64,000 nt of DNA from Unio delphinus. Taxonomy: Eukaryota > Mollusca > Bivalvia > Unionida > Unionidae. The stretch is from NCBI GenBank assembly GCA_029339505.1, contig JAQISU010001239.1, forward strand, positions 9,141,501-9,205,500, read 5' to 3'. The position numbers and the translations under genes were made by a program. Below the pieces are notes generated by a model, which worked only from the letters and a program-made list of their open reading frames with translations, did no database searches and had not been told where the DNA came from. Below, one piece after another: positions 1 through 64,000 of the stretch; position 1 is the first letter of the stretch, and every line of letters begins with the position of its first letter.

Positions 1-1324
1 TGGTACATGATGTATCTTTTATGGACATCTTTTAGGATATTTCCCCGCTTTATCACATTATGCAAGTCAGTCTCTGAAATCAATAAAATTAAACCAATTT
101 CAAAATGAAATCAATTATTCATAATTTTAAAAGCATACAAGAACAAGTTTCTGTTGCATATAATTGACCAAAACTGTGGCATTAAATCAATGTCAATAAG
201 AGGTCTGAAAGTTAAGAATTAATTATTATTAATTTTTTTTCTAATGACATGACTTTCTTTCAAAATTCATTGTTCACAATTTTGTATTTGCATCATATCA
301 GACATACAATGGGTAATTAAGATTTATTTGTTCTTAATTAAAGCGTTGTGAGTGATTGGTTTCAATTGCTCTAAGGTGTTAACATTCCATGTACAAAGCA
401 CCTTGAAAGAAGACACGTCCCCAGCTTTTCGGTCATGCTAAATGATAGTTAGAACAAAGCAACCATGTAAATTTATCTTGTGGGATCTACAATGATGAGA
501 AACTGATCTGTGGTTTAGAAACTTTAAATGAAATTTCTTCTAAAATAAAGCTATTTACTGGGCATTCTGTTGCTAAACATTGTTTTCCAATATATTGAAA
601 AGAAGCATTTGTCAACTTTATTGGTAAATTGACGTGATGCACTTCATAATGTGCTGTACGTCCCATAAACTTGTTTTTTTTAAATGCCACATTTTGATGT
701 AAAAATCATTTATACATCAAGAAAAGATTTGACAGGGAAGAAAGTCTACTAAATTGTCCTATTAAGCAGATATAGAAACTGATCACTTGTTACATGTGTT
801 TTTGCACCTTTTCAAGATCTAGAAATTGATCACTTGCTACATGTGTTTTTACACCTTTTCAAGATCTAAAAATTGATCACTTGTTACATGTGTTTTTATA
901 CCTTTTCAAGATCTAGAAATTGATCACTTGCCACATGTGTTTTTACAACTTTTCAAGCAAGAAAATTTTCAAAAAAAGAAATACCTCTTTAAAAAAATTA
1001 AAAGACATTAATAACATGTTCAAATCAAAAGTTACTTATTTTAGAGAAGTGATTAAATCAGAATAAACTAATAATATATGGAAAAGACTCTGAAAACACA
1101 AAACACTTAACCCCTATGTAATATCTTTCACAACATGAAAATTTATCTAATGTAAGTTAAACTGTTTTCTAAATCAGCAATTTATTACATGTACTCACTT
1201 CTCAAAATGGTAGACAATATCAAATGGAAATTAAATTTATGAATTAGTGATTATTTAAAATATGTTACAGTTCCATTAAGCAAAGTCAACAATTAAAGAA
1301 GATAATATTTTTCTATATACATAC
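1..1324. other. MAPK15 intron, no gene seen
   Basis: This is AT-rich intronic sequence downstream of MAPK15 exon 3. The only structure I see is the 47-bp tandem array at 772-957. No further exon with kinase motifs is readable on the minus strand. Confidence 0.7.
772..957. repeat. 47-bp tandem repeat, about 4 copies
   Basis: Four consecutive units of about 47 bp share the core TGATCACTTGnnACATGTG followed by TTTTTnnACCTTTTCAAGATCTA. Copies differ at a few positions, so the array is moderately old. It lies in a MAPK15 intron. Confidence 0.9.
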
Positions 1325-1445
1325 CCATAAATTCAAAGACTAGATAAATATCTTTGTCATTTTCTGCTTTGATTACATTATGCAGCTTAATAATATTTGG
1401 ATGGTCCCCAAATTCCTGCAGGAACATGATTTCACGAAATGTCCG
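1325..1445 (-). CDS. MAPK15: MAPK15 (ERK7/8) exon 3, C-helix and hinge
   Basis: This minus-strand exon has a TTTCAG acceptor and a GTATGT donor. It encodes [19 protein letters not shown], which holds the C-helix glutamate and the loop after it, and ends in IYLVFEFM, the gatekeeper and hinge of the kinase. It ends in phase 1, which fits the next family codon (Asp of FMDTDL). The catalytic loop, TEY activation motif and C-terminal extension are not in the window: the gene continues beyond position 1. The 1,324 bases to its left are AT-rich intron plus the 47-bp repeat array. Confidence 0.93.
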
Positions 1446-1904
1446 CTGAAATAAAGAATATAACAAATAAAGTTATTGCAACTGCAACAGCTTACCATCA
1501 CAAATTTCAATGCTCATTACTGCATATTTCACCATTCCCTTTACATCACCCCAACCCAACCCAACCTCCAAGTGTCATAATGTTAAATTCTTCAAATATA
1601 TAAAACTTCTTCCACATGTGACTATATAAGATACAGAGTTTGGTCAAAAATGGATGTTGCTACCATAAATTAAATTTACATCGGACCTCTGACCCCTTTC
1701 CATGGACCCCATGCAGGGATGGGAGGCAAGTAAATGACACCCCACTTGCAGATGGTTACCCTGGGACATGGGCAACCATAACCAAAAGGTTGTGCAAATT
1801 TCTACCCAGCAGTTTAAGAGCAAACATGGTAATGGACAGATAGACGGATGGACAGAATATCACAATATACAACACTATGTAAAGTGCAGGATCATGAATA
1901 CCAA

Positions 1905-1948
1905 TAAAAATAATAATAATAATAATAATAAAAAAAATAATAATTAAA

Positions 1949-1996
<48 letters not shown>
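1905..1996. repeat. (AAT)n microsatellite
   Basis: An interrupted AAT/AATA run in the long MAPK15 intron 2. Confidence 0.95.
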
Positions 1997-1997
<1 letters not shown>

Positions 1998-2401
1998 TAA
2001 CTTAAGCAAATACAATACGTCAACACAGCAAATCTCCACAGTTTGTTTTGTATATTTCAACACAACCCACTCCAACATCCCCACAACTGTACTCAACACA
2101 AAACCATGACAGTAAGCCTGACATCATAATGCAAACTCTGTCACATATATGATGCATCTACCAGCTATGGATGCAATTAAGTGATGTCATAATGGACTGA
2201 CAAATAGACAGTACCACTATATTCCTAAATAAATCATGGACAATATTCCCCAATGAAATGTAGACAAAATCCTTAACAAAGTGTGCACAATATCCATTGT
2301 GAAGAGTGGACAAGATTCCACAATAAAGTGTGGGAATATTCATTTTTTCCCCCATAATGCAGTAAATTCACTAATATAGATTTCTATTACTAATATATAA
2401 A

Positions 2402-2655
2402 GGGGATCTGAGTGACCAAGTGGTCTAAAGCGCTCTCCATTATGGATCACTGCCATCTCACCTCTGTCTGCGTGGGTTCGAGTCTTAGATTCGGCTAATG
2501 TAGTTATGTGAGAAAGCTTGCCAGTAGCTTCTCGTGGGTCGGTGGTTCTTTCCGGGGTTTTCCGGGTTCTTCCTCCACCATTAATACTGGTCGCCATGTA
2601 TAGCCTATATTGTGCTGAAAACATAGCATTAAACCATATAAAAACAAAAAAACTA
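2402..2655 (+). mobile_element. tRNA-derived SINE, family A, copy 1
   Basis: The head resembles a tRNA gene: an A-box-like GTGACCAAGTGGTCTAAAGC and a B-box GGTTCGAGTCT, spaced as in a class II tRNA. The body contains the segment GGTTCTTTCCGGGGTTTTCC found in the other copies, and the tail is A-rich. Related copies lie near 5.1, 8.8, 16.7 and 22.8 kb. It is presumably mobilised by a LINE in trans. Confidence 0.85.
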
Positions 2656-3972
2656 ATATACTAATATATAAATTTCAAAGGCTTTGAAAAACACAAATAA
2701 AATCTAATTTGTGAACAGTACCATGCATATGCAGCAGTTCTTTAATAAAAAGCCCAATCTAGATAAAAACTTAATAAATTCATCCCAGACTTTTTACGAA
2801 ATGTTCACAAACATTATTCAGTATTGCTTTTTCCAAAGATAACCCAACATCACATTTCTAAAGAACCTACCTAAGTGTGTCAAGGGAGAATTCCAAACAA
2901 TTACTTTGAAATGACCAACTACAGTATGCACATCATGCATTTCAGAATAATATGGACGTGGACACAATGGGCAAGGGAATGAGGACAGCATGGTGTCCAC
3001 TAAATCTGCTGGACATCCACTCGATATTGTGGTACTCAATAAAGGATTATAATGTTGACACAGTGGGTTCCATGGCACCCCTCACTGACATTAATGCTGT
3101 AGTCCACACCCACCGATGGTAAGACACCCTGATACACAAACATGACCAAGGCAGTGTCAATTTCACACCTGTACCTGTACATAACATAATTGCTTGTGGC
3201 ATTTATTGATAGCATATCTCAGGCATATGATATATAATGAACACACAAAACATAATAAACAAGAGTTCCTTGAAGTGACTAACACTACTCTTTGAAAATA
3301 ATTCCATGAATTAAATATAAGACAATTTCTTCTTTATTAAAGTAGTGTGTGAAAACCATCTCTGATATTCTTGTGTAATTAAATGTTTCAATTAGCTAGC
3401 AAAAACTCCATGCCAATTATAGTCATCTATTCAGGAGAATTAGTTTAAAGATTTTAATTTTGTTCATTGTTGCAGCTTAAAAGGTTTCTTAAACTATGTT
3501 AGAAAATGATGTTCTCTAACCTTATCTACCGGTACAGACTTTTTAAAAAAAATGAAACTTATTACTGTAAAGTGTGACATTGTCTAATTAAACAACAAAA
3601 TTATTTTCACTTTGGAACTGATCTAAAACATTCTGACAGCTGCACTCTATAAATGACCATTTATGGAATTAAACACAAAGAAAAGCTTTCACAGTAAAAG
3701 TGACTTTATAATTCTATTATCAGGCACCAGCTTTGTGAATTCTTACTTTCAGGTTAGACACTACATATGACAGCTTCCTGCTTTCAGTCAATTAGCCAGG
3801 AAATAAATGTACATAGTTTCTAATAGCCACTAGTCAGCACCTTTGATCTGAGCTTCAATTATTATTAGCACAAATGTTTTAAAATAAGCTGCTAAAGTGT
3901 TAAATTCTCTTTGTCATGGAACCAAGTCACTAATAAACTATGGAGTCAAATATTGAACAGATATGTTGTACA

Positions 3973-4830
3973 TACACCTCTCCCTTGATAACTTGTGCAG
4001 TCAATGGGGTCCAAAAATAGACTGTATACTATAAGCAATGGCATGAGTTACCAAGAGACCTATAAAAAAAGAAGTGATCCCATCGCTACTAGACAGTGAG
4101 AAAAACTGGGGGGGGGGGGGGAGAGGGGAATGCAATGTTTAATGAATAAATCCTCATTTTATAATTGTGCCATGAATAATTATCATAAAAAACTTTTTCT
4201 AACAAAGTTGTTTGTTATTCTGTATAAAGTACACTTATTTTCGAGAAGTGCAACAATTCTTAAACCTCATTAACATTATTCCAACTGCTTTCAACACCAT
4301 CACATGTACTAAAACAATTTGTGTATTACATCACTGCTTTATGTTGTTGTTGATAGTCTGGTTCCCTGAGAGATATGCAATAGAAGATTCTGAAGCAGGG
4401 TGTCTACAAAGCAGGGAACCAGACTAATTAATGATATACTACCAAACAAGATTCCTTTATTAAAAAACTAGCTACATTTAATTCTTAAGAAAATCGTTTA
4501 CCTCAAAATTCAATTTATGTATTGTTAAATTTGTAAAATATTGATGACATTACTTCTTTGCAAGTAATAGTGAAATTTCTTATCATCCTTGAGGATATCT
4601 CTGAGTGCCAATTAAGGAATTCTCTGAAACTTGTTTCTCGCCTATCTGTAAAACAGTGCTGTCTATTTTACAAAGTACTCATTGTGCTTAGTTGACTTTG
4701 ATCACATTTATGATTCAGCTGGTTAATTAAAGGTAGTTTAATTATATTACATACATAATAAATTTATAACAGTGTTCGATGGATGAATAGTGATGAGTTT
4801 ACCGAACATATGACCAGGGCTGCTAGTTTT
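3973..4830. mobile_element. Truncated TA-flanked DNA transposon, related to 38,183-39,639
   Basis: The left end, TACACCTCTCCCTTGATAACT, matches the terminal repeats of the element at 38,183-39,639. The stretch 4,717-4,815 is the reverse complement of 38,813-38,909 with scattered differences. Its distance from the left end equals the distance of the match from the right end of the other copy, as expected for a copy in opposite orientation. The far end is lost near the SINE that starts at 4,837. No transposase reading frame survives. Confidence 0.65.
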
Positions 4831-4836
4831 TATTTT

Positions 4837-5415
4837 TGTTTGATTAGGATTTTTAACGTAGCTTTAACAATTTTTCAGTCATATCACTACGATATCTGCA
4901 GTGAGGCAGATTATAGTGATGTCTAGCACTGGGGCATCATGCTGCAGACATGTAGCATGATGTCCCACCCAGTCACATTATCCTGACACCAGGCCTACCA
5001 GTCCTAACACTAACCTCTAAATGCTGAGCGACAAATGAGGCAGCTGTCAGTACCATTTTTATTTTGTTTTGTTTTCAGGATGTAACACCATTTTTCAGCA
5101 CACGATAGGCTATACATGGCGGCCAGTATTATTGGTGAAGGAAGAACCCGGGAAAACCCCTGGAAAGAACCACCGACCCACGAGAAGCTACTGGCAAGCC
5201 TTTCACATAACTACATTAGCCGAATCTTAGACTCGCACTCACGCAGACACAGGTGAGACGGCAGTGATCCATATTGGAAAGTTCGTTAGACCACTCAGCC
5301 ATTCAGGGCTCCGTACCACATTTGTAAGTCTTTGGTATGACTCGGCCGGGGATAGAACCCATGACATCCCGCTTCCATGGTGGATACTATAAACCACTAG
5401 ACCACCGGAGCGGTT
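4837..5415 (-). mobile_element. tRNA-derived SINE, family B, copy 1, split by a family A SINE
   Basis: Read on the minus strand, the head at 5,415 carries tRNA-like A and B boxes (a CTAGTGGTTnnnG-type A box, then GGTTCnATCCCCGGCC). The body contains the ATGTCTGCAGTGAGGCA segment shared with copies at 19.0 and 37.3 kb. Positions 5,061-5,312 are a family A SINE inserted into this one. The two halves are colinear with intact copies once the insert is removed. Confidence 0.85.
5061..5312 (-). mobile_element. tRNA-derived SINE, family A, copy 2, nested
   Basis: A reverse-orientation family A SINE. Its T-rich start (5,061-5,076) is the complement of the A-tail, and the tRNA-like head ends near 5,312. 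It is flanked by GTACCATTTTT (5,050-5,060) and GTACCACATTT (5,313-5,323), an 11-bp imperfect target-site duplication inside the family B SINE. It is therefore younger than its host SINE. Confidence 0.85.
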
Positions 5416-5469
5416 ACTATTAGTTTTCAAACTTGTAGGAATTTCATGCCTTTCCATTTATTCCACAGC

Positions 5470-5500
<31 letters not shown>

Positions 5501-5992
5501 AGACACAATTAACATTACAAAATAGGTCAGCTTTCAATTCAGTGTAACAATGCAGGAAATGCTTCTGCAAGTCCAATATTAAAATTAGGTTGGCACTTAA
5601 TTAGGTTCTCAGAGAAAGTCCATGGACCTAGCTGCTACGGTAGATTGACACATTTTATGTTTAAATAAAAGAGGACACATTGCATATATGATGATTGCAT
5701 TTTAAAGAAACTAAAGACCTAAAAGCAAATTTCACTTGATAAAACATTTCATTCTTTTTTATTAAATTACTGACTAAACTATGCAGTGAGTTTCATTGAT
5801 TGAAATTTCGTTGAATATTGTTATTTACCATAAAAAAGAATGTCATTTTGGAAAGAAAATGTAACTAATTACATTACTTCTTATTAAAAGTTGAAAATTT
5901 TAACATGTTGCTTAAAATTTACATGTCCTATCTACTGTTCAAATATATAAAAGTTTCAGCTACAAATCACAATTTTCTTCAAATTCAATATA

Positions 5993-6170
5993 CAGTAGAA
6001 CATGTCTTGAAAGACCACCCCTTCTGCCAAAACATAATGGTCTCTCAAGAAAGGTGGTCTCTCATAACAGGTCATAACACTTTATAATTAATAAATCTGT
6101 GCATGGAGATTCTGGTCTCTCAAAACAGGTGATCTCTCATACCAGTGGTGTCTAAAGACAGGTTTTACTG
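5993..6170. mobile_element. MITE with CAGTAGAAC terminal repeats and TA duplication
   Basis: The left end CAGTAGAACATGTCTT is mirrored by AAGACAGGTTTTACTG at the right. TA flanks both sides (5,991-5,992 and 6,171-6,172). The interior repeats GGTCTCTCA several times. CAGT termini with a TA duplication point to the Tc1/mariner-pogo superfamily. There is no coding capacity. Confidence 0.75.
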
Positions 6171-6294
6171 TATTGTGATCAGTATTGGGGTATTTTCTAG
6201 TAGAAAGTATTGGATTTGGGCCTGACCCAATGTTAAAAGTCAGTTCATAACTTATTAGGGTGCATGCTATCAAAAAATGGTATAATGACAAGTT

Positions 6295-6605
6295 CCAAGT
6301 TGTCACAGAATCAACCACTAATGAGCTACCTAGCTAAATATAGGAAAAGAGAGATTATGTACAAAGTGACATGTTTCTTATTGTTACTGAACCAATCACT
6401 AACAAACTACCTAGCCAAATATAGGAGAAATATTATGTTACATATTTCCAGTTGTACAGGATGGTGCTAGCTTTATAAAAGTTGTCGCCACAGAACTAAT
6501 CAATAATGAACTATCTAGATAAATATGGGAAAAGAGAGATTAACATGCATAGTGACATGATTTTTAGTTGTCACAGAGACAACCAACAATAAACTAATTA
6601 CCAGA
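6295..6605. repeat. Degenerate tandem repeat, about 4 units
   Basis: Four divergent units of about 80-100 bp each contain a segment like GTTGTCACAGAACCAACCAC, then AATGAACTACCTAGCTAAAT and TAGGAAAAGAGAGATTA. It ends just before MAPK15 exon 2. Confidence 0.75.
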
Positions 6606-6654
6606 AACCATCCAACTTTCTCTCGTTATGCAAAATCAAAATTATCGTTCTTAC

Positions 6655-6753
6655 CTGTGCATCTGTCTGGTTACGAAAGGCATCAAATATTTTCTTGACG
6701 GCCACAACTTCCCCTGTCCTCCGATCAACGGCTTTCCAGACAATGCCATATGC
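6655..6753 (-). CDS. MAPK15: MAPK15 (ERK7/8) exon 2, ATP-binding lobe
   Basis: These 33 codons lie between a TTTTAG acceptor and a GTAAG donor on the minus strand. They encode the second half of the glycine-rich loop (AYGIVWKAV), the ATP-anchoring lysine of VAVKK, and the segment [13 protein letters not shown]. The [13 protein letters not shown] signature is characteristic of ERK7/8 and separates it from classical ERK, JNK and p38. The exon is 2.9 kb from exon 1 and 5.2 kb from exon 3. Both introns are filled with repeats. Exon phases are 0/0. Confidence 0.93.
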
Positions 6754-9663
6754 CTAAAACAAGAACCAATATGTACTGCAAAATGCAAAAGAATGGTAAG
6801 CAGGTTGTTTTTTGTGAAATAACTATATTTTTTATTATTGATTTCCATTTTCTGGGTCAACTATTTATTTCAGGGTCCAACAAATTTCAAGACCAGATGA
6901 TATGCTTGAAATTGTTGGCTCTAAAACTGTACCCTTTAACCTTTTGATGTGTCATTAGCAAATTGTTTTCCTTTTTATCCTATCTTTGTAGGTATATGAA
7001 TATGATGTTTCAAAATGGTGAAGAGCAATACAAAAAAACATTTAACAGAGCTACCCGACTTGAAATGCGACAGCCAAGACCCACCATTCTGGTAACCCAT
7101 GGGCTCAAGGTACATGATAAATTAGACAATGCTTTTGAAGATTATTTTATGAGTATTTGTGAGATCACAACATATGTTGCTCAGGTGCAAATTAACCTTT
7201 CAGGACATCTGTCAGTTTTAGATCATCCCCCATTCATTATGGGTGTTAACTCAGCCCTTCCCGTGCACAATCCAGTTCAAAAGCATCACTCAAATTTCAA
7301 TTCAAAAGATATATTTTACAATACATAACATCAAACAAGCATGTACATGTTCCATGCTTTCTAACTGCTACATTATTACACTGATCATTTAATGAAAATT
7401 ATGCAAAAATACAGACAATAAAAATAAGGTGAATATGACTAATATCAGATGAGGGGGAGCATGGGTCTCATTAAAGCTTCTAAGGCTTCAGCTTTATAGT
7501 ATAACCCTTGCTATCACCACAGCACAAGATGACAGTCAATATTACTGAGCGTAAACTCTATGGTTATGATGCATGATCACTCAGTTAAAAGAATATACAA
7601 AATACTCTTAAAAAAGTCAAACAATTTCATAAAGAATTATATATGTTCAGCATTAACCCCAAAACAAGCCTCAAAATACGTCTTTTCATAATATCCTCTG
7701 AAATATTTCTTCATCAGTTGACAAATATGGCTGAACATCATCATCACTGTGCCAAAGAAATTTCTAAATTAATAATTATTGAGTTTTCTAAATGACGTGC
7801 TTGTCATATGCTTTGGATGATACTGAATAAAAGAGGATTATTATCAGTAATTTTATAGCTTTCAAACTCTGGTTTCAAACATTTATCAAAATTAATTTAG
7901 AGTTAAATGACAAATGGAAATATTTTGTTGAAAGAAACACATTATATACTAAATTACAAGTTGAATCTAACTGCAAAGTCCTAGATCTGGCACATATGGG
8001 CCTATTCAGTTTGTTAGAAATCAGTAGGTCAAAAACAGTTGAAACTGACATATAAAAAGTATATATGTACCAAAGTATAAAATAGTAAACCTTTATCTAT
8101 ATTGGTTCACAGTAACCAATTAAAAAGTTATGCTAAGTGCTTTTGTTAGCAAGACCACTTTTTTGCAAATTAATTTGATACAAAAATTGTTCAGAAACAA
8201 ATTGTTTTCAAAATAGTTGCTTAGTTTTAAATGTGTTTATGTTTTAGATTTGTTTTGAAAGTTACAAAAAAGAATGGTGAATATAGAGCTCTTCATTCGA
8301 TTTTTAAAATGGAAGAACAGAGTATGATTTCTCAAAAAACGAGTCCACGAAATGAATAGTAGATGCATATAAACAGATATGTACATTTAACCATCCACTG
8401 CAGCCAAATTTCTGTACCACACTGTATACACTCGCAAGTTTTCATAAGAAATATTTTAATTTGAGAGTGTCTTCTTTTATTTCTGCAAAGTATTTCATGC
8501 ATCTCTAAACAAAACCATTGGATTCTCTAATTTTTTCTCGCAATGTTCAGCTGTATGATACGTTACATTTTCAACATGTGATATTACAGTATTTCTAAAC
8601 AGTATGTGATGATATCACAATTACAGCAAACTAAACAATATGTGATATCACAGATACAACAAACTTAATTTTGCTCATGCAACCAAGTTTTAGCAAAAAT
8701 GAACAATCAGTGCAAAGTCACTGCATCAATCCTATACTTAGTGATAACAGTTTCAATCAGACAATGCTATTGTGTTGTTTTGGGGTTTTGTTTGGGTTGG
8801 GGGAGGTAACATTATTTTTCAGTGTATGATAGGCTATAAGTGGTGGCCATTATAACTGGTGGAGGAAGAACCTGATGAAACACAAGTAAGAACAACCTAC
8901 AAATAGGAAGCTGCAAGCAAGTTTTCTCACAAAACCACATTGGCTGAGCCTAGTCTTGTTCCTATGTAGACAGATTCAAGATGGCAGTGGTAAGTAAATG
9001 AGAGCACTTTAGACCACTTGCCATTCAGAACCATTGAACTTTTGTGCATAATGTCATATTAGAATAAACGGCTAAAGAAAATCACCAGTTATATGTGTAA
9101 TTTTATGTCCATTCTAAGGTATCATATGCAGGTGAGTCGTGAGTGGTTGGAGAGTTCTTATTGAACTCGAACTGTAATCAGCAACAGGTAAAGTTTTTCA
9201 ATAAACAAGCATTAACTCCGTTAAAAATCATCTGCATGTGGTCTTTTAATATTAAAGAGTAAATACACTGCAATAAATAAAATAGCTCTGACAAAATTAT
9301 TGAACTTTCATCAAAATTAACTTTCTATACCTATTTTCTCAAATCCATGCATATAAGTTGTAAATATGAGACTTCTATTATTCTGAGTGCTTACTAACTT
9401 GGTTCCTAGTGTTAATTTCTTAATTGTTTTGTCTCTTCTTGTCTTTTTATAAATGCAGTATAATACAATCATGCTGAAGCATACTTCCTACTGGATATGA
9501 GGCATAAGAGAGTTAATACTACAGACCAATAATCTGGCATTTTTGGTCAAGCACAAACACATCAAACCCTGATCTGGGTCAAACAGCCCTTTCAAAATCG
9601 AACTCTAACATTAAGAAAACCGACATAAGAAAACCACTGGCGCAATATATATAATATACTTAC
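6754..9663. other. MAPK15 intron 1, no gene supported
   Basis: AT-rich intron. A plus-strand open stretch (6,963-7,328) has weak splice-like borders but no family I can name. A SINE lies at 8,800-9,035. The rest (7,330-8,790 and 9,040-9,663) shows nothing beyond simple AT-rich sequence. Confidence 0.6.
8800..9035 (-). mobile_element. tRNA-derived SINE, family A, copy 3 (diverged)
   Basis: It matches the family A body in reverse orientation (GATAGGCTATA, GGTGGAGGAAGAACC) and ends in a degraded tRNA-like head near 9,035. It is more diverged than copies 1 and 2. Confidence 0.7.
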
Positions 9664-9732
9664 CCCCTTTCCTAATCGTTTCTTTATTTCATATTTTTTG
9701 GTTATATGTGGTTCAACCTCAGAGGTATTCAT
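9664..9732 (-). CDS. MAPK15: MAPK15 (ERK7/8) first coding exon
   Basis: This is the first coding exon of an atypical MAP kinase; MAPK15 acts in ciliogenesis and autophagy in animals. The ATG at 9732-9730 opens 23 codons that end in the start of the glycine-rich loop (KKRLGKG). A GTAAGT donor follows directly. The exon joins in frame to the exon at 6753-6655, giving [12 protein letters not shown], the usual ERK7/8 loop. The start was chosen because it is the only ATG before the conserved KYEIKKRLG segment and gives the short leader normal for this family. Recognition is by reading family motifs, not by search. Confidence 0.88.
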
Positions 9733-11025
9733 CTTGTGTTATAGCATTTGACAGATCTAACGGCAGACATTGAACCTCATTTTACACGTGCATTTTCTTT
9801 ATCCGCTATGAAAAGTAGTTTTCTGACGCGCACCTGATTTTGAAGTCCTGATATTTTAACTCCAAATGTCCCTTTTCTCTCAGTTTAGCCAAATATACAG
9901 TTTTAAAATACAATTTATCGAAAAATAATTATTATATTGGATTAAAATAAATATAAGCGTATAAATAAAAGATTAGAACTACTTATTGATAAAAATTTGT
10001 GACATCATCAAAACTCGGGTATTTATGTGCAGTTTCCTAGGAGAAAACGCTTCCAGTGCGAAAGGTCAAAACGTAAACTATTCCCAAGATAGCGCTTCGA
10101 AAGATATAAGAGCGCCAAATGTTATCGGACTCCTCAAATTTTATCTACTGGTAGTAATTACACCGGTCACAATACTTACTTTAGGGTCTATTATACATAT
10201 AACTTGGTAATATGAGTGTGTATTACTCAGGCATTTGGCAAGCATTTGTTTTAAACACTGCATACAACAACCGTGGAACTGAATTCTTGAAAGAGTTGAT
10301 TTACCTGTACGAAAATATAATAATACTACTAATAATAATAATTTTATTGTTGTTGTATTTGTTTTTGTTTTGCAAATAAAAAACAATATTTAGGAGTATG
10401 TATTATTTTTACAGAAACACGATTTTTCTTTAAATAAAAGCTCGTTACATACAAAGATATGCTATCTTCTGAAGACGATTGATGGGCCGCAGTCATTAGG
10501 AACAATAGTGTCAAAAGGCGGTTTTACCCCCCCCCCCCTTTTTGTTGTTGTTGTTGTTGTTGTTCAAACTGTTCACTTTTATTTTATTTTATGTCACATC
10601 ATTCTATCATGCATGACTGTAAAGGTCATACGTGTTTGTGTAATCCAAGGAGTATAATCAACCAAACATGAGTTCTGTCATGCGTGATAGAAGTCAGCGA
10701 CTTATGTCAGTATTTATACTACCAACACAACTGCCATTTCGATACTACAGCATTGTTTATTTTGAAAATGATCTTTGTCATAAAGTTTTCAGTCAGGTCT
10801 ATAGTATTGATTGCTGCTATTCTAAAAATAATTGCTCAAATGAGACAGAATTATAATTATTGATCGTCAATACGCGGTGTGTAACTTTCTATAGCCAGGA
10901 ATACTTTTATATAGGCAGAAAATATTTGAATTAAAGATTTACCATTTTAAATAGTGGCGAAATTTTCACATAGCGATGCGTAATATGTTTTTGTGAATTT
11001 ACGGAGATCTCAAGTTGGATAAATG

Positions 11026-11026
<1 letters not shown>
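9733..11026. other. Upstream region of MAPK15, no gene supported
   Basis: The MAPK15 promoter must lie in the first part, but I cannot point to a specific element. A C-run followed by (TTG)n at 10,529-10,563 is the only clear low-complexity feature. The short open frames here lack family motifs and splice context. Confidence 0.5.
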
Positions 11027-11114
<88 letters not shown>

Positions 11115-11134
11115 TGTGTGTGTGTGTGTGTGTG
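11027..11134. repeat. (TA)n followed by (TG)n microsatellite
   Basis: About 43 TA units run directly into about nine TG/GT units. It borders the decayed virus-like block to its right. Confidence 0.97.
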
Positions 11135-12091
11135 AATATTGAATCGCTGTTTCGTTTGAATGCATAGCACAGATTTATTAGAGAGGGCCACATATGTTTT
11201 CATTTTCGATCACACTTATACTGAACAAATTCATAAATTAGCTTGGGATTTATATTAGTAATGCAAAGAGCAGAACTCCAATCATTTAAAGTAATTTTAG
11301 AAAATAGGAAAATCATTGATATCGTGCACAACAAAGCAAAGGCGTTAACATTAAGTACAGACAAATGTTGAAATTACGACGATGACGACGACGACGAGGA
11401 TATTGAAACAGCAAGTGAATTTAGGAGACAAAATTATTTAGTAATATTCAAACAATGGCATTTTTTACTCGCCATTCGTCAATATATCTGTGAAATGGAA
11501 TGCAACCAAGAGGATGAGAAATAACATAAGTAATGGAAACAACTTTCGGAAGCTATTATTGAAAGCAATGAAGCAAAAAATATTGAGGAAATTTACAAGC
11601 GCTCTAAGACATTTGACGATATAGGACGCACACGTACAAAGACTGGCCGTATTCGTGTTGGTATAATACTTTACAATGATTGGGCATTTGAGCTAATTTG
11701 GGATGATCACAATCACATCAATGAAACCAGAATTTAATGACAATTTTTTTATATCACTGTTATAGCTGGTGAATCTCTGGTGAATCGCGTACTTTTGAGA
11801 TCGCATTAGCGTCATTAGTTTATTATATTTTATCTAATATTCGATCATACCATATGTCGATCTTGATGCAAATAACTCATTGATGTCTTTATCAGACAGA
11901 GGTGTGACCTAAAATTATAGTGAACGCCGTGCAAATGCGTATAACACAGAAACGACAAATGAAACAAACTTCGACGAAGAATCACATTGTTGACACATGA
12001 AGACTTTGATATTTATATACTTCTCCATGAGCTCAAGTTCATGTCTGTAATTTCCATCGATCCTGCACCATAAGTGTTTGATATCAAACGG

Positions 12092-12481
12092 CCAATAAGA
12101 ACAAGTTACGCTTGGTATGAGGACATTCCAGAATACAAACGACTTTCACGCATGCGATGTGATATCGCGTCTGACATTGTCAGGAATAATACATTGATTT
12201 AAATAAATGAAAAAAGTGACGTTATCAGGAGAATTAATGAAAGCAGGCCTGTCACGACCCGCATAGCTCTTCATGGTTACATATTGTTGGGGGAGGGGCC
12301 AACAGTGGAACTAGGTTCTTTGATATCGATTATTTCCAAGTCGCCTGTGCATCTTTCATGTAATTATAATAAACTGAAATACGTTAGATTTAATATTGCA
12401 AATCAAGATGGGCACATTGTAGATCTCTGAGATGAATTATTAAAAGAACAACTGTACATAAAAAATCGACATAATATCTAG
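12092..12481 (+). pseudogene. Relic of a penton-like capsid protein, C-terminal part
   Basis: This is one reading frame of 130 codons with in-frame stops at 12,200-12,202 and 12,428-12,430. Near its end it reads SPVHLSC, then NKLKYVRFNIA, then a D-L pair. The intact protein at 47,755-49,161 has NPVYMRC, then NSLTRINFKLT, then D-L at its own C-terminus. The shared pattern is P-V-x3-C, N-x-L-x2-[IV]-x-F and a final [IV]-D-L with the same spacing. That argues for common descent, although the two are far diverged. The gene is dead here. Confidence 0.55.
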
Positions 12482-13659
12482 CGCTTGTTGTTAATGCGAG
12501 AAATCCTATTTACGCTGCTCATTACGAAACTGACCATGGTATAATGTTGTTCGTGGACTGTTCACATACGCACCAAAGATACACACGGTATTTGTTACGT
12601 GCTGGTCTGGGTCCGGTGGTGAATGATGATGATTTATTAGTTATTATATATTATAGCCCCACTTGAAACGGGGTTGTATAAATATAATAACAGTAATTAA
12701 TTAATATAGCCCACCCCTTTTTTTGGTACTCTTTTTCTAAGGGATGACCGCCCTCTATATAATTACCCCGGTTCGAGTATGGGAAAATATATAGTAAACT
12801 GAGCAGGTATATTGAACAAACAAATACGAGCCCCCGTAAAGATAAACAAACAATTTAATCAAGTACATACACCATTGTGAAAACTTCCTTCCATTAGGAA
12901 TACACGCTGTTTTAGAAATAAAACTTTCACCGAATTACAATAGAACTCAAAATAGATTGAAATAAATTAGCCGATCTGTTACCGCTAGCTTTAAATCATC
13001 AAATGATCGAGTGGCACAATCGAAGTCAACGCCTTGTACGATTTCATAACCTGATAGTCCAAAGTCTCCGTTTCTCTGTCTCTGTTCAGACTTGGCTCTA
13101 GGACACTTTCTACCATCCGGCTCAAGATACCTTCTGAACACGTAGAATTTCAGCACGATGCCGGATTTCACCATTGGATTATGCGTCTCACTGCAATTCT
13201 CTCTAGTTTCTTTTCAACAGTATTCGTCTCAGTTTTTGTAACATCAACACGTCCAAAAAAGCTATTTTCTCCCTTTTAAAAGAAATTAAACATCTAAGTA
13301 TATCGTTATAACTGATACAGTTGAGAGCTTTCATTATCCCTGGTTCGAAAATTAAATATTTATATCAGCGGTAAACGGATTATAAGGCTAGTAATCAACT
13401 TCACATGTCCTCAAATGACCGGAGTTAGTCAAATTGTTAGTTCGTTACCCTTGATCTTACACGTTAACGCACCATAGTCGAGGCTTTGAATTCTGGCCCC
13501 GCCTCAATTTAAACAGCAAATAAATTGAATACACTCCAGCTCCCTAGTCAATACACTGACGCTGAATTATGTGTGAAATGTAAATTCGGTGAATTCACAT
13601 TAATCTTGTAATCATATTAATTAATGTAAGGCATTGAATTCTTATAACCTAATTATGCA

Positions 13660-13865
13660 AAAATAAAACGATAAAATAAAACAATACGTCACCCTTATCT
13701 AACAATAAAATGATAAAATAAAACAATACGTCACCCTTATCTAAGAATTAATGTCAGACTTCCTATTCATACTCAACATAGTGTTTTACGCTAACACGAC
13801 ACAAATTAACAATACGTCACATTTATCTAAGAATTAATGTAAGACTTCCTATTTATAATTCAACA
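13660..13865. repeat. Short tandem repeat around ACAATACGTCACCCTTATCTAA
   Basis: Three units share AACAATACGTCACnnTTATCTAA. Units two and three also share AGAATTAATGTnAGACTTCCTAT. It lies inside the decayed block. Confidence 0.75.
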
Positions 13866-16707
13866 GCACATTATTATACAAATGTATCAAATGAAATCAT
13901 GCAAGACCTGTAAACTAAAGCTCACATTATATAAATCGCATCAACAAATTACAAGGAATAGTGACACTATACCTTTGTGGTTTTTCGTCACCCAAACAGT
14001 TTTTTCTTTTGCGGCTTGCCTGGACCACTTTCTTACGTTACGAGGGAATTTCCTGCAAATCCCCCGGAGTCCGTACTGATTTTCTCTTTAACCTCTTGCA
14101 GGAAAATTCAGACTAGTCTCTGATTTCAATAAGGCGATATTAAATCCTATGAAATATCGTGTGAAAACACACACCCTTTTTTAACGTGACCAATCAGAAT
14201 CAAATGTCTTTTGTCGCCCTTTCTTCGAGTCGCTAAAGTCGGATCAGCCTGATCTGGTCGTTTTAAGTAACAGAATTTCTGCGATTTCTCAAGTTTGACA
14301 ATTTTCCCATGAAAATTGAACGTTTCCGTGTCTCTAGCAGTCAGTCTGGCTGCTGACTAAACAAAGATTCTAATCAGTAACAACAGTCCCAATATTAAGA
14401 AACATCACTACTAGCAAAAACACCATATGACACGTGCTTGTCTTCATAAATCTAACTAATGGTTCTATGGTCTCAATTATTGTATTCTTGATAGATCGCC
14501 AGAAATTTGCCCCTTCACGGTATTATCATCGTGTGCTGAGCCAATCGCTAAACAAGTTGAAATGCGAGTTGCTGATAGCAAAAAAGATGACGTGATCGGT
14601 TAAAAATCTAAGATTGTGTGCTGTTGGACTAGATCGAGAGCGACTATAAGCATCGAGTATCATCAAAAGTGGATATATTACCACGCCGGTTGCTGCTGGT
14701 AATATAATTAGGGAAGCTGCTCAGCAACGACTATCTGATTCGGTTATTCCAAATCTGGCAATGGGGAGTGAAGTACGGTTCTGGACGGCAAAGCTATCAC
14801 GTAAACAAAATCAATAATGTATAAACACTGACTCAGTTCAACGTTATACCAAATTACACATTTGATGTGGGCGTGACTGTGTTAGTGGGGGGAAAAAGAG
14901 ATTTTCAATATTATTAATAACTGGTTAAGGTTCCTGATCAACGAAAGATTGAATTACATGTGCAGGACACGTCTAGTTCTTTTTTCTCCATGTGCGTCAT
15001 TCTTGAAAATTGAGGGAAACTTTGTACCGACTGTTGCTACTGGTACCGATTATCCCACAGATACCATAGTTGGATTTGTTATCAGCGAAATAATGCTTTG
15101 TTTAACACCATACGGTATTCCGTCGACGCAAAAGAAAGTCCAATCAGTTCTTGACAATGCTGAAATTGCCACGATAGTTCTTCGCTAGGCATAGTGATGA
15201 TTACGTAATATCAGTTGATCCAACTATGATGTTTATCAATGATACATCTGATTGTCCGGATCTTTATACATATGTGGGGGGGGGGGTACCTAAACTGCGA
15301 AGCGCCCCTGCTTATGATTTTGATTCAAAACCCGCTGTCATTGGCGATAACGGTGCTTTTAACAATGGCTTTACTTAGTGTTATGAACAGCCTATTGTAG
15401 ACTAATTACCATTTTTTTTGTGCAATTCGCCTCAGTCATCTATTTCGATTTTGAAGAGATGTTTGCAAGGTTATTTCTGGGACAAAACTTACAGCAACAT
15501 TGATTCCTAAGAACAACTCTCACGATGCAATCTGTCGTGTTGCAGGTGCCGCTAATGGTAAAGTTATATTAGAAACATTAACATTGTGAATGTCTGTGTT
15601 ATCTCCTTCATTGTCTACCGAATCACATTTGTTGTCGTTTATGCAGTCGGGAATTGTGTCAACGTTGTCGTGTCTGACACATACAACAGATGAGCACCCA
15701 CTAAGTAATAATCCCGGGCAATTTTCATGACAAATACTATCCAACGCGGCCTTACCGCACAAAGGCACGATCATTTGGAGTTTCAGAATATAAATCTAGA
15801 TCATGACAAACCGTTAGTAAGATATTTGACCACTATCTAGTGACTGATGTATCTCTGAGGTTTATGGTTATCAGGAACCCTCTGAAGAAATATTGCTTGA
15901 CTAAACACACAGTCATATTGCACGTGCCCATGACAATATATGGTCTTAAATATACCGGTCTAAACACGTTGACATTGGATTCTAAATTTCCCAACAGACT
16001 TTATTACATTTAATCCGATTGGAATACCTGCAGTACTTCAGGCAATCCGTTGTTGACATATATATTCGTAATTGCAGTAATGATGGAGGAGTTTATCTAT
16101 GTTATGCTGTGACATTCTGATGACAAGACCTTGTTGTTTGAAGGTGCAAGTGGTTGAATGAGGATCCTTGATTGGTCTGTGGAAAATTGATAGAGTGATT
16201 CATCATGTCACGTTTGCAGCTAGTAAGGTCCTATCATGAAGTAAAGATGGGCACAGAGAAAATCAACTTGGAAATATAAATACCGAATAACAATTGTATA
16301 AAACACAGTTATGGGCAATATATTCAACTTCGACAAAAAGAAATTTTAAAAAAACTATGAGGTCACACTGAAACTTTTTTCAACTCAATTAACTGGAATT
16401 GTTGCATTGTACCTTTCCGAAACACAGCTAAGTCAGACTAATGTGAGCCAAAAAGTGATACCTCGGTGACAATAAAATTATCCAACTAGAGTTGATGCTA
16501 TTGCAAGAAGTCGGTGAAATATTTCAATTCCTTGCAGCGTTTCCAGCGTTGTTAGAAGCAGCGGTTCCTGTTGTTGCAAAAGCGGCGGTGTTAAGGGCTG
16601 TTGCTACAGGGTTCGGTATGACTTTACATGAAGGCGGTAGGAAGAAAAGGGCCTATATAGACCATCGTATACACTGACATATACTATTATTGAGCGCCAA
16701 TAACACA

Positions 16708-16795
16708 TGGTAGCCAGTATAACTGGTGAAGGAAGAACCCTAGAAAACCCCGGGAAGAACCACTGACTCACGAGAAGCTACTGGACAAGCTTTAA
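16708..16795 (-). mobile_element. Family A SINE fragment
   Basis: A body fragment only (CCAGTATAACTGGTGAAGGAAGAACC through GAGAAGCTACTGG). The tRNA head is missing. Confidence 0.7.
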
Positions 16796-16799
16796 ATTA

Positions 16800-18430
16800 A
16801 CAACTTTACTACCAAACAGTGACTACACTTTTATATGTCGCATAGACATATTAGTTAAACAAATTTGTTAGGGACTTATGATATGTACACTATGTACTAG
16901 AAAATTTGTATAGCTAGGATGTTAAAGAAAAATTCTACGACTTATTATTTGATACAATTGCAGAGGTGGCTAACACGATATTGGTTATAGGCTGTCCATT
17001 AGTATAACTGGACTGAATTTGAAATAAGTACGTCTAGGGCGTTTCGGGGCGTAAACGACATCCATATACGACAACGGCTGGCTTTCCGGGATCTTTTCCT
17101 CCTTTTCAACGACCGGACTCCAACAAAAATGACGATATGAGAAAACTATTTTTCTCTCGTCACCATTTGGTGCCATTGCACCCCTAGTATGTTACTTCGG
17201 ATTGGTTGATAGGGTTGAGTTTGTGTTGGGTCTATTCCCACTCACCCAGGGCCTTACATTCATGTCATTAGCCACTTTGTAGTGGTATGACATGACGGCC
17301 AAAATTAACAAACGCACTTTGTGCGTTAAATGCCCGTGGGGATGTGGCACCATTCCTTCCCCACGGGAAACCAACCATCATAAAATTAGATGGTTCAAAC
17401 CAGTAAACAAATGACCTTTATGGCCGGTTTCACTTTAAACGAAATTTCATTCATAACTGTAACATAGAAAGAGTGAATATAACAAAAAACTTAATAAACA
17501 ATTTATTGAGCAAAAATATTTTCCAGAAAAAAAAATAAACTTACGGTTTTAAGAATCAATTCCAAAATTAATCCAAAAAAAAAATTCAAAATCTAATCCA
17601 CTACAGAAATTGCAAAAGTCCTGGTAATAAAATGTCCAAATAATTCCCAGTTCGAATCTTAGTGAAGCATCCAAGATGGAAGACGATGTGACGTGATGAA
17701 GTCAGTTCTAGTCTTATGAAAATCAATGAGCACAATTATTTCCCAGATAAATAACAAAATAAATCCTCTTGATCCAAACGAATTGAAATAAATTCCAATT
17801 AATGGTAATTTAAAATAACTCAAAACGACACATAACTTAGTATTCTAACAGCCCAACTTCTACTGAATAGTTCGTTCCAAAACATAATTTATATACCTGT
17901 TTTTACGTAAACAAGAAAGGGGTCACATGATCTTCTAGAATCTTTAAGAACAAATTTAAGTTCAAAAAATCTCGTACACACCGTACGACCCAACTAAAAA
18001 TTGAAAGATGTTTATAACAAAGCTCCTTAATGTCCTTGGAATCAACCAATTATTTTAAAAGCTTGTTTACAACTCTAAAGCTAGGTCAGAAATGAGGTCA
18101 ACATCTGGTGTTTATTTGTAAAGTACAGGTCATCTCTCAATGAATGAATCTTAAACTTAAAATGTCAAACTTGAATCTGACAAACAAACAATTAAAATAA
18201 AAATGACTTAAATCAAATATACGTAACACAACGTTGAGTGAAACAGGAAAAGCAATTGACCTGCTGTCAAATAGTAACTCACTCGAGAGTAAATGATATG
18301 TCAGTAGAAGTAGTCATAGCCGTAGGATTGCACAGAAAAACAGACAAAACACTTCATGTCATGGAGGTCTCAATGAACTATAACCCCAGGAGTAAGAGTG
18401 CATCCATTGTCATTGTGCAAGACGAAAAGC
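16800..18430. other. No gene supported
   Basis: A GC-richer patch (17,000-17,400) is followed by AT-rich DNA (17,440-18,230). The open stretches are short and show no family motif. The style of 17.2-17.5 kb is repeat-like, but I could not define ends or a second copy in this window. Confidence 0.5.
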
Positions 18431-18439
18431 AACATAGAA

Positions 18440-19010
18440 TCTGGTGACAATGATCAGGGAATCTACTTGTATCCAAAGCCAGCAAAATTGAAGCCATAAT
18501 TCTGCTGAATCGCCTTGTGCAGCACATCCATAAAGTCTTCTACCCGAGAGTCAATGTAGCTTCATAAAAGGACGAGTGAACACAGATATGATGTTGCTGC
18601 TCATCAACTAATGGAGATATGCAAGGAACGGAACTCAAACCCCTGAACGATGAAATCAGTCGCGGGGCCTCTATAAGATAATGGAAAGTTTGGGTCGCAC
18701 ATAAAAATTCCTTGTATTGCTCGGCAATGCTATATGGGCTGGTCGCTACAATCGCGGAAAGGAGTCAGTTAGCAGAACCAATCCATGTTACCAATGACGC
18801 CAAGTAAGGCTGTGAACTGGCCCCAACCTTCATCAGCATCGATGTTCTCAGCCATAATTACAGATGCATCCCGGGATCGAGGTCAGATACTGGACTGAAT
18901 AAGAAAGTTCTTCAATCTGAGGAGACCACGGATGAAGACAAGTTACAGGAAGTTCGTAATGGCATACTTGATAATGACTGTTCCATTAATACCAAATCAG
19001 AGTGTGACAT
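18440..19010 (+). pseudogene. RTE-like LINE reverse transcriptase relic, 5' part
   Basis: Broken reading frames recall the common invertebrate endonuclease-reverse transcriptase family: ILLNRLVQHIHKVFYP, then a PESQC-like segment, QLMEICKERN, and GCELAPTFISI (compare the family pattern KQGC-LAPT-FSI). Stops and frameshifts interrupt it throughout. It continues at 19,410 after a SINE insertion. Confidence 0.65.
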
Positions 19011-19029
19011 GCCGCATGATTTGTTAGTT

Positions 19030-19343
19030 TGTTTGATTACGATTTTTAACATAGCTTTAACAATTTTTCAGTCATATCGCTACAATGTCTGCAGTGAGGC
19101 ACTTTACAGTGATGTCTAGCATTGGGGCATCATGCCGCAGACATTTAGCACGATGTCCCACCTAGTCACATTATCCTGACACCACGCCGACCAGTCATAA
19201 GACTAACCTCTTAATGTTGAGCGCCAAGCGAGGCAGCAGTTAGTACCATTTTTGTAAGTCGTTGGTATGACTCGACCGGGGATCGAACCCACTATCTCCC
19301 GCTTCTGCCGCGGATGCTCTAACCACTAGGCCACCTGAGCGAT
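19030..19343 (-). mobile_element. tRNA-derived SINE, family B, copy 2
   Basis: A full-length reverse copy. The tRNA-like head is at 19,343 (GCTCAGGTGGCCTAGTGGTT on the minus strand) with the B-box GGTTCGATCCCCGG, and the T-rich tail complement is at 19,030. It splits the RTE-like relic. Confidence 0.85.
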
Positions 19344-19409
19344 CAAAAATGCAATATGATATGACCATTTATCTTCAGCTTCTGATAATTTCAGTCCCAC
19401 GATCAGTAT

Positions 19410-19590
19410 CAAGGCACAAGTGATGCACCAACCTGCCTCAGGAAACCCATACGTAGAGCCTACCATCATAGTGAATGGCCAAAAAGCTCCAAAAAGTACA
19501 AAAGTTCACCTACCTTAGCGGTACACTGTCAGGTTCGTTGCACGCTGATGAAGAAAGTAATACCAGAATTGCCAAAGCCATTTTACAGGT
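19410..19590 (+). pseudogene. RTE-like LINE relic, 3' part
   Basis: Frames read NPYVEPTIIVNGQK, and after a frameshift TYLSGTLSGS and NTRIAKAI. These match the conserved stretch downstream of the RT core in the same LINE family (VNGQ, then TYLG-STLS, then RIAKA). It is the continuation of 18,440-19,010. Confidence 0.65.
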
Positions 19591-20672
19591 ATTTCGTCAA
19601 TACAAATTAAAGCAATTCGGGTATTAAATTAAAAGATGTGTTTTAATTTCTTGCAGTATATGTACAGAACATTTTCAAACGTTTTGACAATACGTGTCTG
19701 CTTAAAAAGCGCCGTTTGTGAATCACACACTGCACCTCTATTGATGTATATAGTCCCCCGTCTACGAAAGTATGGTAGTAATATTAGTTTAGTAAAAGAG
19801 TATTAATTCCTTCGTCTTTGATGAAAATATTACATTTAAAATTTTTTTAAATCTGATAATTCACATTATATCTCAGGTGAGCTGAGCAGTTTGACACTGT
19901 CTTCTAAGGAAATAAACCCGCGATTGTATGTAAGATAATGGCGTAGTTTTATACATAAATCAGATGAAATAGTATAAGAATGAGTATCTTGCATTGCAAA
20001 TTTAACTGAAATAGTTCAATGAAATTCATTGACTTTTGTGCAAAATTAAATGAAAGTAGATTGCATTATTTTATCGAAAAATTACACAATTACTAACATT
20101 CAAATCATGACCCATGCAAATAACTCCTTTTCGTCGTCAAATATCGGTGTTAGGTGGTAAAAAGGTTGCAAACAATAACATCCAACACAAAGTAGATTAA
20201 AAAATTGACTGGGAATCTACTTTGTTTTGGATGTTATTGAGCAGTATATGTTTCCTACATTACCATATCTGAACGCTTAAAACCCTTTAAACTAAAACTA
20301 CCATATACAACCATGTATCTTGTGTTAATGATAATCAATATGTATACAATAAATTAGAGGGAGATGTTAAGCAAATATGACGTCAATAATCGGTCTTTGT
20401 TAATGCTTTTATTATATTTATGGAGAATTTATATTTTATGATTTAAAATGTAAAATATATCAACACTGCTAAATGAAATTTGTATATTGAAAAAGAACAG
20501 TTGAAAGTCGATCGTGTTGGTCTGCTTTATGTAAAGTTTAAAATTGTTTTTGATATATATTAATTAAAAAATCAATTTTAAGTTTCATTATTTTAAACGC
20601 TACAAATTCAGTTTGGTTTAATTAGAAAAATGCTTGTCATCGCTTATATCTAGCTAGTTTGCTTCATTTCAG
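19591..20672. other. No gene; one strong hairpin
   Basis: AT-rich DNA upstream of the acetyltransferase gene. The only structure I see is the inverted repeat at 20,173-20,239. Confidence 0.6.
20173..20239. repeat. 26-bp inverted repeat with 15-bp loop
   Basis: 20,173-20,198 and 20,214-20,239 are reverse complements with one mismatch. The ends read CAATAACATCCAA and TTGGATGTTATTG. The size suits a degenerate MITE or a hairpin RNA precursor. Nothing decides between these. Confidence 0.85.
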
Positions 20673-20691
20673 CTATACATTTACGAAAAGA

Positions 20692-20737
20692 ATGGTTCGA
20701 GGTTGCATACTTGAAGGCCCAGTAAGTAGATCCTCAG
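20692..20737 (+). CDS. GNAT acetyltransferase, first coding exon
   Basis: A TTTCAG acceptor at 20,672 precedes a short stretch with ATG at 20,692 that codes for 15 residues (MVRGCILEGPVSRSS). It ends one base into a codon at a CAG/GTAAG donor. Joining it to 23,310 gives GAT (Asp) and an unbroken frame into the acetyltransferase domain. The phase match across a 2.6-kb intron is the main support. The upstream acceptor implies a 5' untranslated exon that I did not find. Confidence 0.65.
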
Positions 20738-22354
20738 GTAAGAACTCTTCTGTGTAAATTAACAAACTGAAAATCAACCATTCACATGTTCTTAGCATGT
20801 TTGCAAACATAGGAATACTTACTTAAATAGAACAGACGGACTATGCGTATTCCGTTGCTTTTCGTTTATTATATATTTCACATGGTCCAAATTAGCTAAC
20901 ATTATTTATTTTTCTTTCTCAGAAATAGCTGCGGTAATCCGAACGTGCTCTTAATTTACCCCCGAATCAAGTTCCTGTGATTTCACAGGCGCTCATTACA
21001 AAAGCTTTAGCGAGTGTCAGTTAATGGAGGGTTATGGGGATCCTGCACAGAGGGACATAATACCCAACCCCCAATCCGGATTAAACCTCTAAACATGTTT
21101 TGGCCTATATGCATCCGTAAAATTGAATAGGTCACCATTACATGTTTCCCCCACCCCCTAATTATGCGGGCTCCCTGGGGGAGTAAAGTTATAACAAAAA
21201 TGCCATTTAAGATCTATCCACCACAAGCCCACACCAATCCACCTATTTATTAACTGATACTCCTATTTCGTAACCATGCTATGTTTCATTGTATGACTGA
21301 TTAAAGATCATTCCGAATAAGTCCTGGTCCGTCGTAAAACCAGATCACTAATCAATCATGCAAAGTAGTTCAGATTCCTCTATTATACACCGGCCATGCG
21401 CGGAGAGTCTTTGCTACAGTAGTTACATATCATTAGTGTTTTCAGTCTTTGAGGCTACCAATTGTACAATCCTAGGTGGGCGGAGCTAAAAGTGTATTAG
21501 TGACATTGTATTCAGAAATAAACAACACTAGCAGTGATTGGTGCATTATGTAAAAGTTGTACTTACTGTTTGGCTTAAATTCGTTGAGCCTCTTGGCAAC
21601 AGTTGAGATTATGTTAATTCATATCTAGATCATATTTTTTCTTCAAATGTAGTAAACGTGGCGGAAATGGTTTTTTTTGTTGTTGTTGTGACTATATATA
21701 TAGTTCCAATAGAGTTATCTCTCTTAAATGCAAGGTTTTGTCCTTGTCAAATTGACGCTCTAACATTGATATCTATGACAGTGTGTGACATGCATGCTGA
21801 GGTAGAATATAAAGTCTATTTATTTTACAGAACATTAGCATTGAGGTCTATGAAAAAATAATTGGTACCGTGATGCATTAGCATCCAGCACAGCCTGCTG
21901 TGCGAATAGCCCTTTTCTAATCGGAATGTTTCTAAAGCCTTCCTTAAACAATGTCAAAGCACACCGCGACATAAAGGGTTGGTTTCAGTTGTAGTAATAA
22001 TAATGCTCATCACAGATGTCTAAGATCAATCGTTGCACAGGTAAGTGAAACATGCAGCATTTGAAAAAGGTTTAATTCTTGCCAAATCAAGGACAGGTGC
22101 TGAACGTGAGCTTAATGTTTATAAAAACAATAAGATTAAGGGGGAAAAAAATCATACCGTTAGTCCGTTTGGGCCCAAAACATACATATCAGCATCGAGG
22201 TCTAACATGTAGGACTAACCTGCTCTGATTACGGCGATGACCAGTTCTGACAAAGGACACTCTATTACTGTAAAAGTCTTGGTCTGTGGTTAGTAGCTGG
22301 ACTATCTATGCGAATATATAGAATAGTTTTTCTTTGTGAATAGCAACAAAGCAC

Positions 22355-22483
22355 TAGTCCGAGTTTCCTCTGACCCTAGACACCCCGTTTTTGATATTTG
22401 GGCATTTATCTTGGAGTGTACCCCAACATGAAAAATCCAGATATCAAAAATGGGGTGGCAAGGATCAGAGGAAACTCAGACTA
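22355..22483. mobile_element. Foldback element, 43-bp terminal inverted repeats
   Basis: 22,355-22,397 and 22,441-22,483 are imperfect reverse complements, both carrying GAGTTTCCTCTGA and CACCCC-TTTTTGATAT. The loop is 43 bp. It is a small MITE-like foldback. I could not define a clear target-site duplication. Confidence 0.75.
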
Positions 22484-22751
22484 CAAAGGAGTCTCCATTT
22501 TAGTGACTTATATTATTATATAAAAAAAAAAACATAAACACTCGCCAGTTCTTGAGAAGTTTGTATTTTCTCATTGTTCCCAATTTTCTCTCAGATTCTC
22601 ATTTGAGATGTGCTATGTTGGTAATACAGATAACAAGTGAACTCTTTGTTCCATTATTACAGTCCTAAGTAAAAATGAGAAAGAACTAATATAAACATTG
22701 CAAAAAAAGAATATATGAGAGTAACATGGATATTATTTGTCTTTGCATAAA

Positions 22752-22985
22752 TTGGGGAACCGAGTGGCCGTCTAATGTGCTCACTGTTACCAATCATGGT
22801 AATCTCACCTTTGTCAGCATGGGTTAAGAGTCTGGAGCTCTCACAGTAGCCTGTTGCTTTTGATTGGTTCATGGTTCTTTCCGGAGGTTTCCCAGGTTCT
22901 TCCTAAACAATTTATGGTGGCCACTTTGTATAGCCTATCTTGTGCTGAAAATGGCATTACACTCTATAACAACATCATCATAAAT
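22752..22985 (+). mobile_element. tRNA-derived SINE, family A, copy 5 (diverged)
   Basis: It has the head GGGGAACCGAGTGGCCGTCTAA and the body GGTTCTTTCCGGAGGTTTCC, GTATAGCCTATCTTGTGCTG. The B box is degraded (GGGTTAAGAGTCT). It lies in the GNAT intron. Confidence 0.8.
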
Positions 22986-23309
22986 AATGTGAACATATAG
23001 CAGTTTTAGGTTTTTAAGATTTCTGTAGTTTTGTTTTAGTTGTTGCCTAACATTATGTTTTGTGCAAGTACTGATGGCTATTTTTATTTTCTGACATACA
23101 TTCATCTTAAGTACAGTAGTTAACAGTTAAAGTGCAACTTACAACTGAAGATCAACACTTGTTTCAGTTTCCAAACAAAATGAAAACCTCTATATTTCAT
23201 CCACATGAAGTATTTGTAGTTTGGGTCTTTCACTATTCATGAATTTTTGAAGATTTCATTTTCCTCTTACCAAGTAAGAAAAATTTTATAAATTTTTTGT
23301 TCTTTTCAG

Positions 23310-23800
23310 ATGGATTTCATATAAGGGAGGTGGAAATTACAAGTGATGAAACGCCAAGAAATTTCCGGCGTCTTGCACGGGAAGTATCAGGAGAAAGTTT
23401 TGATGTGCCAACAGACAGCAGGATTCTTTTTGGTTTTGTAAAAAGAACAAGAAGTATGAAAAAGCCATTACAGGTTGCAGAGTTGGCATTTCAGCCTGCA
23501 AATATGAAGTTTTCAGAACCGGGTGTAAATTTTGACAGTAATTTTTATCACCAGATTCAGTTTTTATTTGTAATGGGTGATTACCAGAATTGTGGCTATG
23601 GAACAGCATTAGTTGAAAAAGCAATTGACTTTTGTATGTGGCATGACTCATCAAGACCTATCAGGGTTCAGGCAGCACATACTGCTGTCAGATTTTTTGA
23701 AAAACAAGGCTTCAGAAAAGCAGGAGACTGTATCGACTGTATCCATTCAGGATCCAATTTGTTTAGAAAGCTTTATAATATGGAGAAACAGCTAGATTAA
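23310..23800 (+). CDS. GNAT-fold N-acetyltransferase, terminal exon
   Basis: The exon follows a TTCTTTTCAG acceptor and ends with TAA at 23,798. Together with the exon at 20,692 it gives a protein of about 178 residues. The acetyl-CoA-binding motif A is clear: a beta strand (HQIQFLFV) followed by QNCGYGTALVEKAI, which fits the Q/R-x-x-G-x-G/A loop. Motif B is AVRFFEKQGFRKAG. The length is normal for a single-domain GNAT enzyme. The substrate cannot be told from sequence. The alternative ATG at the exon's own start runs into a stop after four codons, so the spliced frame is preferred. Confidence 0.8.
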
Positions 23801-25255
23801 ATTTCTGACTTTGGATATCAACATGTATTGTAACCGCTGTTTTTGGTGAAAATGAAATTATAAATACTTGCATCATTATGGTTACCCTACCTATGCATAA
23901 TGTGTTCAAACTGCATGTTTACAACATTATTTAAACTTTTCTTCTTTTTTTCATTAGCCCTTGCATCACATTGTAAACAGGCACATCAGCATAAGGTTGT
24001 AAACTCATAAACACTTTATTAAATTTAATGTAAGACACTGTAGTTCAGTGTTAGAATCACGTCCAGGGACTGCATGCTTCAGAACTAACCTAGGCCAGCT
24101 TGGTTGGTTGCCTTTATATGTTCATTGTTAAGGCAATTGGCTGACGTTTTCTTGTAAAGATAGAGTCAAAAATGTTTTAAAACTACTGCTAGACCAACCA
24201 ACCAATGAGATTAAATTGCAAGGTTAATATTTTATTAATAAATGTTACCTGATATCACCAATAATGTTTTTCATTTTCATTTATGTTTTTTTTTACATTC
24301 ATTCATTACCCTCCGATTTTGTTACCCCCACAAGAGGTACCCGGATACTTGCCAGTTGATAATAACCTAGGTAATAAAATGAACAACTCACTACCTGTTT
24401 CAAAAAAGTTTCCAAATTCAGTACGAGACGAAGAATAAAAATTACAGTTCGAGGCTCGTGTCGTGTGTACATTTATTCATCATCACATGGGCTTGTATGG
24501 TTGCTCACAATTTATTTGTCATACATGTAATATATAATAATACAAGGGAGGACACTTCTTTCGTTTCTTGCGTGACCTATTTAAGAATCAACACTGATCA
24601 AGCTAGACCATCCTAACTTCGTAACTGTTGTGGTTGTCACGAAATTGTATACGACTATGTTCAATATGCATATGTGGTCAAAAAATCTAGTCTTGATTTC
24701 ATTACTGCGTACAGCCTTACCGAGGGTAGTTTATTATTTTTTTGGCTTTTTAGTTATTTCGGCATAATGAGCGAACACTCAGCTCATGCTGTATGTGCGA
24801 AATTGCCTGCAGTTTAAAGTACCTAGCTGCGCATATCTGTCACAGCTAAGAGTTTATAAGGATGAAATTATAAGACAGAAATCACATTACGATGTAGTCT
24901 TGTCGGAAACGCTTCCATCCTAAACTGAGCAATATATCAGCTAAAAGAGGTAACAATAGATTTAACTTTGTTCTCATTGCTATTTGTATTATGATATAAT
25001 TCATTGTTTTACATATTAGATGTTTAGTATTAATTATAAAATCTATAGAATAAATACATAGGTTAGGCAGCGCCATTTTATCAGAAGTACTATATTTTGT
25101 TTCATTAGTTCTTTTGTATCTGAACATAATTGAGTTCAATTATACGCTGCATGCTTAACATTAAATGTACATGGATAATTATTCCATGTGCACGCATGCG
25201 CTACATATATGTGTGAAAATACTTGACCGTGTCATATGTATTACACGGTTCGGTT
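23801..25255. other. 3' flank of GNAT gene, no further gene seen
   Basis: AT-rich sequence. Possible polyadenylation signals lie near 23,860 and at AATAAA (24,238). No reading frame with recognisable motifs is present. Confidence 0.55.
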
Positions 25256-25259
25256 GTTT

Positions 25260-25445
25260 TAATTTTAGCTGAAGTGGTGTGGTGAAGTGTTGTGCTGAAG
25301 TGTGGTGACGTGTTGTGCTGAAGTGGTGCAGTGTTGGGGTAACTGCGTGTGTGGTGCCATGTTGTGGTGACAACGTGTGTGGGCTTGTCTATGCTGACCG
25401 TGTAATGCCCGTGTGTGGTGCCTGTGTATGGTGCTTACATATGCT
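25260..25445. repeat. GT-rich minisatellite (GTGTTGTGCTGAAGTGGTG-like)
   Basis: Imperfect short repeats built from GTGGTG, GTGTTGTGCTGAAGTG and GTGTGGTGCC. Open frames here are low-complexity artefacts. Confidence 0.8.
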
Positions 25446-25623
25446 GCATTTATGTATGATGCGTTAGATGTATAGATATATGGTATTTATATATGATTGC
25501 GTGAGGTGAAAGTCACAACTGTTAGGTTTGACTCTGTGTAACCGGATATACTTCCTGGCTTCAGAGGGACGCCAGGCTAGTAGCAAAATACCTCAGCAAG
25601 TAGTTTACATTTATTCATTCCAG

Positions 25624-25870
25624 TCTCGTCATATGGACGACGTATTATTTATTTAATATCTTCTTTGCAGTCTCGTTATATGAATGACACCTGCATAATT
25701 TCATTCTACACAAATCTCGCCCCATGAACGAGAACTTCAGAATTTAGGGTTCACGATTGCATATGTCTCGTCATATGGACGACGTATTAATTATTTAATA
25801 TCTTCATTCTAGTCTCGTCATATTGATGACGCATTATCTTTTCGTATTTACATCTATCTCGTTATACGAG
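25624..25870. repeat. Six ~47-bp units, each with a TCGTnATAtgnACGA palindrome
   Basis: Units start with TCTCG at about 25,624, 25,671, 25,716, 25,766, 25,813 and 25,857. Most carry a small inverted repeat such as TCGTCATATGGACGA, followed by an AT-rich spacer such as CGTATTATTTATTTAATATC. The regular period and hairpins resemble iterated regulatory units. The stretch to 26,111 ends in AATAAA-containing DNA and TGTGACA and could be part of an LTR. Confidence 0.75.
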
Positions 25871-27015
25871 CCTTTTTATATATATTCATATTTGTAAATT
25901 CATTCATATACTTCTTTTTTTTGTCATTACGTTACTGAAATTCATAGTTCCGTGTTAGGAACATTTATTTAAATAGATTTTCCTTATATTTTGTAAAATA
26001 TTGGTGTCAGTGTTGATTTTTAAAATTGCGTTTATAAAATAAACATCTTATTAACGCAGTTGCGTTCCGTGTCTTCACTAATCCAGTCCCGACTCGGTCT
26101 ATCTTGTGACAGTGGTACGCATGCCATTTTTCTGGTGACTTAAATGCGCTTGTTTTGAGATTCTGATATTAACTGGGTCAGTACCTTTTGTTAACAACAA
26201 CAGTAAGTACTGATTAACAAATATTAAACAAAATAAAATTTAAATATGTACTACAGTACCAAAAAAAGAAAGCACAGTAGAAATGTCTGGTTTAACTAAT
26301 GCCATCTTTGCCTAAAGTTTTGTGGACCTGGAGCGAGTATTAGCTGTTCATGTTAGGTCCACTGTTCAACATGTTCAATGTTCACTGGACCTGGTTTTGA
26401 TCAGCGGGAACCCAAGACAGATTTTCTTTTTCATGGCAGAGGTTTGGTTACCATAACATGCATTTATTATACCATGTTAGGAAAAAATGAATGAAATGGA
26501 CAAATTAACAGAATGATACTTTTCATTGAAATTATGTAAGGAGAAAAAAATATGTTATTTAATAATACTGAAAAAAAAATCAAATAAATTTCACTACATA
26601 TGTAAATATGGAAATTTTTGCATTAATTTTACATAAAATAGTTCCAAGAAAACAAACTGGTTTCTTGAATGTGAAACCACTTGTCATGGATTCATTCTAC
26701 ACACATAGTGGACCAGACTAAGTTGAAAATAAATGGCTCTAGATATGACAATATTAAGCAGGCTTTATCGATGTGAGTGATGGATCTTTTATGATTGAAA
26801 AATATTAGAGAGGAATTTTGCTAAACTAAAAACTTGCTGCAACGGACTGCGTCATCAGGGATCAAACCATGGCAGCTCATGGATAAAGCAACAGTCATCA
26901 TTTGTAGATTTAGTATCAAAATGGATTAGGCCAATTTGTAACACAATTTTAACTGCAGATCCAGGTAAATAGCAAAACTAAATGTACTTTTATCATGTAG
27001 TTTTTGTAATTATGC

Positions 27016-27020
<5 letters not shown>
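25871..27020. other. No gene; possible LTR end at 26,111
   Basis: AAAATAAACATC near 26,036 followed by CTTGTGACA at 26,103-26,111 looks like the R-U5 end of an LTR. No matching start, primer-binding site or internal gag-pol is visible, so this is only a suggestion. The remainder is AT-rich. Confidence 0.3.

Positions 27021-27021
<1 letters not shown>

Positions 27022-27069
<48 letters not shown>
27022..27069. repeat. (TA)n microsatellite
   Basis: About 23 TA units. Confidence 0.97.
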
Positions 27070-27070
<1 letters not shown>

Positions 27071-27469
27071 TTTTATGCTTTTTTTGCCACATATTAGTAA
27101 TAAGTACGCTTTTACCTCTCTTGAGGGTTGGCATGTGTGAAGCTACAACAAAGCAGTTCAGATTCACATTTGATACAATTTCCTTACGATCAGGTACCCA
27201 GCCTAAATATCCCAAAATTTTACCATCTCTATCTCTCAATGCATCGGGTGCATTGAAAATCAGTATGCGGTTGCATGTTATGAAAAGTAGTTCACTGTTA
27301 CCAAAAGCAAGTCAAAGTGACTCAGAATTGAGTAACAAGCATTTTCAGGTGTTTGTATGCTACATCCTCAATATCATGGACACTGTTTAACCTACACTCA
27401 TGGAAAGTGGACAGTGGTACATGTATATAGACACATATAGATACATCTGTATGAAAGATATTTTTTTAA

Positions 27470-27560
27470 TATTGCTACAATGTCTGCAGTGTGGCAGGCT
27501 ATAGTGATGTCTACCATTTCTATAAGTATTTGGTATGACTCGGCCAGGCCGTATGAAAGT
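27470..27560 (-). mobile_element. Family B SINE fragment with internal deletion
   Basis: It carries ACAATGTCTGCAGTG and then TTTGGTATGACTCGGCC from the two ends of family B, with the middle missing. Confidence 0.7.
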
Positions 27561-27569
27561 TACCCAACC

Positions 27570-28400
27570 ATACCATTGTGACCTTATTTGCATTCTGGAG
27601 TAACATTTTTATGTATTTTCTGCTGTTTGTTATACCTTTAATATCTTGGTCAATAATTTGCATACACTCATAAAAAGTTTGTAGATACGTCTGGATAAAA
27701 GTAATTGAACAATACAAGCAATACTGTGAGATAAGTTTTCATGTCTGAATAACTTTTATATTTTTTGCCGTTACACTGTCATTATCATGAACCATATTTC
27801 ACCCACATAAATTTTGTAGATACATCAGCAGACAAAAAGTTTCATGCTTGAGTGGTTATTTTTACACTTCATTGTTACACTCCCATTTTCTTGGAACATT
27901 TTTAACCTTGCTTTTTTAAAAGTTAGTATGTTGATAAACATTAACAAAAGTAACAACTAGGCCAAATTTTACAGATTGTTTTTACTTGACTTACCTTTGT
28001 ATTGTCTTATTTGTTACATCCACAGTATCTTGAACCATATTTCAACAATCCTCACATCAAATTTGTGATTTAAGTAACATAACAATACCAAATCAAGTCT
28101 ATGTAACCCAGTTTTCATGCTTGAATGACATATATTTTCAACTTTATTATTTGTAACACTTGGTATCTTGGACCCTATTTCAGCAACACTTCCTCAAATA
28201 GGTATGACCATGTGTTTGTATATCAAAGAAAACAACTTAATTAGATGCAAATTGTTTTTCATACTTCATCACCTGGACTTTTTAGTTATTTGTTGGTGTG
28301 ATTATGAACTCCTACTTCTAGTTCTAGGCATCTGTTTATTTCCATATCCTGGACTTTATTTTGTTTTGCCTACTTCTATGCCATGTGTCACTCTGACCTA
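27570..28400. repeat. Degenerate tandem array, roughly 130-180-bp units
   Basis: Recurrent segments of the type TGTTACACTnnnATTnTCTTGGACC, CATATTTCA-CA and TTTTCATGCTTGAATGA appear four to five times with heavy divergence. The open frames inside have no family motifs. Confidence 0.6.
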
Positions 28401-28637
28401 ATTTTTACATACCGTATTTCATGTTTTTGTACATGAAATAATAATTATTAATTTCAATGTATGAAAAATTATATGTAAAATAAATAATTATCATTTTGTG
28501 GTAATGACCGTGTATGAAAAATAAAGGGATCATACCTGACAAGGCCTGTGGAACACACGACACCTGACATCCTAACGTACAAAACTAATGTACAAAATTT
28601 GTCTCATTCTGCTCAACTCAAGAAAAATCTGTTGTTA

Positions 28638-28639
<2 letters not shown>

Positions 28640-28691
<52 letters not shown>
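28640..28691. repeat. (GA)n microsatellite
   Basis: An uninterrupted GA run of about 26 units. Confidence 0.97.
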
Positions 28692-28694
<3 letters not shown>

Positions 28695-29990
28695 AGAAAA
28701 TAAGTTTTATTGTTCAGTTACCTGTCAGTTGTGCTATTCTTTATGTAGGCACTACAAGGGCACTATTATATATCATAGTCAATTAAAAGCTGAATAAATA
28801 TATCGTTTTGGTTGTAATTATGAGATCCATTGTCACTATGCCAGATGACTATGCAGAGGTAATATACATGCTAATTAAATATGCTTGACCTTTAGCTTGG
28901 TCTTTTCCAGTAAATACTGGACTGAAGACCAGATTCATCTCTACATATCAAATTAAGGAGGCACTATGTAGGGAATGAGGCTACCCATGGGGTATTGAAA
29001 ATGAGTATGACAAGCCCATTAGCTCAAGAAAAATATTAATCTACTGATAATTGTTCTAAGATATTAACTACCGGTATATATAAATCGAACTCACGGAGTC
29101 AATGACTTCTGCATTTATTATTAAAAGTAACTGGTGTTTTATATAATTTTTGTTACTTCATTACTGTATTGAGCCAATAAGATTAATTGCCAAATGGTCT
29201 GTGGTCTTCGCGTCTTCCTGTATTGAGATATTATTTTTACTGGATAAATAGACTCTAATGGCTTCTGAACTCATTTTAAAATGGGCTCATTAATGACGTC
29301 CAGCTGTTAATAAATAGTATATATTACAATGACATCAACAGAACAAATACATCAATCATTATATTTTCTTGCCAATACAAAAGACGAAGAAGGCCAATAA
29401 AATGAATGTGAATAGATTCTCAGTTATAAAACAGATGCCCTTTCTGAGTGAGCTGAGCAACGGGCTTTCTACACACTTATAATTGGTGAATATTTCTTTT
29501 GAATTTCTTTTCTTTATCGTTATTAGATGCCTCATATACACATTTACATGAAGATAACAGATAATTCAGGTTTGTTGAGGAAACAAATATTTATGTTTAT
29601 ATTTCTCATAGCAAATATACTCGGCAAAGAATAAATTGGTCGCTGTGCTTATCTAAGTGATACATCAGCATTTTTCTGACGTTTGAAACGTGATGCAAAT
29701 AAAAAGATAAAAATATGTAGTGAAATACAATAAAATAAAGAAACTATCAATGACTTTCATGCATGATTATAAACTACGATTGCTATTTTACGTGAATCTT
29801 CAACACACTTTATATACTTTGCTTGTAGTGAAATGCTTCATAAATTCCCAAAATGATCACCTAATGCTAATTTTTTTTTTTCGACAGGCATACTAGGATC
29901 GCTATTACCACCAATGAAACTTACACGAGTCAAACGCCTATACCATATAAATAAGCATTAATTACCATTGTTAAACTAAAAGAAGGAATG
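28692..29990. other. No gene supported
   Basis: AT-rich intergenic sequence between the GA run and the LINE. I see no repeat structure or coding signal strong enough to list. Confidence 0.55.
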
Positions 29991-30009
29991 AAGAAACATC
30001 ACATAGCAT

Positions 30010-30845
30010 ATGTGTAATACTGACCTGCTGCTGACTGTTATACAAACACTCCAGAAGCAAGAAGGCAAGATGCAACAACAGAAACAGATTGACAAGCTAA
30101 TAAATGAAATGGTTAAATTAGCTGCCCAGAGAGAGAAACCTTTGACTATCAGCAGACATTCACAAACCATTGGTCCTAAACCTATGTCTCTTAGTAAAAG
30201 TGTACAGACACCTGAAGTATTGCCAAAAGAAAACCCAATGCAGTTTTCCAACTCTGACACTGATTCAGCCAGAAGTAATAAAGCACCATACAAACCAATA
30301 TCAATACAAATTAAACATACTACTTTGCCTTCTATCAGCAAAGATAACATCCTCCTTATTGGTAGTTCCATTTTACATGGAATTAACAACAGAGGACTGA
30401 GGCACTGTGTTAGAAAGCATGCCATTTCAGGTGCCAAAATACAGACAATACTGGAAGATATAAAAATATATGATCTCTCCAAGTTTACTAAAATAGTACT
30501 CTATACTGGAGGGAACAATGCCAGTGAAGGGCTGATCTAGAACTTTTTGAAGAACTATATGACCAATTACTTAATTACATTCATAAGCAAAATCAAAGCT
30601 GTCAGGTTGCATTGTGTGACATGGCCCCCAGGGGAGATTGTGAAGTGTTAGATATCAATGAGGTCATCCGAAGGCTGGCAAGTGAATGGAAGTGTGATAT
30701 TGTTTACAATTACATGAGTTTCCTGGATGAAGAGGGGCAAGTGATGCAACATCTATTTGGAAAAAGAGATGAGATCCACCTGTCTACCAAAGGGGTGGGA
30801 AAGCTGGCAAAAAATATAAATGCAGTTATTCATGTAGTCTGGTCT
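30010..30845 (+). pseudogene. LINE ORF1: coiled region and SGNH-esterase-like domain
   Basis: A short Gln/Lys-rich helical start is followed by an SGNH-hydrolase-like block: NILLIGSSILHGI (nucleophile Ser block), YTGGNNAS (Gly/Asn blocks) and, after a frameshift at about 30,536, DEIHLSTKGVGKL (the DxxH block with the catalytic His). Esterase domains of this type occur in ORF1 of CR1- and L2-type LINEs. A stop at 30,538 and the frame change make this copy inactive. Confidence 0.7.
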
Positions 30846-30951
30846 TAACAGTCACATTACAAACTTCATTCATCACCATAAACCCAATGTAGGTCAAAAC
30901 AACATCAGACAATATGGTCAGCCATATCAATACAGGCAGTACACTATGGGA

Positions 30952-31056
30952 TGTGTTTACTGTGGTGAGATCAAACATTCAGCACAGGAATGCAGGCACA
31001 GACAGCCAATACAATGCCATCAGTGTGGTAGCTTTGGACACAAAGCCAAAACTCAC
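30952..31056 (+). pseudogene. LINE ORF1 tail: two CCHC zinc knuckles
   Basis: The first knuckle (30,952-30,993) is CVYCGEIKHSAQEC, a perfect C-x2-C-x4-H-x4-C. The second (31,015-31,056) is CHQCGSFGHKAKTH, with His in place of the last Cys. This reading frame differs from the esterase frame, so a frameshift lies between them. Confidence 0.75.
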
Positions 31057-31456
31057 ACTAGATTTATGGAATAGGAAAAGGGCAATGAGGCCATCTCAAT
31101 TCCACAGGAAGACTCTATTCAACAGGAGGACCAATCTATCTATCAAGGACCGTCATATACACTGGGCATCCCTTGTCAAAACAGATTTGATCCACTTGTT
31201 GATGCATGTTCTGAATGTGGAACCTTACAAGCTTATACATATTCCAACAGGAACGATAGTTCAGATTTATACAATGATTATACAAGTAGAAAATGCAGTT
31301 GTAGAAAAACTAATTTTTTTATACAGTAATGATAGTTGTAATGATGATAACTGTGAACATAGTTTTAATACTTTCAATGTCTCCTTGAGTGCCTGTAATA
31401 GCATTGATATTAGTCTCTTGAATTTAGGAGTTTCTAGCAAAGTTTTACACACAGGT

Positions 31457-32313
31457 CATTTAAATATTCAGGGTTTTCGACGAAAGATTGATCAAGTGAA
31501 GTTACTGTTAACCTCTCCAAATAATAATATCCATTTATTTGGACTCTCGGAAACAACGTTAACAGAAAATCAGGGTGAAAATTTCTTATATATTAATGGC
31601 TATGAAAAACCTTATCGTAAGGATAGGAAAGCAGTCAGTGGTGGGCTCCTTGTGTATGTTAAAACCGGTACTATTTGTAAAAGACGGGAAGACCTAGAAA
31701 TACTGGAAATAGAATCCATTTGGCTACAGATCACTCCAGAAAAAGCAAAGCCCTATTTAGTAGGTTTTGTGTATAGACCCCCATCATCATATACTAATTG
31801 GTGTGAATATTTTGAACTTCAAGTAGATAAAATTTCAAATGAAGAGAAAGAATTTTACATTCTAGGTGATATAAATCGAGACCTTCTCAAAGATCAAATA
31901 GAAGGGAATTGGATGAAATTTATTGATTCGTTAGGTATGGAGCAACTAGTAAATGAACCCACCAGAGTAAAATCTACCTCTAAAACACTTATAGATCATA
32001 TTTATACCAATATAAAAGAAAATGTTTTGGAAGTAATGGTTCCAAAGATTGGTATAAGTGATCACTTTCCAATTTTTCTAACACGTAAAGTCAATGGCAA
32101 ATCAACAAAAAAAAATATCCATAAATCCATAACTTATAGGTCCTTTCAAAACTTTGATACTTTTAAATTCCAAGAAGATCTAGAACAGATTCCATGGAAT
32201 ACAGTCCAAATCTTTGAGGATATTGATGATGTTTTATATACTTGGACAGATCAGTTCATCAGTACAGTGGACAAGCATGCCCCTTTAAAAACACAGGATA
32301 AAGAAAGACCATA
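31457..32313 (+). pseudogene. LINE endonuclease (APE-like)
   Basis: The frame is intact and carries the APE endonuclease series: HLNIQGFRRK (first strand), LSET (catalytic Glu), GGLLVYVK, VYRPPSS, GDINRDL (the family's GDxN/D block) and SDHFPI (catalytic Asp-His). It is the best-preserved part of the LINE. The open frame ends at 32,314 before the RT. Confidence 0.85.
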
Positions 32314-32684
32314 AGCCAGGCTGGATCTCCCTAGAAATTTTAGACGCAATAAAGCAAAAAGACCAACTAAAATCAGTAGGAAATCAAACTGAATATAGAG
32401 TTTGGAGGAATAAAGTTCATAAAATGATACATCAAGCCAAATAAGCACACTACAAAAAAATGCTGGATGAAAACCAAAATAACCCGAAAGCTATCTGGAA
32501 AGTGTTTACAGGTTTTGGTGCGGGCAAATGTAAGCGTAAAACTGAAATTTTATCCCTCAATCATGAGGGCATTTATACTGATAATCCAAAGGACATCTCA
32601 GATATTTTTAATAATTTTTTTTGTTCAAATTGCTGAAAAACTTAAAGAACCCAGAACTTCATCTTTTCATCAGGACTCATTTTT

Positions 32685-33683
32685 GTGCTAAAAAAACTAC
32701 AAAACAATATAAAATTTGAAATACCTGAAATGAGTCCAGAATTTGTGTTGAAATATATTAAAACAATGGATGTATGTAAAGCTACAGGACATGATATGAT
32801 TGGACCAAGGCTACTAAAAGTGGCTGCACCTGCAATTGTAGAGAGTACAGTTTTCATCTGTAATGAAAGTATTAGGTCTAATAAATCTCCACAAAGATGG
32901 AAAACTGCCAAGGTTATATCACTGCATAAAGCAGGAACAAAAGATGATGTAAATAACTACAGACCCATCTCTATCCTTCCTTGTCTTTCCAAATTACTAG
33001 AAAAACAAGTACATGATTCTTTTCTCAACTATTTAAACACTTATGATCTTATTCATGATAATCAGTCTGGCTTTCGCCAGAATCACCCCTGTGAAACTGC
33101 ACTTGTATCTTTGATTGATAAATGGCTGAAAGCGTTAGATCAAGGAGAAATGGTGGCACTATTATGGTTGATTTTCATAAAGCTTTTGATCTTGTAGACA
33201 ATGAAATTTTGCTTGAAAAACTAAAGATTTATCAATGTAGTGAAAACTCTAAACTGGTTTACTTCTTACTTAACCGACAAAGTGCAAAAAGTATCTTATA
33301 ATGGTCAACTTTCTGAAAGTAAAAGTATTAATTCTGGAGTACCACAAGGCTCTATCCTTGGACCTCTGTTATTCATTCTATTTACCTCTTAAGATTGGAA
33401 CTTCAATTTCTTCCACTGACCTCTATGCAGATGATACTACACTGTCTGAGATTGGTAAAACCAAAACGGTACTTGAAAATAACTTACAAGATGCTCTCAA
33501 CAGACTTCAAGTATGGTGCAAGGAAAACAGTATGATCATAAATACAGAAAAAACGAAAGCCCTACTAGTTACAACACAACAAAAACGTGGAAGACTAGAT
33601 AGCGACAAACTTAATGTTTTTTTTGACAATGTGAGCCTTAATATGACCTCTCAAGATAGAATTCTTGGTATAATTTCGTAGAT
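32685..33683 (+). pseudogene. LINE reverse transcriptase
   Basis: The RT blocks are easy to follow but fall in three frames. They are ATGHDMIGPRLLK, NNYRPISILPCLSKLLEK, SGFRQNHPCETAL, then FHKAFDLVD after a frame change near 33,150, GVPQGSILGPLLF near 33,340, and the catalytic YADD at 33,424-33,435. At least two frameshifts and a stop near 33,390 disable it. Confidence 0.85.
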
Positions 33684-33689
33684 AACAAT

Positions 33690-34268
33690 CTTACGTGGTC
33701 TATTCACATTAAACACATTTCAAAAAAGGTTAATTCTTATCTTTGGCTACTGAGGAAAATAAAAACATACATTCCTCTTCAGTATAGGGTCATCTGTTAT
33801 AAAAGTTATATTCAGCTATATCGGGAGTACTGTAACGTAATTTGGGGTAATACCTCTAATTCAAACATAACAACACTTATAAGGCTCCAATAGAGGGATT
33901 GCCATTTAATTCTAGATCAATGTATAGACAATTTTCAGGATGCAATGAATAATATAAAGATTTTAACAATACATGAAAGAATATTTCTTAGAAAAGCCAA
34001 ATTGATGTATAAAGTATCCAGAAAATCCATTCCTGTCTATCTAAGCAATATCTTTTACCAAAGAGATGCTGATGGTACTCCAAGTTTAAGGTCTATAAGA
34101 AGAAAAAATTACATTATACCAAGGCCAAAGAAGGAATTGTTTAAAAAAAGTTTTCAATATACTGTTCCAGTAGTATGGAACAACATTCCCAGCGACATAA
34201 GGCAGGCTCCTAGCATTTCTTCATTTCATAATCGATGTCTTAAATGGATGAAATCTTTAGAAAATTGA
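33690..34268 (+). pseudogene. LINE ORF2 C-terminal region
   Basis: After the RT, broken frames lead into a 107-codon stretch (33,945-34,268) ending in FHNRCLKWMKSL. A short C-terminal segment ending in a sentence like this is typical of CR1/L2-type ORF2 proteins. Its function is unknown. Confidence 0.65.
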
Positions 34269-34589
34269 ACAGTGCAAATACCAAAAAAAAAATACTGCCT
34301 GCTTGTCTGTATTTTTGCATCATTTTCAAAGCTGAATGTTTCAACGCAAAATGATATTTTATGTTTCTTATATGTTTATGTTTTTACAGATGCCTGTGCA
34401 TGTGTTCCAGGCTTGATACTTTGAAATTTAAAATTCCTTAATTATTTAGCGCTGAACCAGACTCTTCACATCATGTTGTATGTATTGTATATATTGTACA
34501 TAACAGATAGAAGGCCTCAAGGTAGATTAGTTCTGTAACTAATTGAGTTACCTTCTCTAAATAAAGTCTTTATTATTATATGATCTTCC

Positions 34590-35170
34590 TCCCCCCCCCA
34601 AAAAAATAATTAGTAATAAATATGTTATTTAGTAAGCAGTGTTATATGCATATCTGAGTTAAGGAAATAAGGTGGGATATAAGATATTAACATATACATG
34701 TATTACTTACCACTGTCTGGATTCATGATTTGTAACACACTCGTTCTTCAAAATATAGCAACCAGTTGAAAATGAATTGACAACTTGTGCCTCAGTTAAG
34801 AACGTGTCCAAAGTTAGTCATTACACATAACTTGCTTAGCAAAACAATACCCTGGGCATTTGATGTACCTAAATCGAACTTTGGTATACATGTACAGGTA
34901 TTTTGAATCCGTTTGAAAAGTAAATTTTCACAGAAAATTGTTTTATGTATGAAAAATAATAGGATGACTGAAAAAATATTAAATTTTGTGTAAAAAAAAA
35001 AATATGAAAGAATTAATTATTATTTTTATGGCTTGTTGGTGTACGAAAAATTAAAGGGTATGAAAAATAACATGTACTACGGTATTTTGATTTTAAGCTG
35101 TCCCTTTTGTTCATCCTGAAACATGTAGGACTTTATGTCACCTACGCTCATGAATTTTGACATACATTGG
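34590..35170. other. No gene supported
   Basis: AT-rich sequence. ATGAAAAATAA-type motifs recur near 34,950-35,070 and also near 28,460-28,520, so a small shared repeat may be present. I could not define ends. Confidence 0.4.
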
Positions 35171-35179
35171 TTTGTCATG

Positions 35180-36560
35180 AAGAGAAGATCTATCAGACCA
35201 AAATAAGATCACTTTTTTAAAAATAGAACAAATATTTTAAAAGCTTTTCAAAAACTGCTAAACATATATTTACTAAACTTTACAGAAAGCATCCTGCCAT
35301 TAGGACCTTTATACCAATGATGCCCATCCACTATCAAATATGAATACTATTTTCAAAATTGCTAAATAGAATTTGATTAAACTTTACAGCAAGCATCTTG
35401 GCGTGAAGACCTTTTAAATTTGTACAAAATTAAGCAGATTGACCATCAAATACAGCCACATTTTCTGGAGAAAAAAAAACTTCCAAATGCTTCTTCTCTG
35501 GAATTGCTGCATAGAATTAGAATAAACTTGAGGGCAAGCATTCTAGCCCAAGACCTTTCCAATTTAAACAAAATGATACTTATCAGCCACAATATGTCTG
35601 CTGTTAAAAATAGAAAAACATTTAAAACTATTTCTCCTTGAAAACTGTTGAATAGAATTTGGTATAACTTGACAGAGAGCATCCTGACATAAATACCTTT
35701 CAGATATGTGTGCAGTAACTACCAATACAGAAATATTTAAATAATTTCATAAAAACCACTTAAAAGAATTTGATCATTCTGAATTCTGCATAGAAGCCGC
35801 TCAGTTTTATGGAGGATTCAAATCTGCCAACAAATATAGCCACAGTTGCTAAAAATTTAAAATACTTTAAAAGGCTATTGATAACTGCTGATCTGAATTT
35901 GACTAAACTTTACAGAAAGCATTGAGGTGAAAAGAACTTTAAGATGTATACAAATTACACCAGTCAAATATGTCCGCTGCTACTATATTCAAAATCGATA
36001 AATATTTGAACTACTTTAAGATGTTTACAAATGATGCCAAACTAGGTACTGACAAATATGGCTGTTATTATCATATTTAAAGAATTAAGTATTTTAACTA
36101 ACTTCATAGCAACTATGCCACTGATTTGCATCAAAACGGACATTTTTTGGCAACAGTGGAAAATACTTTAAATGAATGCTCATAACGACTAACAGTCTAC
36201 CATCAAATATGGTTTCTGTTACAAAAAATATGAAAAATCTTTCATAAATTATCAAATACAACTTAACGTGATAAAATGCATCTTAGAGTGTTCTAGCTTG
36301 AACACTTTTCATAATGATGCTGTTCTGCCATCAAGTGTTGCTAAAGTTTCTAAAAGTAGAAAACATTTACACAACATATTCTCAAAAAGCTGCTGAACAA
36401 TAATTAGACCAATTTTGACACTGGTTGCCTTGTATTGGGGGCTTTTAATTACATCAGTGATAAAGATGTGCCATCAAAAAATGAACAAAAGATCCCACAA
36501 ATCAGAAGTCATGAAAGAATTCTTTTCATAACATGCAATCAACACCACTGTGGAAAAAAA
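35180..36560. repeat. Divergent satellite-like array, roughly 150-190-bp units
   Basis: About eight units share, in order: AACTGCTnAAnAGAATTTGA, TAAACTTTACAGnAAGCATC, a GACCTTT segment, then a CCATCAAATATG segment and AAAAATnnAAAAATATTTAAA. Divergence is high and unit length drifts. The open frames here are not genes. Old tandem arrays of this kind are common in mollusc introns and intergenic DNA. Confidence 0.8.
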
Positions 36561-37005
36561 GAAGCAGAAAGCATCCTGTTGACCCAGATTTCATGACCAA
36601 ACCAATCTTGCATTTGGCTGTTAGGCAGTTGTCAGCCAGGTGAGTGAACTCTGGTCCACTCGGGCATCTTGAATTTTTGTAATGTTACCCTGTCTTTTTA
36701 AACTCTTCAGTGTGAAAACTTAGAAATTTTCAGTGATGTACAGTTCATGCTGAGGCTGTAACAGGTAAAAAAAAAACCTGAAAATAACAGCCCATTGCAA
36801 TTTTCATTCGGTATTCTATTAGCATAAATTTACCAGACAGAAAGGAGTAGGTGAAATTAGTTCCAATAATACTTATGATAATTTTAATAAAAATAGGTAG
36901 TGTTTTAAGTTTTGCTTTTGATAGCAGATATAATTTGAATTAGTCACTGCTACCTCGGGTGTTGTATTTAATTGCTTACAAGACCAACTACAAATGGCAC
37001 AGGTC

Positions 37006-37132
37006 CAGATCTACTGTCACATAATGTGCTGACCAATCAGATCTACTGTCACATAATGTGCTGACCAATCAGATCTACTGTCACATAATGTGCTGGCCAA
37101 TCAGATCTACTGTCACATGTGCTGGCCAATCT
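37006..37132. repeat. 32-bp tandem repeat, about 4 copies
   Basis: The unit is AGATCTACTGTCACATAATG followed by TGCTGACCAATC. The first three copies are almost identical and the fourth has a short deletion. Confidence 0.93.
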
Positions 37133-37280
37133 AGGTCTATGTGGTTTGTTAGGAGTAATCAGTAGAACAATGGTCAATGACCATGACTTAAAGTAGTCAG
37201 AAAAATAAAAATAGAACTTTATGCTTACTGCACAATTAGAAATGCATGATTATAACATGTGACATCATTTTTACCTAAAT

Positions 37281-37606
37281 GTTTGTTTGTTTGTTTGATT
37301 AGGATTTTTAACATAGCTTTAACAATTTTTCAGTCATATCGCTACGATGTCTGCAGTGAGGCAGTTTATAGTGATGTCTAGCACTGAGACATCATGCCGC
37401 AGACATGTAGCATGATATCTCACCTAGTCACATTATCCTGACACCAGGCCGACCAGTCCTAACACTAACCTCTTTATGCTGAGCGTCATGCGAGGCAGCT
37501 GTTAGTACCATTTTTGTAAGTCTTTGGTATGACTCGGCCGGGGATCGAACCGACGACCTCCCGCTTCCGGGGCGGACGCTCTAACCACTAGGCCACCGGA
37601 GCGGTT
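37281..37606 (-). mobile_element. tRNA-derived SINE, family B, copy 3
   Basis: The best-preserved family B copy. On the minus strand the head reads CCGGTGGCCTAGTGGTTAGA (A box) with the B-box GGTTCGATCCCCGG. A TTACCTAA duplication flanks it (37,271-37,278 and 37,605-37,612). The TGTTTG-rich tail lies at 37,281-37,300. Confidence 0.9.
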
Positions 37607-38182
37607 ACCTAACTGTAATATAGTACATTGAACCGAGAGAGACTGGATGTAAAATGACATTGCGACTTCAAAAGCATATTAAACTGAAGGACGGGGTTGC
37701 TAATTCAAATAATGACATAACAAATTCTTGTGCTGGTTTAATAGCTGCCAAAATAGTCTTATAAAAGAAAATGACAAATCTGTGTATAAAGTGAAATATG
37801 AAAAATATTTTTTGGACACAGGAGCACAGTGGTGATGCGATGCAATAGAAATTATTATAGATATAAATAATTTAACATCTACAGTAGATGGGTTTGTTTT
37901 GGGGTTTTACTGTCAGCAATACATTGTAATAAGGTGGTTTAGTGCTTCAGCAATTGGAGTAAAGTGTTTTGTCCAGGAACAAACCCAGGGTTATCTGATA
38001 GTAGAATCTGAATAGGAACAAACAGTATAAAAAAATATAACAACATTATCTATCCAATTTTTATTATAAAAGTTAAAAACTTATCCCCAAAATCAGAGAA
38101 GATTAGGTTTAGTTGACATTAAGAATCATTTACTATATACAAGTTTTTAAGCTAACCAAGCAATTTAATCAATAGAGCATAG

Positions 38183-39639
38183 TACACCACTCTCTCAATA
38201 ACTCGCCCCCTGATAACTTGTAAACCTGCTTATAACGCGGGGTCCAGCGTGGATCCCATTTAAACCAGAAAATACCCCCAAAATTGATCCCTGTTTGTTG
38301 AACTTAAACAAAATCGTGATCAATATTGGTACTGGAAGCTTTGATATATTGCTAGTTTTTATGTTCAAAACGGTAGATTGGACCTGGAAATTTTAATCAA
38401 CATTATCAAATATTAAATTTTAAATAGGTTATACAATTTGTTACATTTTCTTTTCAAATGATATTTCTTGTACAACACAATTAATGATGTGTAAGGAAAT
38501 TTCGTTCAAAGCAAAAGTCACACGCTGAGTAGAGGTAGTAATTTCATAAATAAATACAAATTAAATAAATTTTTTATCAATTTAAATTTTTAGTTCTAGT
38601 TCTATGTCTGTGAGCATTTCTCTGATAACCTAATTAAGTGCCAACTGTGTTTTGACAACTTCCTTGTGGAAGTATTTGTTGTATTATTGCAATGAATTAA
38701 AAGAGGGCCTCCTTTGTATTATCACGTTAATTATGTCTTTTGAATCAAAGGACCTGGAATAAAAAAAGTTAAAAGGCACAAAAATCCAACGAACTTAAGA
38801 TCTACTGACGTTGGTCATATGTCGGGTGAACTCACTTTATTTAATCAATCGAACACTGTTATAAATGTTATTGTGTATGTAACATAAACTACCTTAAATT
38901 AACCGACTCTTTCATAAATAAACAAAGATAGCAAGGCATCCAAGCAAAATGAATACTTCGTAAAAATAAAGAGCTTGATTTCACAGATACGGACCATTAT
39001 TGCTCAAGCAAGTTTCAGATAATTCTTGAACTGGCACTTAGAGATATACTCAAAGATGACAAGTTTCATTATTACAACCAATGAAATCATGACATCAATA
39101 TTGTATTAATTAAACAATACAAAAATAGAGTTTCGATATAGACAAAAGACTCATGAAATAAACGTCGCTTGTTTTTAGAAAAAGGAATTTTCTTTTGGTG
39201 GTGTATCAACATATAGTTTAGTTCCCTGCTATGTGGACTCACAATTTGGCAGGATATTATTAAACAACACTACTGGAACCAAATTCATCAAGAAAGATTT
39301 TTCGTGTACATATGATAGTTGTTGAAACCAGTTAGAATGATCTTTCACATGTTGGACATTTTGAAAATACATGTTATTTAAACAGAATGATAAACAACTT
39401 CATTAGAAAAAGTGCATTATTAAAAATTATTATTAATGTGATTGTAACACGAGGATTCAGTCATTAAACAGCCCAGTTCCCCAATGCTGCCACCCTCTTC
39501 CCTCTTCCCCCCACCTTGTCTCGATGTTAAATCTACTTTTTTTTCATTTTTGGAGGTCTCACGGTAACTCTTGCCTAGCTTAATGTGTGGTCAGTGTTTT
39601 TGGACCCCATTGTGTGAGAGTTATTGAGGTAGAGGTGTA
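38183..39639. mobile_element. DNA transposon, TA-flanked, non-autonomous
   Basis: The ends are inverted: CACCACTCTCTCAATAACTC on the left and GAGAGTTATTGAGGTAGAGG on the right, each bordered by TA. The family resemblance is to pogo/Tigger-type elements. I see no transposase frame. A second, truncated copy lies at 3,973-4,830. Confidence 0.7.
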
Positions 39640-39654
39640 ATAGGATTCATTGTA

Positions 39655-39905
39655 AAAGTGTGGTCAGTCATTCATAGCAATCAGTTTTATTGTAAAAGAA
39701 AATGTGGCCAGTCAACAATAGTAATAGGTTTCATTGTCCAATTGTCATTCATAGTTATAGGTTTTATTGTAGCAATGTGGCCAATTCATCTGCTCTAGTA
39801 AGTGCCATTATGAAGGAGAAAAATATGTGCCCAGTCATTAATAGTAATAAGTTTAATTGTATAAACAAACCGATGGCCAGTTATTGATAGTAACAGATTT
39901 TATAG
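39655..39905. repeat. Degenerate ~45-bp tandem repeat, about 5 units
   Basis: Units of the type ATGTGGCCAGTCAnTnATAG, TAATAGGTTTnATTGTA. It begins right beside the DNA transposon end. Confidence 0.75.
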
Positions 39906-39974
39906 CTTAATGTGATTTCATTTATTATCGTTTGTATCATTTTTCATGATTTTTTTTATAAAATATTTTTTTGA

Positions 39975-40128
39975 CAGGACTTATATTCATGGATTGGAAA
40001 AGGGTCTCTTTTGTTTTAACAGAATGGTCCTTGTTCATGATTATAAGTGGTCCTTTGTTTTGACAGAAGGGTTATTCACGAGTTGTGAAGGGATCCCTTT
40101 GCTTTTACAGAAGGATTATTGTTCATGA
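39975..40128. repeat. Short tandem repeat, 3 units of about 55 bp
   Basis: Units share TTnTTTTnACAGAAnGnTnnTTnTTCATGA and GGnnCCTTTGnTTT. Confidence 0.65.
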
Positions 40129-40319
40129 AAAAAAAAAGAAAGCTGTAAAAGCATAATACATGAAATATTTATCAAGCTATATTTCATAACCTCAAAACAT
40201 TGCTTCAGTTTTATTTATGATTATAGTGAAGTAAAATTAATTAAAAAGTTACAAAATATCACAGTTGGTGTGTTAAATACAGTATATAACTGTTAAAAAT
40301 ACAAAACTGTTCAATAGTT

Positions 40320-40424
<105 letters not shown>

Positions 40425-40794
40425 CAGACAGCAAAACTCCTACATGTACAAAGAATCCTTATGAATAAAACAATGGAAAAAATGCCTACCCAGCAGGCAT
40501 CTATAAATTAATATGAAAATACTCTAATACTGATTAGTTACATTATACTGGATTTAACATAATACTATAATCATGTACAGGTGATGTTCAATTTATGACA
40601 ATTCAGTTTAGGTGTTTTAATTGTAATACTATTTATAATGAAATAAATTCAATTTTAGCCACTGTGCTCATTTTCATAACGTGGCTGGCACCATGTGCTG
40701 TGACACACACCACACATCCATGCATTGACATTACTTTCAATTTACGCCAATTTTGATTTACACAACTACCTCATGAATGCTTTTGTCATATTAA

Positions 40795-40957
40795 ACAAAG
40801 ATCACCTGTACTGTTTACACATCTACTGTCATATTGGATTGGTAAATATAAAAACAGTCCAAAATAAATGCATAAAAAACAAACATCATCAGTACTGTTT
40901 ACACATTTACTGTCAGATCGGATCGATAAATATAAAAAGTCTAAAATAAGAGCATAC
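40795..40957. repeat. ~85-bp tandem duplication
   Basis: Two units share GTACTGTTTACACATnTACTGTCA, followed by AAATATAAAAA and AGTCnAAAATAA. Confidence 0.8.
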
Positions 40958-40959
40958 AA

Positions 40960-41701
40960 ATCGGCTGAGAAACTAGAACTGTCTCATACTTCTAAGTTTA
41001 ATGAGATTTATTATGTGGATATGTCACCACTTATTTTTAAATTTTGTAACACTGTATTGTATTTTGTGAAGTCGAGTTGTGATACTTGTTGAATTTTGCT
41101 GATGTAATCCTTCTGTGAACTCGAAACAACAGCATGCATGCAATATTGAATTACATTACTGGGACCTTATTTCCATTACACTGCATGCATGATCTGATTT
41201 TATTTCCAGTCATTCCTCTTTTCTGAACTTTTAGCTGTACATTTTATCACATTAAAACCCGTCTTTTATGATCACTGCCATGAAAGACCTACTTGCTTCA
41301 AAGACCCCATTCTCACACTAATTAAACATATTATACATTCTAAACTCTAAATAGAACCAATTTTTATTGGCAAAAGGTGTGGCATCTCAAGACAGATTCT
41401 TATGTATTATTTTTGAAGAATTTTTTTTATAAAAGTCAAATATTCATGGAATGAGACAATTCTGGTAGGCGTAGATAGAGAGGCCCACGGCTATCAAAAT
41501 AGGTAAATGATGGCAGATCAGTGAAAATCCAATAATTAACCTTTTATTTTGATGGGTTTCCCATGAACCAGAATAATAAAAATTACACCACTATCTTGCT
41601 TTATTTCCATTCTTTGTCTCTGGAAAATTTTATTATTTTCCCTTTACAAGTAAAATAATTAGGATGAGTTTTAAATAGGTACTCAGCTGTTTTGTTTTCA
41701 G
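40960..41701. other. No gene supported
   Basis: AT-rich DNA upstream of the first recognisable exon of the host gene. Its promoter or earlier exons could lie here but I see no clear signal. Confidence 0.45.
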
Positions 41702-41911
41702 TCACAGCGACTGTCCATTGCGGCCGGGTCAGTGACGTGCTAATGCACGGTATTGATGATTCGCATTTCTTTAACAACGGACAATTTGATTCGCTCTGTG
41801 CTTGGAGGTGTGTTAATTTTAACCAATCAACATTGGTTCAATGTATAGCTGATGTTATGACCTTTCTCCCAGTATTCGCACTACGAAAAACTAGCAAGAA
41901 CAAAGGAATGG
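41702..41911 (+). CDS. Host gene, exon A (unrecognised family)
   Basis: The exon has a TTTTCAG acceptor and a GTAAGT donor and is open throughout. It joins in phase (GG + AT) to 42,701. The encoded segment starts VTATVHCGRVSDVLMHGIDD and contains several Cys. I do not recognise a domain. Membership in the same gene as the coiled-coil exon is inferred only from phase and order. Confidence 0.5.
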
Positions 41912-42700
41912 GTAAGTTTTTTTTCTTTTAACTCCCGTATTTCTGAATATTTTAAGGAGTGCGCTGCCAGATAGATAAAACTCTTCTTTCTGCATTGAAT
42001 GACCTCAAAATCACGTTTTTTGCAAGCATTAATATGCCGCACTTCGAATTATACATTTCAAAATTATCGGGCGCCCAGAGTAAAATGGCCGCTATGGCTC
42101 ATCACATGTTTTCGGTAGGTCAGTAATATTAGATTGCAACCTTACTCATTCTCCCAGAGTATTTAATTCAGCATGCATTCAATTGAAACAATAATAAGAA
42201 ATCATACAAAGTATGTTAATAATGACGTTGTTGTTTCTAAACTTTAACTGGAGATGCGACATTATGGGAAAATGCAATACACGTTTCACAATAAATTGCT
42301 ATAATATAGTCATAACCATGAATAATCAATCTGAACGAAGGTTCTTCTCTTTTTATTATGATATTTACTGTCAATTTAATGAATATAACCAATGAATTTT
42401 CAGTGAGTATGATGTAAACAAAATTAAAAATTTCCTTGTATTTATAGCATTTGCAATTATAATAATTATAAGGACTTGGCAATTGTCCCCAACCCAGGCC
42501 ATAATTTTTACTTAAGGGGCTAAATTAATGTTTAAGCCTTTAGAAATTGAAGAAAAATATGAATATTTACATCAGTTTCTGACATGCATAAATTCATTTA
42601 TCGATTAAACTCAAAGGACACTTTAAACATGTTTGATAAAAAGTTTATATTTATTAATTACATACAGTTGAATATATTTTTGAGCTAAATTTTCTTTCAG
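41912..42700. other. Intron between host-gene exons A and B
   Basis: GTAAGT at 41,912 to TTTCTTTCAG ending at 42,700. AT-rich, with no coding signal inside. Confidence 0.55.
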
Positions 42701-45143
42701 ATGTGTATATACAACTAGTATTTCTAGAAGGCGATATTCGATTTGAAGACTCGAGTCATCCGATTCCAAACTGGCCATTCCAGTCTTTGGAAAGTTTGCA
42801 GGCACTTGATCAACCTGCATCATCTGGAACCTTGAGTTATTTTAATAACCTAACAACTGGTTAATTTCTTTGCATTATACATACCGCCAAAAATTTTGAA
42901 GCATATAACCTCACTGTCAAGAAGGAATCAACATGTGGGACGTTGTGGTATGAAATCATGACAATGTGGCTTTGTCACTTCACAAATTCTCTGCTAGAAT
43001 GCAATGCTCTGCGTGCTTTGTATAACAGGCGTCACAAGCGTTTTGTAGAATTACAGAAGAGGTTCCATGTTCGTGGTGACAGTAGAGTAAAGGATGATAT
43101 GTTTTTGTTTCTGAATTCGAAACTAGTTCTTCCAAAAAAGAAGAATGTACTTTACGATTCACAGCAAAGTTTTGAGATTTTAAATAATGTTCCCAAGATG
43201 GAAGGAGTGTCAAGGTCAGCTGCAGCAAAAAACAACAGCTTTAATGAAGTATTACTTGAAAAAAATAAACTCAAGAAAATAAGCACTGCACAGGCTACTG
43301 TTTTGAAGAAGAAAACTGCTGCACTTTGCACTGTTGGGCAAGAAAATAAACAGTTGAGAAATTTAGTGAACGAGCAAAGCAGGCAGCTGAAAATGATTGG
43401 ACCTGAGTCAAAGAGTAGTAAAAAAGAAGTTGACAAACTCAGGGCAAGGAACAAACTTTTAAATCAGAAAACAAGGGTGCTGAGGGATTTAACAATCAAG
43501 TTGAAGTTTCAGCAGCATAAAATGGACACTGTAAATACAGAAATGTCCAGATTAACAAAGGAAGCTTCTGATGCTTTGGAGGGCTTTGATGAAAAAGAAA
43601 ACGAGAGAATCAAAATGGAGAAAAAGTTGACTCATGTGAAAAAAGTTCTTCATAACACGAAAAAGAAAGTTCAGAGACGTAATATAAATATTTGTGAGCT
43701 GCATGAAAAAGTTGAAGCTGCAAGAAATAAGTTTGAAACTGACAAGAATTCAATTGAATTGTATTTTACCTGAATTGCTGACAGTTTAAAAATTCTTCAC
43801 AAACTTTCAGTTGACAGTCTCAATCAAAGGTTAGAGGAAATGAAGCAGTTAGAGACAAAAAAGGGAGGGATCTACAAGGGAGAAGTTCGTCTTTTGTATT
43901 ATGATTTGTTAACAAAAGGTGTATCTGCAAATACAGTGCAGTCTGTTGTAAAAACAGTTTTAGAAAATATGACACATTATGACACCAGCAACTTGACACT
44001 GCCAAGTAGAAATACAGCCCAAAGAATGGTGTCAGAGGCAGGGGCTTTAGTAAAAATTAGAACAGCATATGAACTGAGCCGTGAAAAGTCCACATTGTGT
44101 CACCAGTCTGATGGAACAACTAAGCATCTAATTCACTGGGGTACTCATGCTATAAAACTTTTACCAACTGATGATCCACAGAATCCCAAATTTTTTACAC
44201 TAACTGTTAGTCCAGTAACTTCAGGAAAGGCTGATGACACAGTTAAGCAACTGCAAGAACAGTTCACAGAACTCCATAACATTGCTGATCAACTGGACCT
44301 GGATCACAATGATTTAACCTATTCATTTATGCGAATCAATGGCAGAATGTCAGACCATGCAGCAAATGAGAAAAAAGTAACACGATTGATTCAGGAAAAG
44401 AATGAAGAGTTGAAAGCAGAGAGTGAAGATGCATCAGTATATGAAACCAATGTGTATGCTTTTACTTGTGCAGCCCACAAAGTAAACAATATGGCCATTG
44501 CTATGACTGATCTTAGTGCAAAATATCTGTATTTGTGCAAGAACAACACCAATGAAAGAGGTATGGTTGGTGCAAGAAAACACATTTATGAAAGCAACAA
44601 GCTTCTATGTGAGCACAGTAGAAAAGAATATGGACTAGGAAATGATTTCAAAGCATATTCTCTTTGCAGTGAACAAGATGCTGGATCGGAACTGTTCAGA
44701 CCAATCGTAGGAAACTGCTACCTTATATTTCTGCAGAATGCAATTCCAACACTTGCGGCACTCGACATGGATTTAATGTTTCATTGAGGACATAAAAGAT
44801 GCAAAAGACAGCCCAGGCCTGAATAGACTAGAATACTCTGTTCAACAAGGATGCTTGAACCACAATGTTCAAGCTGAGGAGATTGCCTTTAGCCTGTTCT
44901 ACTATTACCTTTGTGCTCCCTTACTTCAGAAGGCAAAGTCAGTGAAATCTCCTTTGGAGATGAATGAATATTATGCTTCAGCTGTTGGAAAGTTAGGAAA
45001 TTGGTGCATAGATCCATCTGGACTTGTTGCTGGAAATGATCTGCTTTGGGAGGGGGCCATGGGCCCTTACATATACCAACCATATATGACAGTCATCCAC
45101 CAGATGGCACAGAGTTCTGATCTGGTACTGGATATTATCAAAG
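42701..45143 (+). pseudogene. Host gene, large coding exon: coiled coil plus transposase-like core, broken
   Basis: One long exon runs from a CTTTCAG acceptor to an AAAG/GTATGC donor. It carries an acidic start, a Lys/Glu-rich coiled coil (about 43,080-43,770) and a conserved-looking core with SDGTTKHLIHWG, MSDHAANEKKV and FTCAAHKVNNMA. The invariant Asp residues and the C-H pair recall DDE-type transposase relics, and the layout resembles a multicopy family seen in molluscs and cnidarians. I cannot name it. Three lesions break the frame: TAA at 42,862, TGA at 43,771 and a one-base shift near 44,780. The frame resumes through EDIKDAKDSPGLNRL to the donor. Confidence 0.6.
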
Positions 45144-45367
45144 GTATGCTATTCTGATTTATTAAATTGTTGATAATTAAACACTTTCATAAATTTGATT
45201 TATTTTCATTGTATAGATTGATATGTATAAATAGTAAATCACTACTATGGATTTTACAGTAAAAACTTTAAAAGAAACATCTTGTCAATTTTGTCCAAGT
45301 CCATAAATCCATAAATAAGACAATTAGGGTACTTTTGTTCTTGTACAAGTGTTTATTTTCTTTTCAG

Positions 45368-45527
45368 TTATGGCAAAAGCTGGACAGGAAAAACTGCGAA
45401 GTCATGCAGAGGAACACCTTGATGGTGGTTTATATACAGTACCAACTCCTGCTATGGTGAAAGCTGCCAATACCATTGGAGACACAACAAATGATAGGAT
45501 TGAGAGTTTGTTTGGAATGTTAGATAG
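45368..45527 (+). CDS. Host gene, third exon
   Basis: It has a TTTTCAG acceptor and an ATAG/GTAATA donor, and its phases fit both neighbours. It encodes AKAGQEKLRSHAEEHLDGGL, then YTVPTPAM, and TNDRIESLFGMLDR. The H-L-x-G-G-x-Y and N-D-R-x-E-S-x-F-G-x-L-D-R pattern resembles the C-terminal half of the same unnamed invertebrate family. Confidence 0.7.
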
Positions 45528-45749
45528 GTAATACATTTCAAATGTTACTTTAATCTTTTCTAAGACACTAAAATGCCAACATTTTTTGATGAAAATTAAT
45601 ACCCCTGAAAATGCAGAGTGGATATTAAATACATTTTTAAATATCATATGAAAATGAAGTTTAGTAAAATGTAAAGAATTAAGGTTATGCTGGCTGAAGA
45701 TATTTCGTCATTTTCAGAAGAAACAAATATATGAAGTAATTTTAAAATA

Positions 45750-46869
45750 CTGTAGTATCATTTATTTTCGTTGGGCTCAATTTTCGTGGTTTTTTAAAAT
45801 AAGGCATTTTCGTGGGGACGTAAATTCGTGGTTTTGCCTGTCAAATTTTGCATATTATAAGGTAGTTAATTTCATGGTTTAACCTCTACAAGTAGATAAT
45901 GTCATCATTCCATACGTGAACAAAACACGTGACCGGCTGCCCCTTGCGCAATGCAACCAGCAAGCAGTGGCAATATCTGATGTGTTTAGAGCCCACCAAA
46001 ATGCGAAAATGCTAACTAAATTGAAAGAAAGTGGAATCACTCCTTTATTTGTGCCTGCCTCTTGTACAGACCAGCTTCAACCACTAGACCTGACCGTAAA
46101 TAAAGAATACAAAGAAGAACTAAAGATACACTTCCACGAGTGGTATGCTAAATAGGTCACGGACATAAGTACGGAATAAGAAGGTTTCGATCAGTGCAGA
46201 GTAGTAGTAAACCTTGCAACCTCGTTAATAAAACCAATTCACGCTAAATGGATAATTGCAACTCACGCGACACTGAGTGAGCGATCGGACCTAATTATGA
46301 AAGGTTTCGAGAAAGCTGGACTTGTTTAATTTAGGAATTATTTACCCGAGAAACATTTATAAGTACCATGACACTTGATTGACACGATGTTGAAACAGTG
46401 GCTTTGTCCAACAATCTGTGCAGTGTGAGCTTTAATAATCTGCTTTAGTGTTTCAAGAAATAATTTTTTTTACAGGATTGTTGTTCAATTGGATTTAAAA
46501 TGTATGGATAAAATGAAATGTGCTTTCAGAAGGATTTGAATGTTTAAACAACAACTGCACTAGATTGAAGGATCGACTTGAATAAGTATTAAATCTAATT
46601 TTCATATACAGTTATTTTGTATTACTAGTATTTTTTCTTTCTTTCTTTCTGTTTAGTATTACTATTGTTTGAATATGTTATGCTTTTTCTATATTTTCTC
46701 TCTATTCTTACTTAAATGAAACACTGTAAAAAAAAAAAAAACGGGTCGGGACATGGGGGGGATCATAAACCTATGTGGCTGATTTTTCGTTGGGGATTTA
46801 AATTCGTGGTTTGTGGCAACCACGAAAACCACGAAAATTGATCCCCCACGAATATTGATGATACTACAG
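45750..46869 (+). mobile_element. pogo-like DNA transposon in the host-gene intron
   Basis: The terminal repeats begin CTGTAGTATCAT and contain TCAATTTTCGTGGTTTT on both sides in inverted orientation. TA duplications lie at 45,748-45,749 and 46,870-46,871. The element is 1,120 bp and encloses a broken DDE transposase fragment, so it is an internally deleted copy. The host intron runs from 45,528 to 46,897, and the element occupies most of it. Confidence 0.85.
45901..46329 (+). pseudogene. pogo/Tigger-type DDE transposase, C-terminal fragment
   Basis: A single frame of 143 codons reads through two stops (TAG 46,153 and TAA 46,177). It contains LFVPASCTDQLQPLDLTVNK, the signature around the third catalytic Asp in DDE_1 transposases of the pogo/jerky group, and later KPIHAKWIIATHATLSERSD. 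The N-terminal DNA-binding domains and first two Asp residues are missing. Confidence 0.85.
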
Positions 46870-46897
46870 TAATTTAAAAAAAAACTTCTTGTTTCAG

Positions 46898-47449
46898 ACA
46901 AATGATGATTGCACCAGCAATGAATCCTGTGATTGTGGCCTCCCTTATTGCTGCCAAGCAAGATAAACCAGTTGAATGGATCAAGAGTGCCAAGATACCA
47001 CTGGAGAAGATTTGTGGTGTTGCTATGAAGTGTGCAAAGCTTGAGTGTGAAGAAGAAGGGACAAAGAATGAGCAAATCAAATGGCGATTTCTGGAAGGGA
47101 AGGTTGAGAGGGATGCAAAAATTAAAAAACGTAGACTAATGCGAGCTGAACAACTACGAAAACAGAAGGAGCAAATTTTAAAAGCAAAAACACACTTGTG
47201 TAGAGACCACAGACGTTTGAAAAATATGAACAAACAGCAACAGTTGGCACAAATTCGAATGTGGAGAGCAGTCAGTAGATTGTGTCATGTTGAAAATAAT
47301 GCTTGCATGAAAGGATTTACCAGTATGTCAAAGTCCCAACGAATTTCTTGTATAAAGCAAGTAATAATTAGGAATTACAAGCTAAACCTGAATACACTGA
47401 CAAAAATAGATGGTGTAAATCCTGCAGATGAAAGCGAATGGAATTCATC
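46898..47449 (+). CDS. Host gene, fourth exon, left part before the palindromic insertion
   Basis: The exon begins after a TTGTTTCAG acceptor and continues the third exon in phase (AG + A). It encodes a Lys/Arg/Glu-rich helical tail, for example KLECEEEGTKNEQIKW and RDAKIKKRRLMRAEQLRKQK. The frame stays open to the insertion of the palindromic element after ...EWNS at 47,449. Reading on into the element adds about 75 unrelated codons and a stop at 47,673. The natural continuation is at 62,660. Confidence 0.75.
47445..47449. repeat. Left target-site duplication, TCATC
   Basis: TCATC precedes the first base of the palindromic element and recurs at 62,660-62,664. A sixth T matches if the terminal base of the element is counted, so a 6-bp duplication (TTCATC) is also possible. 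Confidence 0.85.
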
Positions 47450-47666
47450 AGCAGCAGAGAGGGTGAACAGACCACGATTTCAAGCAAAAATAAGGCTTCC
47501 AGATAACGTTTCCGAACAAAAAATGGCCTACACACTACGTTTTCAGACAAAAAATAAGACTTCCAACAAAATCTCATTTAACCAAAAAAAAAGTCTCCAT
47601 TTTTGCAAAAACGGATATTTTACGATTTTGCTCGCAACGATGTGGTCATCCACCCTCTCTGCTGCT
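47450..47666. repeat. Terminal 217-bp foldback, left end
   Basis: The end begins AGCAGCAGAGAGGGTGAACA and 217 bp later returns as CCACCCTCTCTGCTGCT, its near-complement. The loop contains two related AAAAATAAGnCTTCCA segments around TGGCCTACACACTACG. The end can therefore fold on itself, as parvovirus or poxvirus termini do. Confidence 0.88.
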
Positions 47667-47754
47667 ACAGGTTAACAAAAAATAATAAATGATTTGATCC
47701 AGTCTTTATGATGAAAGTCTTTAGGACGAAAATCATTTGAAATTGCAAAGCAAT

Positions 47755-49161
47755 TTAGGATTTCACAAACAAACTAATCGCTAACACCTCTTCTTGTAAA
47801 TCAATCAGATTATTTGACTGGTCGGTGAGTTTGAAATTAATTCTGGTTAATGAATTATTATGGCATCGCATATAGACAGGATTAATTGGGTTTTCAATAA
47901 TTAGGAATCCTGGAGGAGCTGTTGGTGCAAATGAATAAAGAATATATCCTTGCTGAGCTTGATTTGATCGTTCGAGATTAATTTGATAGCTTCCTTCGAT
48001 AACATCACACACTAAATTAAGTGCAATCACTGAGGATATATTCACGTTGAACGGAGCGATATGCCTGCCGCCACCGTCTGGGTCATTATTGTGTGTCAGG
48101 ATAGTTCCTTGTAGTTGTGATGATGCTTTTTTCCACGTATCATGAATTATTTTAAAACCAACATCGATGGCATCACTGAGTTGTTTGTTTAGTTCTGGTA
48201 CGTTATATCCCGGTAGTTTGAATGTTGGAATATCATTCGGGGATAATCTATATTGTTTTGCGAATTCTACTTTCGATAAGGGATTATTGTCATCTAATAT
48301 AACTCGAATAATTTGTGAATTAAATGTTTCCATATCGTCGATAATTTTATTGCATGTTTCTACAACGCTGATAAATTCATCTCGGCTGAGAGAGCCGGAT
48401 TTAAGAGATGTTAACAACAGAGAAAAATCATTATTCATCGTTGTAAAATTTTTAATGATTTCAGGTTCGTCAACAACATAATATAACTCTATTCTATTCC
48501 CTATCATCTCGTATCTGGTTGATTTGTGTCTGATACTTAAAAAATCTCTAGTGGATTGATGATCTTTATAACTCTTTACTGGATTATCCGGTTTTATCAC
48601 GTCGGTGATATAATAATTTTTTTGTGGTTCTGTTACATCAACGGTTTTACTCTGGGGTGATAATTCAGGCCATCCTAACACTGTTCTTATTGAGCTGTTA
48701 TAGATGTCTACGACGTATCCTTCTGTGTTTATCTCAATTGCGGATGATAGCGTCGGTTCATGAACTGTTATAGCGATTTTTGATTCTTTTCCAGTGATTG
48801 ATTTTATTTTACGCTGAATTTCATTATTGATTTGTTCGATTTGGTACGACCCTGTTGGTAACGAAACAGTATCCCACGTTGGAGTACCGTCGGGTTTATT
48901 CTTGTACGAGAACACCAGTGAATTATTCGGTTGTTGACCACCAAATGGTTTTGATCTGATATTAGGCCAACTGTGGTATAATCGTAGTTTTGCTAGCGCT
49001 ATTTCACGCACTGGAATCGGAGAAGGGAAATTCACACTAAACTCGGGTTTCGTTGATGTTATTGATATCATGTTTGTTCGTACTGGGTTCATGTTCTCCA
49101 CTATTCGTTGAAGTAATTCCTGCGGTGTCGTCAATGACAGTGTCATCGTTATTATACTCAT
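47755..49161 (-). CDS. Penton-like (minor capsid) candidate, 468 aa, left arm
   Basis: Probably a single-jelly-roll vertex protein. Residues 35-70 have the pattern F-S-V-N-F-P-S-P-I-P then LAKLRLYHSWPNI. Residues 101-115 read LPTGSYQIEQINNEI, and 161-167 VLGWPEL. The C-terminus has an NPVYMRC block and NSLTRINFKL. The order (flat N-terminal strands, Y-x-x-W-x-N-I, G-x-Y with I/L-N-x-x-I, L-G-[WF], C-terminal strand with Asp) matches an unnamed protein common in invertebrate polinton/adintovirus-like elements that I take as penton-like. That link is from memory of the pattern. It starts 23 bp after the stop of the Cys/His-rich gene, so the two are probably co-transcribed. An ATG at residue 6 is a possible alternative start. 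A dead relative lies at 12,092-12,481. Confidence 0.6.
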   Translation of the reverse strand: MSIITMTLSLTTPQELLQRIVENMNPVRTNMISITSTKPEFSVNFPSPIPVREIALAKLRLYHSWPNIRSKPFGGQQPNNSLVFSYKNKPDGTPTWDTVSLPTGSYQIEQINNEIQRKIKSITGKESKIAITVHEPTLSSAIEINTEGYVVDIYNSSIRTVLGWPELSPQSKTVDVTEPQKNYYITDVIKPDNPVKSYKDHQSTRDFLSIRHKSTRYEMIGNRIELYYVVDEPEIIKNFTTMNNDFSLLLTSLKSGSLSRDEFISVVETCNKIIDDMETFNSQIIRVILDDNNPLSKVEFAKQYRLSPNDIPTFKLPGYNVPELNKQLSDAIDVGFKIIHDTWKKASSQLQGTILTHNNDPDGGGRHIAPFNVNISSVIALNLVCDVIEGSYQINLERSNQAQQGYILYSFAPTAPPGFLIIENPINPVYMRCHNNSLTRINFKLTDQSNNLIDLQEEVLAISLFVKS

Positions 49162-49184
49162 GATTTATATCCAACATAGAGCCA

Positions 49185-49490
49185 TCAAACTGACTTCGTT
49201 GAGGTTTTATCACGAAGAAAATCTTCTATGGTTGTTGGTGTCCGGGACATCTTTATGTCTTGATTGACAATTGACCGATATTGATGTCCTCCGCAATCAA
49301 TACACAACTGATATTTTCCTCTGACACCCTTGGAACAACCTCGACATGGTCGTGGACCATCCGATTTACCGAGTTTGGCAAACATTGTATGCGTTCCACA
49401 GAACTTCCCGTATGAGTTTTTCCCACACGGAATCACTGCTCGTTGCGGGATCCATGCGCATTTGTTTGTAGCGAGTTTACAAGATGGCAT
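49185..49490 (-). CDS. Small Cys/His-rich protein, 101 aa, left arm
   Basis: Function unknown. Metal binding is likely: Cys/His ligands are arranged as two groups, C4-x6-C11 with C22...C31GTH, and C49RGC52 with C63IDC66GGH. Basic residues between the groups suggest nucleic-acid binding. The start ATG at 49,490 lies 53 bp from the divergent primase-helicase start with only A/T-rich DNA between. It is the first gene of the leftward pair. I do not recognise a named family. Confidence 0.75.
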   Translation of the reverse strand: MPSCKLATNKCAWIPQRAVIPCGKNSYGKFCGTHTMFAKLGKSDGPRPCRGCSKGVRGKYQLCIDCGGHQYRSIVNQDIKMSRTPTTIEDFLRDKTSTKSV

Positions 49491-49543
49491 TGTATATAAA
49501 ATAATATTATTTTAATTAGACATTTAAATTATATATATATAAA
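49491..49543. promoter_or_regulatory. Divergent 53-bp AT-only promoter, left arm
   Basis: The gap between two opposite start codons is almost pure A/T. It holds ATATATATATAAA directly before the rightward ATG and TTTTATATACA directly before the leftward ATG. Such short leaders imply virus-style transcription or host initiation very close to the start codon. Confidence 0.6.
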
Positions 49544-52500
49544 ATGATACCATATCATACACATAATGAAAAAGTTGAAGCGATTCAAGATCCAACGGAT
49601 TGGTACGATCTCGACGAGTATTATCAAAAGAATTTAGGACAGGCTTGGTACGTTCATAGCAAACAATCCGCGGTTGAATTATTAACGGCACATGATTATT
49701 TACTCACTGGAGTGATTATTCAACAACGGGGACAATTTTACGTTTTTGTGAATGATCCTGACATAACAGAATTTCAAGGATGTTCCGCGGTTAATGAAAT
49801 AATTCCAAAACAACGATTGAGATATCCTACAATCGATATTGATTCTAAAAACCCATCGTTGGAAGAATTGTTGTTGTATTTCAATGACTTAATTGACTCT
49901 GTCAATGATGTTTTAATTTTTGAAACCAGCGGCGGTTATCACATTTTATTGAAAACGATTCCGATTGATTTTGATGATCATCGAGAATTATTAAAAAAAA
50001 TCGCTGCAGACAGACCATCATGGAATATTGATACACAGGCTGGACTTCATAGCATCAAATTACCCGGAACAAGATCAGCAAAACCAAATAGTATTGATAA
50101 ACGATTGATTTATCCTGAAAATCTGAAGGATTCGGATTTTAGATATCCTAGTTTGTTATTATCCTGTCCTATTTCTGTACAGACTTGTTACGAAAAAGTC
50201 ACTGACAATGAAACAAATGACTTTGTTGATGACTCTGCCATTGATGGCTCTGCCATTGGTGACGATTTGACCAACGAAGATTTCAATCAAATATCTATCG
50301 AGTTGACTGGACAACCAGATCAAATCACTGGGATTACAAATCAAACCGGCAATATGATTTCACTGGGAAGGGTTGCTGGATCGTATTGTAATATTTGTCA
50401 ACGACGACATGGATACAATGAGATTGGCGGATTCATTGAGGGAAAAGCCATCGATGCATTTGTTGTTGTTTACTCTGATAGACTCGTGATCGGTTGTTTC
50501 CGTACCACAAAAAATAAAATCATGATATTGAGAGACTCTGATAAAACCAATGACAAAATCGATGGCAGAGCCATTGACGATAGTAAAACACTCTACGAAA
50601 AATACTTGAAATCATACAACTATCACCGAGTAGATCATAGTGGTGAATTTCCAAAAAGAATTCCGGATTACACCTACTGTGAGCCACCTATTCATGAAAA
50701 TGGCCAAGGATGTAAAATCATCCTCAACGACGACTATATGGATGGGTCTGCTTGTGGGATGGGAAAGTCAGCGTCGGCATGGAAATCAATACGAGATGAT
50801 CAATCTGTGTTGTATTTGAGTTACAGAAAGACGTTCACTAGAAAAACCACCATCGACTATAATCTCGAATCATATGAAACAATTCATGGAGGAATTATTT
50901 TTGATACAAGAACTCATCGAAGGGTTATTTCGCAGATTGAATCGATTGTACGAGTCAAAGGAATTCCTGATGTGATATTGTTAGATGAATGGCATGGTAT
51001 TCTTCGTCAAATAATCTCATCGAATCGTGGAAAACAGATTTGGGAAACACTCACATGGTTGATTAGTTCAGCAAAACGAGTAATCGTGTTAGACGCAGAT
51101 GCTAACAATGATGATCTAGAATTATTCAAGAAATTTTTAAATCGTCCGGACATGAAATTCATCATCAACGAGTATAAACCAGATTGTGGAAAAAAGTTTG
51201 TTGTAGAACAATCTCATCATGACAACTACGTAAAATTGTTAGACTCGCTGCAACAAGGAAATCGTGCAGTAGTCTTCACACAGAACAAACGACACGGAAA
51301 TTATTCTGTAGAAGCCCTTGCTAAATTGTTACAGCATTTAGGATACCGAGTGAAATACTATCACGCTGATACAGATTCTGCAGAAAAAGAAAGAGATTTT
51401 GCTGATCCCGTTGAAGCGTTTAATAACATCGATGTAGTGATTTATAATTGCACCGTAGAAGCAGGAATATCAATCGTAGACGAACGATTCAAGTACATGG
51501 CGGTGTTTTCTGAACAACTAGGATCTGTAGAAGCAACTAAACAAGCAATTCATCGGTTCAGAAATATTACTGAAATTCATTATTCAGTGACAAAGTCACC
51601 GATGACAAAGTCACCGACTACTAAACGATCTTCCACAACACTACCACTCACACGCGACGATATTATTTCTGCCATTGAATCACATGAGAGAGATCTGTCC
51701 GTTACTGAATTGTTGTTCAGAACTCCCAATCTCAATGATGTGAATTCTAGTTATGGATACGCATTTATCAGTGCCATTATTGACGAGAATAATTCGAAGT
51801 GTTATTTTACTGGACGACTCGTTGAAATGATGGCGCGAACCGGATATGATGTCACGTGGGAATTACCAGATGAATATGATGTGTGGTGCGAAAAAATAAA
51901 ACAAAAAAAAGAAGAAAAAATCCCGAACAAAGATATTAATAATAATCCCGTCGTAGATGATTTTTTGAAATCTTCTATCGGAGAAAGAATTGCTAATGCG
52001 GGAAATATTGACAGTGAACAACAAAAATATCATCGATATGATCCTAATAATCAACAACAATTAGAACCCTACGCGAAGAAATTGATGTATCTCAATCATG
52101 TATTTCAAACTGATGTGAGCAAATTGGATACAAACACGATTGAACACCTCGATAAAAACGTATCACGATTACAACGATACCAGCGAGTCCTTGTTGATAA
52201 ATTTAATGATGGTAAATCAATTATTACACAACAATGCAGATCTGATAAAATCAATCCACGGCAACAACTCGAGATTGTCAGAAGTGTCCTTGATGTGCTA
52301 AAACTCCCTGATGTGGTTCCGGATGATTTATCGGTGAAAGATGTTTCTGTGAACCGCGCTGAATTAATCGAGAGCATCAATGAAATGTTAGCGAAACCAG
52401 ATCAACTCGATAAATATCAAACGTTATTAAAACACTTCAATGAAATATTTCCGGATGTGCGGTTTAGAAATAAAACACTATCAGTGAAAAATATCATCGA

Positions 52501-52765
52501 AAAAATTAAATTGATTTACAAGGGATTCGGTGGAAGATTACAATCTGATGATAAAATGCATCCCAATCGATCTAATCTCACATTGTTTTATCCTGAGTGG
52601 CCGAAATCTGATTTCATAGATGATCCTACATGGAATAATGAAACCGTTGATGATGTAGGGTTTGCTGGTAAAGACCTTATTGCAACGGGTACACACACTA
52701 CAATGTTACGATTTCATGTTTGGACCGTTAATGGTTGGTTTTCCCGATATGATGATTCCGATTGA
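49544..52765 (+). CDS. AEP primase - UL9-like SF2 helicase fusion, 1073 aa, left arm
   Basis: Probable replication initiator: it should synthesise primers and unwind the origin. Residues 1-200 look like an archaeo-eukaryotic primase: TIDID (96-100, metal-binding Asp pair), SGGYH (129-133, the G-x-H block) and KLPGTR (172-177). A zinc-binding CNIC-x3-H...C follows (C282, C285, H289, C318), as in large-virus primases. Residues 395-680 match the origin-binding helicase family of herpesvirus UL9: Walker A CGMGKS (404-409), DEWH (481-484), VLDADAN (515-521), VVFTQNK (586-592), VEAGIS (638-643) and QAIHRFRN (667-674). The last 390 residues are unassigned. Primase plus UL9-like helicase on one chain is known in some large DNA viruses and related elements. 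All catalytic motifs look intact. It ends 12 bp before the 95-bp repeat. Confidence 0.87.
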   Translation: MIPYHTHNEKVEAIQDPTDWYDLDEYYQKNLGQAWYVHSKQSAVELLTAHDYLLTGVIIQQRGQFYVFVNDPDITEFQGCSAVNEIIPKQRLRYPTIDIDSKNPSLEELLLYFNDLIDSVNDVLIFETSGGYHILLKTIPIDFDDHRELLKKIAADRPSWNIDTQAGLHSIKLPGTRSAKPNSIDKRLIYPENLKDSDFRYPSLLLSCPISVQTCYEKVTDNETNDFVDDSAIDGSAIGDDLTNEDFNQISIELTGQPDQITGITNQTGNMISLGRVAGSYCNICQRRHGYNEIGGFIEGKAIDAFVVVYSDRLVIGCFRTTKNKIMILRDSDKTNDKIDGRAIDDSKTLYEKYLKSYNYHRVDHSGEFPKRIPDYTYCEPPIHENGQGCKIILNDDYMDGSACGMGKSASAWKSIRDDQSVLYLSYRKTFTRKTTIDYNLESYETIHGGIIFDTRTHRRVISQIESIVRVKGIPDVILLDEWHGILRQIISSNRGKQIWETLTWLISSAKRVIVLDADANNDDLELFKKFLNRPDMKFIINEYKPDCGKKFVVEQSHHDNYVKLLDSLQQGNRAVVFTQNKRHGNYSVEALAKLLQHLGYRVKYYHADTDSAEKERDFADPVEAFNNIDVVIYNCTVEAGISIVDERFKYMAVFSEQLGSVEATKQAIHRFRNITEIHYSVTKSPMTKSPTTKRSSTTLPLTRDDIISAIESHERDLSVTELLFRTPNLNDVNSSYGYAFISAIIDENNSKCYFTGRLVEMMARTGYDVTWELPDEYDVWCEKIKQKKEEKIPNKDINNNPVVDDFLKSSIGERIANAGNIDSEQQKYHRYDPNNQQQLEPYAKKLMYLNHVFQTDVSKLDTNTIEHLDKNVSRLQRYQRVLVDKFNDGKSIITQQCRSDKINPRQQLEIVRSVLDVLKLPDVVPDDLSVKDVSVNRAELIESINEMLAKPDQLDKYQTLLKHFNEIFPDVRFRNKTLSVKNIIEKIKLIYKGFGGRLQSDDKMHPNRSNLTLFYPEWPKSDFIDDPTWNNETVDDVGFAGKDLIATGTHTTMLRFHVWTVNGWFSRYDDSD

Positions 52766-52777
52766 TCAATGGAAAAG

Positions 52778-52872
52778 TGGCGAAAGTGTCAGTATTATTA
52801 TTTTTATATACAATTTGGACACTTTCGCCATCACTGAACGAAGGTGTCTCACGACGAAATAACGCTTCTACG
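52778..52872 (+). repeat. 95-bp repeat, copy 1 (candidate origin), left arm outer
   Basis: It contains TGGCGAAAGTGTC (52,778-52,790) and its exact complement GACACTTTCGCCA (52,818-52,830) around 27 bp of nearly pure A/T. A 42-bp tail ends CGCTTCTACG. Two inverted sites flanking an AT-rich spacer is the layout of herpesvirus oriS, the target of UL9. A terminator hairpin is the main alternative, because it lies just past a stop codon. Confidence 0.8.
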
Positions 52873-52904
52873 GCAGAGATTGAAATCCATCTGTTGTCAG
52901 ATTT

Positions 52905-52975
52905 TTTATCATCAATGACTTTTTGTCATCAATGACTTTTTGTCATCAATGACTTTTATCATCAATGATTTCATC
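52905..52975. repeat. 17-bp tandem repeat, left arm (one unit fewer)
   Basis: Units of ACTTTTTGTCATCAATG. The left arm has one unit fewer than the right arm (57,115-57,205). This is the single length difference I found between the arms. Confidence 0.85.
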
Positions 52976-53056
52976 ATTGTTGTCAATGATTTTATCATTG
53001 TTGTTGTTGTTGTTGTTGTTATTATTATTGTTAAAAAAATATCTTTTAATTCTATA

Positions 53057-53872
53057 ATGCCTGTTCGTAGAGTACTAACTCGTGATGACATAAATGCTAT
53101 CAAACAATTGAGAAACCGTGTTGGAATAGCAGAAATCGCTGATAAGTATAAAATCAGTTATCAGAGGATTTATCGAATTTGGAAATCGGATGAAATCGGA
53201 ATCGGAAATATTAGCTCTGATGGTGTTAATGATATACCCATCGAACATCTTATTGATGCTGAAGTTGAAAACGAAATAAATCAAATGTTGAATGAAAAAG
53301 TGTATCAACACGTTGATGCTACCATAAATGACTCTGACAGAGTCGATGTCAAAGCCATTGACAGAGTCATTGATAAAGAAATGATATGTCAATTACAATC
53401 TCAAGTGACCAATCTAACCAATCAGAATAACTTGCTGCAAACAAAGATAACAGCGCTACGACAACAACGACAACAACAACAACAACAACAACAATCAATC
53501 AATGATTCGTTAAATGATTTACAATATCAATTAAATACCACACAACAACACCGTAGCGATGCAGTTCGAGATCGCAGTAAACTTATGACTGAACTCAATG
53601 AAGTACGACGTGAGTTAGAGTTAATTAGAATTAAATACTCAGAACTCGCTAGTAAGTACAATCAACTTTTGAATCAAAATGATGAACAATCACAACTAAA
53701 AAGAAGAGAGCACCGACGAAAACAAAAACACCAACGAAAACAAAAACAGCATGAAGATAACATCTGGATGCTATCACTACCCGAAGAAGATCGTGAATTC
53801 ATTAAAGAAATCAATGAAGTACTTAATGACAAAGTCGATGATAAAGTCATCAATGACGAAAGTCATCAATGA
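53057..53872 (+). CDS. Helix-turn-helix / coiled-coil protein, 271 aa, left arm
   Basis: Likely a DNA-binding regulator or replication partner. Residues 8-45 form a helix-turn-helix (DDINAIKQLRNRVGIAEIAD then YKISYQRIYRIWKS), similar in style to resolvase or transposase HTHs. A coiled coil with a poly-Gln run fills about residues 115-235, followed by a very basic patch (KRREHRRKQKHQRKQKQ). The tail NDKVDDKVINDE is encoded by the element's own ATCAATGAC repeats. I chose the ATG at 53,057 because upstream codons are simple repeat (TTG)n and (ATC)n. An open frame from 52,940 would add a meaningless hydrophobic leader. Confidence 0.75.
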   Translation: MPVRRVLTRDDINAIKQLRNRVGIAEIADKYKISYQRIYRIWKSDEIGIGNISSDGVNDIPIEHLIDAEVENEINQMLNEKVYQHVDATINDSDRVDVKAIDRVIDKEMICQLQSQVTNLTNQNNLLQTKITALRQQRQQQQQQQQSINDSLNDLQYQLNTTQQHRSDAVRDRSKLMTELNEVRRELELIRIKYSELASKYNQLLNQNDEQSQLKRREHRRKQKHQRKQKQHEDNIWMLSLPEEDREFIKEINEVLNDKVDDKVINDESHQ

Positions 53873-53894
53873 CGAAAGTCATCAATGACTAATC

Positions 53895-54194
53895 TCAGTT
53901 GACACGCGTAAATGAAATCCCACCACCAATGATTTCAACGTGGTATTTATTTCTGGTACGCTCTAGAATATCAGCGAGTAATTGATAGTTTTGCAACCGA
54001 CTCTGATGATATTTTTCACTGAGACGAAAACGCGCCTCTGAGTTTCTATTGTTATGGATTGCACATTTATGAGTGACGCCATCAGGTCCTTTTTCTGTTA
54101 TAATTCTTCGACCGGTTCCTGTGATTTTATCATAAACCGTTAATTTTGGATTACGATTGCGATAATCACTAAGTGCAGCCTCAAATTGAGACAT
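53895..54194 (-). CDS. Unknown 99-aa protein, left arm
   Basis: Not recognised. The N-terminus is charged and rich in Arg and Asn, with a probable beta hairpin (KLTVYDKITGTGRRIITE) and a helical middle. The C-terminus IIGGGISFTRVN could be a final strand. It converges on the HTH gene with 22 bp between stops and diverges from the 146-aa gene across 46 bp. Perfect conservation between arms and tight packing support a real gene. Confidence 0.65.
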   Translation of the reverse strand: MSQFEAALSDYRNRNPKLTVYDKITGTGRRIITEKGPDGVTHKCAIHNNRNSEARFRLSEKYHQSRLQNYQLLADILERTRNKYHVEIIGGGISFTRVN

Positions 54195-54240
54195 ATAATA
54201 AAGCGGGTATTTAATTAATTATTAAAATGATATCATAATA
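54195..54240. promoter_or_regulatory. Divergent 46-bp AT-rich promoter, left arm
   Basis: The gap between the opposite starts of the 99-aa and 146-aa genes. It contains TTTAATTAATTATTAAAATG and is A/T except for a short GCGGG. It has the same arrangement as the 53-bp gap at 49,491. Confidence 0.5.
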
Positions 54241-54681
54241 ATGTGTACTATCAATGATATGTCCGCGTTGAAAATAATACGCCCGGGTTATTTTCGAGAT
54301 AAATTAATCCATGATGATTTGTCACGTGATAAATACTTCCTGCTTCCACTGGATTTAATGATGACATTTAAACTTCGCGGTGATGAAATAGTCCCAATCA
54401 TTGATAACACATCATCCAATCTCACAGCGTTTTCATTATTAAAGATAGTTGAAGAATTCCAAGAAGAATTTAACCGCCGGATCAATATCGTAAAATCGTC
54501 AAAAACCGTCAATCAGTTTGATAAGGAAATATTAAAAATCGTCAAAAAATCTCCCGAGAAAATAAATTATCATGTATCGATGTTTCTTGATTTCGGGGAT
54601 AAATTCATATTGGTTAATTTGTATACTGGGAAATATAAGACAACGATGAGGAAAGTGCCTAATTTGTCGGATGATTTTTAA
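54241..54681 (+). CDS. Unknown 146-aa protein, left arm
   Basis: Not recognised. It is a mixed alpha/beta protein with a helical middle (FSLLKIVEEFQEEFNRRINI) and a beta-rich C-terminus (FILVNLYTGKYKTTMRKV). There is no signal peptide or membrane span. It ends 18 bp before the inner 95-bp repeat. The start could also be the ATG seven codons downstream. Confidence 0.65.
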   Translation: MCTINDMSALKIIRPGYFRDKLIHDDLSRDKYFLLPLDLMMTFKLRGDEIVPIIDNTSSNLTAFSLLKIVEEFQEEFNRRINIVKSSKTVNQFDKEILKIVKKSPEKINYHVSMFLDFGDKFILVNLYTGKYKTTMRKVPNLSDDF

Positions 54682-54699
54682 CACGGCCATTAACAATAT

Positions 54700-54794
54700 C
54701 GTAGAAGCGTTATTTCGTCGTGAGACACCTTCGTTCAGTGATGGCGAAAGTATCCAAATTGTATATAAAAATAATAATACTGACACTTTCGCCA
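54700..54794 (-). repeat. 95-bp repeat, copy 2 (candidate origin), left arm inner
   Basis: The reverse complement of copy 1 apart from one C/T change in one stem (GATACTTTCGCCA). Together with copy 1 it flanks the module holding the HTH, 99-aa and 146-aa genes in inverted orientation. Confidence 0.85.
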
Positions 54795-54968
54795 TTCTAC
54801 GCTGATCAATATGATTTAGCTTCAACAATATGTCTCTTTATTACAACCACGCATCATTATAGCCACACGATTGTAAATCAGAATTGTTTCATCGACAATA
54901 ACACAAGTGTTGAATACAGCGTGATTAAAAATATATCTAAAAAAATGAGGCGACTGAAAAATTCATAA
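54720..54968 (+). CDS. Possible 82-aa protein overlapping the repeat, left arm
   Basis: An open frame starts inside the 95-bp repeat and ends in a basic tail (SKKMRRLKNS). The first 26 residues come from repeat DNA. The rest has ordinary composition. It may be a real small gene expressed from the repeat, or chance. Nothing decides. Confidence 0.25.
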   Translation: MRHLRSVMAKVSKLYIKIIILTLSPFYADQYDLASTICLFITTTHHYSHTIVNQNCFIDNNTSVEYSVIKNISKKMRRLKNS

Positions 54969-55028
54969 TAAAATATTTTTTCTCACCCAATAATATATCA
55001 CTGCTTTTTATTGTTGTTGTTGTTGTTA

Positions 55029-55063
55029 ATTACCATTAGTATTTTGCTTAAGAACAAACATAG
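55029..55063. other. Palindrome centre, 35-bp asymmetric spacer
   Basis: The left arm ends in (TTG)5TTA at 55,028 and the right arm begins TAA(CAA)5 at 55,064. The 35 bp between is not self-complementary. The layout equals a hairpin loop copied open, as in concatemer junctions of hairpin-ended linear genomes. Confidence 0.88.
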
Positions 55064-55123
55064 TAACAACAACAACAACAATAAAAAGCAGTGATATATT
55101 ATTGGGTGAGAAAAAATATTTTA

Positions 55124-55372
55124 TTATGAATTTTTCAGTCGCCTCATTTTTTTAGATATATTTTTAATCACGCTGTATTCAACACTTGTGTTATTGTCGA
55201 TGAAACAATTCTGATTTACAATCGTGTGGCTATAATGATGCGTGGTTGTAATAAAGAGACATATTGTTGAAGCTAAATCATATTGATCAGCGTAGAATGG
55301 CGAAAGTGTCAGTATTATTATTTTTATATACAATTTGGATACTTTCGCCATCACTGAACGAAGGTGTCTCAC
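55124..55372 (-). CDS. Possible 82-aa protein, right arm
   Basis: Identical mirror of 54,720-54,968, with the same doubts. Confidence 0.25.
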   Translation of the reverse strand: MRHLRSVMAKVSKLYIKIIILTLSPFYADQYDLASTICLFITTTHHYSHTIVNQNCFIDNNTSVEYSVIKNISKKMRRLKNS

Positions 55373-55392
55373 GACGAAATAACGCTTCTACG
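55298..55392 (+). repeat. 95-bp repeat, copy 3, right arm inner
   Basis: The mirror of copy 2, including its single C/T variant. Copies 2 and 3 bracket the central 503 bp. Confidence 0.85.
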
Positions 55393-55410
55393 ATATTGTT
55401 AATGGCCGTG

Positions 55411-55851
55411 TTAAAAATCATCCGACAAATTAGGCACTTTCCTCATCGTTGTCTTATATTTCCCAGTATACAAATTAACCAATATGAATTTATCCCCGAA
55501 ATCAAGAAACATCGATACATGATAATTTATTTTCTCGGGAGATTTTTTGACGATTTTTAATATTTCCTTATCAAACTGATTGACGGTTTTTGACGATTTT
55601 ACGATATTGATCCGGCGGTTAAATTCTTCTTGGAATTCTTCAACTATCTTTAATAATGAAAACGCTGTGAGATTGGATGATGTGTTATCAATGATTGGGA
55701 CTATTTCATCACCGCGAAGTTTAAATGTCATCATTAAATCCAGTGGAAGCAGGAAGTATTTATCACGTGACAAATCATCATGGATTAATTTATCTCGAAA
55801 ATAACCCGGGCGTATTATTTTCAACGCGGACATATCATTGATAGTACACAT
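55411..55851 (-). CDS. Unknown 146-aa protein, right arm
   Basis: Protein identical to 54,241-54,681. See that entry. Confidence 0.65.
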   Translation of the reverse strand: MCTINDMSALKIIRPGYFRDKLIHDDLSRDKYFLLPLDLMMTFKLRGDEIVPIIDNTSSNLTAFSLLKIVEEFQEEFNRRINIVKSSKTVNQFDKEILKIVKKSPEKINYHVSMFLDFGDKFILVNLYTGKYKTTMRKVPNLSDDF

Positions 55852-55897
55852 TATTATGATATCATTTTAATAATTAATTAAATACCCGCTTTATTAT
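55852..55897. promoter_or_regulatory. Divergent 46-bp AT-rich promoter, right arm
   Basis: Mirror of 54,195-54,240. Confidence 0.5.
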
Positions 55898-56197
55898 ATG
55901 TCTCAATTTGAGGCTGCACTTAGTGATTATCGCAATCGTAATCCAAAATTAACGGTTTATGATAAAATCACAGGAACCGGTCGAAGAATTATAACAGAAA
56001 AAGGACCTGATGGCGTCACTCATAAATGTGCAATCCATAACAATAGAAACTCAGAGGCGCGTTTTCGTCTCAGTGAAAAATATCATCAGAGTCGGTTGCA
56101 AAACTATCAATTACTCGCTGATATTCTAGAGCGTACCAGAAATAAATACCACGTTGAAATCATTGGTGGTGGGATTTCATTTACGCGTGTCAACTGA
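55898..56197 (+). CDS. Unknown 99-aa protein, right arm
   Basis: Protein identical to 53,895-54,194. See that entry. Confidence 0.65.
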   Translation: MSQFEAALSDYRNRNPKLTVYDKITGTGRRIITEKGPDGVTHKCAIHNNRNSEARFRLSEKYHQSRLQNYQLLADILERTRNKYHVEIIGGGISFTRVN

Positions 56198-56219
56198 GAT
56201 TAGTCATTGATGACTTTCG

Positions 56220-57035
56220 TCATTGATGACTTTCGTCATTGATGACTTTATCATCGACTTTGTCATTAAGTACTTCATTGATTTCTTTAATGAATTCACG
56301 ATCTTCTTCGGGTAGTGATAGCATCCAGATGTTATCTTCATGCTGTTTTTGTTTTCGTTGGTGTTTTTGTTTTCGTCGGTGCTCTCTTCTTTTTAGTTGT
56401 GATTGTTCATCATTTTGATTCAAAAGTTGATTGTACTTACTAGCGAGTTCTGAGTATTTAATTCTAATTAACTCTAACTCACGTCGTACTTCATTGAGTT
56501 CAGTCATAAGTTTACTGCGATCTCGAACTGCATCGCTACGGTGTTGTTGTGTGGTATTTAATTGATATTGTAAATCATTTAACGAATCATTGATTGATTG
56601 TTGTTGTTGTTGTTGTTGTTGTCGTTGTTGTCGTAGCGCTGTTATCTTTGTTTGCAGCAAGTTATTCTGATTGGTTAGATTGGTCACTTGAGATTGTAAT
56701 TGACATATCATTTCTTTATCAATGACTCTGTCAATGGCTTTGACATCGACTCTGTCAGAGTCATTTATGGTAGCATCAACGTGTTGATACACTTTTTCAT
56801 TCAACATTTGATTTATTTCGTTTTCAACTTCAGCATCAATAAGATGTTCGATGGGTATATCATTAACACCATCAGAGCTAATATTTCCGATTCCGATTTC
56901 ATCCGATTTCCAAATTCGATAAATCCTCTGATAACTGATTTTATACTTATCAGCGATTTCTGCTATTCCAACACGGTTTCTCAATTGTTTGATAGCATTT
57001 ATGTCATCACGAGTTAGTACTCTACGAACAGGCAT
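56220..57035 (-). CDS. Helix-turn-helix / coiled-coil protein, 271 aa, right arm
   Basis: Protein identical to 53,057-53,872. The start ATG is at 57,035-57,033 for the same reason as in the left arm. Confidence 0.75.
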   Translation of the reverse strand: MPVRRVLTRDDINAIKQLRNRVGIAEIADKYKISYQRIYRIWKSDEIGIGNISSDGVNDIPIEHLIDAEVENEINQMLNEKVYQHVDATINDSDRVDVKAIDRVIDKEMICQLQSQVTNLTNQNNLLQTKITALRQQRQQQQQQQQSINDSLNDLQYQLNTTQQHRSDAVRDRSKLMTELNEVRRELELIRIKYSELASKYNQLLNQNDEQSQLKRREHRRKQKHQRKQKQHEDNIWMLSLPEEDREFIKEINEVLNDKVDDKVINDESHQ

Positions 57036-57114
57036 TATAGAATTAAAAGATATTTTTTTAACAATAATAATAACAACAACAACAACAACAACAATGATAA
57101 AATCATTGACAACA

Positions 57115-57205
57115 ATGATGAAATCATTGATGATAAAAGTCATTGATGACAAAAAGTCATTGATGACAAAAAGTCATTGATGACAAAAAGTCATTGATGA
57201 TAAAA
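57115..57205. repeat. 17-bp tandem repeat, right arm (one unit more)
   Basis: CATTGATGACAAAAAGT units, one more than in the left arm. The two arms shift by exactly 17 bp in mirror coordinates on either side of this array. Confidence 0.85.
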
Positions 57206-57236
57206 AATCTGACAACAGATGGATTTCAATCTCTGC

Positions 57237-57331
57237 CGTAGAAGCGTTATTTCGTCGTGAGACACCTTCGTTCAGTGATGGCGAAAGTGTCCAAATTGTA
57301 TATAAAAATAATAATACTGACACTTTCGCCA
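57237..57331 (-). repeat. 95-bp repeat, copy 4, right arm outer
   Basis: Mirror of copy 1 with both 13-bp stems perfect. Confidence 0.85.
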
Positions 57332-57343
57332 CTTTTCCATTGA

Positions 57344-60300
57344 TCAATCGGAATCATCATATCGGGAAAACCAACCATTAACGGTCCAAACATGAAATCG
57401 TAACATTGTAGTGTGTGTACCCGTTGCAATAAGGTCTTTACCAGCAAACCCTACATCATCAACGGTTTCATTATTCCATGTAGGATCATCTATGAAATCA
57501 GATTTCGGCCACTCAGGATAAAACAATGTGAGATTAGATCGATTGGGATGCATTTTATCATCAGATTGTAATCTTCCACCGAATCCCTTGTAAATCAATT
57601 TAATTTTTTCGATGATATTTTTCACTGATAGTGTTTTATTTCTAAACCGCACATCCGGAAATATTTCATTGAAGTGTTTTAATAACGTTTGATATTTATC
57701 GAGTTGATCTGGTTTCGCTAACATTTCATTGATGCTCTCGATTAATTCAGCGCGGTTCACAGAAACATCTTTCACCGATAAATCATCCGGAACCACATCA
57801 GGGAGTTTTAGCACATCAAGGACACTTCTGACAATCTCGAGTTGTTGCCGTGGATTGATTTTATCAGATCTGCATTGTTGTGTAATAATTGATTTACCAT
57901 CATTAAATTTATCAACAAGGACTCGCTGGTATCGTTGTAATCGTGATACGTTTTTATCGAGGTGTTCAATCGTGTTTGTATCCAATTTGCTCACATCAGT
58001 TTGAAATACATGATTGAGATACATCAATTTCTTCGCGTAGGGTTCTAATTGTTGTTGATTATTAGGATCATATCGATGATATTTTTGTTGTTCACTGTCA
58101 ATATTTCCCGCATTAGCAATTCTTTCTCCGATAGAAGATTTCAAAAAATCATCTACGACGGGATTATTATTAATATCTTTGTTCGGGATTTTTTCTTCTT
58201 TTTTTTGTTTTATTTTTTCGCACCACACATCATATTCATCTGGTAATTCCCACGTGACATCATATCCGGTTCGCGCCATCATTTCAACGAGTCGTCCAGT
58301 AAAATAACACTTCGAATTATTCTCGTCAATAATGGCACTGATAAATGCGTATCCATAACTAGAATTCACATCATTGAGATTGGGAGTTCTGAACAACAAT
58401 TCAGTAACGGACAGATCTCTCTCATGTGATTCAATGGCAGAAATAATATCGTCGCGTGTGAGTGGTAGTGTTGTGGAAGATCGTTTAGTAGTCGGTGACT
58501 TTGTCATCGGTGACTTTGTCACTGAATAATGAATTTCAGTAATATTTCTGAACCGATGAATTGCTTGTTTAGTTGCTTCTACAGATCCTAGTTGTTCAGA
58601 AAACACCGCCATGTACTTGAATCGTTCGTCTACGATTGATATTCCTGCTTCTACGGTGCAATTATAAATCACTACATCGATGTTATTAAACGCTTCAACG
58701 GGATCAGCAAAATCTCTTTCTTTTTCTGCAGAATCTGTATCAGCGTGATAGTATTTCACTCGGTATCCTAAATGCTGTAACAATTTAGCAAGGGCTTCTA
58801 CAGAATAATTTCCGTGTCGTTTGTTCTGTGTGAAGACTACTGCACGATTTCCTTGTTGCAGCGAGTCTAACAATTTTACGTAGTTGTCATGATGAGATTG
58901 TTCTACAACAAACTTTTTTCCACAATCTGGTTTATACTCGTTGATGATGAATTTCATGTCCGGACGATTTAAAAATTTCTTGAATAATTCTAGATCATCA
59001 TTGTTAGCATCTGCGTCTAACACGATTACTCGTTTTGCTGAACTAATCAACCATGTGAGTGTTTCCCAAATCTGTTTTCCACGATTCGATGAGATTATTT
59101 GACGAAGAATACCATGCCATTCATCTAACAATATCACATCAGGAATTCCTTTGACTCGTACAATCGATTCAATCTGCGAAATAACCCTTCGATGAGTTCT
59201 TGTATCAAAAATAATTCCTCCATGAATTGTTTCATATGATTCGAGATTATAGTCGATGGTGGTTTTTCTAGTGAACGTCTTTCTGTAACTCAAATACAAC
59301 ACAGATTGATCATCTCGTATTGATTTCCATGCCGACGCTGACTTTCCCATCCCACAAGCAGACCCATCCATATAGTCGTCGTTGAGGATGATTTTACATC
59401 CTTGGCCATTTTCATGAATAGGTGGCTCACAGTAGGTGTAATCCGGAATTCTTTTTGGAAATTCACCACTATGATCTACTCGGTGATAGTTGTATGATTT
59501 CAAGTATTTTTCGTAGAGTGTTTTACTATCGTCAATGGCTCTGCCATCGATTTTGTCATTGGTTTTATCAGAGTCTCTCAATATCATGATTTTATTTTTT
59601 GTGGTACGGAAACAACCGATCACGAGTCTATCAGAGTAAACAACAACAAATGCATCGATGGCTTTTCCCTCAATGAATCCGCCAATCTCATTGTATCCAT
59701 GTCGTCGTTGACAAATATTACAATACGATCCAGCAACCCTTCCCAGTGAAATCATATTGCCGGTTTGATTTGTAATCCCAGTGATTTGATCTGGTTGTCC
59801 AGTCAACTCGATAGATATTTGATTGAAATCTTCGTTGGTCAAATCGTCACCAATGGCAGAGCCATCAATGGCAGAGTCATCAACAAAGTCATTTGTTTCA
59901 TTGTCAGTGACTTTTTCGTAACAAGTCTGTACAGAAATAGGACAGGATAATAACAAACTAGGATATCTAAAATCCGAATCCTTCAGATTTTCAGGATAAA
60001 TCAATCGTTTATCAATACTATTTGGTTTTGCTGATCTTGTTCCGGGTAATTTGATGCTATGAAGTCCAGCCTGTGTATCAATATTCCATGATGGTCTGTC
60101 TGCAGCGATTTTTTTTAATAATTCTCGATGATCATCAAAATCAATCGGAATCGTTTTCAATAAAATGTGATAACCGCCGCTGGTTTCAAAAATTAAAACA
60201 TCATTGACAGAGTCAATTAAGTCATTGAAATACAACAACAATTCTTCCAACGATGGGTTTTTAGAATCAATATCGATTGTAGGATATCTCAATCGTTGTT

Positions 60301-60565
60301 TTGGAATTATTTCATTAACCGCGGAACATCCTTGAAATTCTGTTATGTCAGGATCATTCACAAAAACGTAAAATTGTCCCCGTTGTTGAATAATCACTCC
60401 AGTGAGTAAATAATCATGTGCCGTTAATAATTCAACCGCGGATTGTTTGCTATGAACGTACCAAGCCTGTCCTAAATTCTTTTGATAATACTCGTCGAGA
60501 TCGTACCAATCCGTTGGATCTTGAATCGCTTCAACTTTTTCATTATGTGTATGATATGGTATCAT
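57344..60565 (-). CDS. AEP primase - UL9-like SF2 helicase fusion, 1073 aa, right arm
   Basis: Protein identical over its whole length to 49,544-52,765, with all motifs intact. See that entry for domains. Confidence 0.87.
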   Translation of the reverse strand: MIPYHTHNEKVEAIQDPTDWYDLDEYYQKNLGQAWYVHSKQSAVELLTAHDYLLTGVIIQQRGQFYVFVNDPDITEFQGCSAVNEIIPKQRLRYPTIDIDSKNPSLEELLLYFNDLIDSVNDVLIFETSGGYHILLKTIPIDFDDHRELLKKIAADRPSWNIDTQAGLHSIKLPGTRSAKPNSIDKRLIYPENLKDSDFRYPSLLLSCPISVQTCYEKVTDNETNDFVDDSAIDGSAIGDDLTNEDFNQISIELTGQPDQITGITNQTGNMISLGRVAGSYCNICQRRHGYNEIGGFIEGKAIDAFVVVYSDRLVIGCFRTTKNKIMILRDSDKTNDKIDGRAIDDSKTLYEKYLKSYNYHRVDHSGEFPKRIPDYTYCEPPIHENGQGCKIILNDDYMDGSACGMGKSASAWKSIRDDQSVLYLSYRKTFTRKTTIDYNLESYETIHGGIIFDTRTHRRVISQIESIVRVKGIPDVILLDEWHGILRQIISSNRGKQIWETLTWLISSAKRVIVLDADANNDDLELFKKFLNRPDMKFIINEYKPDCGKKFVVEQSHHDNYVKLLDSLQQGNRAVVFTQNKRHGNYSVEALAKLLQHLGYRVKYYHADTDSAEKERDFADPVEAFNNIDVVIYNCTVEAGISIVDERFKYMAVFSEQLGSVEATKQAIHRFRNITEIHYSVTKSPMTKSPTTKRSSTTLPLTRDDIISAIESHERDLSVTELLFRTPNLNDVNSSYGYAFISAIIDENNSKCYFTGRLVEMMARTGYDVTWELPDEYDVWCEKIKQKKEEKIPNKDINNNPVVDDFLKSSIGERIANAGNIDSEQQKYHRYDPNNQQQLEPYAKKLMYLNHVFQTDVSKLDTNTIEHLDKNVSRLQRYQRVLVDKFNDGKSIITQQCRSDKINPRQQLEIVRSVLDVLKLPDVVPDDLSVKDVSVNRAELIESINEMLAKPDQLDKYQTLLKHFNEIFPDVRFRNKTLSVKNIIEKIKLIYKGFGGRLQSDDKMHPNRSNLTLFYPEWPKSDFIDDPTWNNETVDDVGFAGKDLIATGTHTTMLRFHVWTVNGWFSRYDDSD

Positions 60566-60618
60566 TTTATATATATATAATTTAAATGTCTAATTAAAAT
60601 AATATTATTTTATATACA
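60566..60618. promoter_or_regulatory. Divergent 53-bp AT-only promoter, right arm
   Basis: Mirror of 49,491-49,543. Confidence 0.6.
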
Positions 60619-60924
60619 ATGCCATCTTGTAAACTCGCTACAAACAAATGCGCATGGATCCCGCAACGAGCAGTGATTCCGTGTGGGAAAAACTCATACG
60701 GGAAGTTCTGTGGAACGCATACAATGTTTGCCAAACTCGGTAAATCGGATGGTCCACGACCATGTCGAGGTTGTTCCAAGGGTGTCAGAGGAAAATATCA
60801 GTTGTGTATTGATTGCGGAGGACATCAATATCGGTCAATTGTCAATCAAGACATAAAGATGTCCCGGACACCAACAACCATAGAAGATTTTCTTCGTGAT
60901 AAAACCTCAACGAAGTCAGTTTGA
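60619..60924 (+). CDS. Small Cys/His-rich protein, 101 aa, right arm
   Basis: Protein identical to 49,185-49,490. See that entry. Confidence 0.75.
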   Translation: MPSCKLATNKCAWIPQRAVIPCGKNSYGKFCGTHTMFAKLGKSDGPRPCRGCSKGVRGKYQLCIDCGGHQYRSIVNQDIKMSRTPTTIEDFLRDKTSTKSV

Positions 60925-60947
60925 TGGCTCTATGTTGGATATAAATC

Positions 60948-62354
60948 ATGAGTATAATAACGATGACACTGTCATTGACGACACCGCAGGAATTACTTCA
61001 ACGAATAGTGGAGAACATGAACCCAGTACGAACAAACATGATATCAATAACATCAACGAAACCCGAGTTTAGTGTGAATTTCCCTTCTCCGATTCCAGTG
61101 CGTGAAATAGCGCTAGCAAAACTACGATTATACCACAGTTGGCCTAATATCAGATCAAAACCATTTGGTGGTCAACAACCGAATAATTCACTGGTGTTCT
61201 CGTACAAGAATAAACCCGACGGTACTCCAACGTGGGATACTGTTTCGTTACCAACAGGGTCGTACCAAATCGAACAAATCAATAATGAAATTCAGCGTAA
61301 AATAAAATCAATCACTGGAAAAGAATCAAAAATCGCTATAACAGTTCATGAACCGACGCTATCATCCGCAATTGAGATAAACACAGAAGGATACGTCGTA
61401 GACATCTATAACAGCTCAATAAGAACAGTGTTAGGATGGCCTGAATTATCACCCCAGAGTAAAACCGTTGATGTAACAGAACCACAAAAAAATTATTATA
61501 TCACCGACGTGATAAAACCGGATAATCCAGTAAAGAGTTATAAAGATCATCAATCCACTAGAGATTTTTTAAGTATCAGACACAAATCAACCAGATACGA
61601 GATGATAGGGAATAGAATAGAGTTATATTATGTTGTTGACGAACCTGAAATCATTAAAAATTTTACAACGATGAATAATGATTTTTCTCTGTTGTTAACA
61701 TCTCTTAAATCCGGCTCTCTCAGCCGAGATGAATTTATCAGCGTTGTAGAAACATGCAATAAAATTATCGACGATATGGAAACATTTAATTCACAAATTA
61801 TTCGAGTTATATTAGATGACAATAATCCCTTATCGAAAGTAGAATTCGCAAAACAATATAGATTATCCCCGAATGATATTCCAACATTCAAACTACCGGG
61901 ATATAACGTACCAGAACTAAACAAACAACTCAGTGATGCCATCGATGTTGGTTTTAAAATAATTCATGATACGTGGAAAAAAGCATCATCACAACTACAA
62001 GGAACTATCCTGACACACAATAATGACCCAGACGGTGGCGGCAGGCATATCGCTCCGTTCAACGTGAATATATCCTCAGTGATTGCACTTAATTTAGTGT
62101 GTGATGTTATCGAAGGAAGCTATCAAATTAATCTCGAACGATCAAATCAAGCTCAGCAAGGATATATTCTTTATTCATTTGCACCAACAGCTCCTCCAGG
62201 ATTCCTAATTATTGAAAACCCAATTAATCCTGTCTATATGCGATGCCATAATAATTCATTAACCAGAATTAATTTCAAACTCACCGACCAGTCAAATAAT
62301 CTGATTGATTTACAAGAAGAGGTGTTAGCGATTAGTTTGTTTGTGAAATCCTAA
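60948..62354 (+). CDS. Penton-like candidate, 468 aa, right arm
   Basis: Protein identical to 47,755-49,161. It starts 23 bp after the Cys/His-rich gene. Its stop is 88 bp from the terminal foldback. Confidence 0.6.
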   Translation: MSIITMTLSLTTPQELLQRIVENMNPVRTNMISITSTKPEFSVNFPSPIPVREIALAKLRLYHSWPNIRSKPFGGQQPNNSLVFSYKNKPDGTPTWDTVSLPTGSYQIEQINNEIQRKIKSITGKESKIAITVHEPTLSSAIEINTEGYVVDIYNSSIRTVLGWPELSPQSKTVDVTEPQKNYYITDVIKPDNPVKSYKDHQSTRDFLSIRHKSTRYEMIGNRIELYYVVDEPEIIKNFTTMNNDFSLLLTSLKSGSLSRDEFISVVETCNKIIDDMETFNSQIIRVILDDNNPLSKVEFAKQYRLSPNDIPTFKLPGYNVPELNKQLSDAIDVGFKIIHDTWKKASSQLQGTILTHNNDPDGGGRHIAPFNVNISSVIALNLVCDVIEGSYQINLERSNQAQQGYILYSFAPTAPPGFLIIENPINPVYMRCHNNSLTRINFKLTDQSNNLIDLQEEVLAISLFVKS

Positions 62355-62442
62355 ATTGCTTTGCAATTTCAAATGATTTTCGTCCTAAAGACTTTCATCA
62401 TAAAGACTGGATCAAATCATTTATTATTTTTTGTTAACCTGT

Positions 62443-62659
62443 AGCAGCAGAGAGGGTGGATGACCACATCGTTGCGAGCAAAATCGTAAAATATCCGTTT
62501 TTGCAAAAATGGAGACTTTTTTTTTGGTTAAATGAGATTTTGTTGGAAGTCTTATTTTTTGTCTGAAAACGTAGTGTGTAGGCCATTTTTTGTTCGGAAA
62601 CGTTATCTGGAAGCCTTATTTTTGCTTGAAATCGTGGTCTGTTCACCCTCTCTGCTGCT
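62443..62659. repeat. Terminal 217-bp foldback, right end
   Basis: The exact mirror of 47,450-47,666. The terminal TGCTGCT borders the right TCATC duplication. Confidence 0.88.
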
Positions 62660-62664
62660 TCATC
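62660..62664. repeat. Right target-site duplication, TCATC
   Basis: Matches 47,445-47,449. The host codons continue directly from here. Confidence 0.85.
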
Positions 62665-62726
62665 TGATGAGGAAACTTTAGATATGTCACAACCTCTTGC
62701 GTCAAAATCTAAGTACCACAGTGCAG
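62660..62726 (+). CDS. Host gene, fourth exon, right part after the insertion
   Basis: Once one TCATC copy and the element are removed, the exon reads on in frame from ...EWNSS into DEETLDMSQPLASKSKYHSA. A GCAG/GTAAAG donor follows at 62,727, and a better GTAAGA donor lies ten bases on. Unspliced, the frame stops at about 62,748, so this could also be the gene's C-terminus. The restored frame is the strongest proof of a recent insertion into an open exon. Confidence 0.75.
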
Positions 62727-63652
62727 GTAAAGTTGGTAAGAAAATTTAAAAGGATGAGGTGAAATTTTAATTATTCTAGCAAATTATCTTTCTTTTTTTG
62801 GGTCCATCTTTTTTTGGAATTATCTCCCCTTTAAATGTTGAGAAAGTTGAATTTTTTTTCAAGTTAATTATGTTAAAAATTTAGAAATTTATGAACCATA
62901 TTTTGAGTGTTTTATTATTTATGCCACATGTAGATCACTTTAAAACAGTGTTTACTTTGATTAACAGAGTCTTTCTATTTTCTGGTGATGGACACTTGGA
63001 CTTCACATTTTTGATCGAATGAAAATTGCATAATGTGGCATTTTTAACGCCATCTTGTATATTTGTTTGCAATGTTGTACATCAACAAAGTAGTATTTCC
63101 TTTAGCATTGTATGCATAGATGAACCTGTTTAAAGATAACCTACAAAGGTGAGATAATTAGTGAAATATTTTGGTTGATGAACATGAGAAAAAGCTGTAT
63201 GTTTTTAAAAAATTGTAATTTTTCCGATTTTTAACACCAATTTTAAATAAAATTGAACTTTCCAGAGTTGTTATTCTTTCTTAGATATATAGTACTCCAT
63301 ATCAAGATCAAACTAAGAGAAATTTATAGACTTTGGATGAAATGCAAAGCTCTTACAAAGCAGCAAACATAGCAAAAAAAGCTAAATTTTCCATTTTCCT
63401 GACATGTTTTGTACTGACATATGTCATTTTTAGGAAGTATTATCTCAAAAAGTACAAGAGATAATGCTGTGATTTTTTCACACGAGTTCATGAATGTTGC
63501 ATAGTTTGTAGTACTTTATACTATTTGAAAATACTTCATCAAATAAAAAAATATATATAACAGAAATGTGCTTTGTGTGCTGTTTTGACGAGTGAGGATG
63601 GGCCTCTCTAGCGTAGAGGTCTGAATAGTGGGTTATTATTTTTTCTCAATGT
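62727..63652. other. Intron or intergenic, no gene seen
   Basis: AT-rich DNA between the host exon and the minus-strand exon. I found no repeat or coding signal. Confidence 0.5.
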
Positions 63653-63841
63653 TCATTTCTTTGTAGCAGGAGATGGTGTTGTTTTTCGTTTCACAGGACC
63701 TGGTGATGGGGTTGTTCTCCTTTGTGTTGCTGATGGAGATGGAGATGCCTGTCTCTTGGAAGGGTCTGACTTTGGTGGTGGATTGGTGTTGTTACCCTGG
63801 TTCTCTTTCCTGTCAATAGCTTCTTCTATCATAGCTGTGGA
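63653..63841 (-). CDS. Terminal exon of an unidentified minus-strand gene
   Basis: A CCTACAG acceptor is followed by 62 codons and TGA at 63,655-63,653. The encoded tail begins STAMIEEAIDRKENQGNN and is then Pro/Ser/Thr/Lys-rich with repeated TPSP and SPSP units, ending PATKK. It is probably a disordered, basic C-terminus. The family cannot be told from this tail. Upstream exons would lie beyond the right edge. Confidence 0.55.
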   Translation of the reverse strand, partial: STAMIEEAIDRKENQGNNTNPPPKSDPSKRQASPSPSATQRRTTPSPGPVKRKTTPSPATKK

Positions 63842-64000
63842 CTGTAGGGGAAAAGTTAATCTTCATTACAAAGGTAGCAAGGATAAATAATTCTGAAGTT
63901 AAAGCCATCTTATTTTTAAAAGAGAAATAGTTAAAATGCTAGTTGCATTTTATTCAATTCAAAATGGCATAAAACATTTTTTTTATTATTGAAGAATTTT
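63842..64000. other. Right edge, AT-rich
   Basis: Probably an intron of the minus-strand gene. No feature seen. Confidence 0.4.

Follow-up and report, generated by a model that had tools for sequence, protein, structure and literature searches.

Long palindromes that are nearly perfect tend to be unstable and to be taken for artefacts, and a 15.2-kb palindrome in the genome of the mussel Unio delphinus raises the question of what such an element is and how its two arms are kept alike. The window analysed was a stretch of 64,000 nucleotides (contig JAQISU010001239.1, positions 9,141,501 to 9,205,500), in which the palindrome occupies positions 47450-62659.

Architecture of the palindrome and its ends

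The left arm (47450-55028, 7,579 bp) and the right arm (55064-62659, minus strand, 7,596 bp) are reverse complements of each other without a single mismatch, and they flank a central loop of only 35 nt (55029-55063). The sole gap in the arm-to-arm alignment is of 17 bp and lies where a tandem array of 17-bp units is one unit longer in the right arm (57124-57206, compared to 52903-52968 in the left one); the remaining features of the left arm are mirrored in the right. As the arms have no base differences, this copy is suggested to be a recent insertion. Both arms carry the same six ORFs, of 468, 101, 1073, 310, 99 and 146 aa, and in the left arm two 95-nt repeats in inverted orientation (52778-52872, plus strand; 54700-54794, minus strand) border a segment that is flipped in some other copies.

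A 5-bp duplication of the target site, TCATC, is present at 47445-47449 and at 62660-62664, directly abutting the element ends AGCAGC...GCTGCT. The left outer end, 5'-AGCAGCAGAGAGGGTG (47450-47669, plus strand), contains a foldback of about 217 nt; the right outer end (62443-62659, minus strand) also has a foldback and terminates in GCTGCT-3'. When folded as DNA, the outer 220 nt gave -38 kcal/mol versus -16.9 (sd 3.0) in 200 shuffles (z -6.95). The 18 terminal nucleotides were identical in 26 of 29 ends compared, with 1-2 changes in the remaining three. No match to the window was detected in Rfam at the gathering cut-offs. The arrangement described in the first-pass annotation, two 7.6-kb arms with the same gene sets around a 35-nt centre, with terminal foldbacks and a target duplication, was borne out by the identity of the arms, the fold energy and the TCATC repeat.

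Gene content of the arms

The outermost gene of each arm (47755-49161, minus strand, and its mirror copy at 60948-62354, plus strand) encodes the 468-aa protein, predicted with AF2, Foldseek and VIA to be a penton with a single jelly roll and a helical insert. An earlier model of this protein had a pLDDT of 56 and weak matches, and a deeper alignment yielded a model with a pLDDT of 79 and a pTM of 0.50. Foldseek and VIA matched the latter, with low TM-scores, to the vertex proteins of mavirus, PBCV-1 and adenovirus, the virophage matches (mavirus, Sputnik) being to the penton folds 6g41/6g42 and 3j26. The protein is thus predicted from its model to adopt a capsid vertex fold.

The largest gene (49544-52765, plus strand; mirror copy at 57344-60565, minus strand) encodes a predicted primase-helicase of 1073 aa with a UL9-type helicase region, matching Pfam PF02399 (Herpes_ori_bp) with an E-value of 9.9e-12 and 44.2 bits (cut-off 20) and PHROG 4913 ('replication') with 5.9e-21. 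Inspection by eye revealed the stretches IDIDSK, SGGYHIL and LPGTR, with similar residues in a distant homologue of 26% identity (P0002), which may be the catalytic motifs of an AEP primase. In the Pfam and PHROG profile searches none of the six genes matched a primase family; of the AEP primase plus UL9-type helicase proposed at first, the helicase half has a profile match above the cut-off, whereas the primase half stands at the level of motifs. A PDB sequence search with the helicase and the ATPase described below gave no E-value under 0.08, and among phage records five Aeromonas phages matched one quarter of the helicase with 25-26% identity.

The four smaller genes, given here for the left arm, were less informative. 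The 101-aa Cys-rich protein (49185-49490, minus strand, from the ORF list) looks zinc-ribbon-like by eye and exists across copies as two alleles about 50% identical. The 310-aa protein, with HTH and coiled-coil regions (53057-53872, plus strand, 271 aa from the ATG or 310 aa from an upstream TTG), gave profile matches below the cut-offs to HTH_28 (0.0016), HTH_7 (0.017) and HTH_23 (0.018), and it may be a very diverged recombinase. The 99-aa (53895-54194, minus strand) and 146-aa proteins (54241-54681, plus strand), both from the ORF list, have no assigned function, and the latter is absent or altered in many other copies of the element.

The same Pfam and PHROG profile searches yielded no match in the six genes to integrase, transposase, PolB or parvovirus replication families. 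An FtsK/A32-type packaging ATPase was also not matched in the window copy, and no major capsid protein was recognised by sequence in its six genes. Median dN/dS values, calculated from intact ORFs only, ranged from 0.05 to 0.42 in seven gene sets of 5-19 such ORFs each, with 0.22 for the primase-helicase (171 pairs) and 0.42 for the penton (36 pairs).

Recurrence and probable renewal in the genome

Genome searches were evaluated by scoring a limited number of candidates from each list (43 of 1501, 73 of 1178, 91 of 48009, 150 of 47084 and 140 of 52279). Two of these scored lists contained at least 92 distinct helicase genes, including 22 pairs in convergent orientation and no more than 12 kb apart; beyond these, the listed helicase genes have close neighbours only in the three-gene cluster C222. 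Convergent pairs occur in at least two subfamilies, between which the helicases are about 60% identical. Exact 5-bp duplications were found at the same ends in 19 of the 20 palindromes with both ends readable, two of them being of low complexity (AAAAA and ATATA); C264 had no target duplication, and C44 could not be read to its right end, which was not located. This count omitted C39 (over 10 kb it shares 99.95% identity with C11), C19 (L013), C63 and the loci with one arm, and L026 repeats L025.

Identity between the two arms of a given palindrome was 99.2-99.97% in 13 of the 14 palindromes compared and 96.8% in the other (L022), and the window copy was 85.9-94.8% identical to 21 others, taking the longest match with each; L013 and L025 had no arm-to-arm match over 400 bp. 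The inner segment was flipped in both arms of L023, and it was also flipped in L025. As arms are far more alike within a palindrome than between copies, and as both arms of L023 carry the same flip, the mirror image is probably renewed from one arm.

The loop motif was present in seven sources (L012, L016, L017, L018, L019, L028 and the window) and unmatched in the other loci, several of which have altered or deleted centres. Single-arm copies, which the first-pass annotation had proposed to look for, were found: seven of 20 fetched loci (L011, L015, L016, L018, L024, L025 and L026) show no more than one arm within 10 kb. Two of them, L016 and L018, stop at the loop, and a search by eye found no target duplication there; L010 is a pairing of two different arms.

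A candidate helper family and the possible origin of the palindromes

The end of the palindrome is shared by a second family of roughly estimated 640 copies that encodes an A32-type packaging ATPase and an rve integrase. In the 3.4 kb read from one member (L061), the same end occurs together with matches to Pox_A32 (1.3e-12) and rve (8.1e-10), and no hexon, protease or polymerase was found. The foldbacks of L061 and palindrome C143 share 97.8% identity over 229-230 nt, and those of L061 and palindrome C518 share 100% over 142 nt. Many genes of the second family are near-identical, suggesting that it was recently active. Its ATPase, whole or partial, occupies slot 1 of L012, L016 and L025/L026, from which we infer that outer segments have been exchanged between both families. 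At three loci known from coordinates alone (about C38:8767900-8783350, C222:18528900-18543650 and C250:2968450-2983330), a penton lies about 15 kb from the shared end, suggesting a non-palindromic helper virus of about 15 kb (14.7-15.4 kb) with its own penton. About 0.01 coincidences per list are expected for this geometry, which was fixed after seeing the loci; when all arrangements within 30 kb are counted, 0.33 and 0.31 were expected in two lists and 1 and 2 were observed.

The palindromic element was first taken for a small linear replicon captured as a head-to-head dimer. Its virus-like nature, its own helicase and its dimeric form were upheld, whereas a single capture does not agree with its recurrence in at least two subfamilies. 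As the six genes include no recognisable integrase and the ends are common to the abundant integrase/ATPase family, the stand-alone replicon was replaced by a satellite with a helper. The explanation that we favour, with somewhat better than even chances, is that the element with its predicted primase-helicase and penton is a satellite of this polinton-like family, which would supply integrase and capsid. The unit that replicates would be a single arm of 7.6 kb, its inner end closed by a hairpin at the loop of 35 nt; the element's own replication protein would copy round the loop and generate a dimer in head-to-head arrangement whose two outer ends are identical; and the helper would act in trans, its rve integrase inserting these ends with 5-bp duplications and its particles packaging the DNA. 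The dependence on a co-infecting virus is suggested by the missing integrase and ATPase and the shared ends only.

The strongest competitor, though an unlikely one, is that every palindrome arises anew as a by-product of a full-length virus of about 15 kb, which has penton, helicase and the remaining genes at one of its ends, and so is not inherited as a palindrome. AAV forms such snap-back genomes (PMC8235507), in which the termini fold back and palindromic dimers are built around one end. The mussel element resembles these in its terminal foldbacks and in having a short loop between two near-identical arms, and the presence of single-arm copies, as well as a palindrome length close to that of the full virus inferred from coordinates, would agree with this origin. 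Inverted penton pairs without a listed helicase (C288, C243, C10 and C49) point in the same direction, as does C212, where the ATPase end also forms a palindrome around a different 6-nt centre, so that palindromes may arise de novo. In contrast, diverged mussel copies have the loop motif in common, in seven sources, the palindrome is inserted at many sites with target duplications, and convergent pairs occur in two diverged subfamilies. Moreover, among the listed matches just one of 150 ATPase genes has a helicase within 30 kb (C99, that is L016, itself an arm copy), and 78 of 91 pentons have none.

Less probable still is a bipartite virus in which the palindrome is the second segment, providing replication helicase and penton, the other family provides ATPase and integrase, and both are required. 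The gene sets are complementary, the ends are shared and dN/dS is below 1 in all gene sets, but the three loci with a distant penton suggest that the helper has its own at its far end, and the copy numbers are unequal (roughly 640 versus at least 92 helicase genes).

It is highly improbable that the element is an ordinary DNA transposon whose terminal inverted repeats are very long. Foldback and other long-TIR transposons have long inverted arms and target duplications, and the mussel element is transposon-like in its ends, duplications and inverted arms. Nevertheless, its arms make up nearly the whole element, around a unique middle of just 35 nt, and are homogenised in each copy; they carry virus-like genes, with a predicted penton and, in some copies, a packaging ATPase, and none of the six genes matched a transposase family. 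Perfect palindromes are classic artefacts, but a missed adapter or misjoined inverted copies can be given hardly any credence here, as the outer flanks differ, target duplications exist in 19 of 20 palindromes, and ends and loop recur at unrelated loci.

Comparison with known systems and implications

The gene set of Polintons/Mavericks and adintoviruses (MELD viruses) includes an rve integrase, an FtsK/A32-type packaging ATPase and a penton (PMC4028283, PMC11071296). The 3.4 kb of the helper fit this set, and the satellite shares the predicted penton. In contrast, neither an integrase nor PolB nor a major capsid protein was recognised by sequence in the palindromic element, which is arranged head-to-head, encodes a UL9-type helicase and makes target duplications of 5 bp, those of Polintons being 6 bp. 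Like the virophages mavirus and Sputnik, it is a DNA element of small size that has a match to penton folds and resides in the genome of its host, and it is proposed to depend on a larger partner; unlike them, its host is an animal, its proposed helper is itself integrating and of about 15 kb, and its genome is palindromic with neither integrase nor major capsid protein recognised.

Named relatives were restricted to freshwater mussels, Sinanodonta woodiana and Potamilus streckersoni. IMG/VR provided no confirmed relative of the helicase, penton, ATPase or integrase; a single sequence there (L062) matched the 18-nt end exactly. A literature search, covering neither preprint servers nor most subscription journals, gave no title or abstract recognised as describing a mollusc satellite that is palindromic and polinton-like. 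The initial impression that no described family combines this six-gene set with this architecture agrees with the searches made, in which no named one was met.

In the mussel genome, the palindrome seems to be the usual state of an inserted element whose genes are intact and have dN/dS values below 1. A broader picture, to which we give an even chance, is that of a two-tier virus world in an animal germline, where an abundant integrating polinton-like virus would coexist with self-replicating satellites that swap outer segments with it (the penton or the ATPase end). Their heritable near-perfect palindrome would be remade from one arm in each cycle, giving a one-ended replicon two identical ends for a borrowed integrase. 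If the satellite reading is true, it would place a system akin to that of virophages in the genome of an animal, and would show how a one-ended linear replicon can gain two integrase sites by simple means.

The palindrome and its relatives in the genome

The element occupies window 47450-62659. Its two arms measure 7,579 and 7,596 bp and align at 0 mismatches, the sole difference between them being one extra 17-bp unit. The centre lies at 55029-55063, and the same six ORFs are present in each arm. TCATC is found on either side of the element, bordering AGCAGC...GCTGCT, and foldback was strong in the outer 220 nt (z -6.95). Elsewhere in the window, a piece at 12203-12466 was 34% identical to the C-terminus of the predicted penton (3.9e-7) and is likely a relic of an older related element; ORFs at 30914-33197 resembled, by eye, a broken non-LTR retrotransposon.

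The genome (2.5 Gb, 1,246 contigs) was searched with the predicted helicase of the element, yielding 46 matches from the best 43 of 1501 candidates scored, and with the diverged helicase of locus L010, for which the best 73 of 1178 candidates were scored. Both lists combined hold at least 92 distinct helicase genes. Among the matches listed, 22 pairs were convergent and no more than 12 kb apart; besides these, close neighbours occurred only as a cluster of three genes at C222:2390420-2402819, in an order unlike that of the standard palindrome. Convergent pairs were seen in two subfamilies, whose helicases are ~60% identical to each other. Of 20 loci of 10 kb inspected, 12 have two arms of one type, including the near-identical loci L020 and L021 (contigs C39 and C11). 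At L010 (C132:7043063-7053062) the second arm is of a diverged type, making a hybrid pair: the helicase of one arm shares 59% identity with the window type, and the other arm 90%. A single arm was seen within the 10 kb at seven (L011, L015, L016, L018, L024, L025, L026). Inverted penton pairs 8-11 kb apart with no listed helicase were also observed on C288, C243, C10 and C49, and are likely further palindromes of other sizes.

The single arms of L016 and L018 end at the loop base (L016:8611, L018:8425), just past the loop, and the sequence beyond the break is unrelated; a target duplication was looked for by eye at both and none was seen. Such copies may have arisen when a hairpin monomer inserted by one end alone, or through a deletion at the tip of the palindrome. 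Next to one of them (L018:8430-10000/L029), the minus strand carries virus-like genes in decay, with a PolB fragment (PF03175, 0.028, below cut-off) and a stretch with 30% identity to the packaging ATPase; the flank of L011 matches L029 piecewise (~69-85%).

Arm identity and element ends

Arm-to-arm identity, gaps counted, was 99.2-99.97% in 13 of 14 palindromes, some comparisons spanning just 1.5-2.6 kb; the exception was L022 (96.8%). The window copy was 85.9-94.8% identical to 21 other copies (longest match each). The inner segment between 95-nt inverted repeats (window 52778-54794) is inverted in some copies (L023, L025), and in L023 it is flipped identically in both arms. The loop motif was detected in seven sources, and centres were altered or deleted at several other loci. 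We infer that the element exists regularly as a palindrome, produced from one arm shortly before insertion; alternatively, near-identical arms would result from later conversion between them.

Target duplications were assayed in 21 palindromes, for which further ends were fetched, and both ends were readable in 20. An exact 5-bp duplication bordered the same terminus in 19 of these, two of them of low complexity, and none was found against the terminus at C264. Each of the 29 outer ends in the comparison begins with AGCAGCAGAG; the first 18 nt are exact in 26 and carry 1-2 base changes in three. The 30-nt flanks compared were unrelated between loci by eye, except where a locus is repeated, namely C63 (twice) and C11/C39.

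The proposed helper family and the outer gene slot

Counting that of L016 itself, the packaging ATPase found there has at least 150 copies, which share 99-100% identity (best 150 of 47084 candidates scored). One of these copies (Pox_A32, 1.3e-12), in the 3.4-kb locus L061, follows the same terminus and foldback and is accompanied by an rve integrase (8.1e-10), itself present in at least 140 copies at 98-100% identity (best 140 of 52279 candidates). A total of 33 integrase copies are paired with members of the ATPase list, always divergently and at fixed spacing, giving a rough Lincoln-Petersen figure of ~640 copies from score-ranked lists that violate the assumptions of the estimator. Among the matches listed, the only ATPase pair within 30 kb was on C212, where the centre has arms of 147 nt and a loop of 6 nt, next to which 49 codons read without a stop.

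In end-to-end orientation, a penton lies 13.5 kb from the ATPase on C38 and 11.6-11.7 kb from the integrase on C222 and C250. About 0.01 coincidences per list are expected with this geometry; if every geometry within 30 kb is counted, the expected figures are 0.33 and 0.31. By arithmetic, these loci would be ~14.7-15.4 kb long, provided that their ends are offset as in L061 and the window. As the ATPase and helicase lists meet only at C99 (L016), among the matches listed, the helper probably lacks this helicase.

The outermost slot was read at 22 loci, repeated loci counted once. Penton sequence extends across most of the gene in 14, and the A32-type ATPase is found in L012 (two pieces), L016 (whole) and L025/L026 (C-terminal part). 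In L003/L004, a 235-aa ORF, secreted or membrane-like by eye (L003:139-846), replaces most of the penton gene, of which a 41-aa remnant is left at the end of the locus. L007/L008 and L009 carry a 145-aa ORF or its pieces plus a 150-aa penton remnant, L011 carries a 129-aa ORF, and nothing was recognised in the slot of L024. The outer segments of the element look captured from either helper end, that of the penton or that of the ATPase.

A proposed palindromic satellite and its alternatives

On balance, we lean towards a palindromic satellite with its own predicted replication protein, which would use the integrase of the helper and, presumably, its capsid. Palindromes arising as snap-back by-products of a full-length virus are the better of the alternatives, though unlikely; that seven of the 20 loci show a single arm counts slightly in favour of this explanation and against a satellite. 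That element and helper form a bipartite genome is less probable still.

Literature searches, which did not extend to preprint servers and most subscription journals, listed no title or abstract recognised as describing an element regularly inserted as a palindrome of genome length. The dimer form resembles the snap-back genomes of AAV (PMC8235507), and parts of the system belong to the polinton/adintovirus world (PMC4028283, PMC11071296). The satellite behaviour of the element would be similar to that of virophages.
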